A stretch of 64,000 nt of DNA from Amphiura filiformis (taxonomy: Eukaryota; Echinodermata; Ophiuroidea; Amphilepidida; Amphiuridae), in the NCBI RefSeq assembly GCF_039555335.1, contig NC_092629.1:7301432-7365431 (forward strand), in the 5' to 3' direction. Positions 1 to 64,000 of the stretch are shown here, in pieces (position 1 is the first letter of the stretch; each line of letters begins with the position of its first letter). Position numbers and translations under genes: made by a program. Below the pieces are notes generated by a model, which searched no databases, was not told the DNA's origin, and saw only the letters and a list, made by a program, of their open reading frames with translations.

Positions 1-483
1 AATAGAATAATATATACAATAGAGATAATTCCGCAGGTAATCCCGTCGCATCTATTCATACTTATAGTCCTTTTGTTCGCAAGTACATCCATTTGTAGCG
101 TTTGATATGGTATATGCATAGATACCGCGTGTAGTTAATCCGATTATTATATGGCACTTCAACAGCGAATAGACCATGTAGAAGCTGTGTGTTTTGCCGA
201 AGGGAACTATATTGTGTTGTAAACTTTAATCATTCCTTTGTCTACCTGTGTTTTCGGAGAAGGTGTAACACGGGTGATGGAATGCAGTTTAAAATTTCCC
301 CCAAGGCCGAATCATTTCACATTTTGGGTGCATTGTAGCCGACGGCTACCCAACTAAAGGCTGCTAGTCAGGTGTAGGAATGCGTGGATTTGGATTCGTC
401 TATATGCGAGTGTGGAGTTTATTCTAAATGTTTATTTTTGTGGAGCTGATTTCAGGCATTGATTAAAATGATAAATTTCACAA
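1..483. other. No feature seen
   Basis: Mixed-composition intergenic DNA; I see no ORF, repeat or RNA gene. Confidence 0.5.
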
Positions 484-660
484 AAAGGGAGGGGAGATAC
501 TTGAGACTGACAGACTGAACAAGTGAGGGGAGGGGGCGAGGGAGAAAGAGAAGAGAGGGAGAGATGGAAAGACTAGAAAAAGAAGAACACGAGAGGAGAG
601 ATTGCCAGGGAGGGGGAGGGGATACCGTAATGATTCGGAGGGGGAGAATGTGAAATAGGG
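484..660. repeat. Polypurine tract on the plus strand
   Basis: About 175 bases are almost all A and G (GGGAGGGG, GAGGGAGGGG-type), interrupted by a few pyrimidines. Could form triplex DNA; no gene. Confidence 0.8.
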
Positions 661-760
661 TGTGCTACATTGATACAAAAAAGTCAGGAGGGAAGGGCGA
701 CACAGGCCCGTAGCCAGGATTTATTGGGGTGCGATCGGCTCAAAAGCGGACTTTTGTGAT

Positions 761-1248
761 TTAAAGGCAGGTGACCTGATATATTTGGAGAATCAAATTC
801 TTTAAAACTTACGTATAACATAAAATGTCATCCCTTTCAAGCACTCATGCAAAAAGAACATGTAAATGTTTTTTGTAAATGTGACTAATTCCTAATGGAA
901 TTACCGACATTTATACAGCGTGATATTGGTAGTCTACAAAGTTTTTATTAATGATAATCATCATGATCATGTAATATATTGATTTCAAGTGAAAGGCCCT
1001 ATTTTTCTCATAAACATATTGAAATTAGAAGTCCCAACTCGGTGCATTTCCGAAGATATCATCAAAAAACTGCCTAATTAGTCTCAAATGTGGTATACCA
1101 TATTTGAGACTAATTCGTCAGTTTTTTGATGATTTCGCCAAATTTCAATGTTTATGAGAAAAATATGAGCTTTCATCTGATACCAAAATCAGCATTTTGA
1201 TGAGGTAAAGTGGGGGATGAGATTGTCAACCAGGTTACCCACCTTTAA
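761..1248. mobile_element. Fold-back element, TTAAAGG ends (copy 1)
   Basis: Starts TTAAAGGCAGGTGACCTGAT and ends GGTTACCCACCTTTAA; the central arms around GTCTCAAATGTGGTATACCA are self-complementary. The same element is at 61,512-62,043. Confidence 0.75.
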
Positions 1249-2364
1249 GGGCTCCTTTTTAACGTTTTTACAGAAAAAGAGACCTTTTTATTCGAATTGG
1301 CAATTTGTCACATAAATATGAACCACTTTAACGATATCAAAAGCCTATTATAGGTATTAGAGGACATAAAAGCGAGAGGGGCGCTAGACCACTAAAAACA
1401 CCGGTGTTCCACACACACTGTGTGTATCTTGTCTTATCCAGCCTTTATTGACAGCAGGCATCCACCTCTATTGAAATATTAAGCTGATTGGTACTTCAAA
1501 CTTCAATGAATTCAAATTACAGATCAACTCACATAATCCCTTGCATTTTCGTTTCTGAACAATAGAGCTCCCGAAACTGAAAAGATAAAACAACCCTATA
1601 ATTTGAAATTCACGAAATAATACAAATTTTAGGTATTTTTGAGAAAAAAATGTGTATCTTCAATACGAAAGGTCAACATTTTCAGATGATCGTCTGCTTT
1701 TCCTCCCAGCTACACACTTTAAGTAGATATCAGTAGATTTATAAATTTTACTTCGAGGACTGTTAAATATGAATAAATAATTTGCCATAAAATGTGTTTT
1801 ATATCGCCAATTTCAAATCTTGATATCGGAAGGACATTCCTTGTATTCAGAATGCAATTCGATATGCACTTTAAATGTCCCATAAAAATACTGTACAAAT
1901 GATAATCACGCCCTATATTAAATCTTAAAATCGAATACACCAAAGAAATGGATCAGTTCGGCCGAGATTAAACCAGCAATTATAGGGACGAAACAAATAC
2001 GATATCTTACACTTCCCACAATGCACTTCTCCAATTTCAATTTCTGTACTGATTGGCTATAGTGTAACATGGGTCAAGAGTGACAAAATGTACCGCAATG
2101 AACAGAGCACATCCAGATCTTGCAAAATATGTTTATTTTTTGATTATCAACCCATGTTCAGCCAGTCTATACTCAAACTGAAAACAAAAGGAAGCTGTAA
2201 AAAGTAATGGGAGTGTCTATTTGAAGAAATGAGGTGATGTATCATGTTGCAAAGGATTCTGGGAAGGGCAAGCTATCTTCTCTAGGGACTTTGCATCAAA
2301 GTCCTAGACCACTAAAGCACGCAACTAACATGCCACATTTTTTTGCAATACTTAAATTTGATTC
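1249..2364. other. No feature seen
   Basis: AT-rich intergenic DNA without coding frames or clear repeats. Confidence 0.5.
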
Positions 2365-2368
2365 TTAA

Positions 2369-2720
2369 GGGGGTACTACACCCCTGGCCAATTTTGTGCA
2401 CATTTTTGCATTTTACTCGAAAATTATAGCACATTGGTGACAAGTAAGGTATGTATATTATAGGGGCAAGGACTACAACTACTGAACTGGAAATTTTATT
2501 TCAGCACAGACAACAGTTGTGGAGTTACAGTCAAAAATGAGGGAAAACCAATATTTGATCAATAAATCAATAACTACTTGCTTTGAGTTGCTGAATTTTC
2601 AGTGCAGTAGTTGTAGTCCTTGCCCCTATAATATCCATATCTTACTTGTCACCAATGCGCTATAATTTTTGAGAAAAATGCAAAAATAGGCACAAAATTG
2701 GCCAGGGGTGTAGTACCCCC
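2369..2720. mobile_element. Fold-back MITE with TTAA flanks
   Basis: 352 bp between two TTAA (2,365-2,368; 2,721-2,724). Ends GGGGGTACTACACCCCTGGC are inverted, and the arms remain complementary for ~160 bp, so nearly the whole element is one hairpin. Family name here: GGGGTACTACACC. Confidence 0.8.
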
Positions 2721-3399
2721 TTAACTTACTCATAGATGTAAGTGGCCTGAAGTGACTTTGAGGGAAAAAGCATGTGAATTTGTGTTATTCGCCTATTGCA
2801 CAGTTCCGCCATATGCGGGGAGAGCCTCGAACTGGCAATAGACATGAAAGGACGTAATATGTAACTTTACACAATGTTATATAACAGAATGGGTGTAAAG
2901 CCTTAAAACGGGCTGAAAATAAATTAATAAGTGAGGAAATTTGGAGTAACAAAATACTTGAAATCAGGCACATCGCACATGCCTGAAAACTGACATCACT
3001 TACATGGAAACAGTTACAGAATAAAGATTCAAATTATATGGATACGGTAAATGAAATGAAAAGTGTCGCTATAAGACAACTTGTTACTGTGCCACCAGTT
3101 GCGGACAGAATCTCTTACATGCTTTGTAAGCTTTTTTAATACAGTCTATCAACACACAGACAATATAAATGACATAACAACTAGGTCACAGGTAGCCCAG
3201 TTGGATCAACAGGCATTTTGAAAATGCTCCAAATATGATTTAAACACTGATTGAGTGGACACATATATCAATATGTCTTTTGTGTGATGCACATCGGACC
3301 TCCGGTTTTTATAATACATGCATTTTATATGTCTAATATTGTATTGCTTTTACCAATAATGTAGTTAATGTAGATAATGACTTGAAAGTGCCCATGAAT

Positions 3400-3780
3400 C
3401 CTTAAGATTATAGGATGTATTGTTGGTCGAAGCAGCAGAAAAAAAGTAGTTAACAGCATCTTGCGAATGGTAGTGAGCTTCAGCAAAAATTGCATTGCTC
3501 AATTCATAGGAGCATGTAGAAGAATTCAAATATCACAGATATACTTTTGTAGGTCCTGTGGTTCTTGAGTTGTTGTAAAGAGGGCTGAAACAACAACACT
3601 TTTGTAAAACGTACATAACTCATTAACAATAATAAATTAAGCAAGTTTTCAAAGTATATGATTTGTAGAATGAACCTTTAAAAAACACCAAAGTATAATT
3701 TGTCAATAATATATTGATTCAGATTATAAAAATCAATTTTTTTGGCTGCTTCGACCAGCAATACCTTGTATACCCTTAAG
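3400..3780. mobile_element. MITE with GGTCGAAGCAGC inverted ends
   Basis: CTTAAGATTATAGG...TTGGTCGAAGCAGC at the left is matched by GCTGCTTCGACCAGCA...TATACCCTTAAG at the right. TTAA occurs at both edges. No ORF. Confidence 0.7.
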
Positions 3781-4079
3781 CCAAAAATCAATGCATAAAT
3801 GTTCATGTCATTTTTATTTCACAGAATATTGTTTTGAAACTTGGTCAAAGTGTTCCTAATGACTTATTATAGCATTTATGCAAAATCAATTAACTAACCG
3901 TCCTAATTTGCATAAATAACATTCACCCTAATTTGCATAAATAACCTTATGCAAATTAGCTCACTAATTATGTAAATTATGGAAGATAGACAGTGCAATA
4001 CATTAGTAACTCTTTGACATTTCAAGGCAATATTCTGCAAAATAAAAATACCATGAACATTTATGCATTGATTTTTAGC
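3781..4079. mobile_element. MITE with ~50-bp inverted ends
   Basis: CCAAAAATCAATGCATAAAT at the left and its complement ATTTATGCATTGATTTTTAG at the right; arms continue for about 50 bp. It abuts the element at 3,400-3,780. Interior carries repeated TTTGCATAAATAAC. Confidence 0.75.
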
Positions 4080-4687
4080 AAAGTATTGTCATGGTAATTA
4101 GCATTATTAGTCATTTTAGCTTATTACCTACATAAATTGTTGGTAAAACAATCAGATACAAAGAATATGTAACTTGACAGTATGTCTGATTCGCTTCAAA
4201 TAAAAGACATGTTGATCATTGTATTGTGCCCTTCTCTAGTGTTTTAAACATGCTCAGAACATCTAGTTTTCAGAAAATGCCTCATGACCAACCTTATTAA
4301 TACAAAATCGTATCATTTCCATGTTTTCTACATAAATCGTCATCAAAAATACATATAAAGTTGAACATAATCTTGTTCTTTCAGTTATTTCTTCACACTG
4401 ACGGGAGAAACCACCAGTTATAATTATTTGTACAATATTTACATGGTCAAACAAGAAAAAATTTGGTATATCACAATGTTTTTCAAGATACCCAATTGGG
4501 TAAAATGTAGGGTAACGAAAACAATGGGTACAAAAGCCCGAATATACAGTGCTGTAGTTATAATACATACATGAAAGGCGGAAAAGAACCCTGTTCTACG
4601 GGTCAGACCGATCCAGATTGTGTTCTTGCAAATCATAATTTATTTTAGCCATATTTTTTGGCCAAAATGGATTGATTTTGACTGAAT

Positions 4688-4964
4688 GGGCTATTCCATT
4701 TAAAATCCACACTACCGCTGTTGAAGATTTTGGAAATATATTCCACTGGGGGAGTATGTTTTTCAAATGTAATTGGTCAGAGTTAATCATTTTGAAACCC
4801 ATACACCCCGTATAATGGTTTTACCTATATCTTCCACAAATGGAGTGAGTAGTTCAAATGGAAGTTACCCAATTGTCTATTATATTCAAAACTTATACTC
4901 CCTCTGTGGAAGACTTTAAGCTAAATCTTCCACAGGGGTAGTGTGGATTTTAAATGGAATAGCC
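4688..4964. mobile_element. CTATTCCA-type MITE copy
   Basis: Inverted ends GGGCTATTCCATTTAAAATC / GATTTTAAATGGAATAGCC, with internal CTTCCACA-type motifs in both orientations. This family (about 180-280 bp) recurs at least ten times in the window. Confidence 0.8.
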
Positions 4965-5888
4965 AGTGATTCAGATTGGCTTTTACGATTCATATTTTAT
5001 TTTGGCCATATTTTTTGGCCAAAATGTATTGCTTTTGACTGAAATTGTGTGGAAAATAAGTCCACCTGTAGAACAGAGTTTTTTGTCACCTAATATCCTT
5101 TTTACTTAATTGGTGCTTAAATACTGAATGATGTTAAGTTAAGGTATTATTTTGACAAATAAATGAACTGAAATGTGTGTTAGCTTTTCTTTCAGTATCT
5201 CGTATCAAGTTCACTTGCTAACATTGATATTCTTTTTTTTTTATGTAGAAAGATTTCTTCAAAATGACAGTACATTGTTTTTAACAATAATGCTATCATA
5301 CTAACATCTCAATCATGTTTAATGGCAAATGGCTGGGCAAATCAAGTTGTGGTTTTCATCGCTAAAAGTTAGCTTTAGTCTAGTTGAAAGACTTCTTCAA
5401 ATCCTGTACTTCAGTAGTCTCATTCACCAAGGCAATATTTTGCAGACAGTTGGAAAAGATGATATTTACCTAAGATTTTTAAAATGGTACTTTCATGGTT
5501 ACTGCAATGCTTTCATGGTTATGGGACATTAAATAAACACCAAAATAATACCCCAAAATACTGAAATGAGTATTTAAGTGACAGTCAATCTAAATTCCAT
5601 TCCCAATTTAACACCCCTCGCAAATGAAGAGCTCAAATGCAAAAACTTAGTGACCCGATCTGATTCACTCAAGCCAAAGTTGGAAATTTTGAAAATTGAG
5701 TTACTACCATTACTAACTTACTTGCACAGTATCTTACCAATGTTGAATCGCCAGGTCTCTTGAAAACCTAGTTGCAAAGTTACAAACCTTTTATATATCC
5801 ATTTTCTTATGTTATTTTCCTCCTCACTTTTTGCCTATATCTTGGTTTCCATAAATTGCAGACTTTGTGTTACTTTAAAGCCAGTATT

Positions 5889-6200
5889 GGGCAATTCCAT
5901 TTGAAACAGGGCTAGCGCTAACTTGTGCCATGGGGTCATAGGCGCATTCTTTTAGCTTTTGGCGCACAAAATTACAATTTAGAGCTTGCTAAGGGTCATT
6001 TTAGAACCCTTCATTTTTATTGTTTTGGATCCATAGATTCACAAAATTTCGAATTTGTAACCCCTTGTTTGAAAACCTAGCGCTACCCCCGACTTAAAAT
6101 CCACACACCTCCTAAACACCATTTAAAATTCCCACTCCCTGTACGGCAGAAGGGCATGTCTTTCACAGGGATGTATGGATTTCAACTGGAATACACCATT
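5889..6200. mobile_element. CTATTCCA-type MITE copy, diverged
   Basis: Starts GGGCAATTCCATTTGAAA and ends GGATTTCAACTGGAATACACC; the interior has gained unrelated sequence. Confidence 0.6.
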
Positions 6201-7074
6201 ATAGGACACATAAGTACGGTAAAAGCCACAATTTTTCCCTTTTCTAAATTGTTTTCTCTATTTTCCATTTACATTTTAGTAAAATGGATTTTATGATGCA
6301 TTGTAAGTTACAAGTGGTTTTGCGCATAAAGTTTAGTGAAATGGAAGCTGTCAGCAAATTGACCATGATTATGTGTTATCATTTATCAAATTTCATTTTG
6401 AAGTGGTGATTTGTTGAATTTAATAGGTGTTTTTTACGCAATTTCATGATTACTTCCATTTCTACTTCGTACTCCTGATTCTGTGATTTTTGCCCGTTTT
6501 CTGTATTCCAGAAAAATTAAAATTATAGCTTTACAGTAAAGTCCAACATATTTATTTTTGTTGCATCTGTAGAATTGCTTTCTTACAATTTCGTTATTTT
6601 TACGAAAGACAAAGTCGCACCTTTATGACAAGTTAGTGGCATCATCTCAAAAAGTTTTGGGAGGTAGAGTTTCATTTAGGCCTATATCTTATTTATTTTA
6701 TCCTGTGGTCCATTTCTCTTAACTTTATCATGTTTATGCAGCTTCGTACGTCTCGAAATCGTTTTAACTTATGACTCATCCATTTCACTCAACTTTCTTA
6801 TGAATGGCACACTTGCAAGTAATAGGGATTTACTACAGGGACCCTTCATAAATTTACGTCTAGTATTGGGTATTCGTAATTTTACGAATGGTTACTTGAG
6901 TTACTACGGGTAAAAAGTTTAGTGAAATGGACCCCAGGTTAGCTCCATTCAATGTACAGCACTGCTTTCAAAGGAGGCCTGAGAGACCGTCTGTCTCCTC
7001 AGCATATCAAGATCTCAAAATTATATGAAGTTGCACACATTCTGTTACCATAGTTACTGCTAGTTAGCATATCG

Positions 7075-7481
7075 AGCTATTCTTGTTGAAATCCATCACG
7101 CCCCTAAAGATGACATGACCTTTTATCTTCCCAAAGTGAATTTCAAATGAGATTACCACAGTGAGTGACTCCACTTGAGATCTACATCCCCTGTGAGGGA
7201 AAATAAGGCTAAGTCTCCCATAGGGAGTGTGTGGACTACAACTGGAATAGCCCATTGCTATTTGTCTACTTAACCTGATTTGTAAACTATAAATGTACAG
7301 CTCTACATTCCAGTTGAAACCCATACACCCCCATGGAAGATGTAACCTTCCACACAGGCAGTGTATATTTCAAATGGAGTTACCCATTCAGCTAACCCCA
7401 TTTGAAATTCACATTCCCTTTGTGAGATATTAATATCATGTATTCCATACGGAGTGTATGGATTTCAACTAGACTACCCCA
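7075..7481. mobile_element. Two adjacent CTATTCCA-type MITE copies
   Basis: 7,075-7,251 and 7,306-7,481 both have CTATTCCAGTTGAAATCC-type starts and CAACTGGAATAGCC-type ends, in tandem with a 55-bp gap. Confidence 0.75.
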
Positions 7482-7803
7482 TTCTACCACTACCTGGGGA
7501 ATTTCTAGGCCAAGGGTAGTGTATTTTTGAAACAATTCATTTGTACAAGTACCTTGTCTCTACAACTAGAATGTATAAAGGAAGTAGGCAAGTAGCCATT
7601 ATGATTTGATACAAAATAAGTAGTATCCTGCCCGTCCCCCATCTGGAAAATCCCAGCTACACCACTGGGGGAGTCCCATTAATAAAAAACCAGAAAACAT
7701 TACATTACATTTTTTACAAATAGTTTTTTAATACCAGTTGCTCTTGAGTAACAAAAAAATATAAATAAACATATGAAGATTTTTGTACATTTTTCTTCTC
7801 CCC

Positions 7804-7831
7804 GATGTGGCAGTAACGTTACTGCCACATC
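7804..7831. repeat. 28-bp perfect palindrome
   Basis: GATGTGGCAGTAAC followed directly by its complement, with no loop. Confidence 0.85.
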
Positions 7832-8067
7832 AGAGTGAAAAATGGTGTCGAGATTAGACCCAAAGAGTGTGTAACACTATGGCCAATCTGCCTGCCACAT
7901 TGGTTTGTCATGACGGAGAACAAAATAGTGTACCTCTGGTATTTATTGCAATTAGCCCCAAATCAAACAACATGTGTCTGTGTCGGCAGGTGCATGAAAA
8001 TAACATGATATTGTAATAGAAACATAACATACAACTATGCAAGAGGAAAAAAAACCTCTGGAAATAC

Positions 8068-8130
8068 CTGCCTGTGGGATTTGAGCTTCAGATAGTGAGT
8101 CCGATGCCCTAATCACTGAGCTACACAGAC
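8068..8130 (-). other. tRNA-derived SINE head (minus)
   Basis: On the minus strand: GTCTGTGTAGCTCAGTGATT (A box), GGGCATCGGACTCACTATCT, and a decayed B box GCTCAAATCCC. Acceptor ends CTGTG/CACAG pair. Looks like a tRNA-derived relic. Confidence 0.5.
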
Positions 8131-8899
8131 TGTCTTGGATAAACAGGTCTCAATCTCAGCAGCGTGCGAGATCTAGTAATGCTTACCCACCAGCCTAACT
8201 ACTGGAGGTACAGTACTTTACCCTCCATGAGCCACACACAAACATGGCAGAGTTGGGACTCTTGGGTCTTTTCTCTTTGGGACATAAAGACAAACTATAC
8301 ATCAACTGCTTTGGACATTATCTTACAACAACAATAACAATACGGCAGGATTGTCACCTTACTTCAACATATTTATCTTACAGATCCTTGAGAGAGACAG
8401 CACCATGGGGAGTGGGCATTTGTGGCCACCGTCTTGGCCTTATACTGCCCCATCCGTAGCAAAACAATAATCTTGGCCAATTCTCCTCAACATAATTTTC
8501 AGATTATCCCCCCCCCTCATGTATGTATTTCAATTGGAATAGTCCATTCACTTTCTGTGGACATATTTTATTCCCTGGCAACTATGCTAGCAAGAATTCC
8601 TGCACTATCATACATATCCAACACCTATTGCAGATAGGACCTTCTTCTTGCGATAACCCCCTGATATGAATGCCATAGACTGAAAAAAAAAAATACACAG
8701 CTTTGGATTTTCCCAAGGATCTTAGAAACTTAGTGATATCCTGGCTAAAAAAGAAAATATACAACATGGGCTCATACTTGGCTACCAGTTGCACCTGTGG
8801 CTATATACCATAACATGCTCAATTTGAGGCCATTGGCGGATGTGTTGATACTATGCGTATTGTTATAGAGGGCCGTACTACAGGCTGTATGCATTATAA

Positions 8900-9538
8900 T
8901 GTCCAAAAGTTATTTTGAACCTAGCTCCCAGAGATCATGTTGGTCAGGTTGAATTTGACTTAGTTAAACTTCTAGATATCCAAAACAGGGCTAGGCAGCT
9001 GAGACTCAACCACATGTACAATATTTTCCATTCACAGGGCCCTTCTTATCTTACCCAGTTTTTACCAAAATTTCTGATATTCATTCTCATGCCACTAGGT
9101 CAAGCTCTTGGAATTTCCATGTCCCAAGAGTTGGTTCAAATACCAAAAAATCTTTTTTCTACCATGCAACTCTTGATTGGAATAACCTACCTTCGCATAT
9201 CAAATCCATTCTGGACAAATGTACTTATAAACATGCTATGAAAAAATACCTGGCTAGAGTTGCTATGACCCATGAGTCTGCTGAATTTGTGTAGCTTACT
9301 CCTTTAGGTCCCCGCCTTTATTTTATCTTATTGTTTCGCACGCTCCCAGGCATCTTTTTGTTCTTTTGTGGGACCCCATTGGAATTAAGTCTACACAGGA
9401 AGCTAGACTTTATGGGTCATCCTGGCAATTCGGCATTTTGGTGTCTTTTTGGTGTGCAGCTTTTCAATGTGTTAATTTTTGTATGTTTCATTGTACAATT
9501 TTATGTCGCTTTTTGCCAAATAAATATGAATGAATGAA
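8900..9538 (+). pseudogene. LINE 3'-end relic (reverse transcriptase C-terminus)
   Basis: Plus-strand fragments read LLDIQNRARQLRLNHMYNIF..GPSYLTQF, then in another frame FFYHATLDWNNLPSHIKSIL-like residues and KKYLARVA, which is the usual C-terminal end of CR1/L2-type non-LTR reverse transcriptases. Several frame changes make it non-functional. It ends in an ATGAATGAATGAAAG tail, as LINE 3' ends often do. Confidence 0.7.
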
Positions 9539-10808
9539 AGGTAGCCTGGGTCTGAACAGTAACCTCAAATGGTGCATTGTCTAGGCTATAACCCCGAACT
9601 GGACATAAATAATGTAATAAGAGGAATATACAAAGATTGGGAGTCAATAAAAAAAAGGTTAACCCCCTGAGCACTACCTGCCGATCTAACATTGCCACCG
9701 ATTGGTCAATTACATGATATCTTCACTTGAATCACCAATCAAAATGGAGCTTTGAAAATAATTCACCCCAATTTTTTTGTGTGGTGAAATTATTCTAACA
9801 ATGTTGCCGATTGGTCCAATTGATAATGAAAACTCCTTTTTGTCTAATCAGCAGTTAGTTCTCATTACCATGACAAAAGGATGTACCCGGTAATAATTCT
9901 GTGCGTCGTTGTTGGTACAGGTGATTATACAACTGGTAGCTAGGTATGCAGCCCAAATATTCTTGGTCTCTAGCTATAATTGGATTGAAAGAAAGTTATC
10001 TTGGTACTCTTGCAGGGCTAACAGTTCCTTGTTTGCTGCCAGAATCCATTTAAATTCGCAATCAAGAAAATGACAAGAATCTTTTGATTCTCCTCCAATT
10101 ACATAATATCAACAAGAATCTACTTGGATTCTCGCAAATCTACCCAGGAGGATCTGTGTGAGAATCGGTTCCCGCCAAATATCTAGCCCTGACTTGGCCA
10201 ATGAATGCCCCAAAGCACCATTAACCCTGTGCCACAAATAAGTTATTGTGCGTCTAGTGCAAGGTGCGTGTATGAAATTGTACGCAACTATTTGACCTTT
10301 TGCATGTACACCAGGGTTTCTCACAAGTCAAACGGCTGTATTTTGTATGTATATCTTGCTCCAGGCACGCATTCTTGATCACTGTACGACGTACGTACCG
10401 TTACGGCTGCAATTATAATGACGATTTTATATCCAATCAATAAAGCAATCAGTTCAACTGCACACCCCACCATATTTGTTATCTTGCTAAATGAAGGCAA
10501 GGGCTCTCTTTGAAGCTGAGCAATTTTTCTTAGTGAATCACCTCGATGCTTAGGCTTTTTTTTTCTGTTGGTCCAAACGAGTTTGTTCAGCTTATAATTG
10601 GCCAAAAAATATAAAGATTCATATCATCCATGAATTGATACAGAATGGTGTGCATACAGCACTTACCCTAGATGCTCAGTAACAAAAACCAAATAATTTT
10701 CGCCAATTATAAGCTGAACTTTAAACCTATGGAAAACCTGTTGCAGCTCTTTACCTCACTTCAAAAGAAATTCAACTTAAAGCTTTCATATCAACTAAGT
10801 GGAGCTAT
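9539..10808. other. No clear feature; weak inverted pieces
   Basis: Contains GATTGGTC repeats in both orientations near 9,690-9,820 and AAGAATC repeats near 10,070-10,130, probably old MITE pieces. No gene. Confidence 0.4.
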
Positions 10809-10989
10809 TGGGCTATTCCACTTGAAATCCACACCCTCCCTGCAGGACTTGAGCTTAATCTCCCACACAAGGAGATGTACTTCAAATTTAGTTACTTGAA
10901 TGGGTGACTCCATTTGAAGTCTACATCCCCTGTGTGGACGATTAAGGTAATGTCTTCCACAGGGTGTAAGGATTTCACCTGGAATAGCA
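10809..10989. mobile_element. CTATTCCA-type MITE copy
   Basis: GGGCTATTCCACTTGAAATCC at the left, CACCTGGAATAGCACA at the right, internal TGTGTGGACGATTAAGG motif as in the other copies. Confidence 0.8.
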
Positions 10990-11337
10990 CATTTGACATA
11001 CATGTCTACACTAGGAAGCAGAACTTCTTTTACATAGAGTGCACAACTGTCATCACCCTTTATACAAACTAGGAGGGGCTTAATTACTGTTACCGACTAT
11101 CCGGCCTGAGCAGCCAATCAGTGGCACTATTAAGTGCTGGACACTTTTGTACATTCTGTAAAACAAATAGTTCTTCCTAGTTAGGTGGATATTTTAAGCC
11201 TTATCATACTCTCAACTACACTCTGTCCAATACGATGCACAGCAAACAAAATTCATCCTTTTTGGCATATAGCAGCTACAATTGTGCAAATGAAGGCATT
11301 CCAGGTACACATTGCCCTGCTGATAACGTACATTGTA

Positions 11338-11731
11338 TAAGGCCCTTCGCACTTAATTATTAGTTTCCTGTTTACCGCCCGCATCCAAAATTGAAAATCT
11401 CAAAATAATTAATTATTTTATTTTTATTTCTAATTTTCTCCTTTAAATTAACTTTCAACTACATCAACTTGCCATTTTCTGACTTTAATAATATCAACAA
11501 TAATGATGAATAAACAAAGAGTACAACTCTACCTTGACTTATTTATAAAATCAAATATTGTTGTGAAATAATTAAATGCCCGCCCTAGTCAAAATGAGTT
11601 GAAGGTTGCTTGTAATAGTTCAAACTAAATAAAGAAAATAAAAGATAATTAATAATTAATAATTAAAAGTCACCTCGTCCCTTTTTCAAAATCTTTAACA
11701 GGAAACTAATAATCAAGTGCGAAGGGCCTAA
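11338..11731. mobile_element. MITE with AGTTTCC/GGAAACT inverted ends (copy 1)
   Basis: AAGGCCCTTCGCACTTAATT left and GAAGGGCC right, inner arms ATTAGTTTCC / GGAAACTAAT; AT-rich centre. A relative is at 58,779-59,322. Confidence 0.8.
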
Positions 11732-11758
11732 AGGAGAGTGATGAACTTAAACAGCATT

Positions 11759-11952
11759 GGGCTATTCCAGTTAAAATCCAGACACCCCCTATGGAAGACA
11801 TCATCACATGACCTTTTTCTTCCACACAGGGCATGAAAGATTTCAAATGGAATCACCCATTCAGATAACTCCTTTTGAAATTCACACTCCCTGTGTAGAT
11901 GATTTAAGGTCATGTCTTCCATAGAGGGTGTATGGATTTAATCTGGAAAACC
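11759..11952. mobile_element. CTATTCCA-type MITE copy
   Basis: GGGCTATTCCAGTTAAAATCC left end; right end TGGATTTAATCTGGAAAACCC. It lies about 340 bp beyond the XPO1 stop, so it may fall in the 3'UTR. Confidence 0.8.
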
Positions 11953-12287
11953 CATTGAGATGTTTCCAAGCCAAAGCTTGTACTAATGTGCTTTCGAACC
12001 ACTGTATGCACCCTTGCTCAAGTTACACGAGCAGCCCTTTTCACCCATGTCTGAAGAGAGAGATAAATGCATCCATGTTGTCGAAAGACAACTCAAGTTC
12101 TATACAATGTTGAATACCTCCATACTTCAAGCAGGCATGCCCTGTTCTCAAATCCACTGATTGTCCCGAAATTGGGACGAATTGAACGCCCTCTCGCTTG
12201 CAATCGCCTCAAAACTTGTAGCAATAATTCAGATCTGATACAGATCTGTTAATGACAGTAAATTGTTTCTTCAGTGGAGGAAGGAGA

Positions 12288-12434
12288 TTAATCCTGCATT
12301 TCTTCTGGCATGTCGTGAGGGTTGATTATACCCGGTACCGACATCTGCACTTTTCGCTTCTCGTCGTGAGCAAGTTTGAGGGCTGTCTCTCGTTCCTCTA
12401 AGAAAAGATCGCTGGAGTCATCGCCTGCGATTTC
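12288..12434 (-). CDS. XPO1: XPO1 exon 22 (last coding exon), residues 1026-1073 and stop
   Basis: 147 nt including TAA at 12,288-12,290. EIAGDDSSDLFLEERETALK, then VQMSVPGIINPHDMPEEMQD. The acidic C-terminal tail is the autoinhibitory end known from CRM1 structures. No convincing AATAAA on the minus strand was picked out in the 500 bp beyond the stop, so the 3'UTR end is left open. Confidence 0.96.
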   Translation of the reverse strand, partial: EIAGDDSSDLFLEERETALKLAHDEKRKVQMSVPGIINPHDMPEEMQD

Positions 12435-12954
12435 CTGTATTTCAAAAAGACAGAGAGCGTGTAAGTTATCGTATTTGCTCTTAACATGTAAAATAGAAAA
12501 TTTCTTTCACTCATGTTGCAAAATTTCTAGAAATATTTTCAATTACACACCCCCCACATACATGCGTGTGTCTTGCATTACTTCTGAGGACTCCAACATA
12601 ACAACACAAAATACACAATGAAGACCTCTGCTTAACGAGGACCTAAACAAGCACCCTCGCTACGTACATCCTCATAAAACTGTGAAAAATTATGATCTTA
12701 TACCATACTGTGCCCTCTATTCACATCTTCGAAGCGTTTTAAACGGTTTAACACTTGTAAGTTCTTTTTCAGGTCATCGCAAATATAAGCACTGGGGAAG
12801 GTGCACTTAGAGTCTGTGTTCACAAACAGAACAGACTACAAAAGTGATTGTGACATGATTTGTACCCTCCTCTTGTATTAATCCTCGATGTGTATAGTGT
12901 GCTTGTCAGTTGGACTCCCCATTACCTCATTTGCCTGACAAGCCCCTTACGTAC

Positions 12955-13051
12955 CTTTATTTGCACCAGGAAGTCCCTCAGATGTTCTTTGAATGCAGGA
13001 ATGTCTTGGTTCAAACTGAATAGTCCCGTTACAAAAACCCGGATCTGGGCA
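12955..13051 (-). CDS. XPO1: XPO1 exon 21, residues 993-1025
   Basis: 97 nt. Completes aspartate, then AQIRVFVTGLFSLNQDIPAF and KEHLRDFLVQIK before donor AAG|GTACGT. Acceptor is CCCTTAG. Confidence 0.95.
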
Positions 13052-13396
13052 CTAAGGGATAAAAACAAAACGACAGGAAAATGGTTAATGGAAGGGCATT
13101 AATTCGATTAACAAACAGATGTATATAATATGATCAGCACGTAATAGGCAAGAATCATTCAGTTTTTTTATACTGCGTCAATAATGTGCCAACTTACTTA
13201 TTTGATTTGAGGTAGCTTTCATAGATTGCGTAATGTTTTGAACTTGTTTTTCAGAGTTCATGTTGGATGGCGGAAGGAATATACATTCAGGAATGAATTT
13301 TGAAACTATTCTTAAGCTTTCCATTATATAAACATGAAATTTATTATAAATTTTGTAATTTTTTACATAATACTTCGCAATAATTCAGGAACTTAC

Positions 13397-13559
13397 TCTT
13401 GCAGATGCGAGAAAGCTGCTTTGAGAAGACTAGCTGTGAATTCTTTGATGTAGAGGTCATTTGTTTTCTCGCTTTGGCTTGCACCTAGATGCACTGTGAT
13501 TTTACTGCTCTCAATTATGCTAAACATGTATGCCAGGATACTTGCATGCATCGTCAAAC
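13397..13559 (-). CDS. XPO1: XPO1 exon 20, residues 939-993
   Basis: 163 nt. LTMHASILAYMFSIIESSKI, a diverged linker VHLGASQSEKTNDLYIKEF, then TASLLKAAFSHLQ and a split aspartate codon at donor GA|GTAAGT. The linker is the least conserved part of the protein and is also variable in other animals. Confidence 0.94.
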
Positions 13560-13574
13560 CTGTATGACAAAATA

Positions 13575-14210
13575 AAACAGATATGCAAATTAGGTCATTA
13601 ATATTCATATACATAGAACACTATACAGCACAAGAGGTGATCATACTCTATCACCCTATCAAGTTAGAAGTTCATTGGTTATTGCATGTTATTGTTGGTA
13701 ACAGGCACATAAACTCATTAATATTCATACATGCGAATAACTTGATACAAATCCATACAGCACTAGAGCTGTTCATACTCTTATCGTCCTATCAAGTTAG
13801 AAGTTCATTGGTTATTGTGTGTTGTGTGAAAGCTGCAGTCAAAAGAATTTCAGGTAAAGTAGGCAAATAAGCTCATAAATATGCAAATTAACTTGATAGA
13901 TATCCATACAGCACAAGAGGTGATCATACTCTATTATCCTACCAAGTAAGAAGTTCATCAAATATTGTGAGTAGGTTGCAGAGTGCATTAACAAAATTAA
14001 ATACAGGCACAATATACAAAATAAATCCATTAATAGTTGTCATCATGCAAATAACTAAATAATAAATACAAAACAATACAGCACAAGAGATAATCATACT
14101 CTATCATCCTACAAGGTAGAAGTTAATCAGTGGCAGAGTGAATTATTGGAATTTCAGGCACAATATGCAAATTAAGCTCATTACTATTCATAAATATGCA
14201 AATAACCCAA
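13575..14210 (+). repeat. Four-copy tandem repeat in XPO1 intron 19
   Basis: Units of roughly 150 bp with CATACAGCACAAGAGGTGAT, CCTATCAAGTTAGAAGTTCA and CTCATTAATATTCATA blocks. The first unit starts within 20 bp of the exon 20 acceptor. Confidence 0.8.
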
Positions 14211-14739
14211 AATATCATGATGGCTATTCATAACTACTACTTTGGCTTACTTTTCCCATTCATTTTTTCCAAGCGATTCTCAATGTTGTTTTTGCTTCAC
14301 TGCAGCACCCGGGTACCATTAGTGGCCACCATTATATACTGAAGCACCATCCCACACCAAAATTGAGCTGTGTGATGTGCCGTGATATGGGAGAAATCCC
14401 AAAAAATGATGGGTCCATTGATAAAATCACAAACTGGGAGCCACTGTGTTTTGAAATGAGGTTGAGAGCTACAGAATGCTCTTTTGATCTCCTCAAGAAC
14501 AGCTTTGCAAGAGCTGTATGGACCCATGGCCATTAACTTGAGTTAGTAAGTCATGGCACATGCAACTTACTACGAGGAGCTGTAGAGGAGCCAACGCTCT
14601 TACTCCCCTCGAAAGAGAGTGCCTGCTCCAACCACTTCCCGAGTAAACCTACAGAATCTGTTAATGAATAACACAGCAGACATGTTTTGCCAGGGTGTGT
14701 ATTTGGAGCACGGTACGGGATGACTTATAATTATACACA

Positions 14740-14870
14740 AAAAAATCCGCCATTTTAGTCCACGGTTAAGCGATGAAAACATCATACACACGTCCTCGGT
14801 TAGATAGCAAAACACGATGTCCACGTTTGGAGGCGAACACAGACAGGGGTGTGTGTGAGTGTGGTGTGAT
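14740..14870 (-). repeat. Repeat copy shared with 53,050-53,200
   Basis: CATTTTAGTCCACGGTTAAG, CACACGTCCTCGGTTAGATA and ACGTTTGGAGGCGAACAC are found in opposite orientation at 53,070-53,190. The family is unknown. Confidence 0.75.
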
Positions 14871-15702
14871 GGGGTGAGTGTGGAGATAAGATTTTATAAT
14901 TATGTGCAATATAATTCTGAATATTATATGTTTTTCTTATGTTTATTTCTTGTAATATGTATTTTAATAACTTTTATGTGTAATAATAGTAAATAATTTT
15001 TGATGTTTTAATATTGTAAAAAGTGACGCAATTTGGCTATTTGCCACGATGTTATTTTCAATAAATATGAAATGTTAAATGTTAAAATGGTATCAGCGTT
15101 AGAAATTTTGTTGTCCGTTGCCGGGACAACTAAAAAGTCGCCGGACAACCAAAAATACTGATTCGATATTTAAATCTACCCACGAGTCCCATTTGTAGGC
15201 CCACGGAGAACCAAAAACTTAACCAGAAATTGTACTCTGGTTGTCCGTGGGACAACCATTTATTTTTCCTAAATTCGAACACTGCTTATAATGTGTACCA
15301 AAGAAGATATCACCACAATGCATCATGCTTTTGCAAAACGCACTAAAACTGGTTCCTGATGCATGCAAATTCCCAGATAACATATACGCAAAGGAGGGCT
15401 TTATGACAGCAATATCACTGGGGCTCTTAGGTTTAATCAGAGCCAATCATAACCCCACTTCTGTGTTTACCCTGCATGCAGGTTGTACAACCTGGTGAAA
15501 AGTGGAAATTTTCGAGCTACATTAATTTTTACGCTTTTTAATATTTCAAGCAGCTGTACTGCAAAAATGAGTGTATATATTCGATTTTTCCAAGCAAGGA
15601 GTTTTAAAAGCAAGCGAAACTGTTCAAAACTGGCAGCTTGCAAAAAAATTTATCGCACTAAAATTCCACTTTTACAGTACTGCATTTTGACTTGGGAATG
15701 GG

Positions 15703-16288
15703 CTAATCCAGTTGAAATCCATACACCCTCTCCAAAAGACACAATCTTAATCTCCCACACAAGGGGTATTGATTTCAAATGGAGTCACCCATTCAGGTAA
15801 ACCCATTTGAAATTCACACTCCCTATGTGGAAGATTAAGGTTGTGTCTTCCATAAGGGGGTGTATGCAAGAGTGAAAATAAGATCTTTTCTACCAGCAGG
15901 ACTCAGTTTGGGAAAAATAAGTCCTGGTTTACCTAAATTTAGTCTAGAGCTCACTTTGATTTTGGTAACAGAATTTAAACCAAATAGTGTAATATCCAAT
16001 GGCCCAATCTAATAGTCTACTCTCAACAATAATAGCTCAATTTCTGACATCACATGGTAGAGAAACCCCATTCTGGTTCCCCATTTATTGGGGATTTTAA
16101 TATGTATGGACTATGGACTGTATGGTTATGGAGCCTTATGGAGGCTACGGTTCAGTACAAAAAATGTAGCCTGGTGTGGTCATTTTTAAGGTCGATGGGC
16201 TACAGTAGGCAACTAATGGGCCTGAAACAAGGCCTGTAGCATGTTTATTTTCACCCTTGGGTGTATGGATTTCATCTGGAATAGCCCA
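15703..16288. mobile_element. CTATTCCA-type MITE interrupted by another MITE
   Basis: Begins GGGCTAATCCAGTTGAAATC at 15,703 and ends GGATTTCATCTGGAATAGCC at 16,288, the same terminal sequences as the other copies of this family in the window. It is split at 15,866/16,268 by a second element. Confidence 0.8.
15867..16259. mobile_element. hAT-like MITE, 8-bp target duplication
   Basis: 393 bp with ends CAAGAGTGAAAATAA and CAAGGGTGAAAATAA in inverted orientation, flanked by the exact direct repeat GGTGTATG (15,859-15,866 and 16,260-16,267). Eight-base duplication and CAAGGGTG-type ends fit hAT. The target is the older MITE around it. Confidence 0.85.
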
Positions 16289-16305
16289 ATGGAAGCACTC
16301 CTTAC

Positions 16306-16440
16306 CTGCTGTATGTGATGTGTCTGTGACCACAGAGAGAACATGTTGTAAGATATCGGTGTAATAGGTTTGGTAGAAGCTCTGTGCTGCATTGTTTTCT
16401 TGCCATACGTTTTGTAGCCAGCCGTAAAGTATTGCAAGAC
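16306..16440 (-). CDS. XPO1: XPO1 exon 19, residues 894-939
   Basis: 135 nt. Completes a glycine codon, then LAILYGWLQNVWQENNAAQS, FYQTYYTDILQHVLSVVTDT and SHTAG. Acceptor TTCTTGCAG, donor G|GTAAGG. The end of an interrupted MITE lies 18 bp beyond the donor. Confidence 0.96.
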
Positions 16441-16534
16441 CTGCAAGAAAAAAGATGGGCATTAGTGTCAAGAAAATGTAACAAGATATCTACAAATTAC
16501 AGGTAAAACATTCCCAACATCTGCTCAAATGAAG

Positions 16535-16600
16535 GGAGCTGCGTGACACACTGGTTAAGGCGGTCCCGGGTTCAAATCTCAACATGCATGGCTTGGGTCG
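16535..16600 (+). other. tRNA-derived SINE fragment (plus)
   Basis: GTGACACACTGGTTAAGGCG resembles a Leu/Ser-type A box and GGTTCAAATCTC a B box, but the middle of the tRNA is missing. Confidence 0.4.
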
Positions 16601-17131
16601 AGGAGTGGTTTGGCTTTGGGGGTGGTGCGGTTTGGGCATGAGGTGCCAATGGATTCCCCACTCCACTGAAAGGGAGAAATGAGGGAATGTTGATATATAA
16701 TTGGATTGTTTGAACCCAATACACAAATCTTTTGGTCAAGCTATGAGCTTTAAAATATTGGACATGATGTGGTTGAGCCTCAATATTTTGGGTGAAAAAA
16801 CATAAAATTTTATCATTATTATGTTTTAATGAATCCAAGTGTGTGAATATATCCGAAACATAATAATGACAAAATTGGATGGTTTCCAATATTTTAAAAC
16901 TCATAGCTCACCAATAAATATGGGCTTAATTGATCCAATTTTATATCATTATTATGTTTTCAGAATCTTTCCTTGGTGTCAAAAATGTGGTTATTGGTCA
17001 AAAAATGTTCTTTTGGTCACATGTGGTTTTGGGTCAGAACTGTGATTTTGGGTCCAAAAAAAAAGTAGGGTTGGGACAGTCTGAAAACAATACATTTTGC
17101 TGGATTCCGCAGAGATAGGCTTGTGACTCAC

Positions 17132-17374
17132 CTGTGTCAGCTACATTTCTCATTGTATGTTTCACCGCCCAGATGATAGAATCTAGCACAAGTTTAAACT
17201 GCCTGGGAGGAATATTGAGAAGTGCTGTGAAGCAGTGACTGTTAACAGCTTGTAATAAGAGGAAAAAGTTGGTCCTGTGTTCAGGAAACTCTTCAAAGTT
17301 CTTGTTGATCATTTCTAATGTACACTTTCGAATACAGCATCAAATATCTTTGGAATTTCTGATGTGATGTGGCC
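17132..17374 (-). CDS. XPO1: XPO1 exon 18, residues 814-894, frame broken by a 2-nt gain
   Basis: Opens GHITSEIPKIFDAVF in frame, then continues in another frame as CTLEMINKNFEEFPEHRTNF, LLLQAVNSHCF and IWAVKHTMRNVADT. The exon is 243 nt instead of 241; the extra two bases lie in an AAA run at about 17,326-17,330, and the literal frame reaches TAG within five codons. Skipping to an AG right after that run would restore frame at the cost of 16 residues; that is only a possibility. A consensus error is more likely. Confidence 0.92.
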
Positions 17375-17847
17375 CTGTAGGTGAGGAAAGATGAGGTTAT
17401 TATTAAAATAAAACAATGAAGATCACCTCACTTCTACTATCTGTGATATTGGTCATTAAAAAAAAAAAAGCTATAATCTTAGCAATATGATTGGCTTGTT
17501 GATGCAATATGATTGCATTATTGACGCTCTCATGCACTACCAAACCATTTCTCAGGTACTGTCTTTTAAGAGGAACCGAGTGATTTATACAGCTCCTCGT
17601 AATATTAATTCACTAACTCTTGAATTTTCTCAGACATCATTCTCTTAGGCGAGCTGACGTCACACAAGAGGGAAAAGGTTTGTAAAACCAGTGTGCTCAC
17701 ATCAGTTTCTATTCATCAAACTGGTTGCCATGAGCGGTTGCGCGCGCTTGTGCAAAGGGGCCGGGGACAAAGAGGAATAATGTTCCTGGATGTCCAACCA
17801 TCCTCATTTTTTAATGTAATCTAAAAACAGAAAACAATCTTTCTTAC

Positions 17848-17970
17848 CTCTAGTTTGTTGACAATGGTTGCCATGGTACTGAGTACTTCAGGTTCTCGTG
17901 CCCCCGGGACGTTACCTTTGTAGTCCATCAAGACGGCCTCTAGCAGAGGCGGGATGAAGTTATCGCACAC
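17848..17970 (-). CDS. XPO1: XPO1 exon 17, residues 773-813
   Basis: 123 nt, phase 0. VCDNFIPPLLEAVLMDYKGN, then VPGAREPEVLSTMATIVNKL and E. Acceptor TTATCAG, donor GAG|GTAAGA. Confidence 0.95.
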
Positions 17971-18403
17971 CTGATAACAAAGAAAACATCCATAAATTAT
18001 GTGTTAAATGAACACTTAAAACGCAACACGAAGACAATTTGGTAGCCAGCGTAAAATTTAAATTCTTCAGAAGCGAATTATACAACTATCGGTTCTGCCA
18101 GGGCACCAATGAAACTAGTTCTTTAGAGAACAATAATTTGGCTGGTAGTGCCCTTACATTAAAATTAAGTATTTTTTTGGCCAAACTGGAACATGCGCGT
18201 TGCATCCATGTAGTGTACTAAGCGTGTACGCAATGCAAGGCACGAGTATGCTCTCTTCTGTACCGCGCTATATTCGCATGTTTATCGCGGAGCCACTAGT
18301 GTTTCAGTTTGGTCAAGAAATACTAAATTTTACTGTAGGTTAAAACATGACCAGCAGCTTTTGTGCAAAAATAGCCATAGAAGCAACCTCACTGACCACT
18401 TAC

Positions 18404-18589
18404 CATATTTGCATCCGTTGACCGGCTCACCCACCCTGAGATGAGTTTGAGCGTTTCTTTCTTGACCGTTCTCATGCTGCAGATGACCGGTTGTTTTGTG
18501 ACGCCTTCCCCGCTGTTTGTGATGGCTCCTGAGATGTTCTCACTCATACACTTGTACACATGTAACATGTCCAGGTAGATCCTACCGAG
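18404..18589 (-). CDS. XPO1: XPO1 exon 16, residues 711-772
   Basis: 186 nt, phase 0. LGRIYLDMLHVYKCMSENIS, VTKQPVICSMRTVKKETLKL, ISGWVSRSTDANM before donor ATG|GTAAGT. SMRTVKKETLKLISGWVSRS is the conserved core. Confidence 0.96.
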
Positions 18590-19347
18590 CTGAAAATCAC
18601 AATGCCAATTCCACAATTAACATTTATCGACTCAATGCTGCGCATGATGCTAGCCAGAAAAAGTTTCGAGATATTTTCTCAAAATATCAAGAGTTATCTT
18701 TTAGACCACTGACCCAATACTAGGCTTGTTTGTACTCATTTTAATGCATTTTCAATGCTGATTCCAAATTTACATTTCTGGAATTAAAACTAAATTTGAC
18801 ACTTGTCGTCTGCAGTCGACACCTGCATGGAGAGGGTTAAGGTCATTTTCATGCACGATATTGCCAATTACGTGGGTGTAAGTTTAGAATTCACTGACAG
18901 TAACAAAAACCAAATTCTGGCCTATTAAGAGTGATCATAGTATAACAGAGCTGCCAACCTGTTTTATTTTTCACAAAATCATTTTGATAACATCATCTGA
19001 CATTCATACAACTACTGCAATATCACCAAAAGCTGTATCCAACAGGTTCACAGCCCTGCGAGAGGCTGTGTCACTATTCAACTAAAAACATTGAATTTCT
19101 TGTGTTGTGTGAAAGACAATGTGCATCAGAGGTTCCTTGGAGTATCCACACTGCTGGTTCAGAGTTGGATCTAGAATGACATCATTTGCACATTGGAGCA
19201 ACTTTTAAAATATATTGTAGGCTAGTTAATGTCAAATAACTGAATATGCCATTTATATCGAAGAGATTCTAACCCAACGTGATCCTGTTATTTTCTTTTA
19301 CAGTACTTGATTTGAAAATAACTGCTTGCACTGATTGACAAGCTTAC

Positions 19348-19452
19348 CTGTATGACGAATGGATGACCGACGGCCTTGCAAGCCCGGACATTGGTCTTGA
19401 GAATACTGCCTAGCTGTTTCACATGTTCATGGTCTTGGAGAGCTTCCACATT
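19348..19452 (-). CDS. XPO1: XPO1 exon 15, residues 676-710
   Basis: 105 nt, phase 0. NVEALQDHEHVKQLGSILKT followed by NVRACKAVGHPFVIQ, donor CAG|GTAAGC. Pieces of this exon with its flanking intron are duplicated at 19.94-20.09 and 20.33-20.48 kb. Confidence 0.96.
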
Positions 19453-19753
19453 CTGAAAACAAGAAATAACAATGTCAATACACCATAACTTCACATACCA
19501 AAAGAAAAAACAAGTAACGTCAACATAATACAGGGCAAAGGCGACGAAAAACCCCAAACACTGTTCACTGGTCAACTTTTTTTCCCCTTTTCAGGGAAGA
19601 AGGTTAATGTCCCCCCTCCAAATCACTGAAAGCTTGAAAAATCCGAGAATACAATAACAAACATATTTTGAACATTTTCTGACTTTTTCACAAAGCAATT
19701 GGGATTTATTTTTGTCACTCAAGTGATTGATTTATTGTTCTTCATTGTTCTTT

Positions 19754-19942
19754 CAATTGATCTTTTCGGTAAGCTCACAATTCCTTGTGGTTAGACCCCG
19801 GATATAGTTATCTGACGTCACGTCGATGCGCACATGGTTTAGTGAACACTGCTACTGCGCATTGCAAGTCGGTGTGACGTCAAATGACAATATCAGGGGT
19901 ACTAACACAAGGAATTATGGGATTTACCGAAAAGATCAATTG
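19754..19942. mobile_element. MITE with ~20-bp inverted ends in intron 15 region
   Basis: Left end CAATTGATCTTTTCGGTAA and right end TTACCGAAAAGATCAATTG are perfect inverted repeats, followed inward by CACAATTCCTTGTG / CACAAGGAATTATGG. A diverged copy is at 20,109-20,255. A broken exon 15 copy starts at the next base. Confidence 0.8.
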
Positions 19943-20483
19943 TTCATGGTCTTGGAGAGCTTCCACATTCTGAAAACAAGAAAATAACAATATCAATACA
20001 CCATAACTTCACATACCAAAAGAAAAACAAGCACTCTTAATATAATACAGGAGACGAAAAAAACAACCACCAAACACTATTCTACGGACAGTTAAATAAG
20101 CAGACACACTTAATTGGCCTTTTTGGTAAATCCTATAAGCCAATGCATTTGACCTCTGATGTTGTCACGCCAATGTGCACATCAGTATAACGTCAAATGA
20201 AAACATCAGGGGTCCACCTGCAAAGTCTTATGAGATTTACTGAACAGGTGAATTGATTTCATTGGTAGCTATATCATTTTCATTATATTGTGATAAAAAA
20301 ATAAGGCCCAGTTACACAAAATATTTTGTACAAAAATTGACTGAATATGCCTTTAACCTATATCCAAGAGATTCCCACTCAACCTGATTTTGTTTCACAT
20401 TACTTGATTTGAAATTAAAAGCACTGATTGGCAAGCTTACCTTTATGATAAACGGATGATCGACAGCCTTGCAAGCACGGACT
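19943..20483 (-). repeat. Two broken copies of XPO1 exon 15 with flanking intron
   Basis: 19,943-20,050 repeats the 5' half of exon 15 plus the upstream intron. 20,330-20,483 repeats the downstream intron, the donor and the 3' half of exon 15 (with changes). Order and content fit tandem duplication of an exon-plus-MITE unit followed by deletions. Neither half makes a full exon. Confidence 0.85.
20109..20255. mobile_element. Diverged copy of the 19,754 MITE
   Basis: Keeps TTTTTGGTAAATCC at left and GGGGTCCACC plus GATTTACTGAACAGG at right, and the GTCAAATGAAAACATCAGGG interior shared with the 19,754 copy. Confidence 0.65.
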
Positions 20484-20538
20484 GTCCATCACAAAGGGAC
20501 AATTTTTACTTGTGGATCACACTATTGCAATACGGTTT

Positions 20539-20718
20539 GGGCTATTCCAGTTGAAATCCATACATCCCCTATGGAAGACAAAACCTTAATCTCCCACGAG
20601 GGCGCAGATTTCAAATAGAGACACCCATTCAGGTAACCCCATTTGAAATACACACTCACTGGGTGTGAGATACAGGTCATGTTTTCCATAGGGGAATGTA
20701 TTTCAACTGGAACAGCCC
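20539..20718. mobile_element. CTATTCCA-type MITE copy in intron 14
   Basis: GGGCTATTCCAGTTGAAATCC left end and TTTCAACTGGAACAGCCC right end, 180 bp; the right end lies about 25 bp from the exon 14 donor. Confidence 0.8.
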
Positions 20719-20742
20719 ATTATAACTGAAGGTTTGTCTTAC

Positions 20743-20877
20743 TTGAGTCGCCTGGAGTATGATGCCATCCCAGACTTGGTTTGGTAATAGCATGTATTTC
20801 TCTATCAGATGTTCTTGTACTACACTGTCTGTCTGCGCACTGATCATGTAGCCAACAGCTTCATAAAATGTGTGCAC
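20743..20877 (-). CDS. XPO1: XPO1 exon 14, residues 631-675
   Basis: 135 nt, phase 0. VHTFYEAVGYMISAQTDSVV, then EHLIEKYMLLPNQVWDGIIL and QATQ before donor CAA|GTAAGA. A CTATTCCA-type MITE ends only about 25 bp beyond the donor. Confidence 0.96.
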
Positions 20878-21103
20878 CTGAAACAGATGAAAAATATATG
20901 GACATAAATACAAAATCATAGTTACATACACTGTCTATGACCTTTTGAGGTTGCAATCAAATATCGACTGAACTCATTTGCTATTTATTTAGGCTCCTTT
21001 GGTACTCTGATTTGTCATTCAAACTTGAATTGTGATGAATTTTCTCACTTGTGAAGGGGTTATGTGATTTTACTTATAAAAACTACACATTCAATCAGCT
21101 TAC

Positions 21104-21267
21104 CTGCTGAGGTTGCAAGTCACAAATGATTGTGTTGATGCTGGCTAAAATCTCCTCAATAAACGGCATCACTTCTCCAACCTGCACCTGCACAAAATGG
21201 CGCCGACATTTCTGGGCGATTTTGATGAAAGTGTCGCACGCCATATCTTGCACACCATCATGCGTTT
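21104..21267 (-). CDS. XPO1: XPO1 exon 13, residues 576-630
   Basis: 164 nt. Completes a glutamate codon: [40 protein letters not shown], then [11 protein letters not shown] before donor CAG|GTAAGC. It completes the groove side of HEAT 12-13. Confidence 0.96.
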
Positions 21268-21871
21268 CTGTTGAGAAAATGAATCAGCAGTGGTTAAGCA
21301 TGAAGAATAACCCATCTGTCAAGGAAAATGTATACATCTAGTAGAAAGTCAAATCTTGAAAACGAGTGAACATGTCCAAATGCACCAGAAAGGCAAATTT
21401 TCTCAATTATATTTGTAATACTGGGTTCACGTATTGGTCTCCATTTAACCAGTAAGTAATGCAACTTTGCCTCATGTCAAAATGAAGCATGGTCTGGAAA
21501 TAACAGGCACAGGACTAGGGGCTACTTTTTGAGTAATTTTCATTACTGAACAAGGGGATCTATTTAAAATTTGGTAATAAACGTGTCATATTAGGGGCAA
21601 ATGAAAAAAGAAAAGAAGAACATTTGTCATTTTTCAACAGCATTTTAGCAAAGGGTGCTACTGTGGTAAAAAGCAACAGCGCCTGTCAACATTATTAGTA
21701 GTAGTACCCTTACAGGCGCTTTCCAACAGTTCACAAAACAGAGCTGGATGCCCGCTTGTTTCCAAGCCTGATTGCAGGCCAACAAAGGGCAGCTCAGGCG
21801 ATGGATGAGTAGAGATGTGATACTTGCAAGTGAATTTATTTCAATTTCAGGTTTTGCACAAGTTAACTTAC

Positions 21872-22106
21872 CATGCATGAATTCAAAGAGTTTGTTGACG
21901 ACTGTTTTGAGGAACTTCCAATGCGCCCTCAGGAAGCGAGGATACTGTCCCACCACATACATGATGTTGGATGCGATGATGGCCTTGTTGTCTTTCCCTC
22001 TCTTCTGCTCACACAGTCCCAGTAAGTCTTTGATGACTGTGACCAGGAATCGCTTCTCATCTTCCTCATGCATTGCCCCGCTTATTGATCCGATCGCCCA
22101 ACATAA
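21872..22106 (-). CDS. XPO1: XPO1 exon 12, residues 498-575 (export-signal groove, reactive Cys)
   Basis: 235 nt. [20 protein letters not shown] through [19 protein letters not shown] to NKLFEFMH. This is the HEAT 11-12 region that forms the hydrophobic groove for leucine-rich export signals. The cysteine of LLGLCEQK is about residue 529 and aligns with human Cys528, the leptomycin B target, so the protein is predicted to be drug-sensitive. Confidence 0.97.
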
Positions 22107-22197
22107 CTGTGATCAAAGTGATACAAATATTTCAAGTGAAAAGTATATGTTACATTGCAGGCTCACAAAGATGCAGGCTGTTCTCGAACAGCAAAAT

Positions 22198-22283
22198 GGG
22201 CTTAATTGCAGTTGAAATCCATCCACAAGTATGAAAGACATGACCGTAATCTTCCACACATAGAGTGTGGATTTCACAGTCCT
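22198..22283. mobile_element. Truncated CTATTCCA-type MITE
   Basis: Only the left third remains: GGGCTTAATTGCAGTTGAAA and a TGTGGATTTCACAG piece. Confidence 0.5.
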
Positions 22284-22885
22284 GCTTCCTAACACAAACA
22301 AGAATTCCAGCCCATCCAAAATGTTTGTAACATACGGACAAACATGTGGAGAAACAAAAGAGAATGTGGTCCAGGCAAGACAAAAACAGCATAACAGTTT
22401 TCAAGTAACATCGCAAAATATGGTTCTAAACATCAAATGCGAGTTGCAAGAATTTCTTTGGACTGGTTTCCTATCAAAAATCACATTTCAAAGCCTAAGA
22501 CTGCCAACCACCGCCACCACTGATCATCACCATCAGCCTTCAGCAGCTGTGGCGCATGTCTTGCTACCAAGGTTCATCTGAAAACTCTTGGCTATACTCT
22601 GATCAGCTCGTAATCGGCGAGAAATTATCACTACGCCGAAAAGTAGATCCACATTTAAGGGTGATATAGTTGATCTGCCTGGTCTATATTTTGCATGTTA
22701 AAGAAAGTAGACAAAGTACATAACTGCCATTAGTAATTTATAATACTTCTGGCAAGATGTCATAAGACAATTCTCCAAATAAAATATATTGATATTAATC
22801 CGCGATGTTATAAGGCCTGCCGATTACGAACTAATCAGACTGTAGTAAGATCAATTTTTTTAGTTTAACATTGCATTAACCTTAC

Positions 22886-22989
22886 CGTGTTCAGATTCTT
22901 CCATGACCACTCCTGCCCGTTGACCTGTAAGTGTAGTTTGTCCGTCATTATCTGTTCTGTGTCGGCATAATCCAAGTGAGTCAGATACA
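22886..22989 (-). CDS. XPO1: XPO1 exon 11, residues 463-497
   Basis: 104 nt. Completes a valine codon, then [20 protein letters not shown] and WSWKNLNT before donor ACG|GTAAGG. Acceptor is TATGACAG. Confidence 0.95.
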
Positions 22990-23418
22990 CTGTCATAAAA
23001 CACACAGAAAGCAAAACGTTTCAAGGACTAATTCGTACCTCAATTACAACCTTCTTTCACAGGTGGGTGCTTGTTAAATTAACATGGCTACAAGTGTCAA
23101 TTAGGCTAGGTATTGTGCAAACCAAAATAACTCCAGACCAATATGGGCCAATTTTAGGAACACACCAAACTTGAACACATGTTAAGTCATTGAATCTACT
23201 ACAACGGCTCTTTTCAGAGCCACCAACTCATGGGGCAGTCTGCTATATCAATGGGCAAGGGACAGTCCCCTATGATACTCAGTAGACAAGGGGCAGTCTA
23301 CATGCAGAACTCTGCACTAATCCAGACAAAAGCTTTGTGGTTTCATACTGACGGTGAACCCATTGAAACCCTCAATTTGCAACTATAGAGGGCGCTTCTG
23401 TGAGTTGTTAACACTTAC

Positions 23419-23557
23419 CCAGAGTCTCCCTCATATTCTTATACATGTTGATAGAATCTGTGTCCTTCATAAACTCTCTAACCACTTCGCCTTGATCGTT
23501 TTCAACGACGAGCACCTCCTCCGGTTTCGCCATCCTAGAAATCATGATTCTCCTCAC
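23419..23557 (-). CDS. XPO1: XPO1 exon 10, residues 417-463 (HEAT9 acidic loop)
   Basis: 139 nt. Encodes [20 protein letters not shown] and then [20 protein letters not shown]. In known CRM1 structures this region is the HEAT9 loop that contacts RanGTP and closes on the export-signal groove. Ends one base into the next codon at donor GTAAGT. Confidence 0.96.
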
Positions 23558-23599
23558 CTGTATAAGTCGTAGGTTTAATATTAGCATTAGTTAGTGGAA

Positions 23600-23945
23600 G
23601 CCGCTATTGGCAGGGGAGGAAAACAAATGGACGGAACAGCTTGTCTGTCGCCACACTCTGCTTGCATCACTCGACCTTGGAACCCCCTGTGCTATGAATA
23701 TGAATCTTTGTTGACTGTTATTAGCAGGGGACACAAATGGACGGAACAGCTTTTCTGTCGCCACACACCGCTTGCCTCGCTCGACCTTGGAACCCCCTGT
23801 GCTATGAATTTAAATCTTAAGCTGGCTGTTATTGGCAGGGGACACAAATGGACGGAACAGCTCATCTGTCACCACACACCGCTTGCCTCACTCGACCTTG
23901 AAACCCCCTGTGCTATGAATTTAAATCTAAGCTGGCTGTTAATAA
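23600..23945 (+). repeat. Three-copy tandem repeat (~112 bp) in intron 9
   Basis: Units begin near 23,605, 23,719 and 23,829 with GGCAGGGGACACAAATGGAC and end CCCCCTGTGCTATGAAT. The open frame through them is a by-product of the period. It starts about 45 bp from the exon 10 acceptor. Confidence 0.85.
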
Positions 23946-24980
23946 GAGAATAAATTATATCGTGATTAAATTATGATGTGGAAACCAAATTGGTTAAAAT
24001 ACCATCCCAACTACAACCATGGCCAAAATGTGTTGGGACACTTATGGAAAACGTACACTATAGTATGACCTTATTTCCGTTATTATTAACGTGATAAAGT
24101 GGAGGTTTCTTTGGTGTCAAGCCTAAACACTTTCCTAACACCCCAACCCACCCCCTACCCCACCAATCAATGTTGGGTGCCACAAGGCTCGTGTGACCAA
24201 AAAAGTTGAATTCAACATTGATCGGGGGAGTGGGGGGCTTATTTACATTACCCTATCAAACCGTCCCAACACTTATGGCCAGCATTGTCTCTAAGGTACA
24301 AAACATCAAATTTTAAAATGTGTGTTTTGGCCCATATCTCCTCAACCATAGCTTGGATTTTCCTCAAATTTTACATGAAAACGGAGAAACTATTTATCTT
24401 TTCACTTATATAAAAATTATTGCATTTTCCTCATGTGATTTAGGGATACGGTCACGTTTTATACGCAATATCATGTATTTTACAGTGCGTTCTGAACATT
24501 ATTAGCCTATGCCAACTACGTATTTTATGTAAAATGACGTTTTATTTTGAAAGAGTAGTGATTTAATCGCCAGAAATACATGATATTTGTTGACAGGAAT
24601 TGATTGAAGTCTTTTAAAAGAGTGATTTTGGGAAAAAAATACTTAAAATTTAAAAAAAAGCTAATTTTTAGACAAAAAAAACCCCAAACCTTAATCATTT
24701 TCATCGTTTGCATCAAAAATGTATGTGGTATTTGCAACGAGTATATCGTGTAAATATAATCATAGTCGGCAGGAGTAGGCTTAAATTACATTTTATGACT
24801 GAAATTTATTAAAGCGCTTTCAAAGAAACTTATAGTAAGTATAGAAAGTAAAATATAGGTAGACATACAGAAAAAAAGAAGGACGGACATTGGCAAAAAT
24901 TAATAGAACGACGAATATAATATGATGAAGGATATTGTAAAATAATAAAAAAAGAAAAGAAAAAGAAATCTAAATAAATT

Positions 24981-25046
24981 CAGGGCTCGAACCCGTGTCC
25001 ACTCGCCTGTGGCAGATGCCGTATCCATTCGCCAACAGAGCTGTGT
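24981..25046 (-). other. tRNA-like sequence (Arg-type), left palindrome arm
   Basis: Read on the minus strand it begins CAGCTCTG, has an A box TGGCGAATGGATACGGC and a B box GGTTCGAGCC at tRNA spacing. The start resembles arginine tRNA (CUCUGUGGCGCAAUGGAUA). The acceptor arm does not close properly and the anticodon arm is weak, so it is a pol III promoter-like relic rather than a tRNA gene. Confidence 0.55.
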
Positions 25047-25550
25047 AACTTCAACAGGCTTAAACTATAATATAATGCTATTCAACATGCATGTATATAA
25101 ATATCGCTCTACACACGATATACAGTCCAAAAAATACATTTTTCGGCATTTGTTTCATTAACTGAATATTTATCATACAGCAGGTGTTGGCTGACATTGT
25201 GCTTCACATTTAGTTCAGTTTTTGTCCGGGATAAATGACTACGGGACAAAATCGGACGGTATACACGTCGTTAAAGAGTAAAGAATTTTAATATAATATT
25301 ACTTTCTTTTTCTTTTTTCATTCGTGTATATCGTTCGTTTTTGTCCCAAATTCATTTTACCCTGGCCCAAAACTGAAATATATGTGGAGCACAAATGTCA
25401 GCCAACACCTGCTATATGATAAATATTCAGTTAATGAAACAAATGCCGTAAAAGTGTGATTTGTTTGACTGTTTATCGTCCGTAGAGCGATATTTATATA
25501 CATGCATCTTGAATAGCATTATATTACAGTTTAAGCCTGTTAAAGTAATA

Positions 25551-25615
25551 CAGCTCTGTGGTCCAATGGATACGGCATCTGCCACAGGCACAGTGGACAC
25601 GGGTTCGAGCCCCTG
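25551..25615 (+). other. tRNA-like sequence (Arg-type), right palindrome arm
   Basis: Mirror of the minus-strand copy in the left arm: CAGCTCTGTGG, A box GGTCCAATGGATACGGC, B box GGTTCGAGCC. Together the two copies point outward from the palindrome centre. Confidence 0.55.
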
Positions 25616-27102
25616 AATTTATTTATATATCTTTTTCTTTTCTTTTTTGTTATTATTTTACAATATCCTTCATCATATTATATTCGTCGTTCTAATAAAA
25701 TAAAAAATAACATAGCACATAAAAAAAAAGTAATTATCATAATATTACACATAATTTCTAAATTAGAATTTCATCATCTTCAGAAGATAGCAAACTTTTA
25801 TTCCTTTATTTGTTTTTTGATCACGAGATGTTGTGATAACTTTTATTTTCTTCTATAGCTGTAATGTGACATTTTAATTGGTGGAAACAATAATTTTCCA
25901 TTTTAAAACCCAAGTTTTTGACAGTTAAAGTGACGAATAGTGAACTTAGACAGGGCCAAAATATCGTTTAAAGACAATTTAAGTGACCAGTCCCTAAATT
26001 TCAAATGTAGCCATCCAAAATTTTTTTGATAAAGCCACATGATAAGATCTCTAACTGCTCCAAATTTGGTGTCAATATCATATTTACTTTTTGAGTTATA
26101 AGCAAAAAACTGAAATTAGATGATTTTTTTCAACTTTTCAAATACAACCATGGCCAAAATGTGTTGGGACACTTATGGAAAACGTACACTATAGTATGAC
26201 CTTATTTCCGTTATTATTAACGTGATAAAGTGGAGGTTTCTTTGGTGTCAAGCCTAAACACTTTCCTAACACTAACCCTCCCCTTCAATCAATGTTGGGT
26301 GCCACAAGGCTCGTGTGACCAAAAAAAGTCGAATTCAACATTGATCGGGGAGTGGGGGCTTATTTACATTACCCTATCAAACCGTCCCAACACTTATGGC
26401 CAGCATTGTCTCTAAGGTACAAAAATCAAATTTTAAAATGTGTGTTTTGGCCCATATCTCCTCAACCATAGCTTGGATTTTCCTCAAATTTTACATGAAA
26501 ACGGAGAAACTATTTATCTTTTCACTTAAATAAAAATTATTGCATTTTCCTCATGTGATTTAGGGATACGGTCACGTTTTATACGCAATATCATGTATTT
26601 TACAGTGCGTTCTGAACATTATTATAGCCTATGCCAACTACGTATCTTGCTTAAAATGACGTTTTATTTTGAAAGAGTAGTGATTTAATCGCCAGAAATA
26701 CATGATATTTGTTGACAGGAATTGATTGAAGTCTTTTAAAAGAGTGATTTTGGGAAAAAAAATACTTAAAATTTAAAAAAAAGCTAATTTTTAGACAAAA
26801 AAAAACCAAACCTTAATCATTTTCATCGTTTGCATCAAAAATGTATGTGGTATTTGCAACGAGTATATCGTGTAAATATAATCATAGTCGGCAGGAGTAG
26901 GCTTAAATTACATTTTATGACTGAAATTTATTAAAGCGCTTTCAAAGAAACTTATAGTAAGTATAGAAAGTAAAATATAGGTAGACATACAGAAAAAAAG
27001 AAGGACGGACATTGGCAAAAATTAATAGAACGACGAATATAATATGATGAAGGATATTGTAAAATAATAAAAAAAGAAAAAAAAAAGAAATCTAAATAAA
27101 TT

Positions 27103-27170
27103 CAGGGCTCGAACCCGTGTCCACTCGCCTGTGGCAGATGCGTATCCATTCATGCTTAACAGAGCTTGTG
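27103..27170 (-). other. tRNA-like sequence, second array unit, left arm
   Basis: Same tRNA-like block as at 24,981-25,046; B box intact (GGTTCGAGCC), A-box side damaged by a few inserted bases. Confidence 0.45.
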
Positions 27171-27678
27171 TAACTTCAACAGGCTTAAACTATAATATAA
27201 TGCTATTCAACATGCATGTATATAAATATACGCTCTACACACGATATACAGTCCAAAAAAATACATTTTTACGGCATTTGTTTCATTAACTGAATATTTA
27301 TCATACAGCAGGTGTTGGCTGACATTGTGCTCCACATTTAGTTCAGTTTTTGTCCGGGATAAATGACTACGGACAAAATCGGACGGTATACACGCCTCTT
27401 TAAAGAGTAAAGAATTTTAATATAATATTACTTTCTTTTTCTTTTTACAAGCGTGTATATCGTTCGCTTTTGTCCCAAAATCATTTTACCCGCCCAAAAC
27501 TGAAATATATGTGGAGCACCAATGTCAGCCAACACCTGCTATATGATAAATATTCAGTTAATGAAACAAATGCCGTAAAAGTGTGATTTGTTTGACTGTT
27601 TATCGTCCGTAGAGCGTATATTTATATACATGCATCTTGAATAGCATTATATTACAGTTTAAGCCTGTTAAAGTAATA

Positions 27679-27743
27679 CAGCTCTGTGGTCCAATGGATA
27701 CGGCATCTGCCACAGGCACAGTGGACACGGGTTCGAGCCCCTG
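27679..27743 (+). other. tRNA-like sequence, second array unit, right arm
   Basis: Identical in the readable core to 25,551-25,615, with both A and B boxes. Confidence 0.5.
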
Positions 27744-28685
27744 AATTTATTTATATATCTTTTCTTTTCTTTTTGTTATTATTTTACAATATCCTTCATC
27801 ATATTATATTCGCTGCTCTATTAATATAAAAAAAATAACATAGCACATAAAAAAAGTAATTATCATAATATTACACATAATTTCTAAATTAGAATTTCAT
27901 CATCTTCAGAAGATAGCAAACTTTTATTCCTTTATTTGTTTTTTGATCACGAGATGTTGTGATAACTTTTATTTTCTTCTATAGCTGTAATGTGACATTT
28001 TAATTGGTGGAAACAATAATTTTCCATTTTAAAACCCAAGTTTTTGACAGTTAAAGTGACGAATAGTGAACTTAGACAGGGCCAAAATATCGTTTAAAGA
28101 CAATTTAAGTGACCAGTCCCTAAATTTCAAATGTAGCCATCCAAAATTTTTTGATAAAGCCACATGATAAGATCTCTAACTGCTCCAAATTTGGTATCAA
28201 TATCATATTTACTTTTTGAAAAAAAAGAAAAAAACTGAAATTAGATGATTTTTTTCAACTTTTCAAATACAACCATGGCCAAAATGTGTTGGGACACTTA
28301 TGGAAAACGTACACTATAGTATGACCTTATTTCCGTTATTATTAACGTGATAAAGTGGAGGTTTCTTTGGTGTCAAGCCTAAACACTTTCCTAACACCCC
28401 AACCCTCCCCTTCCCCACCAATCAATGTTGGGTGCCACAAGGCTCGTGTGACCAAAAAGTCGAATTCAACATTGATCGGGGAGTGGGGGGCTTATTTACA
28501 TTACCCTATCAAACCGTCCCAACACTTATGGCCAGCATTGTAGGTGATTATGACCAACATTTTTTACCCTTGAATAATAAACAATTGCGTGGAATTAGTT
28601 CTGTACGTATGGGGTTTAAACCTCTCACGTCAGTTGGTATGGAATGACCCCACCCCCCAATGGAATGACCCCTCCTGTCTCTTAC

Positions 28686-28886
28686 CTTTGAGAGAATCAA
28701 CAAGTACATCTGTCTCCTGGGCGGGATGTCCGGCGTTGTACCGCCTAATAGGAGAGGTGACGACGGTGTGGACGAAAACGGACTCTCTCGGTACAGCTCC
28801 GATGCTAGCGTGTTCCAATATTCCAGGCAGATCTTGAAGATCTCGGTTTCCTCAACTTCGGAGATTAAGATCAGGTACTGGTGTGC
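28686..28886 (-). CDS. XPO1: XPO1 exon 9, residues 350-416
   Basis: 201 nt, phase 0. AHQYLILISEVEETEIFKIC through ELYRESPFSS to PPRRQMYLLILSK. It is one codon longer than human in the variable SSTPSSPLLLGG loop. Donor AAG|GTAAGA. Confidence 0.96.
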
Positions 28887-29169
28887 CTGGGGATGACAAG
28901 TCATGTGATGTTGGTTAGAGCTAAAAATGTAGTTCAAGAGACATTCAAATCTCTCCTAGAATGCTCACCTAGATCTCCTCTTGTGAACATTAAATTAGGG
29001 GAAGGTTTGTGGCTAAACCATTGAACCATGTGATCTTAATGTTCAATGTAAAATTTTAACTACTGTTTTACACTCATACTCCCACAAATTTGCATTGAAG
29101 ATATCTTGTTTCATTTACTTAAGACATATTGTCACAGACTTATCCTGCCATCAACTCTCCTCGACTTAA

Positions 29170-29255
29170 GTACCCTGTGATTCCGTCCTGTCGGGATTTG
29201 AACATGTGATCCCAGGTTTAAAAGTCAAGCAGGTTAGCGTTATAGACCAAAAGAG
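29170..29255 (-). other. tRNA-derived SINE-like fragment (minus)
   Basis: B box GTTCAAATCCCG and a poor A-box region on the minus strand; similar to other tRNA-derived SINE remnants. Confidence 0.35.
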
Positions 29256-29493
29256 GACTTCCCCATGTTATAGACCAGACAGCAAAGTCCTCATTTTGTC
29301 TATACAATAGTGCACTCAACTATCCCAGGATCGAGTCTCGGCATGACTGAGTCACAGGGAACTTCACGGAGCTTCGCAAGTCCTCGCCAAGTAATACAGA
29401 TTTACTACAGGGACCCTAGTCTACCAAAATGGTATTCGTAACTTAAGAACGGTTACTAGAGTTACGAAGGGTTTTAAAAGTTTTAGTGAAATG

Positions 29494-29758
29494 TGCTATT
29501 CCATTTAAAATCCATTCTCCTTCTGTGGAAGATTTAGCTTAAGTCTTCCACAGCAGATGCAAAAGTTTCAAATAGAATAGACAATTGGGTAACTTCCTTT
29601 TGAAATACTCCATTTGTGGAAGATATAGGTAAAGGGGGAGTATAGGTTTCAAAATGATTAACTCTGACCAATTACATTTGAAAAACATACTCACCCTGTG
29701 GAAGATATTTCCAAAAAATCTTCCACAGGGGTAATGTGGATTTGAAATGGAATAGCCC
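29494..29758. mobile_element. CTATTCCA-type MITE copy in intron 8
   Basis: GTGCTATTCCATTTAAAATC left end, GATTTGAAATGGAATAGCCC right end, 265 bp; closest relative in the window is the 4,688 copy. Confidence 0.8.
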
Positions 29759-29787
29759 AATACACCCCAGGTTCTAAATTTTGTTAC

Positions 29788-29946
29788 CTCCAGTAAAATG
29801 TCATGCAGGTCTGGCTTCTTCTCAATCAGCCTGACGTACTCCTTGAAGAAGGTGCAGAGAAATAAACTGAGATTCTGAATGAAGTTCTGCTCGTCGTCCT
29901 TCCCCACGGCATAGGCTTGCTTGATATTGGTATTTAATGGCAGCAT
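29788..29946 (-). CDS. XPO1: XPO1 exon 8, residues 297-349
   Basis: 159 nt, phase 0. Runs MLPLNTNIKQAYAVGKDDEQ to DILLE. NFIQNLSLFLCTFFKE is the conserved core. Acceptor TATTGCAG, donor GAG|GTAACA. A CTATTCCA-type MITE ends about 30 bp beyond the donor (29,758). Confidence 0.96.
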
Positions 29947-31254
29947 CTGCAATAGCAATTGATAAAATTAATTGTCAATGATTGATAAAATTATTTGTCA
30001 TCAGCTAGCTAATGAAAGCTATCACTTTTGTATTTTATTTATCTACTGTTATTTGCAATGGTACAAAACATCGCTGTTCATAGCCTTGGAAATCAAGATC
30101 AGATCACTTCCGCTACGGTCGCTACCACCACAACCCTTGCTGCGAGTCATGTCTGTACTTAAGAGCTCTTGAACATAATTTTTTAGAAGTGGCTCTATAC
30201 CTCAAAAAATAGATTTTTCTGATATTTTGTGCAATGATGCATGTTAGGGTGTTGACTACTTGTGTCACTAAAAAAAATTCAAAAATCGGCTCGTTGCCAT
30301 GGAAACGGCCAAAACCCAGATTAAGTCATTTTGGGCCAAATTGGCAGTGAAATTAGTTAAAAAACATGTTATTTCAAGTGTTACGCTGCAACTAAGCCAT
30401 ATAATGCTGGTACATTACATTAAGTTCTTGTGAAAGGACATCTATTCATCTGATGATCAGCATATTTAGAGGTCAATAAGTTATTCTTAAGGGTACGTGC
30501 AGAGCCCATCTGTCAGGTGTATACACTTTTTCATAAAATGTCATTTTAGCACCTAAAATATCATCATGAAAATCAACAACCCGGTGTTGCCAGGAATTTG
30601 TCCATTCTAGTGTGGGTAGTATAAGCTAGGTACTTTACATTTTAGTAAAAATCAGCTTGGGCAAATGTTACTTCTAAATACAGTGTTGCCAGAAAAACCG
30701 GTATTTTTGCAAATTGACATTTTGTCAAATTACGCCTTTTTGTCACAATTTTGTGCATTTTGACAAATATTTTCCTTCAAGGTGAATCCAAACAACACAT
30801 TTTCGTCTTTGTAAATATCTAAATACTGAAAATTCAATTAGTGTTGCCAGAGTTCTTGATAAAACACCCACTATTAGTATTTTACTGATAGTATGATTTG
30901 TTGTTGATGGTTTGATTGGGAAATGCTTATTTATAATTTTCATACATCGAATGTACATAGTATAGATTGTTATATGAATGTTTAAACACCTGAGCACAAA
31001 GTAAGTGTTGCCAGAATTCTTGATAAAACACCCAAAATCATAATGCCATGATCCAGTCCTCTCACGCTAAAGTTGACAATGTCAAAATTTGGTTTACTAT
31101 CATCAATAGCTTGTCCTAAAAAGCGTATTCAAATTTTAAAAACCCCACGGTTCTAGTATTATCTAGTACAGAGTTATAGTCAGGGTAATTATGGGTATTA
31201 ATTTTGTTCTTTGTTTTCTATTGAATTTTGAACTGGTCACTCAAACCTTACTGG

Positions 31255-32489
31255 ACTGGATCAATAATAATCAAAAATATTGATATCAATTTCAGCAATA
31301 ATGAAAAAATATATAAATATCGTTATCAATAATAAACAAAAATATTATCATCAATATCAAAAATATTAACATCAATAATAATCAAAATTATTAACATCAA
31401 TATCAATAATTATCAAAAATATTAATATTAATATCAATATAATCAAAAATATTAATATCAAAAATAATCAAAAATATAAATATCAATTTCAATAATAATC
31501 AAGAATATTAATATCAATATCAATAATAATCAAAAATATTAATATCAATATCAATAATAATCAAAACTATTAATATCGATATCAATATCAATAATAATCA
31601 AAAATATTTATATGTCATATGAATAATAATCAAAACTATTAATATGAATAATAATCAAAAATATATATCAATATCAATAATAATCAAAAATATTAATATC
31701 AAAAATATTAATATCAATAATAATCAAAAATATTGATATCAATTTCAGTAATAATTAAAAAATATATAAATATTAATATCAATATCAAATATAATCAAAA
31801 ATGATATCAATTTCAGTAATAATTAAAAAAATATATATATATCGTTTTTCAATAATAAACAAAAACATTGACATCAATAATATCAATAATAATCAAAAAT
31901 ATTAACATCAATATCAATAATTATCAAAAATATTAATATTAATATCAAAAATAATCAAAAATATAAATATCAATTTAAATAATAATCAAGAATATTAATA
32001 TCAATATCAATAATAATCAAAATATTAATATCTATATCAATAATAATGAGAAATATTAATATCAAAATCAATAATGATCAAATATATTAACATCAATATC
32101 AATAAAAAATCAAAAATATTAATATCAATATCAATAATAAGCAAAATATTAATATCAATAATAATCAAAAATAGTAATACTAATATCAATTTTAAAATAT
32201 TAAGATTTTGATATTGTTGATATTGATATTAATATTTTTGATTATTATTGATATTAATATTTTGCTTATTATTGATATTAATATTAATATTTTGCTTATT
32301 ATTGATATTGATACTAATATATTTGTCATTATTGATTTTGATATTAATATTTTTCATTATTATTGATGTATTAATATTTTGATTATTATTGATATTGATA
32401 GTTTTGTTTATTAGTGTTATTGATATTGGTATTAATATTTTTAAATATTATTGATATATTGATGTGAATATTTTTGATTATTATTGATA
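31255..32489. repeat. AT-rich degenerate array, itself inverted
   Basis: About 1.2 kb of AATATCAATAATAATCAAAA-type repeats, period near 30 with variation. From about 32,205 the same repeat runs in the opposite orientation, so the array can fold on itself. Related shorter stretches follow at 33,075-33,280. Confidence 0.85.
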
Positions 32490-32493
32490 TTAA

Positions 32494-33070
32494 CCCTAGA
32501 ACTACGAAGTACCACCCCAAGATTTCTTATCCGTCATAAAAAAAATGCGCGCATTTACGCCTCGACCTAAACTAATCATAGATCCATCCTTTGCGCTCAT
32601 TTTAGTGTAAAAATTTTTACCAGCACCTTACCTGGGGGTAGGACCGGCTGTCAAAGATAACCATAGAGGGGGTGTTGGTGAGGGCCACCAATGGTTTCTA
32701 CAGTAAAATAAATTATTTTCATTTCGCTCATGTAAAATTATTATAAGCTATTGACTTTTTACTTGTTAGTTTGAGGAGAAAATTCGGTCAAATTGCATTT
32801 TTTGTAGAATTTTAGCCTAAAATCAATTTTGCCACTACTTTTGTAAATAGCTGAAATTTTCCAAATTTGCATGGGCGCCCTCACATTATGACGTCTGCGA
32901 CATTATATGAGAGGAATGTTTGTACTTATTGGTATCACTGGGGTAGAGGAGACCCATAGCTATACATTGATTCCAAATATAACGGTATATGAGCGTTTAT
33001 AATTGAAAATTAGGGGTTGCAACCCCCTTACGTAGTCCGTGTTACAAAATATGGCTCAGTAGTTCTAGGG
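32494..33070. mobile_element. piggyBac-like MITE with TTAA duplication
   Basis: 577 bp bounded by TTAA on both sides (32,490-32,493 and 33,071-33,074). Ends are perfect inverted repeats CCCTAGAACTAC. TTAA plus CCCTAGAA is the signature of piggyBac ends. No transposase ORF, so non-autonomous. It sits inside the AT array and interrupts it. Confidence 0.85.
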
Positions 33071-34348
33071 TTAATGTTAATATTTTTGATGATTGTTGAT
33101 AATGATGTTAATATATTTGATATTATTAATATTATTGATGATAGTAAACCAAATTAATGTTAATACATTTGATTATTATTTACATCGATTAAAATAGTTT
33201 TGATTAGTATTGATAATGATGTTAATAGACCTACATTGATATTATTATTAATATTGATGATAGTAAAAAAATTTGATGTTGGATCATGGCACATATAAAT
33301 ATATATATATATATATATATATGATTTTGGGTGTTTTATCAAGAACTCTGGCAGCACTTACTTTGTTCTCAGGTGTTTAAACATTCATATAACAATCTAT
33401 ACTATGTACATTCGATGTATGAAAATTAGAAATAAGCATTTCCTAACCAAACCATCAACACAAAATCACTAAAATGCTAATATTGGGTGTTTTATCAAGA
33501 ATTCTGGCAACACTAATTTTGAATTTTCAGTGTTTAGATATTTACAAAGACGAAAAAGTGTTGTTTGGATTCACCTTGAAGGAAAACATTTGTCAAAATG
33601 CAAAAAATTGTGACAAAAAGGCGTAATTTGACAAAATGTCAATTTGCAAAAATACCGGTTTTTCTGGCAACACTGTATTTAGAAGTAACATTTGCCCAAG
33701 CTGATTTTTATTAAAATGTAAAGTACCTAGCTTATACTACCCACACTAGAATGGACAAATTCCTGGGAACACCGGGTTGTTGATTTTCATGATGATATTT
33801 TAGGTGCTAAAATAACATTTTATGAAAAAGTGAAAATACACCTGTCAGATGGGCTCTGCACGTACCCTTAAGAATAACTTATTGACCTCTAAATATGCTG
33901 ATCATCAGATGAATAGATGTCCTTTCACAAGAACTTAATGCGATGTACCAGCAATATATGGCTTAGATACAGCGAGCACTTGAAATAACATGTTTTTTCA
34001 CTAATTTCACTGCCAATTTGGCCCAAAATGACAAAATCTGGGTTTTGGCCGTTTCCATGGCAACGAGCCGATTTTTGAATTTTTTTTAGTCACACAAGTA
34101 GTCAACACCCTAACATGCATCATTGCACAAAATATCAGAAAAATCTATTTTTTGAGGTATAGAGCCACTTCTAAAAAATTATGTTCAAGAGCTCTTAAGA
34201 CTGTGAATTACATCCAAACAACTACAGATGTTGTCAATTTAATTTTAGACTTTAGCCCTAGCAAATACCCAAGCAAGTTGCCATCGCTGGAAATTGGAAA
34301 AAAAAAACCAACAACAAAAAAGTCTCTAATATATTAAACTCAACCTAC

Positions 34349-34719
34349 CTGTTTAAGTTGTGTCATAGTAAGGGTAAACATGACAACAAATTGTTGTTCA
34401 TACTGGCTCACTGTCACTCCCGCTATCTCAGTCAACAAATTATTCAATCAATCAATCAATGATTACCTACCTGTTTAAGTTGTGTCATAGTAAGGGTAAA
34501 CATGACAACAAATTGTTGTTCATATTGGCTCACTGTCACTCCCGCTATCTCAGTCAACAAATTATTCAATCAATCAATCAATGATTACCTACCTGTTTAA
34601 GTTGTGTCATAGTAAGGGTAAACATGACAACAAATTGTTGTTCATACTGGCTCACTGTCACTCCCGCTATCTCAGTCAGACATTTCAAGGTTGTATTTGA
34701 ACATTGGAACATTCAAGAA
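34349..34719 (-). repeat. 122-bp tandem triplication of the 3' part of XPO1 exon 7
   Basis: The last part of exon 7 with its donor starts at 34,349, 34,471 and 34,593 (exact 122-bp spacing) and the copies are nearly identical. Only the 34,593 copy continues into the acceptor and the FLNVPMF codons. The other two are joined to a CAATCAATCAAT run and have an in-frame stop there, so they are not complete exons. Near-identity means the event is recent, or an assembly artefact. Confidence 0.9.
34593..34719 (-). CDS. XPO1: XPO1 exon 7, residues 254-296, frame broken by a 2-nt loss
   Basis: Acceptor CTCTACAG and donor CAG|GTAGGT are intact. The first seven codons read FLNVPMF, and the second part reads TLKCLTEIAGVTVSQYEQQF and on to QLKQ, but the two parts are in different frames because the exon is 127 nt instead of the 129 expected from the family. 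The loss maps to an AAA run just after the seventh codon. Read literally the frame meets TGA nine codons later. Either a consensus error or a real lesion. The last 94-97 nt of the exon plus its donor recur twice downstream. Confidence 0.9.
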
Positions 34720-34948
34720 CTGTAGAGAAAGAACAAAACACAAAATTGAAGCAGGTGGACTAGTAACTTGCACTTGTTTTCATGCTCTCTGTTTGACTTA
34801 TTTCAATTGCTTTGTTATTTTTCTAAGGATGTTTGACCCCAAATTCCTAAACACTTAAGAAAGTACCCAGTTTATGACACAGGACCATATAATATTTAGA
34901 GATAAAAGATAGGATTTTGTCTTGTGCCTATCCATATCATGTCATAAT

Positions 34949-35020
34949 GGATGGGCTGGCCAATATTTCGAGTAGTGGATGTGCCGGTATCCACTACTCG
35001 AAATATTGGCCAGTCCATCC
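34949..35020. repeat. Hairpin with 32-bp arms in intron 6
   Basis: Arms 34,949-34,980 and 34,989-35,020 pair with one mismatch over an 8-base loop. A weaker relative of the same sequence is at 35,150-35,250, in mirror form, so both are likely pieces of one fold-back family. Confidence 0.8.
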
Positions 35021-35272
35021 TAAAATGTTTGTGACAGTTTCGTTCACTTAAAACAACAGGGATGTCCTCACAAAACTTTTTTTTTCTGGAAAAAGCAGTT
35101 TTTCTTACAAAAAATAATAAGAAGAATGCTAATAAAATCTGACAGGATTTTGTCTTTGCCTATCCAATATCGTGTCATAATGAATGGACCGGACAGTATT
35201 CAAAATATTGGCCAGCCCATCCATTGTGATATGATATTGATAGGCAAAATCTATCTTTATTCTCTAAATATT

Positions 35273-35416
35273 GTGCTATTCGATCAAATCCATACACCCC
35301 TATATATGAAATGACCTTAATCTCCTACAAAGGGAGAGTGAATTTCAAATGGGGTTACCTGAATGGGAGATTAAGGCCATGTATTCCATAGGTGTATGGA
35401 TTTCAAATGGAATATC
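35273..35416. mobile_element. CTATTCCA-type MITE copy in intron 6
   Basis: GTGCTATTCGATCAAATCC left end and GGATTTCAAATGGAATATCC right end; shortened interior. Confidence 0.7.
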
Positions 35417-35453
35417 CTATTTAGACATGTCAATAGAAGACTAGGCTACTTAC

Positions 35454-35573
35454 TTTGTATATTAGTGTACTGATCAGTTTGGTTTCAAATATGTACCCAA
35501 GGGGTATCCAATTAAGAAACCTGAGTAATGTTTCCAAACAAGCGCCTACCAGCATCACATTTTGGGAGTTATC
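35454..35573 (-). CDS. XPO1: XPO1 exon 6, residues 214-253
   Basis: 120 nt, phase 0. Encodes DNSQNVMLVGACLETLLRFL and then NWIPLGYIFETKLISTLIYK, one of the most conserved blocks of the family. Acceptor CTTACAG, donor AAA|GTAAGT. Confidence 0.96.
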
Positions 35574-36372
35574 CTGTAAGATGGTAAAAAAAAAGAAGAT
35601 AAAGATAAAAAAAGGGATGTTAGAATTTCCAACTAAGAATATAAGTATTCTTCTTGGGGAACAATGATTAGGAAATGAAACTTGATCATCCAAAGCTGCC
35701 ATATATACAATGTTTATGAGAGAACTTTGGCTTTTCTTTTGCAATGATAAATGCCGGAATTGGGTTCTGATTAGGGATTTGTCACTTCAACTTCAAGAAA
35801 CACCGACTTCAAACAAATATCTGTTAACTAGTTTACATTTAATATTTTATATATTTTCAATAAATATCATTGCTACATGACGTAACTGTATGGAGACTAT
35901 TTAGGGAATAAAGGTGCGGATTTTGCAATCCGTTTTCCGTTTTGACTTGATCCCTGGCGATACTTGGAACCCAGATACCCGTAAATTACACAGGGTAACG
36001 GGGAACAAAATTACCTGAAAATTACATCCTTATGTTTGTTTCATACTTTCAGCCGCTTCCATCATGCCACTTGCAGAAACGAGCGGAGCTGCATGACTAT
36101 GAAAGCCAATGTTGCTGATCAGCATCGCCAAAAATTGTATAACATTCTCATACGTCAGAGTGGCACCGCTCCCGAGTTGACTTGAATTGAACTCCTAGTG
36201 ATACTGCTGCTTGGGCAAAGCGGTGGAATGATCAACATTTCAGCTTGCCACTGGTCACCGCTAGCATTTCTGGGGCGACTGCGCAGTGAAGCAAAATCGT
36301 CACCGCGACAGGAAAGTATGAAACCAGCATTAACTTTAGGAAAACTTGCCAATCCTGGGGGATATAACTTAC

Positions 36373-36487
36373 CATTACATATTGACATAACTGAAAGACT
36401 TGAGAGAATTCATTACACATACTGTCCTTCAAGTGCTTTGCTTTGGCTTGTGTCATCTGACCACTGGAAAAGTCAAACACTTCTTCA
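36373..36487 (-). CDS. XPO1: XPO1 exon 5, residues 175-213
   Basis: 115 nt. Completes the split serine and continues [20 protein letters not shown] to FQLCQYVM before donor GTAAGT. Acceptor is TTTACAG. Almost unchanged from vertebrate sequence. Confidence 0.96.
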
Positions 36488-37160
36488 CTGTAAATAAACA
36501 ACAACAACAACTACACATTAACAGGTGGCAAGTAGGTATGTAAACAATAACAAGAAAATAAATGTCTGCGATTCTAGCATGCTCTTTTAGGATAACCAAG
36601 GATCAATGGATATTGACAAAAATCTTCTTAAATTTTCTAAATTTTCATTGATTTAGACATTAACAATGCTGTGTTGTTATTTCTGTCTGTTGACAAACAG
36701 AAAACACAAATTGGACAATGTCTTTGTCATACAACTGAAATCTGCAAGAAAGTTTATGCACACAAATAATCTGTAGTTCCATTTTCCCGATGGTATAAAA
36801 TCTCACCTTTTTTGAAGTGGGGGTTGATGTTGTTGATAATGAAGCAGTTATGGTCATGTTCTTTCTTTCTTTTCTTCCTTCAAAGGGTACACAAACTTTC
36901 AATTTTTCTCTCTTATTCATACCAAATTTGAACAGAATATGAAATGAAAAGCAACCACATGATTTCCATCAAAATGCCCATAAACAAGGGATCCCCACAT
37001 TACTGTTAATATTATTACAGTTGCTGGCACTCTTAATTGAAAAGACATATAGGGCATTTCAGCGATTCCTGTTCCTTTGATGTGCATTGACATCATCCCT
37101 CTTCCCCTCTCTTTTGCTTGCTTGCTCTCTCTTTGAATTATATTGTTCTACAGATTTTGT

Positions 37161-37366
37161 CAGAGAAGAACGGCAGATGTTTACATTTTGAGAGCGTGCA
37201 CAGCGTCAATTGCCTGAAAATCATAGCAACCGACCGATAATCTCATTGGCCGATTATGCGTCCAAACGTTGGTTGACGCCCTTGAATGACACGCAAAGCT
37301 CCGCGTATGTCGCTCATTAATAGGGCACTCACATCAATCTGAGCAAAGGACTGCCGTTCTTCTCTG
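37161..37366. mobile_element. MITE with CAGAGAAGAACGGCAG ends in intron 3-4 region
   Basis: Perfect 16-bp inverted ends, 206 bp, no ORF, and no clear target duplication. It lies 44 bp from the exon 4 donor. Confidence 0.65.
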
Positions 37367-37409
37367 AAACCCAGTGTAAACCCATCACCATTAACATTTC
37401 TTTACTTAC

Positions 37410-37570
37410 CTTAATAATTTGAGTATGACAAGATTATTTTGGCAGAGTGATTCATTGGTTTTACTTGCTCCTACGATATCGCTGATGAACGACGGCCAAT
37501 TCCTGGGCCACTCATGCTTCAGGATTTGAACCAGCACCATGTTTAACTTACCAAGGTAAGTTTTCTCCTT
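37410..37570 (-). CDS. XPO1: XPO1 exon 4, residues 122-175
   Basis: 161 nt, begins in phase 0 with [18 protein letters not shown] and ends with a split serine codon (AG|T). The [19 protein letters not shown] stretch is the conserved HEAT 3-4 region. Donor is AG|GTAAGT. Confidence 0.95.
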
Positions 37571-37720
37571 CTGCAAACAAAACAAGCAAAGACAATCGTG
37601 TCAAATTCATGAGCCAATTGACAGTCTCATCCTCACCCACATTGCACTCTGTTCTCAATATTAATATCAATATCACTTTCATCCTAATTTGCTTGTAAGA
37701 TGACCAAATCATAGGCTTAC

Positions 37721-37855
37721 CCCTAGCGAGTCTGGATCTGAAGATATTTTAATGATGAGTCCCACTGTGTACTTTTTGATCCCTTCACATTGGTTCCTGG
37801 GTAACACCCGCCATCTTGTCTTTATCACTGTTTCCAGAATTTGAAGTCCATAGTA
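37721..37855 (-). CDS. XPO1: XPO1 exon 3, residues 77-121
   Basis: 135 nt, phase 0. Begins YYGLQILETVIKTRW and ends SSDPDSLG before donor GTAAGC. YYGLQILE and the RNQCEGIKKY block are near-identical to other animals, so the call is firm; only the last few residues diverge. Confidence 0.95.
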
Positions 37856-39144
37856 CTACAGTGAAAAAAAAGAAGAAACAACATTTGAAAATACAGAATG
37901 ACACACATTGTTTTGTAATGCTGATATAATAGTGATAGTTCTGACCTACGCTCATGTACATTCACACAAGCGTGCGCCAGTCAGGCACAGCTAGTGAAAA
38001 TGCTGCACCTAATTTGCCAATTCTAAGCCATACAAACTATAGATGAGTTGACCTGAATGTTCATCAACAAAGGCAAGGGACTGGTAATCGAAATGCTTGA
38101 CAACACCCCATGCAACCACTACACTGTTCAATAGCCTTATTGTGATGTGGCGGGAGTTTTAAAAACACAAGTCCTGAACAAAATATGATGCGCGCGCATA
38201 CTGCCAGACAAAACACAATGGAAATTGTTACAATGCGTGCGCATACTGCCAGGCATTGACGTCAGAAGTCAGCTCATCTATGGCCATGTGTCTTGAACTC
38301 GCCCCATTTTGCGTTGCGCAGCCTTTTTGAGCTTATTTACGCCTTCCGAGGTTGAAATTGACATAAAATTTTAAATATGCACTCCACCCCATACAAACTA
38401 TACATTTCCTGAAAGGAAATTGCATGGGCAATCAAATATGCCATTAAAAAATTGTAGGGGGTATTGTTAAGTTGTCCAGACTGAAATTGTCAGCTAAAAT
38501 TTAACTTTTTCATTTTTTATCTTTCAAGACATATTTTTTTAACCTCTGCCCCTATCTTTAATTGCTCATCATATTTGAACTCCCCATGAAATTTCCCTTC
38601 AGAAAATGTATACTTGTATAGGTGTTGGGCATATATACCTATTTTCTTTAAGTTTGGAAAATGACCTTAAATGACCTTTGACTCCGCCTTTGACCTAAAA
38701 CATAGCTTATCTAATACCGCTTTACTTATGGACACTTGGGTCCAAGTTACATGGAGTGGGGCCTAATAATTTGCAAATGGGAGCAATTTAAAAATATAAC
38801 TGCAATGCTCATGATGCTGTGCCTTCCATAGGGATTGTACAGCCCGCTTCCTCAGCCACCGCCACTCTAAACAGTCCAAAAACTTATGGACATATCTCCA
38901 ACACCCTAAAACACACATTAATGAATTTCGCACAGCATGGAGTATGGAGTGTCAGCTTTAAATTGACACCAAACTTATGTCTATAACTCATGTGGTTGTC
39001 AAGTTATAAATATTTTTTGGCGAAAGGATCTGGAAAAATGCAACGTCACTACCTTTTTTGCATGGCGAGTTCAAAACTCATGGCCCTATAGCTTCCAACC
39101 TACCATTAAACAAACAAGCAAACAGACAAAATTCTGCAAGTTAC

Positions 39145-39246
39145 CTTGGTCTGTTGGTTGCCAGCATATTCGAGGATGGTGTCCACTCTGGTCCACGCAT
39201 CAGGGTGATCCTTTAGACTGGTCAGTATCTGTTGGGCCATTTGTTG
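39145..39246 (-). CDS. XPO1: XPO1 exon 2, residues 43-76
   Basis: 102 nt, phase 0 at both ends, acceptor TTTGACAG and donor AAG|GTAACT. Encodes QQMAQQILTSLKDHPDAWTR and then VDTILEYAGNQQTK, the CRIME/importin-beta N-terminal segment. It joins exon 1 in the same frame as the family. Confidence 0.95.
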
Positions 39247-39781
39247 CTGTCAAAGATAAATATAAAATAAACAATAAATACAAAATACAAGCATGAGAAT
39301 GGTTTTTTCTGAAAACTGCCTGAAAAAGTGTATGAATTCGGCCTAATAGTAGGGCCCAAAACAGGCTGGAAAAAAGAAAAAAAAAAAAAAAAAAACCACG
39401 TAAATTTGGACAACAAAACTGCCTGAATTCAGGCAATAAGCCTGAAATTTTTTGTAAACATCACAATGTAAAAGCATGTATATTTCTCCTTCACTGTAAT
39501 TTGATAACACTAACAGGAGTACTTTTAGAAAAACCACCAACTCCACTGCAATGATCATGAGATCTCACCACATTATCTACTCTCCCCTACACCCAATACT
39601 CCCTACAGGCCTTCATCGTGGCGATTGTGGAACACTATGTACATGCATTTAGCTCTGCTACCAGTAGGCATACATTTAACATCTGCACAAAATTGATGTA
39701 CAGTACTCGACATGTACATGGCAGTCACACTTTTTTTGAAATTACTGTACATAGTTATAAAACTTCTGGCCTTTACTTTAT

Positions 39782-40231
39782 TCTGCAAGTTGATGTCCAA
39801 TTTCTCCCCCTCCCAGGCTGCCATCCCTGACCATGTTCTTCACCTAGATGCCATTTAATCTCCATTGTACATACATCCTACTTCATTATCCAGCAAGTTG
39901 ATGTCCACTTTCTTGCCCCTTCCCAATCAACATGCCCCTGATTATGTTCTTATCAACAGGTGCTTCCTCTCCATTGTAGAGGCATCCCATTAAATTATTC
40001 AACAAGCTGACATCCATATTCTGCACCCCACCCTGCCAACCTAGTGGCACCCTGGCCATGTTTGTACCTGTGTTCTTTCTGTAAAAATCTAGCAAGTTGA
40101 TGTCGAATTTATGCTTCACCAATTACAATGTACATTGTACACCCTGATCATGTTCTTTGCCTGTGCCCCTTCTCCATTGTAGATGCATCCCACAACATCA
40201 TCCAGCAAGCTGATATCCAATTTCTTCCCCT
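39782..40231 (-). repeat. Decayed tandem copies of XPO1 exon 1 in intron 1
   Basis: At least five blocks recognisably repeat the coding end of exon 1 (KLDINLLD..VGCLYNGEGAQ): about 40,165-40,231, 40,085-40,120, 39,957-40,030, 39,850-39,917 and 39,782-39,812. Translations such as KLDISLLDDVVGCIYNGEGA and VSLLNNLMGCLYNGEEA are still visible. The copies also keep the downstream GTTCTT intron motif, so the duplicated unit included the donor; the nearest copy has GC in place of GT at that donor. None has its own acceptor that I can see. Confidence 0.85.
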
Positions 40232-40292
40232 CTCCTGCTCCCTGCCACCCTATATGGTACATCTTTATACCCCTGATTGACCCTGTTCTTAC

Positions 40293-40472
40293 CTGTGCCC
40301 CTTCTCCATTATAGAGACATCCAACAACATTATCCAGCAAGTTAATGTCCAATTTCTGGCTGAAATCCAGCAGCTTAGCTGCCTGCTCAGCCAGTGTACT
40401 CATGCTCTGGGAAGGCATCAAGGCTCGCTATCATAGGATCACTACTTGCTCAAAAAACTCCTACCTATTGAT
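40293..40472 (-). CDS. XPO1: XPO1 exon 1 (first coding exon), residues 1-42
   Basis: Coding part is 40,293-40,418, from MPSQSM to GEGAQ, ending at donor CAG|GTAAGA. It holds the conserved KLDINLLDNVVGCLYNGEGAQ-type helix of the N-terminal HEAT repeat. A polypyrimidine/CAG acceptor at 40,473-40,474 suggests the exon begins at 40,472 with 54 nt of 5'UTR, so a non-coding exon lies upstream. In that leader there are three in-frame stops before the ATG, which fixes the start. A short out-of-frame upstream ATG overlaps the start codon. Decayed copies of the coding part follow at 39.78-40.23 kb. Confidence 0.95.
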
Positions 40473-41822
40473 CTGAAAAAATGAAAAACAAAACATACAA
40501 TTCAGATCTAGACAAAACACATTTCCTACTTGAAATAAAATGTAATTTAATACATCATGTCATAAATCATGTACCATTCAACAGTTTCAACCTACATGTA
40601 CCATGTCATGATTCCAGAAAAATACAGTAAGTTTTTTTGGGATAAAAAAATATAACCCGTTTTGCCTAACCTGCAAATTGCAATGTTTGCAAAATTTCGG
40701 AAATTAAAAGGGCCAAAAACTGGCATTTGTTGGTGTTTTTTTATGCTGTGACAAACTGACAATCAAGCCTGAAGACTTTTTTAAGTTTTTAGGTTACAAC
40801 AATGTATATGCACTCTTAAATTTTAGCCAAGACATTTTGCATTCCATATTAAATAACCAATAATTCAAATTAACAAAACAGTAAACAAATATCTTGGCCT
40901 ATACATGTACCATACTCAAGATAGTGATAAACCAGAATTAGCACATCTTCTAAGACAAAGAAGGCAATATAGTGACAGCAGTGTCTGAACATGTTCATCA
41001 GGCGAGACAAAAAGGTGCCAAATATCAAAATTTCACTTTCATAGCCAGTTAGATTTCACTTTTATTGCCAGTCACAGGTTTGAGAGATTTAACTAAAATG
41101 GCAAGATGGTTTCCTGTGTACTCAATTACATGCTAAAAGTGTACTACTATGAGTGACTAAATCCAGCCCTGGGCATTGTGTGCACAAGTTATAGCACAGG
41201 ACTGGGGATTTTAATTTTAAATAGTTAAATGTTGGGAAGAGTTTTAAGGTGGTACTACTAGGGTGGCTACAATGCTAGCTATTGTGTGTACCCCTGCCTA
41301 CATACACAAATGTATGGTGAAAATGTAACAGATTCTGCAGCAGTTGGAAAACTTTTGGGCATTTTGAATTCCATATAATTTGTCTCCTAGTAACTTCTGT
41401 GCAAACCCGACTACCTAATTAGATAGAAAATTTTCTGCTCGTAATGAAGGTGAATATAGCATTTTTGTACGGTCAAGCATAAAAAAGTTACGCACAAAAT
41501 AAATTTTTGTCATCAAATAAAACTATTTTCCCAAAGATGTACAATTATGCTATATTCAGTTTTACAATCTAGACCCTCAGAGCTTAAAATCCTGTGCAAA
41601 AATCAGACAATTTGGTTGTGTAGTTTAGGAAATACAGGCCTTTGAAGGTCATAATTGGCACATAATAAGCGCCTCAATGGTGAAAATCACACATATTTAC
41701 CTTAAAAGTCCTGGCAAAAGAGTTATTTTTGTGATTTCAGCCATTTTAAAAATGTTGTAAAGAAGCAAATATAGCAATTATGACGCTGGATTTTTAATAT
41801 TTGCATAAATGGGCAATTCCAC

Positions 41823-44447
41823 GGTAACTCGTGCTACACTTTATGGCGTCCTTTTACATACTTTGTGCTCCAGCTTTTAAATTGATTTGATTGGAATCTG
41901 TATTTTTTGTATTTTAATACCCAACATTCAAGGCTAGATCCTCATAGTATTGCTAATTCAGGATATCAACTTTTGTATGTATGGGACAGCTGTAAAATCG
42001 GTAACTTCGTACTACGAGCAGAGGACATGCTTAAAAATCACTCATTTTTATTTTGATGGTGTGCTAAAACAAAAACACTAAAGCCTTATTGATTATATGA
42101 TAAGTAATTGCTATAATAAGGTTTGTTTTGGTATACCTTAAAAAGTTGTGCCCCTCATAGTTTTACATTGACTGGCAAAAAACATGGTAACTTCGTACTA
42201 CGGTAACTCGTGCTACAGTTTGTCCGCCATATATAAAATGGTATTGTTCATCTAAATGTCAATTTTTTTTTTTAACAATTTCCTCAACAACTGGTGTAAT
42301 GATCAAATAACTCAATCTATGTACAAATAACCCCCCAAATAACCCATCTATGTACAAATAACACTATTCAGTGTATGCACCAGCATACAATGTACCACAC
42401 ACATTACATACAAACATCCCAGCCTTACATACGCCTTGCTTGATCCTGTTTGGATATTTTATTCTAGGGTTTAAATTTAAACAGTTAAATTGAACAGTCA
42501 ACAATTGATAAAACTTTTACTTCCATGTTATTTGACTCTAAATTCCCTCACAAAACTTGTAATGTTCATGGTTATTTGCTCTGTAAGTTTTTTAAAAATT
42601 GCTTTCTGAGTTAAAGAATGTTTGGTCATCTTTTGGTTGAGACCATTTCCTGCTTGGTGCAAATACTCTAGTTTGCCCGATTTCAATCACTTCACTAAGC
42701 TGGAAAATGAGCCTCATTACACTCAACAACAAACCAATTTCCAATACAAATCTCAGAACCACACACATCTCAGTATCACCAATGTCACTGTGGCTGTTAA
42801 TCTCAGGATTTCCAGTATCTATTTTGTTTGTTTGTTTTATTTCTTCTTTTGCCTCGGTTACTCATGCAGTGGATGTTTTAAGGTATCCTCTGTTCTTCCA
42901 TGAGGCCCATATTAATTGATTGGTTCTTAGGCTAGATCCTAGGGGTGGAGGGCTAAAATTTTGGTTGCATCATTTTGACCAGGTATTGATAGTGGGATAT
43001 ATGCTAAATAGCATGTTTTTTTAGAGAGACTGTACAATGTAAAGTCTTTGAGCTTTTAAAAAAAAAAGGACTTTATTGGTGTGTGCAAAAATTTGGTATA
43101 AATAAATTTACACTATTTTGGCACATGATCGGGGTGGAAACTGGCTCCTTGAATCTTTTCTTTATCTTTGCCTTCCATATTTTTACTTTAATTTTCCTGC
43201 AACAGGAGGTCACTTTTCTCTTTAATTTTTGGCCCCCACACATGTGTGGTTGCCTGGTTGTTTGTTTGTTTCTATCTTTGTTTGGCTGTCCGGGCGGAAG
43301 CAAATTCATTAATCCACTGTACAGCTCCAACACAATAACTACAAACTTGGTACCGGTATGGTGATAGAATAATGGTGGCTTGATGTGCTGTGTAGTTTTG
43401 TGTTATGTTATTTGCATATTTATGAATATTAATGAGCTTATTTACAAATTTTGCCAACATTTTCATTAATCCACTTTGCAGCATTATAAACACAATAACC
43501 AATCAACTTCATACTTGGTTTGGTTGGATATGGTGGCCTGATGTGCTGTATTATTTTGTGTCATGTTATTTGCATATTTATGAATATTAATGAGCTTTTA
43601 TTTACAAACCTTTGTTATTTACACACTTTTGTGTGTGGGGGTGTGTGTGTGTGTATGGGCACCTTAATTACGAACTGCATAATTCTAGTTTGTCATGGGG
43701 CAGGCTGCCCCTCCCCCCACACTGGCTACACTGCTGCTAGAAAGCTGTTACCAATATCATGGTCACATATAAATATGCATATTCATGTAGTTGGGTGATC
43801 CTCTATTGCTGCCAAGTGGTAGATTTTGCATTACCTTTGCTGGTACAGGGGAAGTGGGCTATGGTAACTCAGTACTACATCGGTAACTCGTGCTACTGGT
43901 AACTCGTGCTACAGTTTTAAATGGGTCATTATTATGTGATGGATAGTGTTTTGTATATTAATTTGTTATTTTTACTCAAGGCACTATTAGTAGAAGGAAA
44001 ATAATAAGTGGCATCAATTAAATTGCCAACATTTTGAAAATATATAAAAAAATGCATCTTTCGGTAACTCGTGTTACGCCATATTTAGTGCTATGAAAAC
44101 GCACTGAAAGAAAAAAATAGTTACCAATACCATGGTCACATATAAATGCATATTCATGTAGTTGGGAGATCCTCTATTGCTGCCAAGTGGTAGATTTTGC
44201 ATTACCTTTGCTGGTACAGGGGGAAGTGGGCTATGGTAACTCGTGCTACATCGGTAACTCGTGCTACTGGTAACTCATGCTACAGTTTTTAATGGGTCAT
44301 TATTATGTGATGGATAGTGTTTTGTATATTAATTTCTTATTTTTACTCAAGGCACTACTAGTAGAAGGAAAATAATAAGTGGCATCAATTACATTGCCAA
44401 CATTTTGAAAATACATAAAAAATGCATCTTTTCGGTAACTCGTACTA
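41823..44447 (+). repeat. Twelve dispersed GGTAACTCGTGCTAC motifs
   Basis: Found at about 41,823; 42,000; 42,186; 42,202; 43,863; 43,882; 43,898; 44,063; 44,235; 44,253; 44,269; 44,433. Variants are GGTAACTTCGTACTAC and GGTAACTCGTGTTAC. All keep GGTAACT...TAC and one orientation, though the bases between them differ. Role unknown. Confidence 0.85.
43100..43620 (-). repeat. ~155-bp tandem repeats, related to 13.6-14.2 kb
   Basis: About three units containing TTTGCATATTTATGAATATT, AATGAGCTTATTTACAAA and CACAATAACCAATCAACTTC. Read on the minus strand it matches the intron 19 array at 13.6 kb. Confidence 0.7.
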
Positions 44448-44480
44448 CGCCATATTTAGTGCTATGAAAAGCATAATGAA
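43747..44480 (+). repeat. 373-bp tandem duplication
   Basis: GTTACCAATATCATGGTCAC at 43,747 recurs at 44,120, and the two units stay alike to the GTGCTATGAAAA block; each unit carries four of the GGTAACTCGTGCTAC motifs. Confidence 0.85.
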
Positions 44481-45450
44481 AGAAAAAAAATTAGTGGGGA
44501 TTATTTAAAATGTGTTGGATGTTTCTTGAAGACCATATTTCAGAGATATAAAATGTATAAAATTTAAAAGAAAAGTGCCCATGTTTAATAAAATAGGCCC
44601 ACTTGGAAAATATCTAAGTTGAACAGGAGTTTTTCACTTAAAATACACTCTCCAAAGAAACTTTAAAAAAACAACCAAAATGTTAGAAAAATGCCGAAAA
44701 AAGTTTATAACTTGAACCTTACATCTGTTTGGAATAATATAAAAGTTAAAAGAAATATATATTGGCAATTTCATTTTTTTGAGTCATGTCCACTTTTGCT
44801 TGGAATTGCCCAAATGAACATAAAATAAACAAAAACAATACATCTCATGCCTTCTTTGGCTTTATTCCCACAATTATCGCTTCATGAATATGCAAATTTA
44901 TGACAAAATCAGGATTTTCCTAAAATGGGGTAAAATTGCCAATTTTGTGAATCTTTAAAGGCTGTATCTTCAAGCGGATTGTCCGATTGAGTTGATTCAA
45001 ACGGTTTTTTAAATCAGTTTGCAGAAGGAACAATCCTGACAGAAAAAGTAATTCCAGGGGTGGGTTTGAAATTTTCATGTGACCACCCTAGTACTACACC
45101 CCTTGATAAATTTGTAACTATTATTGCATTTTTTTCAAAAACTAATAAAACACTGGTAACAAAAGTTATGTATATAAGGGGCAAGGAATCCAGTTAATAC
45201 ACTGGAATTTCAGTGACTCAAGACAAGTAGTTATTGATTTATTGATCAAATATTGGTTTTCTCTCATTTTTGACTGTAACTCCACAACTGTTGTCTGTGC
45301 TGAAATAAAATTTTCAGTGCAGTACCGTAGTTGTAGTCCTTGCCCCTATAATATACATATCTTACTTGGCACCAGTGCCCTATAGTTTTGAGAAAAATGC
45401 AAAAATAGGCACACAATTGGCCAGGGGTGTAGACTGTAGTACCACCTTAA

Positions 45451-46399
45451 GTTTTTGATGCATTGTAGACAAGGCTTGAAATAAGCAGACTGGAACCAGG
45501 AGCAATTTGTTTTTGAACATTGCTCCTGGTTCACTGGGATTTTACAAGAACCAGGACTGCCCCAGGAGCAATTTGTGAAGAAACAGTGAGCAATTTTCAA
45601 ATAGTGGGGGGTAAGGGTGTCTACGTTTAAACGTTTCACATGTAACCGCCCTTTAAATGCACTATCCGTTTTGAAAAATCGCTAACCATTTTTAAATTCA
45701 AATTCAATGCATTTTGAAATCATTAATAGAGTATGACATGAATACAAATTATCAATTTTCATATTAAAAATACAAAATATCTTGAATTTTTTTTATTTTT
45801 TAGGTCAACCATGAATGATCCTAGCATCTAGGTCTAGGTCCAGGGACACTTTTACAATTTCTGAAATTTTTCGAAAAATGGGGGGTGGGATTATACTCGA
45901 GCATGGGACTATACTCGGACGTATACGGTAATATTTTTTTTAGTAAAATATGAAACACCACCACCCTATTGAGAACACCAATTCACGACACACGGCCAAT
46001 GCCATATTTAAACGTGTTCCTAATGTTTTCCTACACCTTTTTATGGCATATGGTCATGTTTTTTATACATGTACTGGGCACCTAAAAAGGGTGGCTCTGT
46101 TGCATTCTTACTCACCAAGACGTGTTTACATGCATGTAGTTTATTTATTTGATATTTATTATGAGCTTGTCTAGTACTATTTTGTTCCTTAGACATTGGC
46201 CTTTCAATTTCTGAAACAAAAATTTATGATTGTCATTTGTACTAATTACTGCAACTCGTTAAGTCTAATTAGTCAGGGGTGGCTCATGTGGCGGAGGATC
46301 ACAATGCTGTACAATGGTGATCCTCCACCACATGATCTTCAATAAACATTATTGATGGATTTCTATTTGCACAGCCGCCATCGGCGCTGTGCATTGTTT
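45451..46399. other. No gene; short repeats
   Basis: CCAGGAGCAATTTG occurs several times at 45,490-45,580, and 45,700-45,840 matches the interior of the nested MITE at 60.8 kb. Nothing else is recognised. Confidence 0.45.
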
Positions 46400-47880
46400 T
46401 TACCGCGTTCTTCTTCTTTCTTCTTTCTGTCAACATCATAATCAGCCATCGTAGCCACATGCTTTCAGGCATGATGACCATACTTGGTCAGTAGAACTGC
46501 TTTGGTGGTGCCACAGATGTCACATGATCAACTTCCGGTCAAATGTCATCCACTTCCGGTCACTGGCCAAAACTTGGATTTTAACTAAAAATGTTACTCC
46601 TCCCACATATTACATAGCACCGTGACGTCACTTACACACATGCATCATCTATAGTCAGTGTCTAAAAGTCCTTCACAGAATTGGGATCAAAGGTCATTAA
46701 GGGGTCACTTCCGGTCAAAAACCAAAATAACTTCAAGAATTTTTATCTCGACAACTAAACATATTAAAATTTTTAAATTAAAATTGGAACAATGCATTTT
46801 GTCAGTGTACATAAGGGTTTTTTTCCATTGAGGTCAAAGGTCATTAAGGGGGTCAAAAGGTCAATCATAAATTTTTAAAAAAATCAAAATTCATGTATAA
46901 GTTCCGATTAAGCTGAAATTCACCAGGAATATTCCTTATGACATCCTAAGCACTATGCAATATTTTTATGGGGTCAAATGTAATTAAGGGATCACTTCCG
47001 GTTCTCACAGATTTGGGGTCATAACTCATTTGTCACTGCTGGCTGTGCATACTTTCATGATCGCAGGCTTAACGCAATCAGATCTCGTTCTTTCTTCTTC
47101 TTCTGTCAACATCATGTTAATCAGCCATCGTAGCCACATGCTTTCAGCCATGTTGATCAAAGTTGATCACTAGGACCATTGAGTGGTGCCACAACTGTCA
47201 CATGATCATTTCCGGTCAAAGGTTATTCACTTCCGGTCAGTGGCCAAAACGTGATTTTCACTAAAATGCTTCTTCTTCCACATTTTACATAGCACCATGA
47301 CGTCACTTGCGCACATGCATCGCCTATTACGAGTGTCTAAAAGTCCTTCACAGAATTGGGATCAAAGGTCATTAAGGGGTCACTTCCGGTAAAAGTATGA
47401 AAAATTTGTAAAAAATATTCAAAAAATCACTGTCTTTACAAATTACATAGCAGAGAGTCGCCATTAGCACACATGCATTGCTACTAGCTTGGGTCTTTAG
47501 GATGCATACAGTTTTTGGGTCAAAGGTCATTAATGGGTTACTTCCGGTCAAAAACCAAAATTATCAGAAATGTTTAAAAAAAATTTATCTCAAAATGTAA
47601 ACAGACCAGAGTAATATAATCATCATACATGAATCAGTGTTACCTGATGTATGCATGGTATTTTTATTTTGGGGGTCAAAGGTCATTAAGGGGTCACTTC
47701 CTGTTTTTAGCTAAATAACTTCAAGAATTTTTATCTCGACAACTAAACATAGTAGAATTTTTTAATTAAAATTGGAACAATGCATTTTGTCGGTGTACAT
47801 TTAAGGTTTTTCTTTCATTGAGGTCAAAGGTCATTAAGGGGGTCAAAAGGTCAATCATAAATTTTTTTTAAAATCAAAAC
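46400..47880 (+). repeat. ~685-bp tandem duplication rich in AAGGTCA and CTTCCGGTC
   Basis: The CATCGTAGCCACATGCTTTC block is at 46,447 and 47,127, and the following AAAGGTCATTAAGGGGTCAC blocks repeat five or more times in each half. GGTCAAAGGTCA is a direct repeat of the nuclear-receptor half-site with one base between, but here it looks like part of a repeat. Confidence 0.8.
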
Positions 47881-48777
47881 GTTGAACATAGGGATATGTG
47901 GCAAGTGCAAGGAACCAGATCTGGTTTCTTTAATCATTTAGGCCTACGGGAGATCATCTAGGCCCTATTCATCATCGTCTGAATATCAATCGTGCATTCA
48001 TTTCAGTGTCTCTGGCTGTAGGCCTACTAATGTAATTATTAACCGAGCGATGTCGGTGTGCGACTCTCACTTTCACTAAAATGAAAAAATAATGAACACC
48101 ATTTTGGTGGTGTGCGCCCTTATGCCATATCAGCCTTGGGCACATGACATTATTATTTTTGTACTTTTAAGGTCTCACAAACCTTTAAATACTACATAAA
48201 AATGTTTCATATATTTGTCAATTTGTTTTGTTTATATCAATTAGCTGGTCCATTCACCACCCCCCCCCCTCTCCCGGGTCAAACAACACACAGATTAAGC
48301 GAAACCCCTGGCCGTTGAGGTCAAATAGCCTGAGGTTAGATGGGGACTTGCCATCAAAACAAAGGAAGGGATAATGAAACCGGTCGTGGTTTGCCGTGAA
48401 ATTGTACTGATTTGACATGATTATGGATAATTGGACTTGATTTATCAGCGTGGGAGACAATCAAGATTCTTCAGATGCTGAATTGGTGATTTAATGAGCA
48501 GCCAGCGGATCTGGCCAGATTCAACCGATTTAAATGAAGACTTTCAAACGTGAGAATGGCCATTGATTGACAAGGAATACATTGTTAATGTTATTGTACC
48601 CCGTCCCCTAGCCGCTTGCAGTATGGTGAATGATGTGTTTAATACGTATCATACAGTGCCAGTGCGCTGTGTACATGTATTAGTATACTATGGAGCTGGA
48701 ATGTAGATACTCAACCAACCATTTGAGGTAAGCATGTACATTGTATTTGGAAGGAAAGTTCGGTGTTGGTTTTATAC

Positions 48778-49103
48778 CCGGGGGGGGGTCACTCACATTG
48801 TGGCCTGTACACCATCCGCGATAATGAAAACGCGCGTAAAAGGGTCGTTTTTTAGTTGGGGGTAGGCACGATCTGCACGTGTCGCGTTTAGGGTGTCAAA
48901 AACATGAAAAATTGGAAAAAGGGTAGCAAAATTGCAATTTCTAAATCTGCGAAATGAAATTTAGGGTATGAAATTTGATGTTAGGAATGAAATCCCTGTT
49001 TAGGGTGTCGTTTTAGCCAAGGGTTAAATCCTTGTTTAGGGTGCTTTTCAAAAGTTGATTATCGCGGATGGTGTACAGGCCACAATGGGAGTGACCCCCC
49101 CGG
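48778..49103. mobile_element. MITE with CCGGGGGG ends and 9-bp target duplication
   Basis: Ends CCGGGGGGGGGTCACTCACA and its complement; arms ~50 bp. Flanked by GTTTTATAC at 48,769-48,777 and 49,104-49,112. Repeated TTTAGGGTGTC/AGGGTATG motifs fill the interior. Confidence 0.8.
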
Positions 49104-49396
49104 GTTTTATACTCTCGTCACTCATGACGCTCTGAATTGAAATCGGACTACTCCCCATTCAAGAAAAATACGAACTATAGTCAAATGCAGCAAACCTTTG
49201 ATGAGTGCGACTGCTGTTGCCAAGTGAAAATTTATGAATGAACTCTGCGCCGTACACGTTGTTTGCTCCGAATTTGCAACATCACGGTAGTGGCGCTCGT
49301 CAAAGGTTTGCTGCATTTGACTATACTGTGATGTTGCAAATGCGGAGCTACAAAATGTAAACAATGCGTACATCTACATCTACATAGATGTACTCG

Positions 49397-49830
49397 GCAT
49401 AGTCCTTCTGTCAGGATGTCGTGCCAAGGTGACAAAATGCTTGTGTACGGCGCACAGTTCATTCATAAATTTCCACTCGTCAACAGAAGATTGCATCAGC
49501 AGCCAATCAGAGACAAGTGCGTCCAGCGCAGTAAATATGTGATGTATACTTAAAATACGCGCTCGTCAAATGGTTACTGCATTTTATATTATCCTGTTTT
49601 GCTATATACTCAGCATACATGTAGTCCTTCTGTCAGGATGTCGTGCCAAGGTGACAAAATGCTTGTGTACGGTGCACAGTTCATTCATAAATTTCCACTT
49701 GTCAACAGAAGATTGCATCAGCAGCCAATCAGAGACAAGTGCGTCCAGCGCAGTAAATATGTGATGTATACTTAAAATACGCGCTCGTCAAATGTTTACT
49801 GCATTTTATATTATGGTATCCTGTTTTGCT
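49397..49830 (+). repeat. ~223-bp tandem duplication
   Basis: TAGTCCTTCTGTCAGGATGT at 49,399 recurs at 49,621, and both units run through CAGCAGCCAATCAGAGACAA and ACGCGCTCGTCAAATG. Parts also occur inverted at 49,150-49,330. Confidence 0.85.
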
Positions 49831-51205
49831 ACTGGCAATGAATGAAAGTACAAAAATATTCAGTTTTTGGAGATGGCCAAAAACATGCATTTTTAGGGCA
49901 TTTTTCCACCTTTTTTTGTATTCTGTGACAATCAAGCCCAAAGACTTGAACAAAGACTAATTTCAAGTTATGCATTCTAATTTTTGGAAAACACATTTAA
50001 CAATCTTTTTCATAACCAATTAGCAAAAAATAAATGTTATATGAAAATTAAATGAGCTAACTCTTACCCTACATGTAGATACTCGAGATTTTAAATGCTT
50101 AGCCTTAGACTTACAAACTTTGTACCAACTCACCAAGTCTTACAATTTTGTGAACAATTGTAAGAAAACATGCAAAATTGCATTTAGGGTCAAAGGTTAT
50201 GAGGCGTCACTTCCGGTGTTAAACAAAATACCTTCTAAAATACCTGGCGGTTGTGCATGCTCGCGGTCGCAGGCGACCGCAACCATATCTAGTTTCTACT
50301 TGTTTCTGTACTTGATCTCGGCTAAATGATATCATGTTTAGCATTCATTGCCTCAGTATTTGTTAATTAGACAATTAAAATTTACTAATTACTTGTTGCT
50401 ACACTAATAAAGTTCATTGACCTCTATGCATTTGAATAGGGATTTAATGTAGGGAACATTCAAAAGGGTGCTACGGGCAAACAAAACATGATAAAAGGCT
50501 CAAATTTCTTTAGCAGACCTTGGTTGTGATCCTCTTTACTTTAGTAAACTTAAAACAGGTAAAACATAGAAGGTTTGCGACAAATCTGAAAGAGCGCCCT
50601 CACACTCAATTTTGGTCCAAAAAGTCAATTTTTACAAAAACGCTTTGTCGAATTCTCTTTTAAGTTTCAAAACTGGATTGTTGAGCTTATTTTACATCTA
50701 GTTACATACCTCAATCATGAAAATTTGCATTTCCAGTGCCAAATAAGGTGTGTTTTGAAGAAATTTATATAAATATAGAATTTATAGATAGATTTTTGAC
50801 AACCCTGTATCTACATTTTGAATTACTTGACCGCCATAAGTTCCATATGACTGGGTGGGCAATTAAGTTAGCTATTTTAAACAATTGTCAAATTTTTACA
50901 TTATCGATGTATCGTCGGGGGTGACACCCCTAACTGAATTAATATTTTCATCCTTATTTTGCTTGTTACACCCTGTATATTTTATGGGCCACCCTGTATA
51001 ATGACTCCCATTGTTTCGCTTTCTGAAATCATCCGAGTATATGCTCTCAGAATATATACTTTAATTGGGTTCTAATGTAAACTTTTGAAGTTATAGTACC
51101 AAACCTGTAAAAACATGTGATTCGCTTGAAAAATACACATGCAACGCAATTGGTGCCCAACATAAAAAACATGACCATATATAGAAATGGTGCTCAAAAT
51201 ATCTG

Positions 51206-51330
51206 TGCCAAAAATTGCTTGCCCCCACCCTTTGGACCTGCCAAAAATTGCTTGACCCCTCCTTTCGACCTGCCAAAAATGCTTGCCCCCCCCTTTGGCC
51301 TGCCAAAAAACCCTTGCCCCCCCCCCCCTA
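51206..51330 (+). repeat. ~35-bp tandem repeat, GCCAAAAATTGCTTGCCCCC
   Basis: Four units differing in C-run length, with two more at 51,530-51,600. Confidence 0.75.
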
Positions 51331-52029
51331 TACCTCACCCCCGGGGGTACACATAATTATTGCACCACCACCCTTGGGGCAATAATTAAAAAGCCTCTCC
51401 GCTTTTATGTTGACAAAGCCTTTGCAATTTTACACAGAAATGAGAAATACAAAAATCTTTATTTATTTTACTTGACCTTAGGGGCTGTCCAATAATTATG
51501 AGCCCCCAGATGCTAAAATAATGTCAAATTGTGTGCCAAAAATTGCTTGCCCCATCCCCTTGGCCTGCCAATAATTGCTTGCCTCCCCCCTCATGCCAAA
51601 TGTTTTGACGAGTCCCAATTTGCAAACTTTAAATGGTCTATAGCCAAAATAACAAATTCTCGATCATGAGAGGATGTACCTTCTGCGTCAGCGTACTTTT
51701 CATAGAATAACACAATCGCGCGACCTGCATGACCGAACCTTGCCTAGCAACGACCGTGTGATTGGTCAATTCTCAAAGCTGTGTTTGCGCCAGTGGCGCT
51801 GGTCTTTCGTGTAGTACGCTCGACGCAAATAACTGTGCGTAGCCAAGTTGGCTCTCATGATCGAGAATTTAATATTTTGGCTATAGACGTTGCGAGCGCA
51901 GCGAGTAGGAAAATTTGCATTTAGTGTTTCCGTACTATTTTCCTAAACCTTTTTTGAGCATTTTATTTTTTTTTAAAAGGCACCCCATGGATGTGTGGGG
52001 CCAGAAATTTTTGGCGAGCTGAATCCAAA

Positions 52030-52050
52030 GGGGGGGGGGGGGGGGGGGGC
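52030..52050. repeat. G homopolymer run (about 20 G)
   Basis: About twenty uninterrupted G in the plus strand just before the minisatellite; length is likely uncertain in the assembly. Confidence 0.8.
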
Positions 52051-52074
52051 TATTTTTGGCAAAACAAGAAGTTG

Positions 52075-52925
52075 GCGTCAAATTTGGCTTCAAATGTTGA
52101 CTGCACCCACCAAGTGTCATGCCCATCTGACAGTTTTTACTAATTTGACCTCAGATGACCTCGAAATGACCTTCCAAAAATGTGGCTTAAAATGTTGACT
52201 GTACCCACCAAGTTTCATGCCCATACGACTGTTTTTACTAATTTGACCTCAAATGACCCCTGGTGACCTCAAAATGACCTTCCAAAAATTTGGCTTTAAA
52301 TGTTGACTGAATGACTGTACCCACCAAGTTTCATGCCCATACGACAGTTTTTACTAATTTGACCTCAAATGACCCCTGGTGACCTCGAAATGACCTTCCA
52401 AAAATTTGGCTTAAAATGTTGACTGTACCCACCAAGTTTCATGCCCATACGATTGTTTTTACTAATTTGACCCCAAATGACCCCTGGTGACCTCGAAATG
52501 ACCTTCCAAAAATTTGGCTTTAAATGTTGACTGTACCCACCAAGTTTCATGCCCATCCAACAGTTTTTACTGATATGACCTCAGATGACCCCTGGTGACC
52601 TCGAAATGACCTTCCAAAAATTTGGCTTTCAATGTTGACTGTACCCACCAATTTTCATGCCCATCCAACACATTTTACTAATTTGACCTCAGATGACCCC
52701 TGGTGACCTCGAAATGACCTTCCAAAAATTTGGCTTTAAATGTTGACTGTACCCACCAAGTTTCATGCCCATACGACAGTTTTTACTAATTTGACCTCAG
52801 ATGACCTCGAAATGACCTTCCAAAAATGTGGCTTTAAATGTTGAATGGACCCACCAAGTTTCATGGACATACGACAGTTTTTACTAATTTGACCTCAGAT
52901 GACCCCTAGATGACCTCAGTGACCT
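52075..52925 (+). repeat. Eight-copy minisatellite, ~108-bp unit
   Basis: CCACCAAGTTTCATGCCCAT recurs at about 52,109; 52,208; 52,322; 52,431; 52,539; 52,648; 52,754; 52,852. Spacings are near 108, or near 98 where CCCCTGGTGA is absent. Other constant blocks are TTTTTACTAATTTGACCTCA and GAAATGACCTTCCAAAAAT. Confidence 0.9.
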
Positions 52926-53049
52926 TGACCCACTAACCAATACAAACCGGTTCTGTCTCGGGTCAAGATGAACCCACCCAAGTTTGAGGAACGAGCGACT
53001 CATAGTCTCCGAGAAAATAGGCGGAAAGCAAACTTTAACCAAAACTTTA

Positions 53050-53200
53050 ACCAATTTGTCACATACACACACCCCCTGTCTGTGTTTGCCTCCAAACGTG
53101 GACATTGTGTTTTGCTATCTAACCGAGGACGTGTGTATGATGTTTTCATCGCCTAACCGTGGACTAAAATGGCGGATTTTTTGTGTGTATAATACAAAAC
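53050..53200 (+). repeat. Repeat copy shared with 14,740-14,870
   Basis: Carries CACCCCCTGTCTGTGTTTGC, CCAAACGTGGACATTGTGTT and ATCTAACCGAGGACGTGTGT. A further CCTCGGT-rich part extends to 53,400. Confidence 0.75.
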
Positions 53201-53400
53201 GGAATTTTAGCCATCACCCTGCGGACGGTAGTTTTTACACGTGTGGTCCTCGGTTTCAGGCAAATAGCGTTTAAAGCATCTAGCATGCATTTGAGGTCTT
53301 TTGCAGCAGTTTGAGACCGAGGTCCGAGGACAGTCCTCGGTTGGAAGTAGGTCCACAGTTTAGGGTGAAAAATCTTGTGTGTGTCCTCGTTTGTCGGCGA

Positions 53401-54422
53401 ACACGTACGCATACACACATCCGCACGGAAAAGTGATTATTCTCCTGCCTTAATATCAGGCGAGACAAAAATGATGCAGTTTGATGGCAAATTTGAATTC
53501 ACATACATACCTACAAACAATGATGAGTAGAAAATTAATTATAATAATACTAGTAGATAGTAAATTTAAGTACAGTGTGTATTTATAGGCAATAAAATGA
53601 ATAAATATCCATGTTATCATGAAATATAATAATAAAATGCCTCTTCATGATCCAGGACCATTTTACAAACAGTGATAATCAATCTCTTCCACATACACAA
53701 ACCAAGCTTTTGCTTTCTCTTCAAACAGTGAATGAGCCTTCAGGAAATCTCATTCACCGATTGAGAGTTTGCGATATTCAAAAAATCTTATCTAACAAGA
53801 ATAAACTATCAAAATATATGGATACTAACATGATATATGTCAGCATAATGTAGTATAAAAACAATTTTATTGCAAATCTTATCTTACCTCGCCTTTTTTA
53901 GTTGCTCAAATCCCCGCCCGCGAAACAATTTGACGGAACATGCAGCGCAAAAATAAACACACGTGTGTTGCTTTCTTTAGCGCTCCTTTGACATACAACT
54001 CGCATAGAGCACAAATTTGACAATATTCCTATGTTTATTATTTATTCAAGCGCAGATTTTACTATAAAATGATAAAGTTCCCGAGAATCGATCATTCTCT
54101 TATTTTTGTGTCCTCTCAGTGCAAAAGCTCGTGCTCAAATGGTCGGCTGATGGAAAATTTTGGCAAGATGGAACCGGTTTGAACCAGTTTGTACAGAATC
54201 ATTATTTCTCGTAATGGGCTTTTGTGCTTGAAATAAACAACCCAAATCTCCTTAGTCATGGCCACATACACATCATTGGATAAAAGAAACTTAAAATTTA
54301 CGAAATTGGTAAGGAAAAAGTTCATAAATTGCCTTACTTGTCAAAAAAATCTGATAACAAGACAGTTAGAGTGGCGGATATCGTGGTTAAAAAGTTGTTT
54401 ACCATTTTACAATCAGTAAGCT
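53401..54422. other. No feature seen
   Basis: AT-rich DNA without supported ORFs or repeats. Confidence 0.45.
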
Positions 54423-54562
54423 GAGTTTAAACTCGATCGCTTTTGCATGAAAGCGAATCATACGCATGCTCAGTATGGAAAAATATATCGTTTATGTACA
54501 CTGAGCATGCGTGCTATCGTTTACGACTCGCTTTTATGCAAAAGCGATCGAGTATAAACTCA
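54423..54562. mobile_element. Fold-back MITE, 140 bp
   Basis: GAGTTTAAACTCGATCGCTT left; complement at right; the ACGCATGCTCAGT block occurs in both arms. Confidence 0.75.
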
Positions 54563-55210
54563 CAATGCGTGACAAATTGTCACTCAAAATGTCACGCAAA
54601 ATTAATGAATGAAAATTATGAAATTCCCATTTGTGAAAAAGAGGGCGCTATTACGGTAAATTTATTGATTGATTTCCGGTTTTGACTGTCAGACAATTTC
54701 ACGCCCAACAATGGGCCAACATACTCCGCAATATGAACAGTATGAACACACGGCGCGGTGGGTGTCGGGCCCGGAGTGTTGGGGTCGGATCGGAGTGTGG
54801 GGACCCGGGAGGGGTGGGGGGGGGGCACATCAAAAATGTTGGTGGGTATGTTCCCCGGAATTTCGAGGTGGTGGTCTTTGGGAGCTGTCGGCGTCAACCT
54901 GGTCAAGTTTACACGTTTACAAGTTTATTTTATTAACTCGATTCTTAAACCCACCAGGGGTGTACAAGAAAAGGAGAGCAAAGCGCCCTCAACAAACATA
55001 TAAGTCATGTAAGGCACAATTAAAATAACATGTGGATATGAAGTCAAAGGATAAAAATACAGAATACAATACATATCACTACATTACTAATATAATACTA
55101 CACAGTGTTTGAAAAAGTTTGTATAATGTTTTTACAAAATATAGCTAAGTTTCTTAATGTCTGTTTATTTGCATTGAAGAGCTTATTCATTTTAAAAGTA
55201 TTTATCCTTT

Positions 55211-55770
55211 TTAAAGATAAAACGATGGAATGTATTTATTTCTGAGAGTACTAAATGTGGGGCAGATGAAAATATAATGGAATTCATCACCGATGTCTGA
55301 ATGACATAAATTACATATTCTATCTACTCTATCAATGTTGTTAAACCTTCCTGAGACAATTGGAATTTTGTTTGAGCCTGTTCGAAATTTGCATAGTGCG
55401 ATAGCATCTTTACGTGGAAGGTTGATTAGGTAATTTTCAAAATTAAGATCAGTTTTGAATATGCGATAATTAATACAAGTGTTTGAATGCCAGGTATCAG
55501 AGAGCCAGGATTGCTTGAATTGATCTTTTAGTCTTTGGAGGATGAAATTATGTGGATTTTTGCATTTAGGATCTTGTGAGTTCCAAATGTAAGAGAATCC
55601 ACATGAATTAAGTGTATCTTTAACTTTAACAATCCAATTAGAATGTAATTCATTCTTTTGGTCAAGTGAATATAATAGTTTATACATAATACTGGAACTT
55701 GAGTTCTACGTAAATCACTAGTTGCTAGTCTACTCCAAAAGTTAATAATTCTACAATTAATGTACCGGGA
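55211..55770 (-). pseudogene. LINE ORF2 C-terminal relic with CxxC..H..C finger
   Basis: Minus strand. The main frame (158 residues) begins MYKLLYSLDQKNE and ends with RICNLCHSDIGDEFHYIFIC, the C-terminal cysteine-histidine finger of many LINE ORF2 proteins. An upstream segment INCRIINFWSRLATSDLRRT lies in another frame, so there is a frameshift between 55,687 and 55,700. The 5' part, including the polymerase core, is missing. Confidence 0.75.
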
Positions 55771-56359
55771 AAAGGGGGTCTTTTGAGCTGCCCGGGGGAG
55801 CTGCGAACCTGAACACATTTTTGGAGCTGCGAACAGTCAAAATCAAGGGTCTTTCTTGGCTTTTTGGTTGAAAATGCCAGAAATATGAGGAATGAGAAAT
55901 TTTGGGTCTTTTAGAGCTAAAATTATCAAAATCAAGGGTCATTCAGAGCTCTATTTTGGTCCCGGGATTTTGGTCAAATATAGGTGGTCTTTCGGAGCTG
56001 CAAATGATCCAAAATACCAGCTTTATTGCGATATCGCACATGAAAACAGACACTTGTGCACAACCAGAGAAGATCCGATTTAATCAGTTGAGCTGTTTCA
56101 ATAAGTGTTATCTTGGTTTAATAGCTTTTAATGGGGTTAAGTCCTGCAAAGGTCGAGATGAATTCTACTGTAGACATGACTGCATCATGTTTCATGTTGG
56201 ACAGCAGCTTTCAGGACTGCTCACTTGCACGAATAGGCTCATTTTACTTCGAAATCGCCACAACGAGTGTTTTTCCTGCGAAGATCGACGCTCCTATATA
56301 TAGTCAAAATTTTCTTGACGAAAAGTTACCAAAATTTTAATGGCAAATTATCAAAAATT

Positions 56360-56700
56360 GATATTAGGTGGGTAAGCTGATTGAAAATAAAATCTCATCC
56401 CCCACTTTACCTCCTCAAAATGCTGATTTTGGTATCAGATGAAAGTTCATATTTTTCTCATAAACACTTTATAATTGAAATTTGGCGTTCAATCGATATA
56501 TTTCCGAAGAAATCATCAAAAAACTGTCGAATTAGTCTCAAATATGGTACCCGGTATACCACATTTGACACTAATTAGTCAGTTTTTGGATGATATCTTC
56601 GGAAATAGGCCTACACTGAGTTGGAACTATTTCAATATGTTTATGAGAAAAATAGGGCCTTTCACTTGAAATCAATATATTACATGATCATGATGATTAT
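56360..56700. mobile_element. Fold-back element, TTAAAGG family (copy 3, partial)
   Basis: GGTGGGTAAGCTGATTGAAA, CCCCCACTTTACCTCCTCAA and the AATATGGTACCCGGTATACC centre identify the family; it runs opposite to copies 1 and 2 and lacks one terminal part. Confidence 0.65.
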
Positions 56701-57700
56701 CATTAATAAAAACAGAGTATTAATGATCCTTGTCTACATCCTCTTTTTATGAAATTTTTTAGTATCCACGAAAAAAGCGTAAGTTCCTAAAATATCAGTT
56801 GATTCTGATTTTGCGTATTATGTGACTACGTATCACACTGCCGCGACAATGTGTCAATTGGCGTTCTGGTGTAAATAATTCAGATTGCACGATGTTTTTG
56901 GTAAATGAATTAATCTGCAAGAATTTTTTTGTTCATAAACATTATGTAGCCAGAGGTTTCCAGTGATATAAAAATCTCAACTTTTTTGGAGAAAAGTGGG
57001 GGGATCATCATAATGCTGATCACGAAATGCCCTTTTAAGAAATTAAAAATATGCGTTTTCATTGATGCTCAAGTACATTTAACCGAAATTTGGCATTATA
57101 TCATTTTAAGGACTTGATGAGACAAAAAATATGTTGAATGATTCATTAATTCTGTGTTACTTTTTAATATTTGAGAGACTATAATGTGAAGTTTGCCATT
57201 TTTTGCCATTTTTGCCGGTCTAACCGAGCAGAAATGGCAAAAACAAGTTTCTCAGTGGTAAATTAGGCAAAAACCGAACCCTGGTCACTAATTGGGTACA
57301 AACAAAATGAAAAAAAAGGGGTCATTAAATAAAGGTCATTGGGTATAAAATTTAAAAAAAAGGGGTCATCGGATAGAATATTTTGAAGAAAATGGAGCAA
57401 AATTCTATTTCTTATTCCAATGATTTTTCAAATTTAAAAGACAAATTTCCTGAATAAGAGAATTTGAAAGTTTCCAGCATTTTTTATGACTGAGAAAAAA
57501 AAGGGGTCATTGAGATCATGGAAGTACTACCATGTTGAGATTGAGTAGCTGCACCTAAAAAAAAAAAGGGGGGGGGGGTCACCCGGGGGTCATCGGTTAT
57601 ATTCGACTTCAAAAAGAGGGCCTATTGACAGGCACATAATTATTGGCACTTCCCAAAGTTGAGTGCACCTGGGGAAACCTGCAGGCACCGTTAAAATTGC
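56701..57700. other. No gene; low-complexity GGGGTCAT repeats
   Basis: AAAAGGGGTCAT-type segments recur at 57,310-57,600 with a G run near 57,570. The 56,950-57,030 part resembles 62,290-62,370. No coding frame. Confidence 0.45.
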
Positions 57701-58499
57701 CGTAAGAGCGCCCTCTCTTGGTTTATCATGACGGTTTTCGCTATTAAATTAATTACCTGATTAATTGGGCGGATATAGTGGTATTATTTGGGCTACTTCT
57801 GGCAACACTTACTCAACATTGAGGACTGCGGAGATGGCTGAATTCTGTTGCTAAATGGAGCTATGTGATGTTATTTTAGGCTTACCTTGTAATTGAAGAA
57901 ATAACATCTCTGCGTACGGAGGAGCACCAATATTTGATGATCATGATGAGGGAAAGCAAGCAGGCAGTTTCAAGTTCTGACCTTTGGTAAGCGGATCATT
58001 CATAGTCATACCCAGTGCCGTACTATTACGCCGACTTTCGTATTCGGCGAGGAGGACGATTTCGACCTCCTGGTTTGTTTACAAACAGAGAGGTAGACAA
58101 AAGACCGTCCCGCTTGTCCAAACACTCAAGTATCAGAAGGATGGTCCACAATAGCGTGATTCACGTAACATGAATCACTGATGAATAGGGATTAAAAAGC
58201 TGTCACGTAGAACCATGTGCTTCTATTGTCCAATTTGCCATCAAGATTTCATATGGAAACAGTTCAGACCCAGTACAGGATCATGTCAGAAATTAATATT
58301 TTGTTCTGGGTCTGATTATTCGGACTAAGTCATACCATGTCATTTTTGCATGTTATTGTTTTATTATTGTTTGTACTGTCTGGCATGGCATGGGGAACAC
58401 GATCATGTCAGAAATTCATAACCTCATTAATATACGCGAAGCCTGTAATCCAATCAAAAGAAATTGATTGCCTGACCGCGCACTAATTGCGAGGTCATT

Positions 58500-58645
58500 T
58501 ACTCACAATGACAATAGGAAGGACTCGCAACAATGACTTCTGCGCGCGCGTGCGTGTATAACGCGTTATGGCAACGCACACGCCTACGCGATGCCGTCGC
58601 GCTTCTGTGATTGGTAGCTCTTGTTGTCGGCGCGAATGTTATATT
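58500..58645. promoter_or_regulatory. CpG-rich patch with CCAAT box, possible promoter
   Basis: CpG is depleted over most of the window, but this patch has GCGCGCGCGTGCG, AACGCGTTATGG and ATGCCGTCGCGC close together, plus a minus-strand CCAAT (58,609-58,613). A second CpG cluster is at 58,025-58,110. It could be the XPO1 promoter, 18 kb upstream of the coding start. Weak evidence; a repeat is also possible. Confidence 0.25.
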
Positions 58646-58778
58646 CGCCTGGTTGATTTTTTTGTAGGGTAGGTTACAACAATGATTAAAACTGGTATAT
58701 GTAATAGCGTTTTATGGCATAAAAGAACATAAAATGCCATTTTGATTTGTTCAAAATATTAGATACGACGGTAAGGCT

Positions 58779-59322
58779 AATGGAACTCGATTGTTAGTTT
58801 CCTATTGACCTCCCGCATCACCTTTTCAATTTGACCAAAACTTTCATTATTTTTATAAAAAAGTCAATTATTTGAAAATTGAGATGGAACTAATCAAAAT
58901 TGAAACTCTCAAAATGTCTGACATACCCTGCTGATCATAATCAGGAGTTTTTCTTAGTTGTAGGGGTAGAGGATGTGGTAAATAATGGAAATTTACGGAT
59001 TACCTCATCATGTTTCTGGTGATTACAAAAATTGCAAATTTCTTTTCATTTTAATTTAAAAAAATAAAATCTTTTCTCAATCTGTTGCAAAATGTCTGTA
59101 ATGATGATCTAAGCATTAATACCTGTTTTGAAATGGTCTTTCATCAACAATATATACATTGATACTGGTGGGGTACCTAAATTTGGAGAAAGCTGTTCAT
59201 AAAATCATTGATTTTGTTGACATAATGGATAATGAAAAGAGACCGAATAATGAATAATGAAATAACGACCTCGTCCTTTTTTTCAAACATCCAATCGGAA
59301 ACTAATAATCGAGTTCCATTGG
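58779..59322. mobile_element. MITE with AGTTTCC/GGAAACT inverted ends (copy 2)
   Basis: AATGGAACTCGATTGTTAGT left and ATAATCGAGTTCCATT right, with GTTTCC near both edges and the CCCGCATC interior of copy 1. Confidence 0.75.
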
Positions 59323-59325
59323 AAT

Positions 59326-59504
59326 GACAATAATAACTAAGCATCATCTATTTTGAGGTCATTGTGTGAAATTGTAAATGGGTTTTGTTTTGGGCCTCGT
59401 ATTTTTTCTCGGGAGCTACCGCCCTCGAAATACCTCAGCCCAAAACAAAACCCTCCAATTTCCCACAATGACCTCAAAATAGATGATGCGCAGTTATTAT
59501 TGTC
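59326..59504. mobile_element. 179-bp hairpin MITE
   Basis: GACAATAATAACTAAGCATC at left pairs with GATGCGCAGTTATTATTGTC at right; the arms continue through TTTTGAGGTCATTGTG, leaving a small loop around the CTCGGGAGC segment. Confidence 0.8.
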
Positions 59505-59788
59505 TAATTAATATTTTGTTCTGGGTCTGATTATTCGGACTAGCATGACTAGGGGAACTCAGTCATGTTTTACAGTATGAGTGTCTGACATTCATTGTCA
59601 TGATTCTCATTGATCACATGTAATACATGCATGCTCAAGAAGTCTTGGCAAGAGTAGATGAGTGTATTTTATTAGGGGTACTACACCCCTGGCCAATTTT
59701 GTGCCTATTTTTGTGTTTTTCTCAAAAATCATAGCACATTGGTGACAAGTAAGATATGTATATTATAGGGTCAAGGACTACAACTACT

Positions 59789-60622
59789 TTGTTCGAAAAT
59801 TTCTAACTTTCGTATGAACAACCGATAGCTTGTGATACGAAAGTTAGAATGGGCAATGATACCTGCCCGAGTCAGAGATTCGTCGACTGTTTTAAAATGC
59901 TCTAAAACAATTTTTGTAATTATCAAATTTGGCTACAATTTAGTTTGGCTAACATTTATGTATCTTCGCAAGATAATTTGCTTACTTTTAACCGGAAATA
60001 CAGGTGCCGAAGTACAAATTCTGACCATTTAAAAAACGGTAATAGGTCCTGTAGTTCTGCGATCTTTCTTGATCGCAGTTGTTTTGACGACTGACTGGGT
60101 CGCCGGTCCCCCACGACTTTTTCCCCACCCGCTTCATGGAGCCTCAAGCTTGCAAGGTACCATAGGTCACCTGGGTTTTTTTTAACGAAAAAAACTTATA
60201 ATAAAATAATTTTTTGTAAATTCAAAGAAAGGGAAAATACCAATTGATGCTATTTTATTTTAATCACAATATTTTTAATATTTGTAATCAATCACCTCAG
60301 AAAACTTGCAAAAGATAGTGAAAAATTATAGATAAGACAATTTGGCTGCGCGTCATCAATTGGCAGTGTTGCAAGTATGTATTTAATTACAATATGGCGG
60401 CCGCTACATGTTGTTGATGTCCGGCGATCACTCCAGAAAAATGTACACAAAATAACGATTTTAGTAAGTACAATATTATAATGACGAACTGATGCAGGAG
60501 TATAGCACAGTGTGTCGGTAATATGTCAAGAACAATATCCTCATTAGGCCTGGCATTTTCGGGTAATTTTGTACCCGGGTACCCTTCCGCAATTTTCGAG
60601 GCGGGTAACGGGTACCAATTGC

Positions 60623-60654
<32 letters not shown>

Positions 60655-61202
60655 GGTTTTGTAGTGTCTCTGGATCTAGACCTAAATGCCAGGATCATTC
60701 ATGGTTGACCTAAAAAAAAAAAAAATTTCAAAATATTTTGTTATTTTTTATATGAAAATTGATAATTTGTATTCATGTCATAATCTATTAATGATTTCAA
60801 AATGTATTGAATTTGAATGCATTTTGAAATCATTAATAGACTATGACATGAATACAAATGATCAATTTTCATATTAAAAATAACAAAATATCTTGATTTT
60901 TTTTTTTTTTTTTTTTTGGAATACCCGGGAGGGTATTTCCTACCGGGTAATGTAATCTCGGTAATTACCCGTTTACCCGACCCGAAAATGCCAGCCTTAA
61001 TCCTCATATTTTTGAGACAATAAGAAACTTCAGGAAGAAGTTTTTATTCATATGCATGATATTGGGACCTGTATGCCAACCGTGTACATGTACCAAACAA
61101 GGTCAGTGAAGGTATCGTTACATGAGCGCAAATCCTTGACGTTCTAACTTCAGTATCACAAGCTATCGGTTGTTCATACGAAAGTTAGAAATTTTCAAAC
61201 AA
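59789..61202. mobile_element. 1.4-kb element with ~60-bp inverted ends, 8-bp target duplication
   Basis: Begins TTGTTCGAAAATTTCTAAC and ends with its near-complement; the arms continue over CAACCGATAGCTTGTG. Flanked by CAACTACT at 59,781-59,788 and 61,203-61,210. No transposase ORF. Eight-base duplication fits hAT-like or related transposons. Confidence 0.85.
60545..60999. mobile_element. hAT-like MITE nested inside the 1.4-kb element
   Basis: Ends TAGGCCTGGCATTTTCGGGT and TAAGGCTGGCATTTTCGGGT in inverted orientation, flanked by ATCCTCAT (60,537-60,544; 61,000-61,007). The interior has a poly-A run, a poly-T run and a self-complementary TTCATGTCATA segment. Confidence 0.85.
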
Positions 61203-61511
61203 CAACTACTGTACTGAAAATTCAGCAACTCAAAACAAGTAGTTATTGATTTATTGATCAAATATTGGTTTTCCCTCATTTTTGACTGTAACTCCACAAC
61301 TGTTGTCTGTGCTGAAATAAAATTTTCAGTGCAGTAGTTGTAGTCCTTGCCCCTATAATATATATATCTTACTTGTGCCCCAATGCGCTATAATTTTTGA
61401 GAAAAAGGCAAAAATAGGTACAAAATTAGGCAGGGGTGTAGTACCCCCTTAAAGTACAGTCAACAGTACAGGGATGATCCCCTGCTCTTTTCGAATAGCC
61501 TGTGACGTTCT

Positions 61512-62043
61512 TTAAAGGAAGGTGACCTGATATATTTGGAAAATCGAATTCTTTAAAACTTACCTATAACATATTGTCGTCCCTTTCAAACATTCATGCG
61601 TAACGAACATGTAAATGTTCCTTGTAAATGTGACTAATTCCTTATGGAATTACTGACATACAGCGTGATTTTGGTAGTCTACAGTGTTTTTATTAATGAT
61701 ATCATCATGATCATGCAATAAATTGATATCTTTATTATCAAATGAGAGATCCTATTTTTCTCGTAAAACATATTGAAATTAGGAGTTCCAAATCGGTGTA
61801 TTTCCGAAGATATGTATGATCAAAAAACTGTTGAATTATGGTAGTCTAAAATATGGTACGGTATACCATATTTGAGACTAATTCAACAGTTTTTTGATGA
61901 TTTCTCCGGAAATGTACCAATTTGGAATGCCTAATTTCAGCATGTTAATGAGAAAAATATGAGCTTTTACCTGATACCAAAATCAGCATTTTGATGGGGT
62001 AAAGTGAGGGGATGAGGTTGTCAATCAGGTTACCCACCTTTAA
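61512..62043. mobile_element. Fold-back element, TTAAAGG ends (copy 2)
   Basis: TTTAAAGGAAGGTGACCTGA left, GGTTACCCACCTTTAA right, and the same ATATGGTACGGTATACCATA centre. Same orientation as copy 1. Confidence 0.75.
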
Positions 62044-63478
62044 TTAACGTGCACACATAGCCTGACACATCATGGGCCTGGCCCTAGCTGTTCCTTCCTC
62101 ACAGTAGGGCCATGACTTCCATACTATTGCAAAAAGCGGGGCACCGCCTCACGGAACTCATGTCGCAGTTTCAAAGGTTCACCCTGCATTCATAAAAGTA
62201 CTCACATGTTCAGTTTTGTGATATTATCCTTAAAAATAACACTCCCTGCATCTTCACAGCAAAAAAAATGCAATTTCCTCGCCACCGTCATGACGGTATA
62301 CTCATAAAAATCTCAACTTTCTTTGAGTAAAGTGGGGGGCTGATGCTGTGGATCACAAAATGCCCTATTCATCAAAATAACTTTCATCCATTTATAAACA
62401 CATTGCAATCACTTTTTCTTGTTTCTCAAGCTAGCTAGGGTTGTTTTTTAAACCCCATTAGATTTCAAACTCCCATGAGACATGTCATGAGACAAATTTA
62501 TTTTTTTTGTACTGGTAATTAAAATGAACTTACACTGTATAAAAGTTATAAATTATAACTTTACCCAGCATAAAACACACCAAACAAACAAAATAACAAC
62601 GTAGTTTACAAATAACTTTTTATCATTCTTTTATGTCAAAAATCAAACATTACACATCATTTTTATTGCAAAAAAGAGAAACAAGTTCAGTCATTTGTAT
62701 TTGGTCAAGAATCCTATTTAATTTTAGTTATATTTTAAAATGACTGAACGATTGCATACATTGCTAAGTCATGAAAATTATATGAATGAACCCTGTTCAT
62801 ACATACATTCTAACATGTGCTGAACATTATTTTCCTCCACAACTTAAAAAACAATCATTTATAGCCAATTTAACCCATTGTGGGAAGTTTTTCCAACAAA
62901 TGCAGGCTGCCAGTCGATCATCTGCCAGTCATGCATAGCTTGATATGCATGATCGCCCGGTAGCCTGAATTTGTTTGAAAAATGTTCCACACTCATTGGT
63001 TCTGGTGCAGCTTGTTTATGACCCAAAAACTGGGCATTAAAATTGCTATGCAAAATGTGCAATAACCTCCATATAGACCTAGTCCCCTACGTATAATTTG
63101 CGATTTATTCCGTATTCATTACATGATAATGATTTAGGGGAGTAGGTATTTACAAAAAATCAAAGTTTCTCAGAGGGGCTTTGCGGTGAAGGGCTTAATG
63201 GCTAAAATCGCCAAAAAAAGGCTGATTTTACATGATTTTTAACAATGTGCCCCTAAAGCCCCCCCCCGGCCCGGACACGCCACTGTTCACACACCTTAAA
63301 TCGTCTGTCTGAGTGCAATTACTCAATTCCTAAACTTCTTACTGAGTGCAATAATAGCACACCTGACAGCCTGCCTTAACATTTCCAGAAGTGTGATTTG
63401 TAGCATGCCTGTTATTTTCAAAATACTACATGTGTTGAATAGTGTTGAATATTTTTGTGTTTTTCATCTTTTCACAGG
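62044..63478. other. No gene seen upstream of the plus-strand exon
   Basis: Intergenic or intron of the plus-strand gene. One repeat piece at 62,290-62,370; otherwise unrecognised. Confidence 0.4.
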
Positions 63479-64000
63479 TTGAGATAATAACGACATTTAA
63501 AGCCTAGGTTTTGCAATTTTGAATCCAAAAGAAGTTAACTACCCTGTTATGTATAGACGGCTCTGTTTTACCTGTATTTACGCTATACCCCTATCTACCT
63601 CATGCTGGTGTGACAAGTCCTGACGTGTTTACACGTATCATACAAACCTGGTTATTCATCATGGCAAGTAGTGCTGAATTGGAGCAGGCATGCGGCGCCA
63701 TTAAAGAATCTCACGATGTCTCGGTACGTGTGACGTCAACGAATGAACTTGTTGCATCGTTAGAAAGCTTACCATCTACGGTAGCATCATGCAGTACAGC
63801 AGCGCTTACAGACAGCAATGTACAGTTACTTATAAACAGCACGTCCATGGGGCCAACTTTAACCATGCAACAAACTCAATTAGACTTGAGCGATGTCAAC
63901 GTAGTACAAACAAATACCGATATAGCCAGCGAAGATTCTACGTTTTCGGAATGCAACAGTGAGGAACTGGCGTCGCCGTTGAACGGTGGTGAAGACGGCG
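63479..64000 (+). CDS. 5' coding exon of an unidentified gene (runs off the window)
   Basis: An ATG at 63,661 with a G at +4 opens a frame that stays open to the window end (113 codons). It begins MASSAELEQACGAIKESHDV and becomes rich in Ser, Thr, Asn and Asp. It is the first in-frame ATG after a stop at 63,520. A pyrimidine-rich stretch ending in CACAG at 63,478 looks like an acceptor, which would leave about 182 nt of 5'UTR in this exon and a non-coding exon upstream. An out-of-frame upstream ORF of 25 codons (start about 63,549) ends before the ATG. I do not recognise the protein. Codon-level openness and absence of repeats support a real gene; function is unknown. Confidence 0.6.

Follow-up and report, generated by a model that had tools for sequence, protein, structure and literature searches.

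A tandem A-B-A-B-A array with foldback cargo and tRNA-Arg-like blocks, apparently within an exportin-1 intron of Amphiura filiformis

Positions 24014 to 28540 of a 64,000-nucleotide stretch of the Amphiura filiformis genome (the window) hold a tandem of two units, each with a long palindrome and with tRNA-like sequences that point outward from its arms. This locus raises the question of what defines the element as a unit of movement: a pair of divergent pol III-type promoters, as the original prediction suggested, or the short repeated blocks at its edges.

We resolved the locus into three blocks of ~270 bp (A) interleaved with two blocks of ~1.86 kb (B), in the order A1-B1-A2-B2-A3, with all five blocks on the plus strand. 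Block A1 (24014-24287) is MITE-like, with imperfect terminal inverted repeats (CAACCATGGCC.../...GGCCAGCATTG), and block B1 (24288-26144), the first cargo block, consists of a left part, a palindrome, and a right part. Block A2 (26145-26408) is common to both units and is followed by the second cargo block, B2 (26409-28269), and by block A3 (28270-28540), the sole A copy flanked by TA on both sides. BLAST against the window placed the starts of the A copies at 24014, 26145, and 28270, with mutual identities of 94 to 98%, and showed B1 and B2 to be 97.2% identical; repeat finding gave a unit spacing of 2120 to 2133 bp, with inverted pairs within each unit. The tandem units and their coordinates had thus been called accurately beforehand. 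The earlier description of two units joined by a 270-bp block was right about the block between the units and missed that the same block also caps both ends, which makes three copies. Differences between the units group into 29 clusters, of which A accounts for 3 and B for 26; those in A occupy a short C-rich stretch, a short G-rich stretch, and a short stretch at an A run.

BLAST detected neither block elsewhere in the 64-kb window, where only matches of 17 to 31 bases turned up. Six-frame translation of A1-B1, with stops read as X, gave no Pfam domain up to an E value of 0.5, and a hidden transposase in the unit tested was rejected on that basis. Searches of wider collections were similarly quiet. 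Three sequence patterns returned 0, 0, and 2 matches among viral contigs; the two matched viral records shared stretches of at most 31 bases with the element, and we take these matches as chance without a formal test. One pattern searched against genome contigs returned one match, 19 bases long, in a bacterial MAG, and ARAGORN found 0 tRNA in that 8-kb locus. One unit searched against plasmids and phages gave zero matches at an E value of 1e-5. In the literature, the arrangement was not described in the titles or abstract beginnings among the matches listed.

The palindromes matched expectation at ~800 bp per unit. Palindrome 1 (24899-25698) has arms ~87% identical, and palindrome 2 (27021-27825) has arms 85 to 86% identical; BLAST of each palindrome against its own reverse complement gave ~800 bp at 85 to 87% identity. 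As single-stranded DNA, the stretch 24895-25704 folds at -331.7 kcal/mol, compared with an average of -70.5 for 20 shuffles. The palindromes thus show the hallmark of foldback elements, long inverted repeats separated by a short spacer or none. No clear target duplication was seen at the palindrome edges, which are AT rich and differ between the units. The hairpin loop gave nothing above sub-threshold Rfam matches, and miRNA precursors were set aside on that basis. In a four-arm alignment, the two arms within a palindrome were 86 to 87% identical and the same arm compared across units had identities of 0.967 and 0.985. Because the arms differ by 13 to 15% and the units by only ~3%, the palindrome is older than the tandem step.

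The array lies between matches to exportin-1. Using the human exportin-1 sequence as a query, we obtained 15 matches in the window, all on the minus strand. Two of the four open reading frames tested contained Pfam CRM1 repeats, and one of these two also matched solved exportin-1 chains. The flanking exon matches, both on the minus strand, are at 28680-28877, upstream of the array in the direction of the gene, and at 23420-23566, downstream of it. These matches place the array apparently inside an exportin-1 intron. The interval between them is 5113 bp, of which the array and its TAs take up 4531 bp. The remaining 582 bp resembles most neighboring gaps, and we count this in favor of the array being an insertion: the other 12 gaps between successive exportin-1 matches, which approximate introns, range from ~220 to 2650 bp, and 10 of the 12 are shorter than 800 bp. 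Many other palindromic or terminal-inverted-repeat elements, from several families, are present in the window; since such elements are common there, finding a foldback within or close to a gene is nothing out of the ordinary for this genome.

Next, we looked into the edges of the array. With the flanking TAs included, its outermost ends form an imperfect inverted repeat (TACAACCATGGCCAAAATGTGTTGGGAC against TACAATGCTGGCCATAA-GTGTTGGGAC), in which 23 of 28 columns are identical in an anchored alignment. Its score of 15 compares with a maximum of 8 among 2000 random pairs of 28-base stretches from the window, the ends having been picked after inspection. The terminal inverted repeats lie at the exact ends of the array, as in a TA-target MITE of the Tc1/mariner type. 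The sequence of the A ends may also be Tc1-like; text searches for parts of the A-end motif brought up no transposon paper by title among the matches listed. That the 270-bp block itself has inverted ends was borne out in imperfect form: the block ends are the best inverted match within A2 and A3, while in A1 an internal pair, C-rich and G-rich, outscores them. An inverted repeat joining the outer parts of B1 was rejected, its score of 23.5 being below the mean of 24.7 for 100 shuffles. As had been predicted, TA is present at both outer edges, left of A1 (24012-24013) and right of A3 (28541-28542), and these two dinucleotides are a candidate target-site duplication. TA makes up 7.8% of the dinucleotides in the window, so its presence at both edges is weak evidence alone and, as a sign of target-site duplication, is suggestive but not proof. 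At the internal junctions, TC lies directly to the right of A1 and A2, and TA lies directly to the left of A2 and A3.

A non-autonomous composite DNA-transposon insertion, in which the outermost A ends move foldback cargo and recombination turns A-B-A into A-B-A-B-A, is the reading we favor, with confidence that is about even. Block A would be a miniature element of ~270 bp that targets TA and is moved in trans by a transposase, most likely of the Tc1/mariner type. Two copies of A would have come to bracket B, a stretch of DNA in which the 800-bp foldback palindrome was already present. The transposase would then have paired the outermost A ends, and A-B-A would have entered a TA in the exportin-1 intron as one unit, after which unequal recombination between A copies may have expanded it to A-B-A-B-A. 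The right end of A3 may have been the favored one, by analogy with an engineered sandwich vector discussed below, the right ends of A1 and A2 being without TA. Composite insertion is favored because the A copies bound the array exactly, with TA at both outer edges and TC at the inner right ends, and because the outer inverted ends outscore every random pair in the control. The lack of a Pfam domain in A1-B1, the greater age of the palindrome relative to the tandem step, and the frequency of foldback and terminal-inverted-repeat elements in the window count on the same side. It is weakened by the absence of any Pfam transposase match in A1-B1 and of further A or B copies in the window, by the best inverted match of A1 being internal, and by A3 alone being flanked by TA on both sides, which fits the insertion of a lone A later extended by recombination.

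That last point leads to the strongest of the alternatives, in which a lone A, having inserted into the intron with a TA duplication, then took in an A-B molecule, circular or derived from a satellite, by homologous recombination through A, as a dimer or twice, leaving the array as the seed of a 2.13-kb satellite. This sequence of events predicts the identical pattern of TA at the outer edges and TC inside, and it would leave A3 as the one copy with TA on both sides, as found; the passages of two reviews that we drew on describe tandem arrays derived from miniature transposons (PMC9659126, PMC12628747). Against it, there are only two units here. We consider it unlikely but well within the range of serious explanations, since it accounts for the facts nearly as well as composite movement and the window does not separate the two.

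The second unit could also be unreal, if an assembly artefact had set a pair of A-B-A haplotypes in tandem. A divergence of ~3%, as between the units, falls within the heterozygosity of marine invertebrates, and 11 of the 29 difference clusters contain more than one change, which is compatible with haplotypes. On the other hand, the doubling is confined to the element, with one copy of each flank, and the junctions fall precisely at A. We regard an artefact as improbable. Under it, the A-B-A core and the palindrome would remain.

We then asked what the tRNA-like sequences contribute. A SINE-like or pol III-driven element, in which two outward tRNA-like promoters make the RNA needed for spread, would place them at the center of the explanation, and the original prediction had outward tRNA-Arg-like blocks in both arms of each palindrome. 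In unit 1, the left-arm block (24982-25041, minus strand) reads leftward and has both an A and a B box, and the right-arm block (25552-25620, plus strand) reads rightward, with an A box at 25559, a B box at 25602, and a T run from 25632. In unit 2, the left-arm block (27104-27166, minus strand) is decayed, having kept its B box and lost its A box, which counts against such an element; the right-arm block (27680-27748, plus strand) is identical to that of unit 1 over 61 aligned bases. A and B boxes as in the tRNA-related head of a tRNA-derived SINE are thus paired in three of the four blocks, beyond chance (100 shuffled windows gave 4 pairs in total), and this speaks for the SINE-like reading. 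The pair in unit 2, however, duplicates one in unit 1.

We compared each block, and 200 shuffles of it, with 20 human tRNAs, five of them Arg. The right-arm blocks scored 22.5, higher than all 200 shuffles (maxima, 16.5 and 14.0), and the five Arg genes filled the first five places. The unit-1 left block scored 17.5 against a shuffle maximum of 17.0, and Arg genes once more took the top five ranks; the unit-2 left block scored 14.5, inside the shuffle range (maximum, 15.5), with Gly and Arg tied. That tRNA-Arg came first for three blocks and joint first for the fourth is again what a SINE-like origin would lead one to expect. Stretches of 80 bases taken every 40 bases across the rest of the window scored up to 19.0; because the background reaches this level, only the right-arm blocks stand out. 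In sequence, the predicted arrangement is clear in the right arms; of the left arms, that of unit 1 shows it less strongly and that of unit 2 has lost most of it.

A custom model built from 12 of these tRNAs, three of them Arg, was scored with and without base pairs. The right arms reached 25.7 bits without pairs (E value = 6.4e-7) and 22.1 bits with pairs (E value = 1.6e-4), the latter also a point in favor of a SINE-like element. The unit-1 left block had 13.6 bits without pairs and 15.6 with pairs, and the unit-2 left block had 7.3 and 7.8, both of these matches being partial. For a separate tRNA relic at 8069-8130, adding pairs raised the score from 15.1 to 34.7 bits. Elsewhere in the window, beyond this relic and the array, the top match had 14.3 bits without pairs and 16.0 with pairs. 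Judged by these scores, pairing lifts the relic strongly and the left arm of unit 1 slightly and lowers the right arms, although the paired and unpaired models weight sequence differently and their bit scores are only roughly comparable. A covariance check with the Rfam tRNA model RF00005 went against the predicted likeness and against a SINE-like element as well: there was no match at an E value of ≤10 on the two unit-1 blocks, the two that were tested, while the 8069-8130 relic, used as a control, scored 27.1 bits, just under the gathering score of 29. Across the window, ARAGORN found 0 tRNA and so did Rfam at the gathering threshold, in a scan that also covered the unit-2 blocks. Plain tRNA genes are ruled out by ARAGORN and, for the unit-1 blocks, also by Rfam at an E value of ≤10. 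Two of the four blocks, those in the right arms, appear from their sequence to be convincing relatives of tRNA-Arg, and the tRNA-like blocks have probably decayed to relics, their cloverleaf lost. Nor do they show any special conservation here: in 60-column windows, arm-versus-arm identity was 0.82 to 0.88 over the tRNA-like blocks, compared with 0.86 to 0.93 over most of the rest (0.54 to 0.79 near the center).

The positions of the blocks bear on whether such promoters could carry the element. In all four blocks, the first run of at least four T's begins at the 20th or 21st base past the B box. T runs end pol III transcription, and because these follow the B boxes so closely, a pol III RNA would be ~80 to 100 nt long and would end inside the arm; it therefore could not template the whole element and would cover little of the 2.4-kb A-B-A. 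The right block of unit 1 begins ~260 bases out from the center of the palindrome and stops ~80 bases short of its edge. Given these positions and T runs, the element does not start at a tRNA head and would not be covered by one pol III transcript, as a SINE would be, and the palindrome edges, as noted above, are without a clear target duplication. The suggestion that a pair of pol III-type promoters defines the element or drives it finds no support, given the silence of RF00005 on the two blocks tested, the lower score of the right arms with pairs, the loss of one A box, and the early T runs, and we consider a SINE-like element very improbable. The same holds for the fuller version, a mobile palindrome in which two divergent tRNA-derived pol III promoters would be functional, their outward transcription would open the palindrome or mark it for replication through a hairpin or template switch, and the element would spread as a TA-bounded tandem; we think it highly doubtful that this describes the locus. 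If it were true, a dual-promoter palindromic element would be a hybrid of a SINE promoter and DNA-transposon mobility. A TA-flanked miniature element A bounding cargo explains the anatomy more simply than pol III promoters do. Under composite insertion, a tRNA-Arg gene or the head of a tRNA-Arg-derived SINE may have been caught in the DNA before duplication turned it into a palindrome, and the blocks would be passengers.

A TRIM or LARD, with A as the LTR, B as the internal part, and the tandem formed by LTR recombination, is the least credible reading and fails on ends, duplication, and primer site: A-B-A-B-A is the pattern of a tandem LTR element, and arrays with a common internal repeat and flanking target duplications are documented for LTR elements in the passages available (PMC11899658), but the A ends are CAACC/CATTG without TG...CA and form inverted repeats of ~28 columns, only TA is common to the outsides of A1 and A3 in place of a 4- to 6-bp target duplication, no tRNA-primer-like site was seen by eye after A1, and the precedent does not carry over because A is not an LTR.

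Each part of the array is of a kind already known, and it is their combination that is unusual, namely, the A-B-A-B-A order and the presence of a tRNA-Arg-like block in both arms. Among Tc1/mariner MITEs, the passages on MER6 describe 24-bp terminal inverted repeats, TA duplications, and a SINE-derived insert (PMC6887750). MER6/MER6A is like the array in its short terminal inverted repeats and TA target, its noncoding nature, its SINE-type passenger, and its insertions within genes; unlike the array, it is a single 865-bp element, with neither a palindrome nor a tandem mentioned in those passages, and its passenger is a V-SINE, whereas here both arms carry a tRNA-Arg-like block. In the passages on the Sleeping Beauty sandwich vector, two transposons flank cargo and move by their outer ends, with the inner ends disabled (PMC4229213). 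The vector resembles the proposed composite in having two transposon copies around cargo and outer-end movement; it is engineered, with its copies head to head and the inner ends mutated, in contrast to the direct orientation of the A copies in the array. Xstir/Xmix of Xenopus and miDNA4 are described as MITEs whose ends bound tandem repeats and which seed satellites (PMC9659126, PMC12628747), with the repeats lying inside or deriving from internal MITE parts, while here the 2.13-kb unit includes the whole A block. Satellite 1 of Xenopus laevis and Hy/Pol III of Hydromantes likewise consist of tandem repeats with a tRNA-related region; they are listed as SINE derived, in rows that name neither a palindrome nor terminal-inverted-repeat ends (PMC9659126). 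Tetris of Drosophila virilis is, like the array, a foldback element that yields tandem arrays, listed as built from terminal inverted repeats in a row that names no tRNA part (PMC9659126).

If the locus were nested debris only, it would illustrate common processes neatly. Should the composite reading hold, the array would be the equivalent of a composite transposon, occurring naturally in a eukaryote, with short TA-target elements bracketing and carrying other DNA, and a tandem array would have been seeded inside a conserved gene. Miniature transposons, cargo capture, and satellite birth would then be linked at one locus, in steps that could be tested by comparing copies across the host genome.

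A tRNA relic away from the array lay on the minus strand at 8069-8130, where it was picked up by both the Rfam tRNA model and our own model, which includes base pairs and was built from 12 tRNAs. Its acceptor, D and anticodon parts match tRNA and its T part is shortened; it scored 27.1 bits against the Rfam model (gathering threshold, 29) and 34.7 against our own.

Immediately to the left of the A-B-A-B-A array of tandem palindromic units (24014-28540), a 111-bp unit is repeated 2.9 times (23623-23941), and both repeats fall within the same interval between minus-strand matches to exportin-1 exons. Other tandem arrays consist of two copies of a 371-bp unit (43747-44489) and seven of a 108-bp unit (52156-52917).

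Foldback elements were found at 4687-4964, 7078-7486, 10806-10993, 11755-11957, 15697-15866, 20538-20721 and 29495-29759, most of them with GGGCTATTCCAGTTGAAATCC-like ends; those at 15697-15866 and 20538-20721 also lie between exportin-1 exon matches. The members of an inverted-repeat family (941-1248, 56366-56714 and 61511-62043) have ends resembling TTAAAGGTGGGTAACCTG. Copies of a palindromic MITE-like family are present in the window at 2365-2724, 45091-45432, 59675-59788 and 61199-61452, the first carrying TTAAGGGGGTACTACACCCCTGGCC at each of its two ends. Finally, an element of about 4 kb (30158-34199), whose ends are CTTAAGAGCTCTTGAAC, has terminal inverted repeats of about 880 bp each that are 95% identical and enclose AT-rich tandem repeats.
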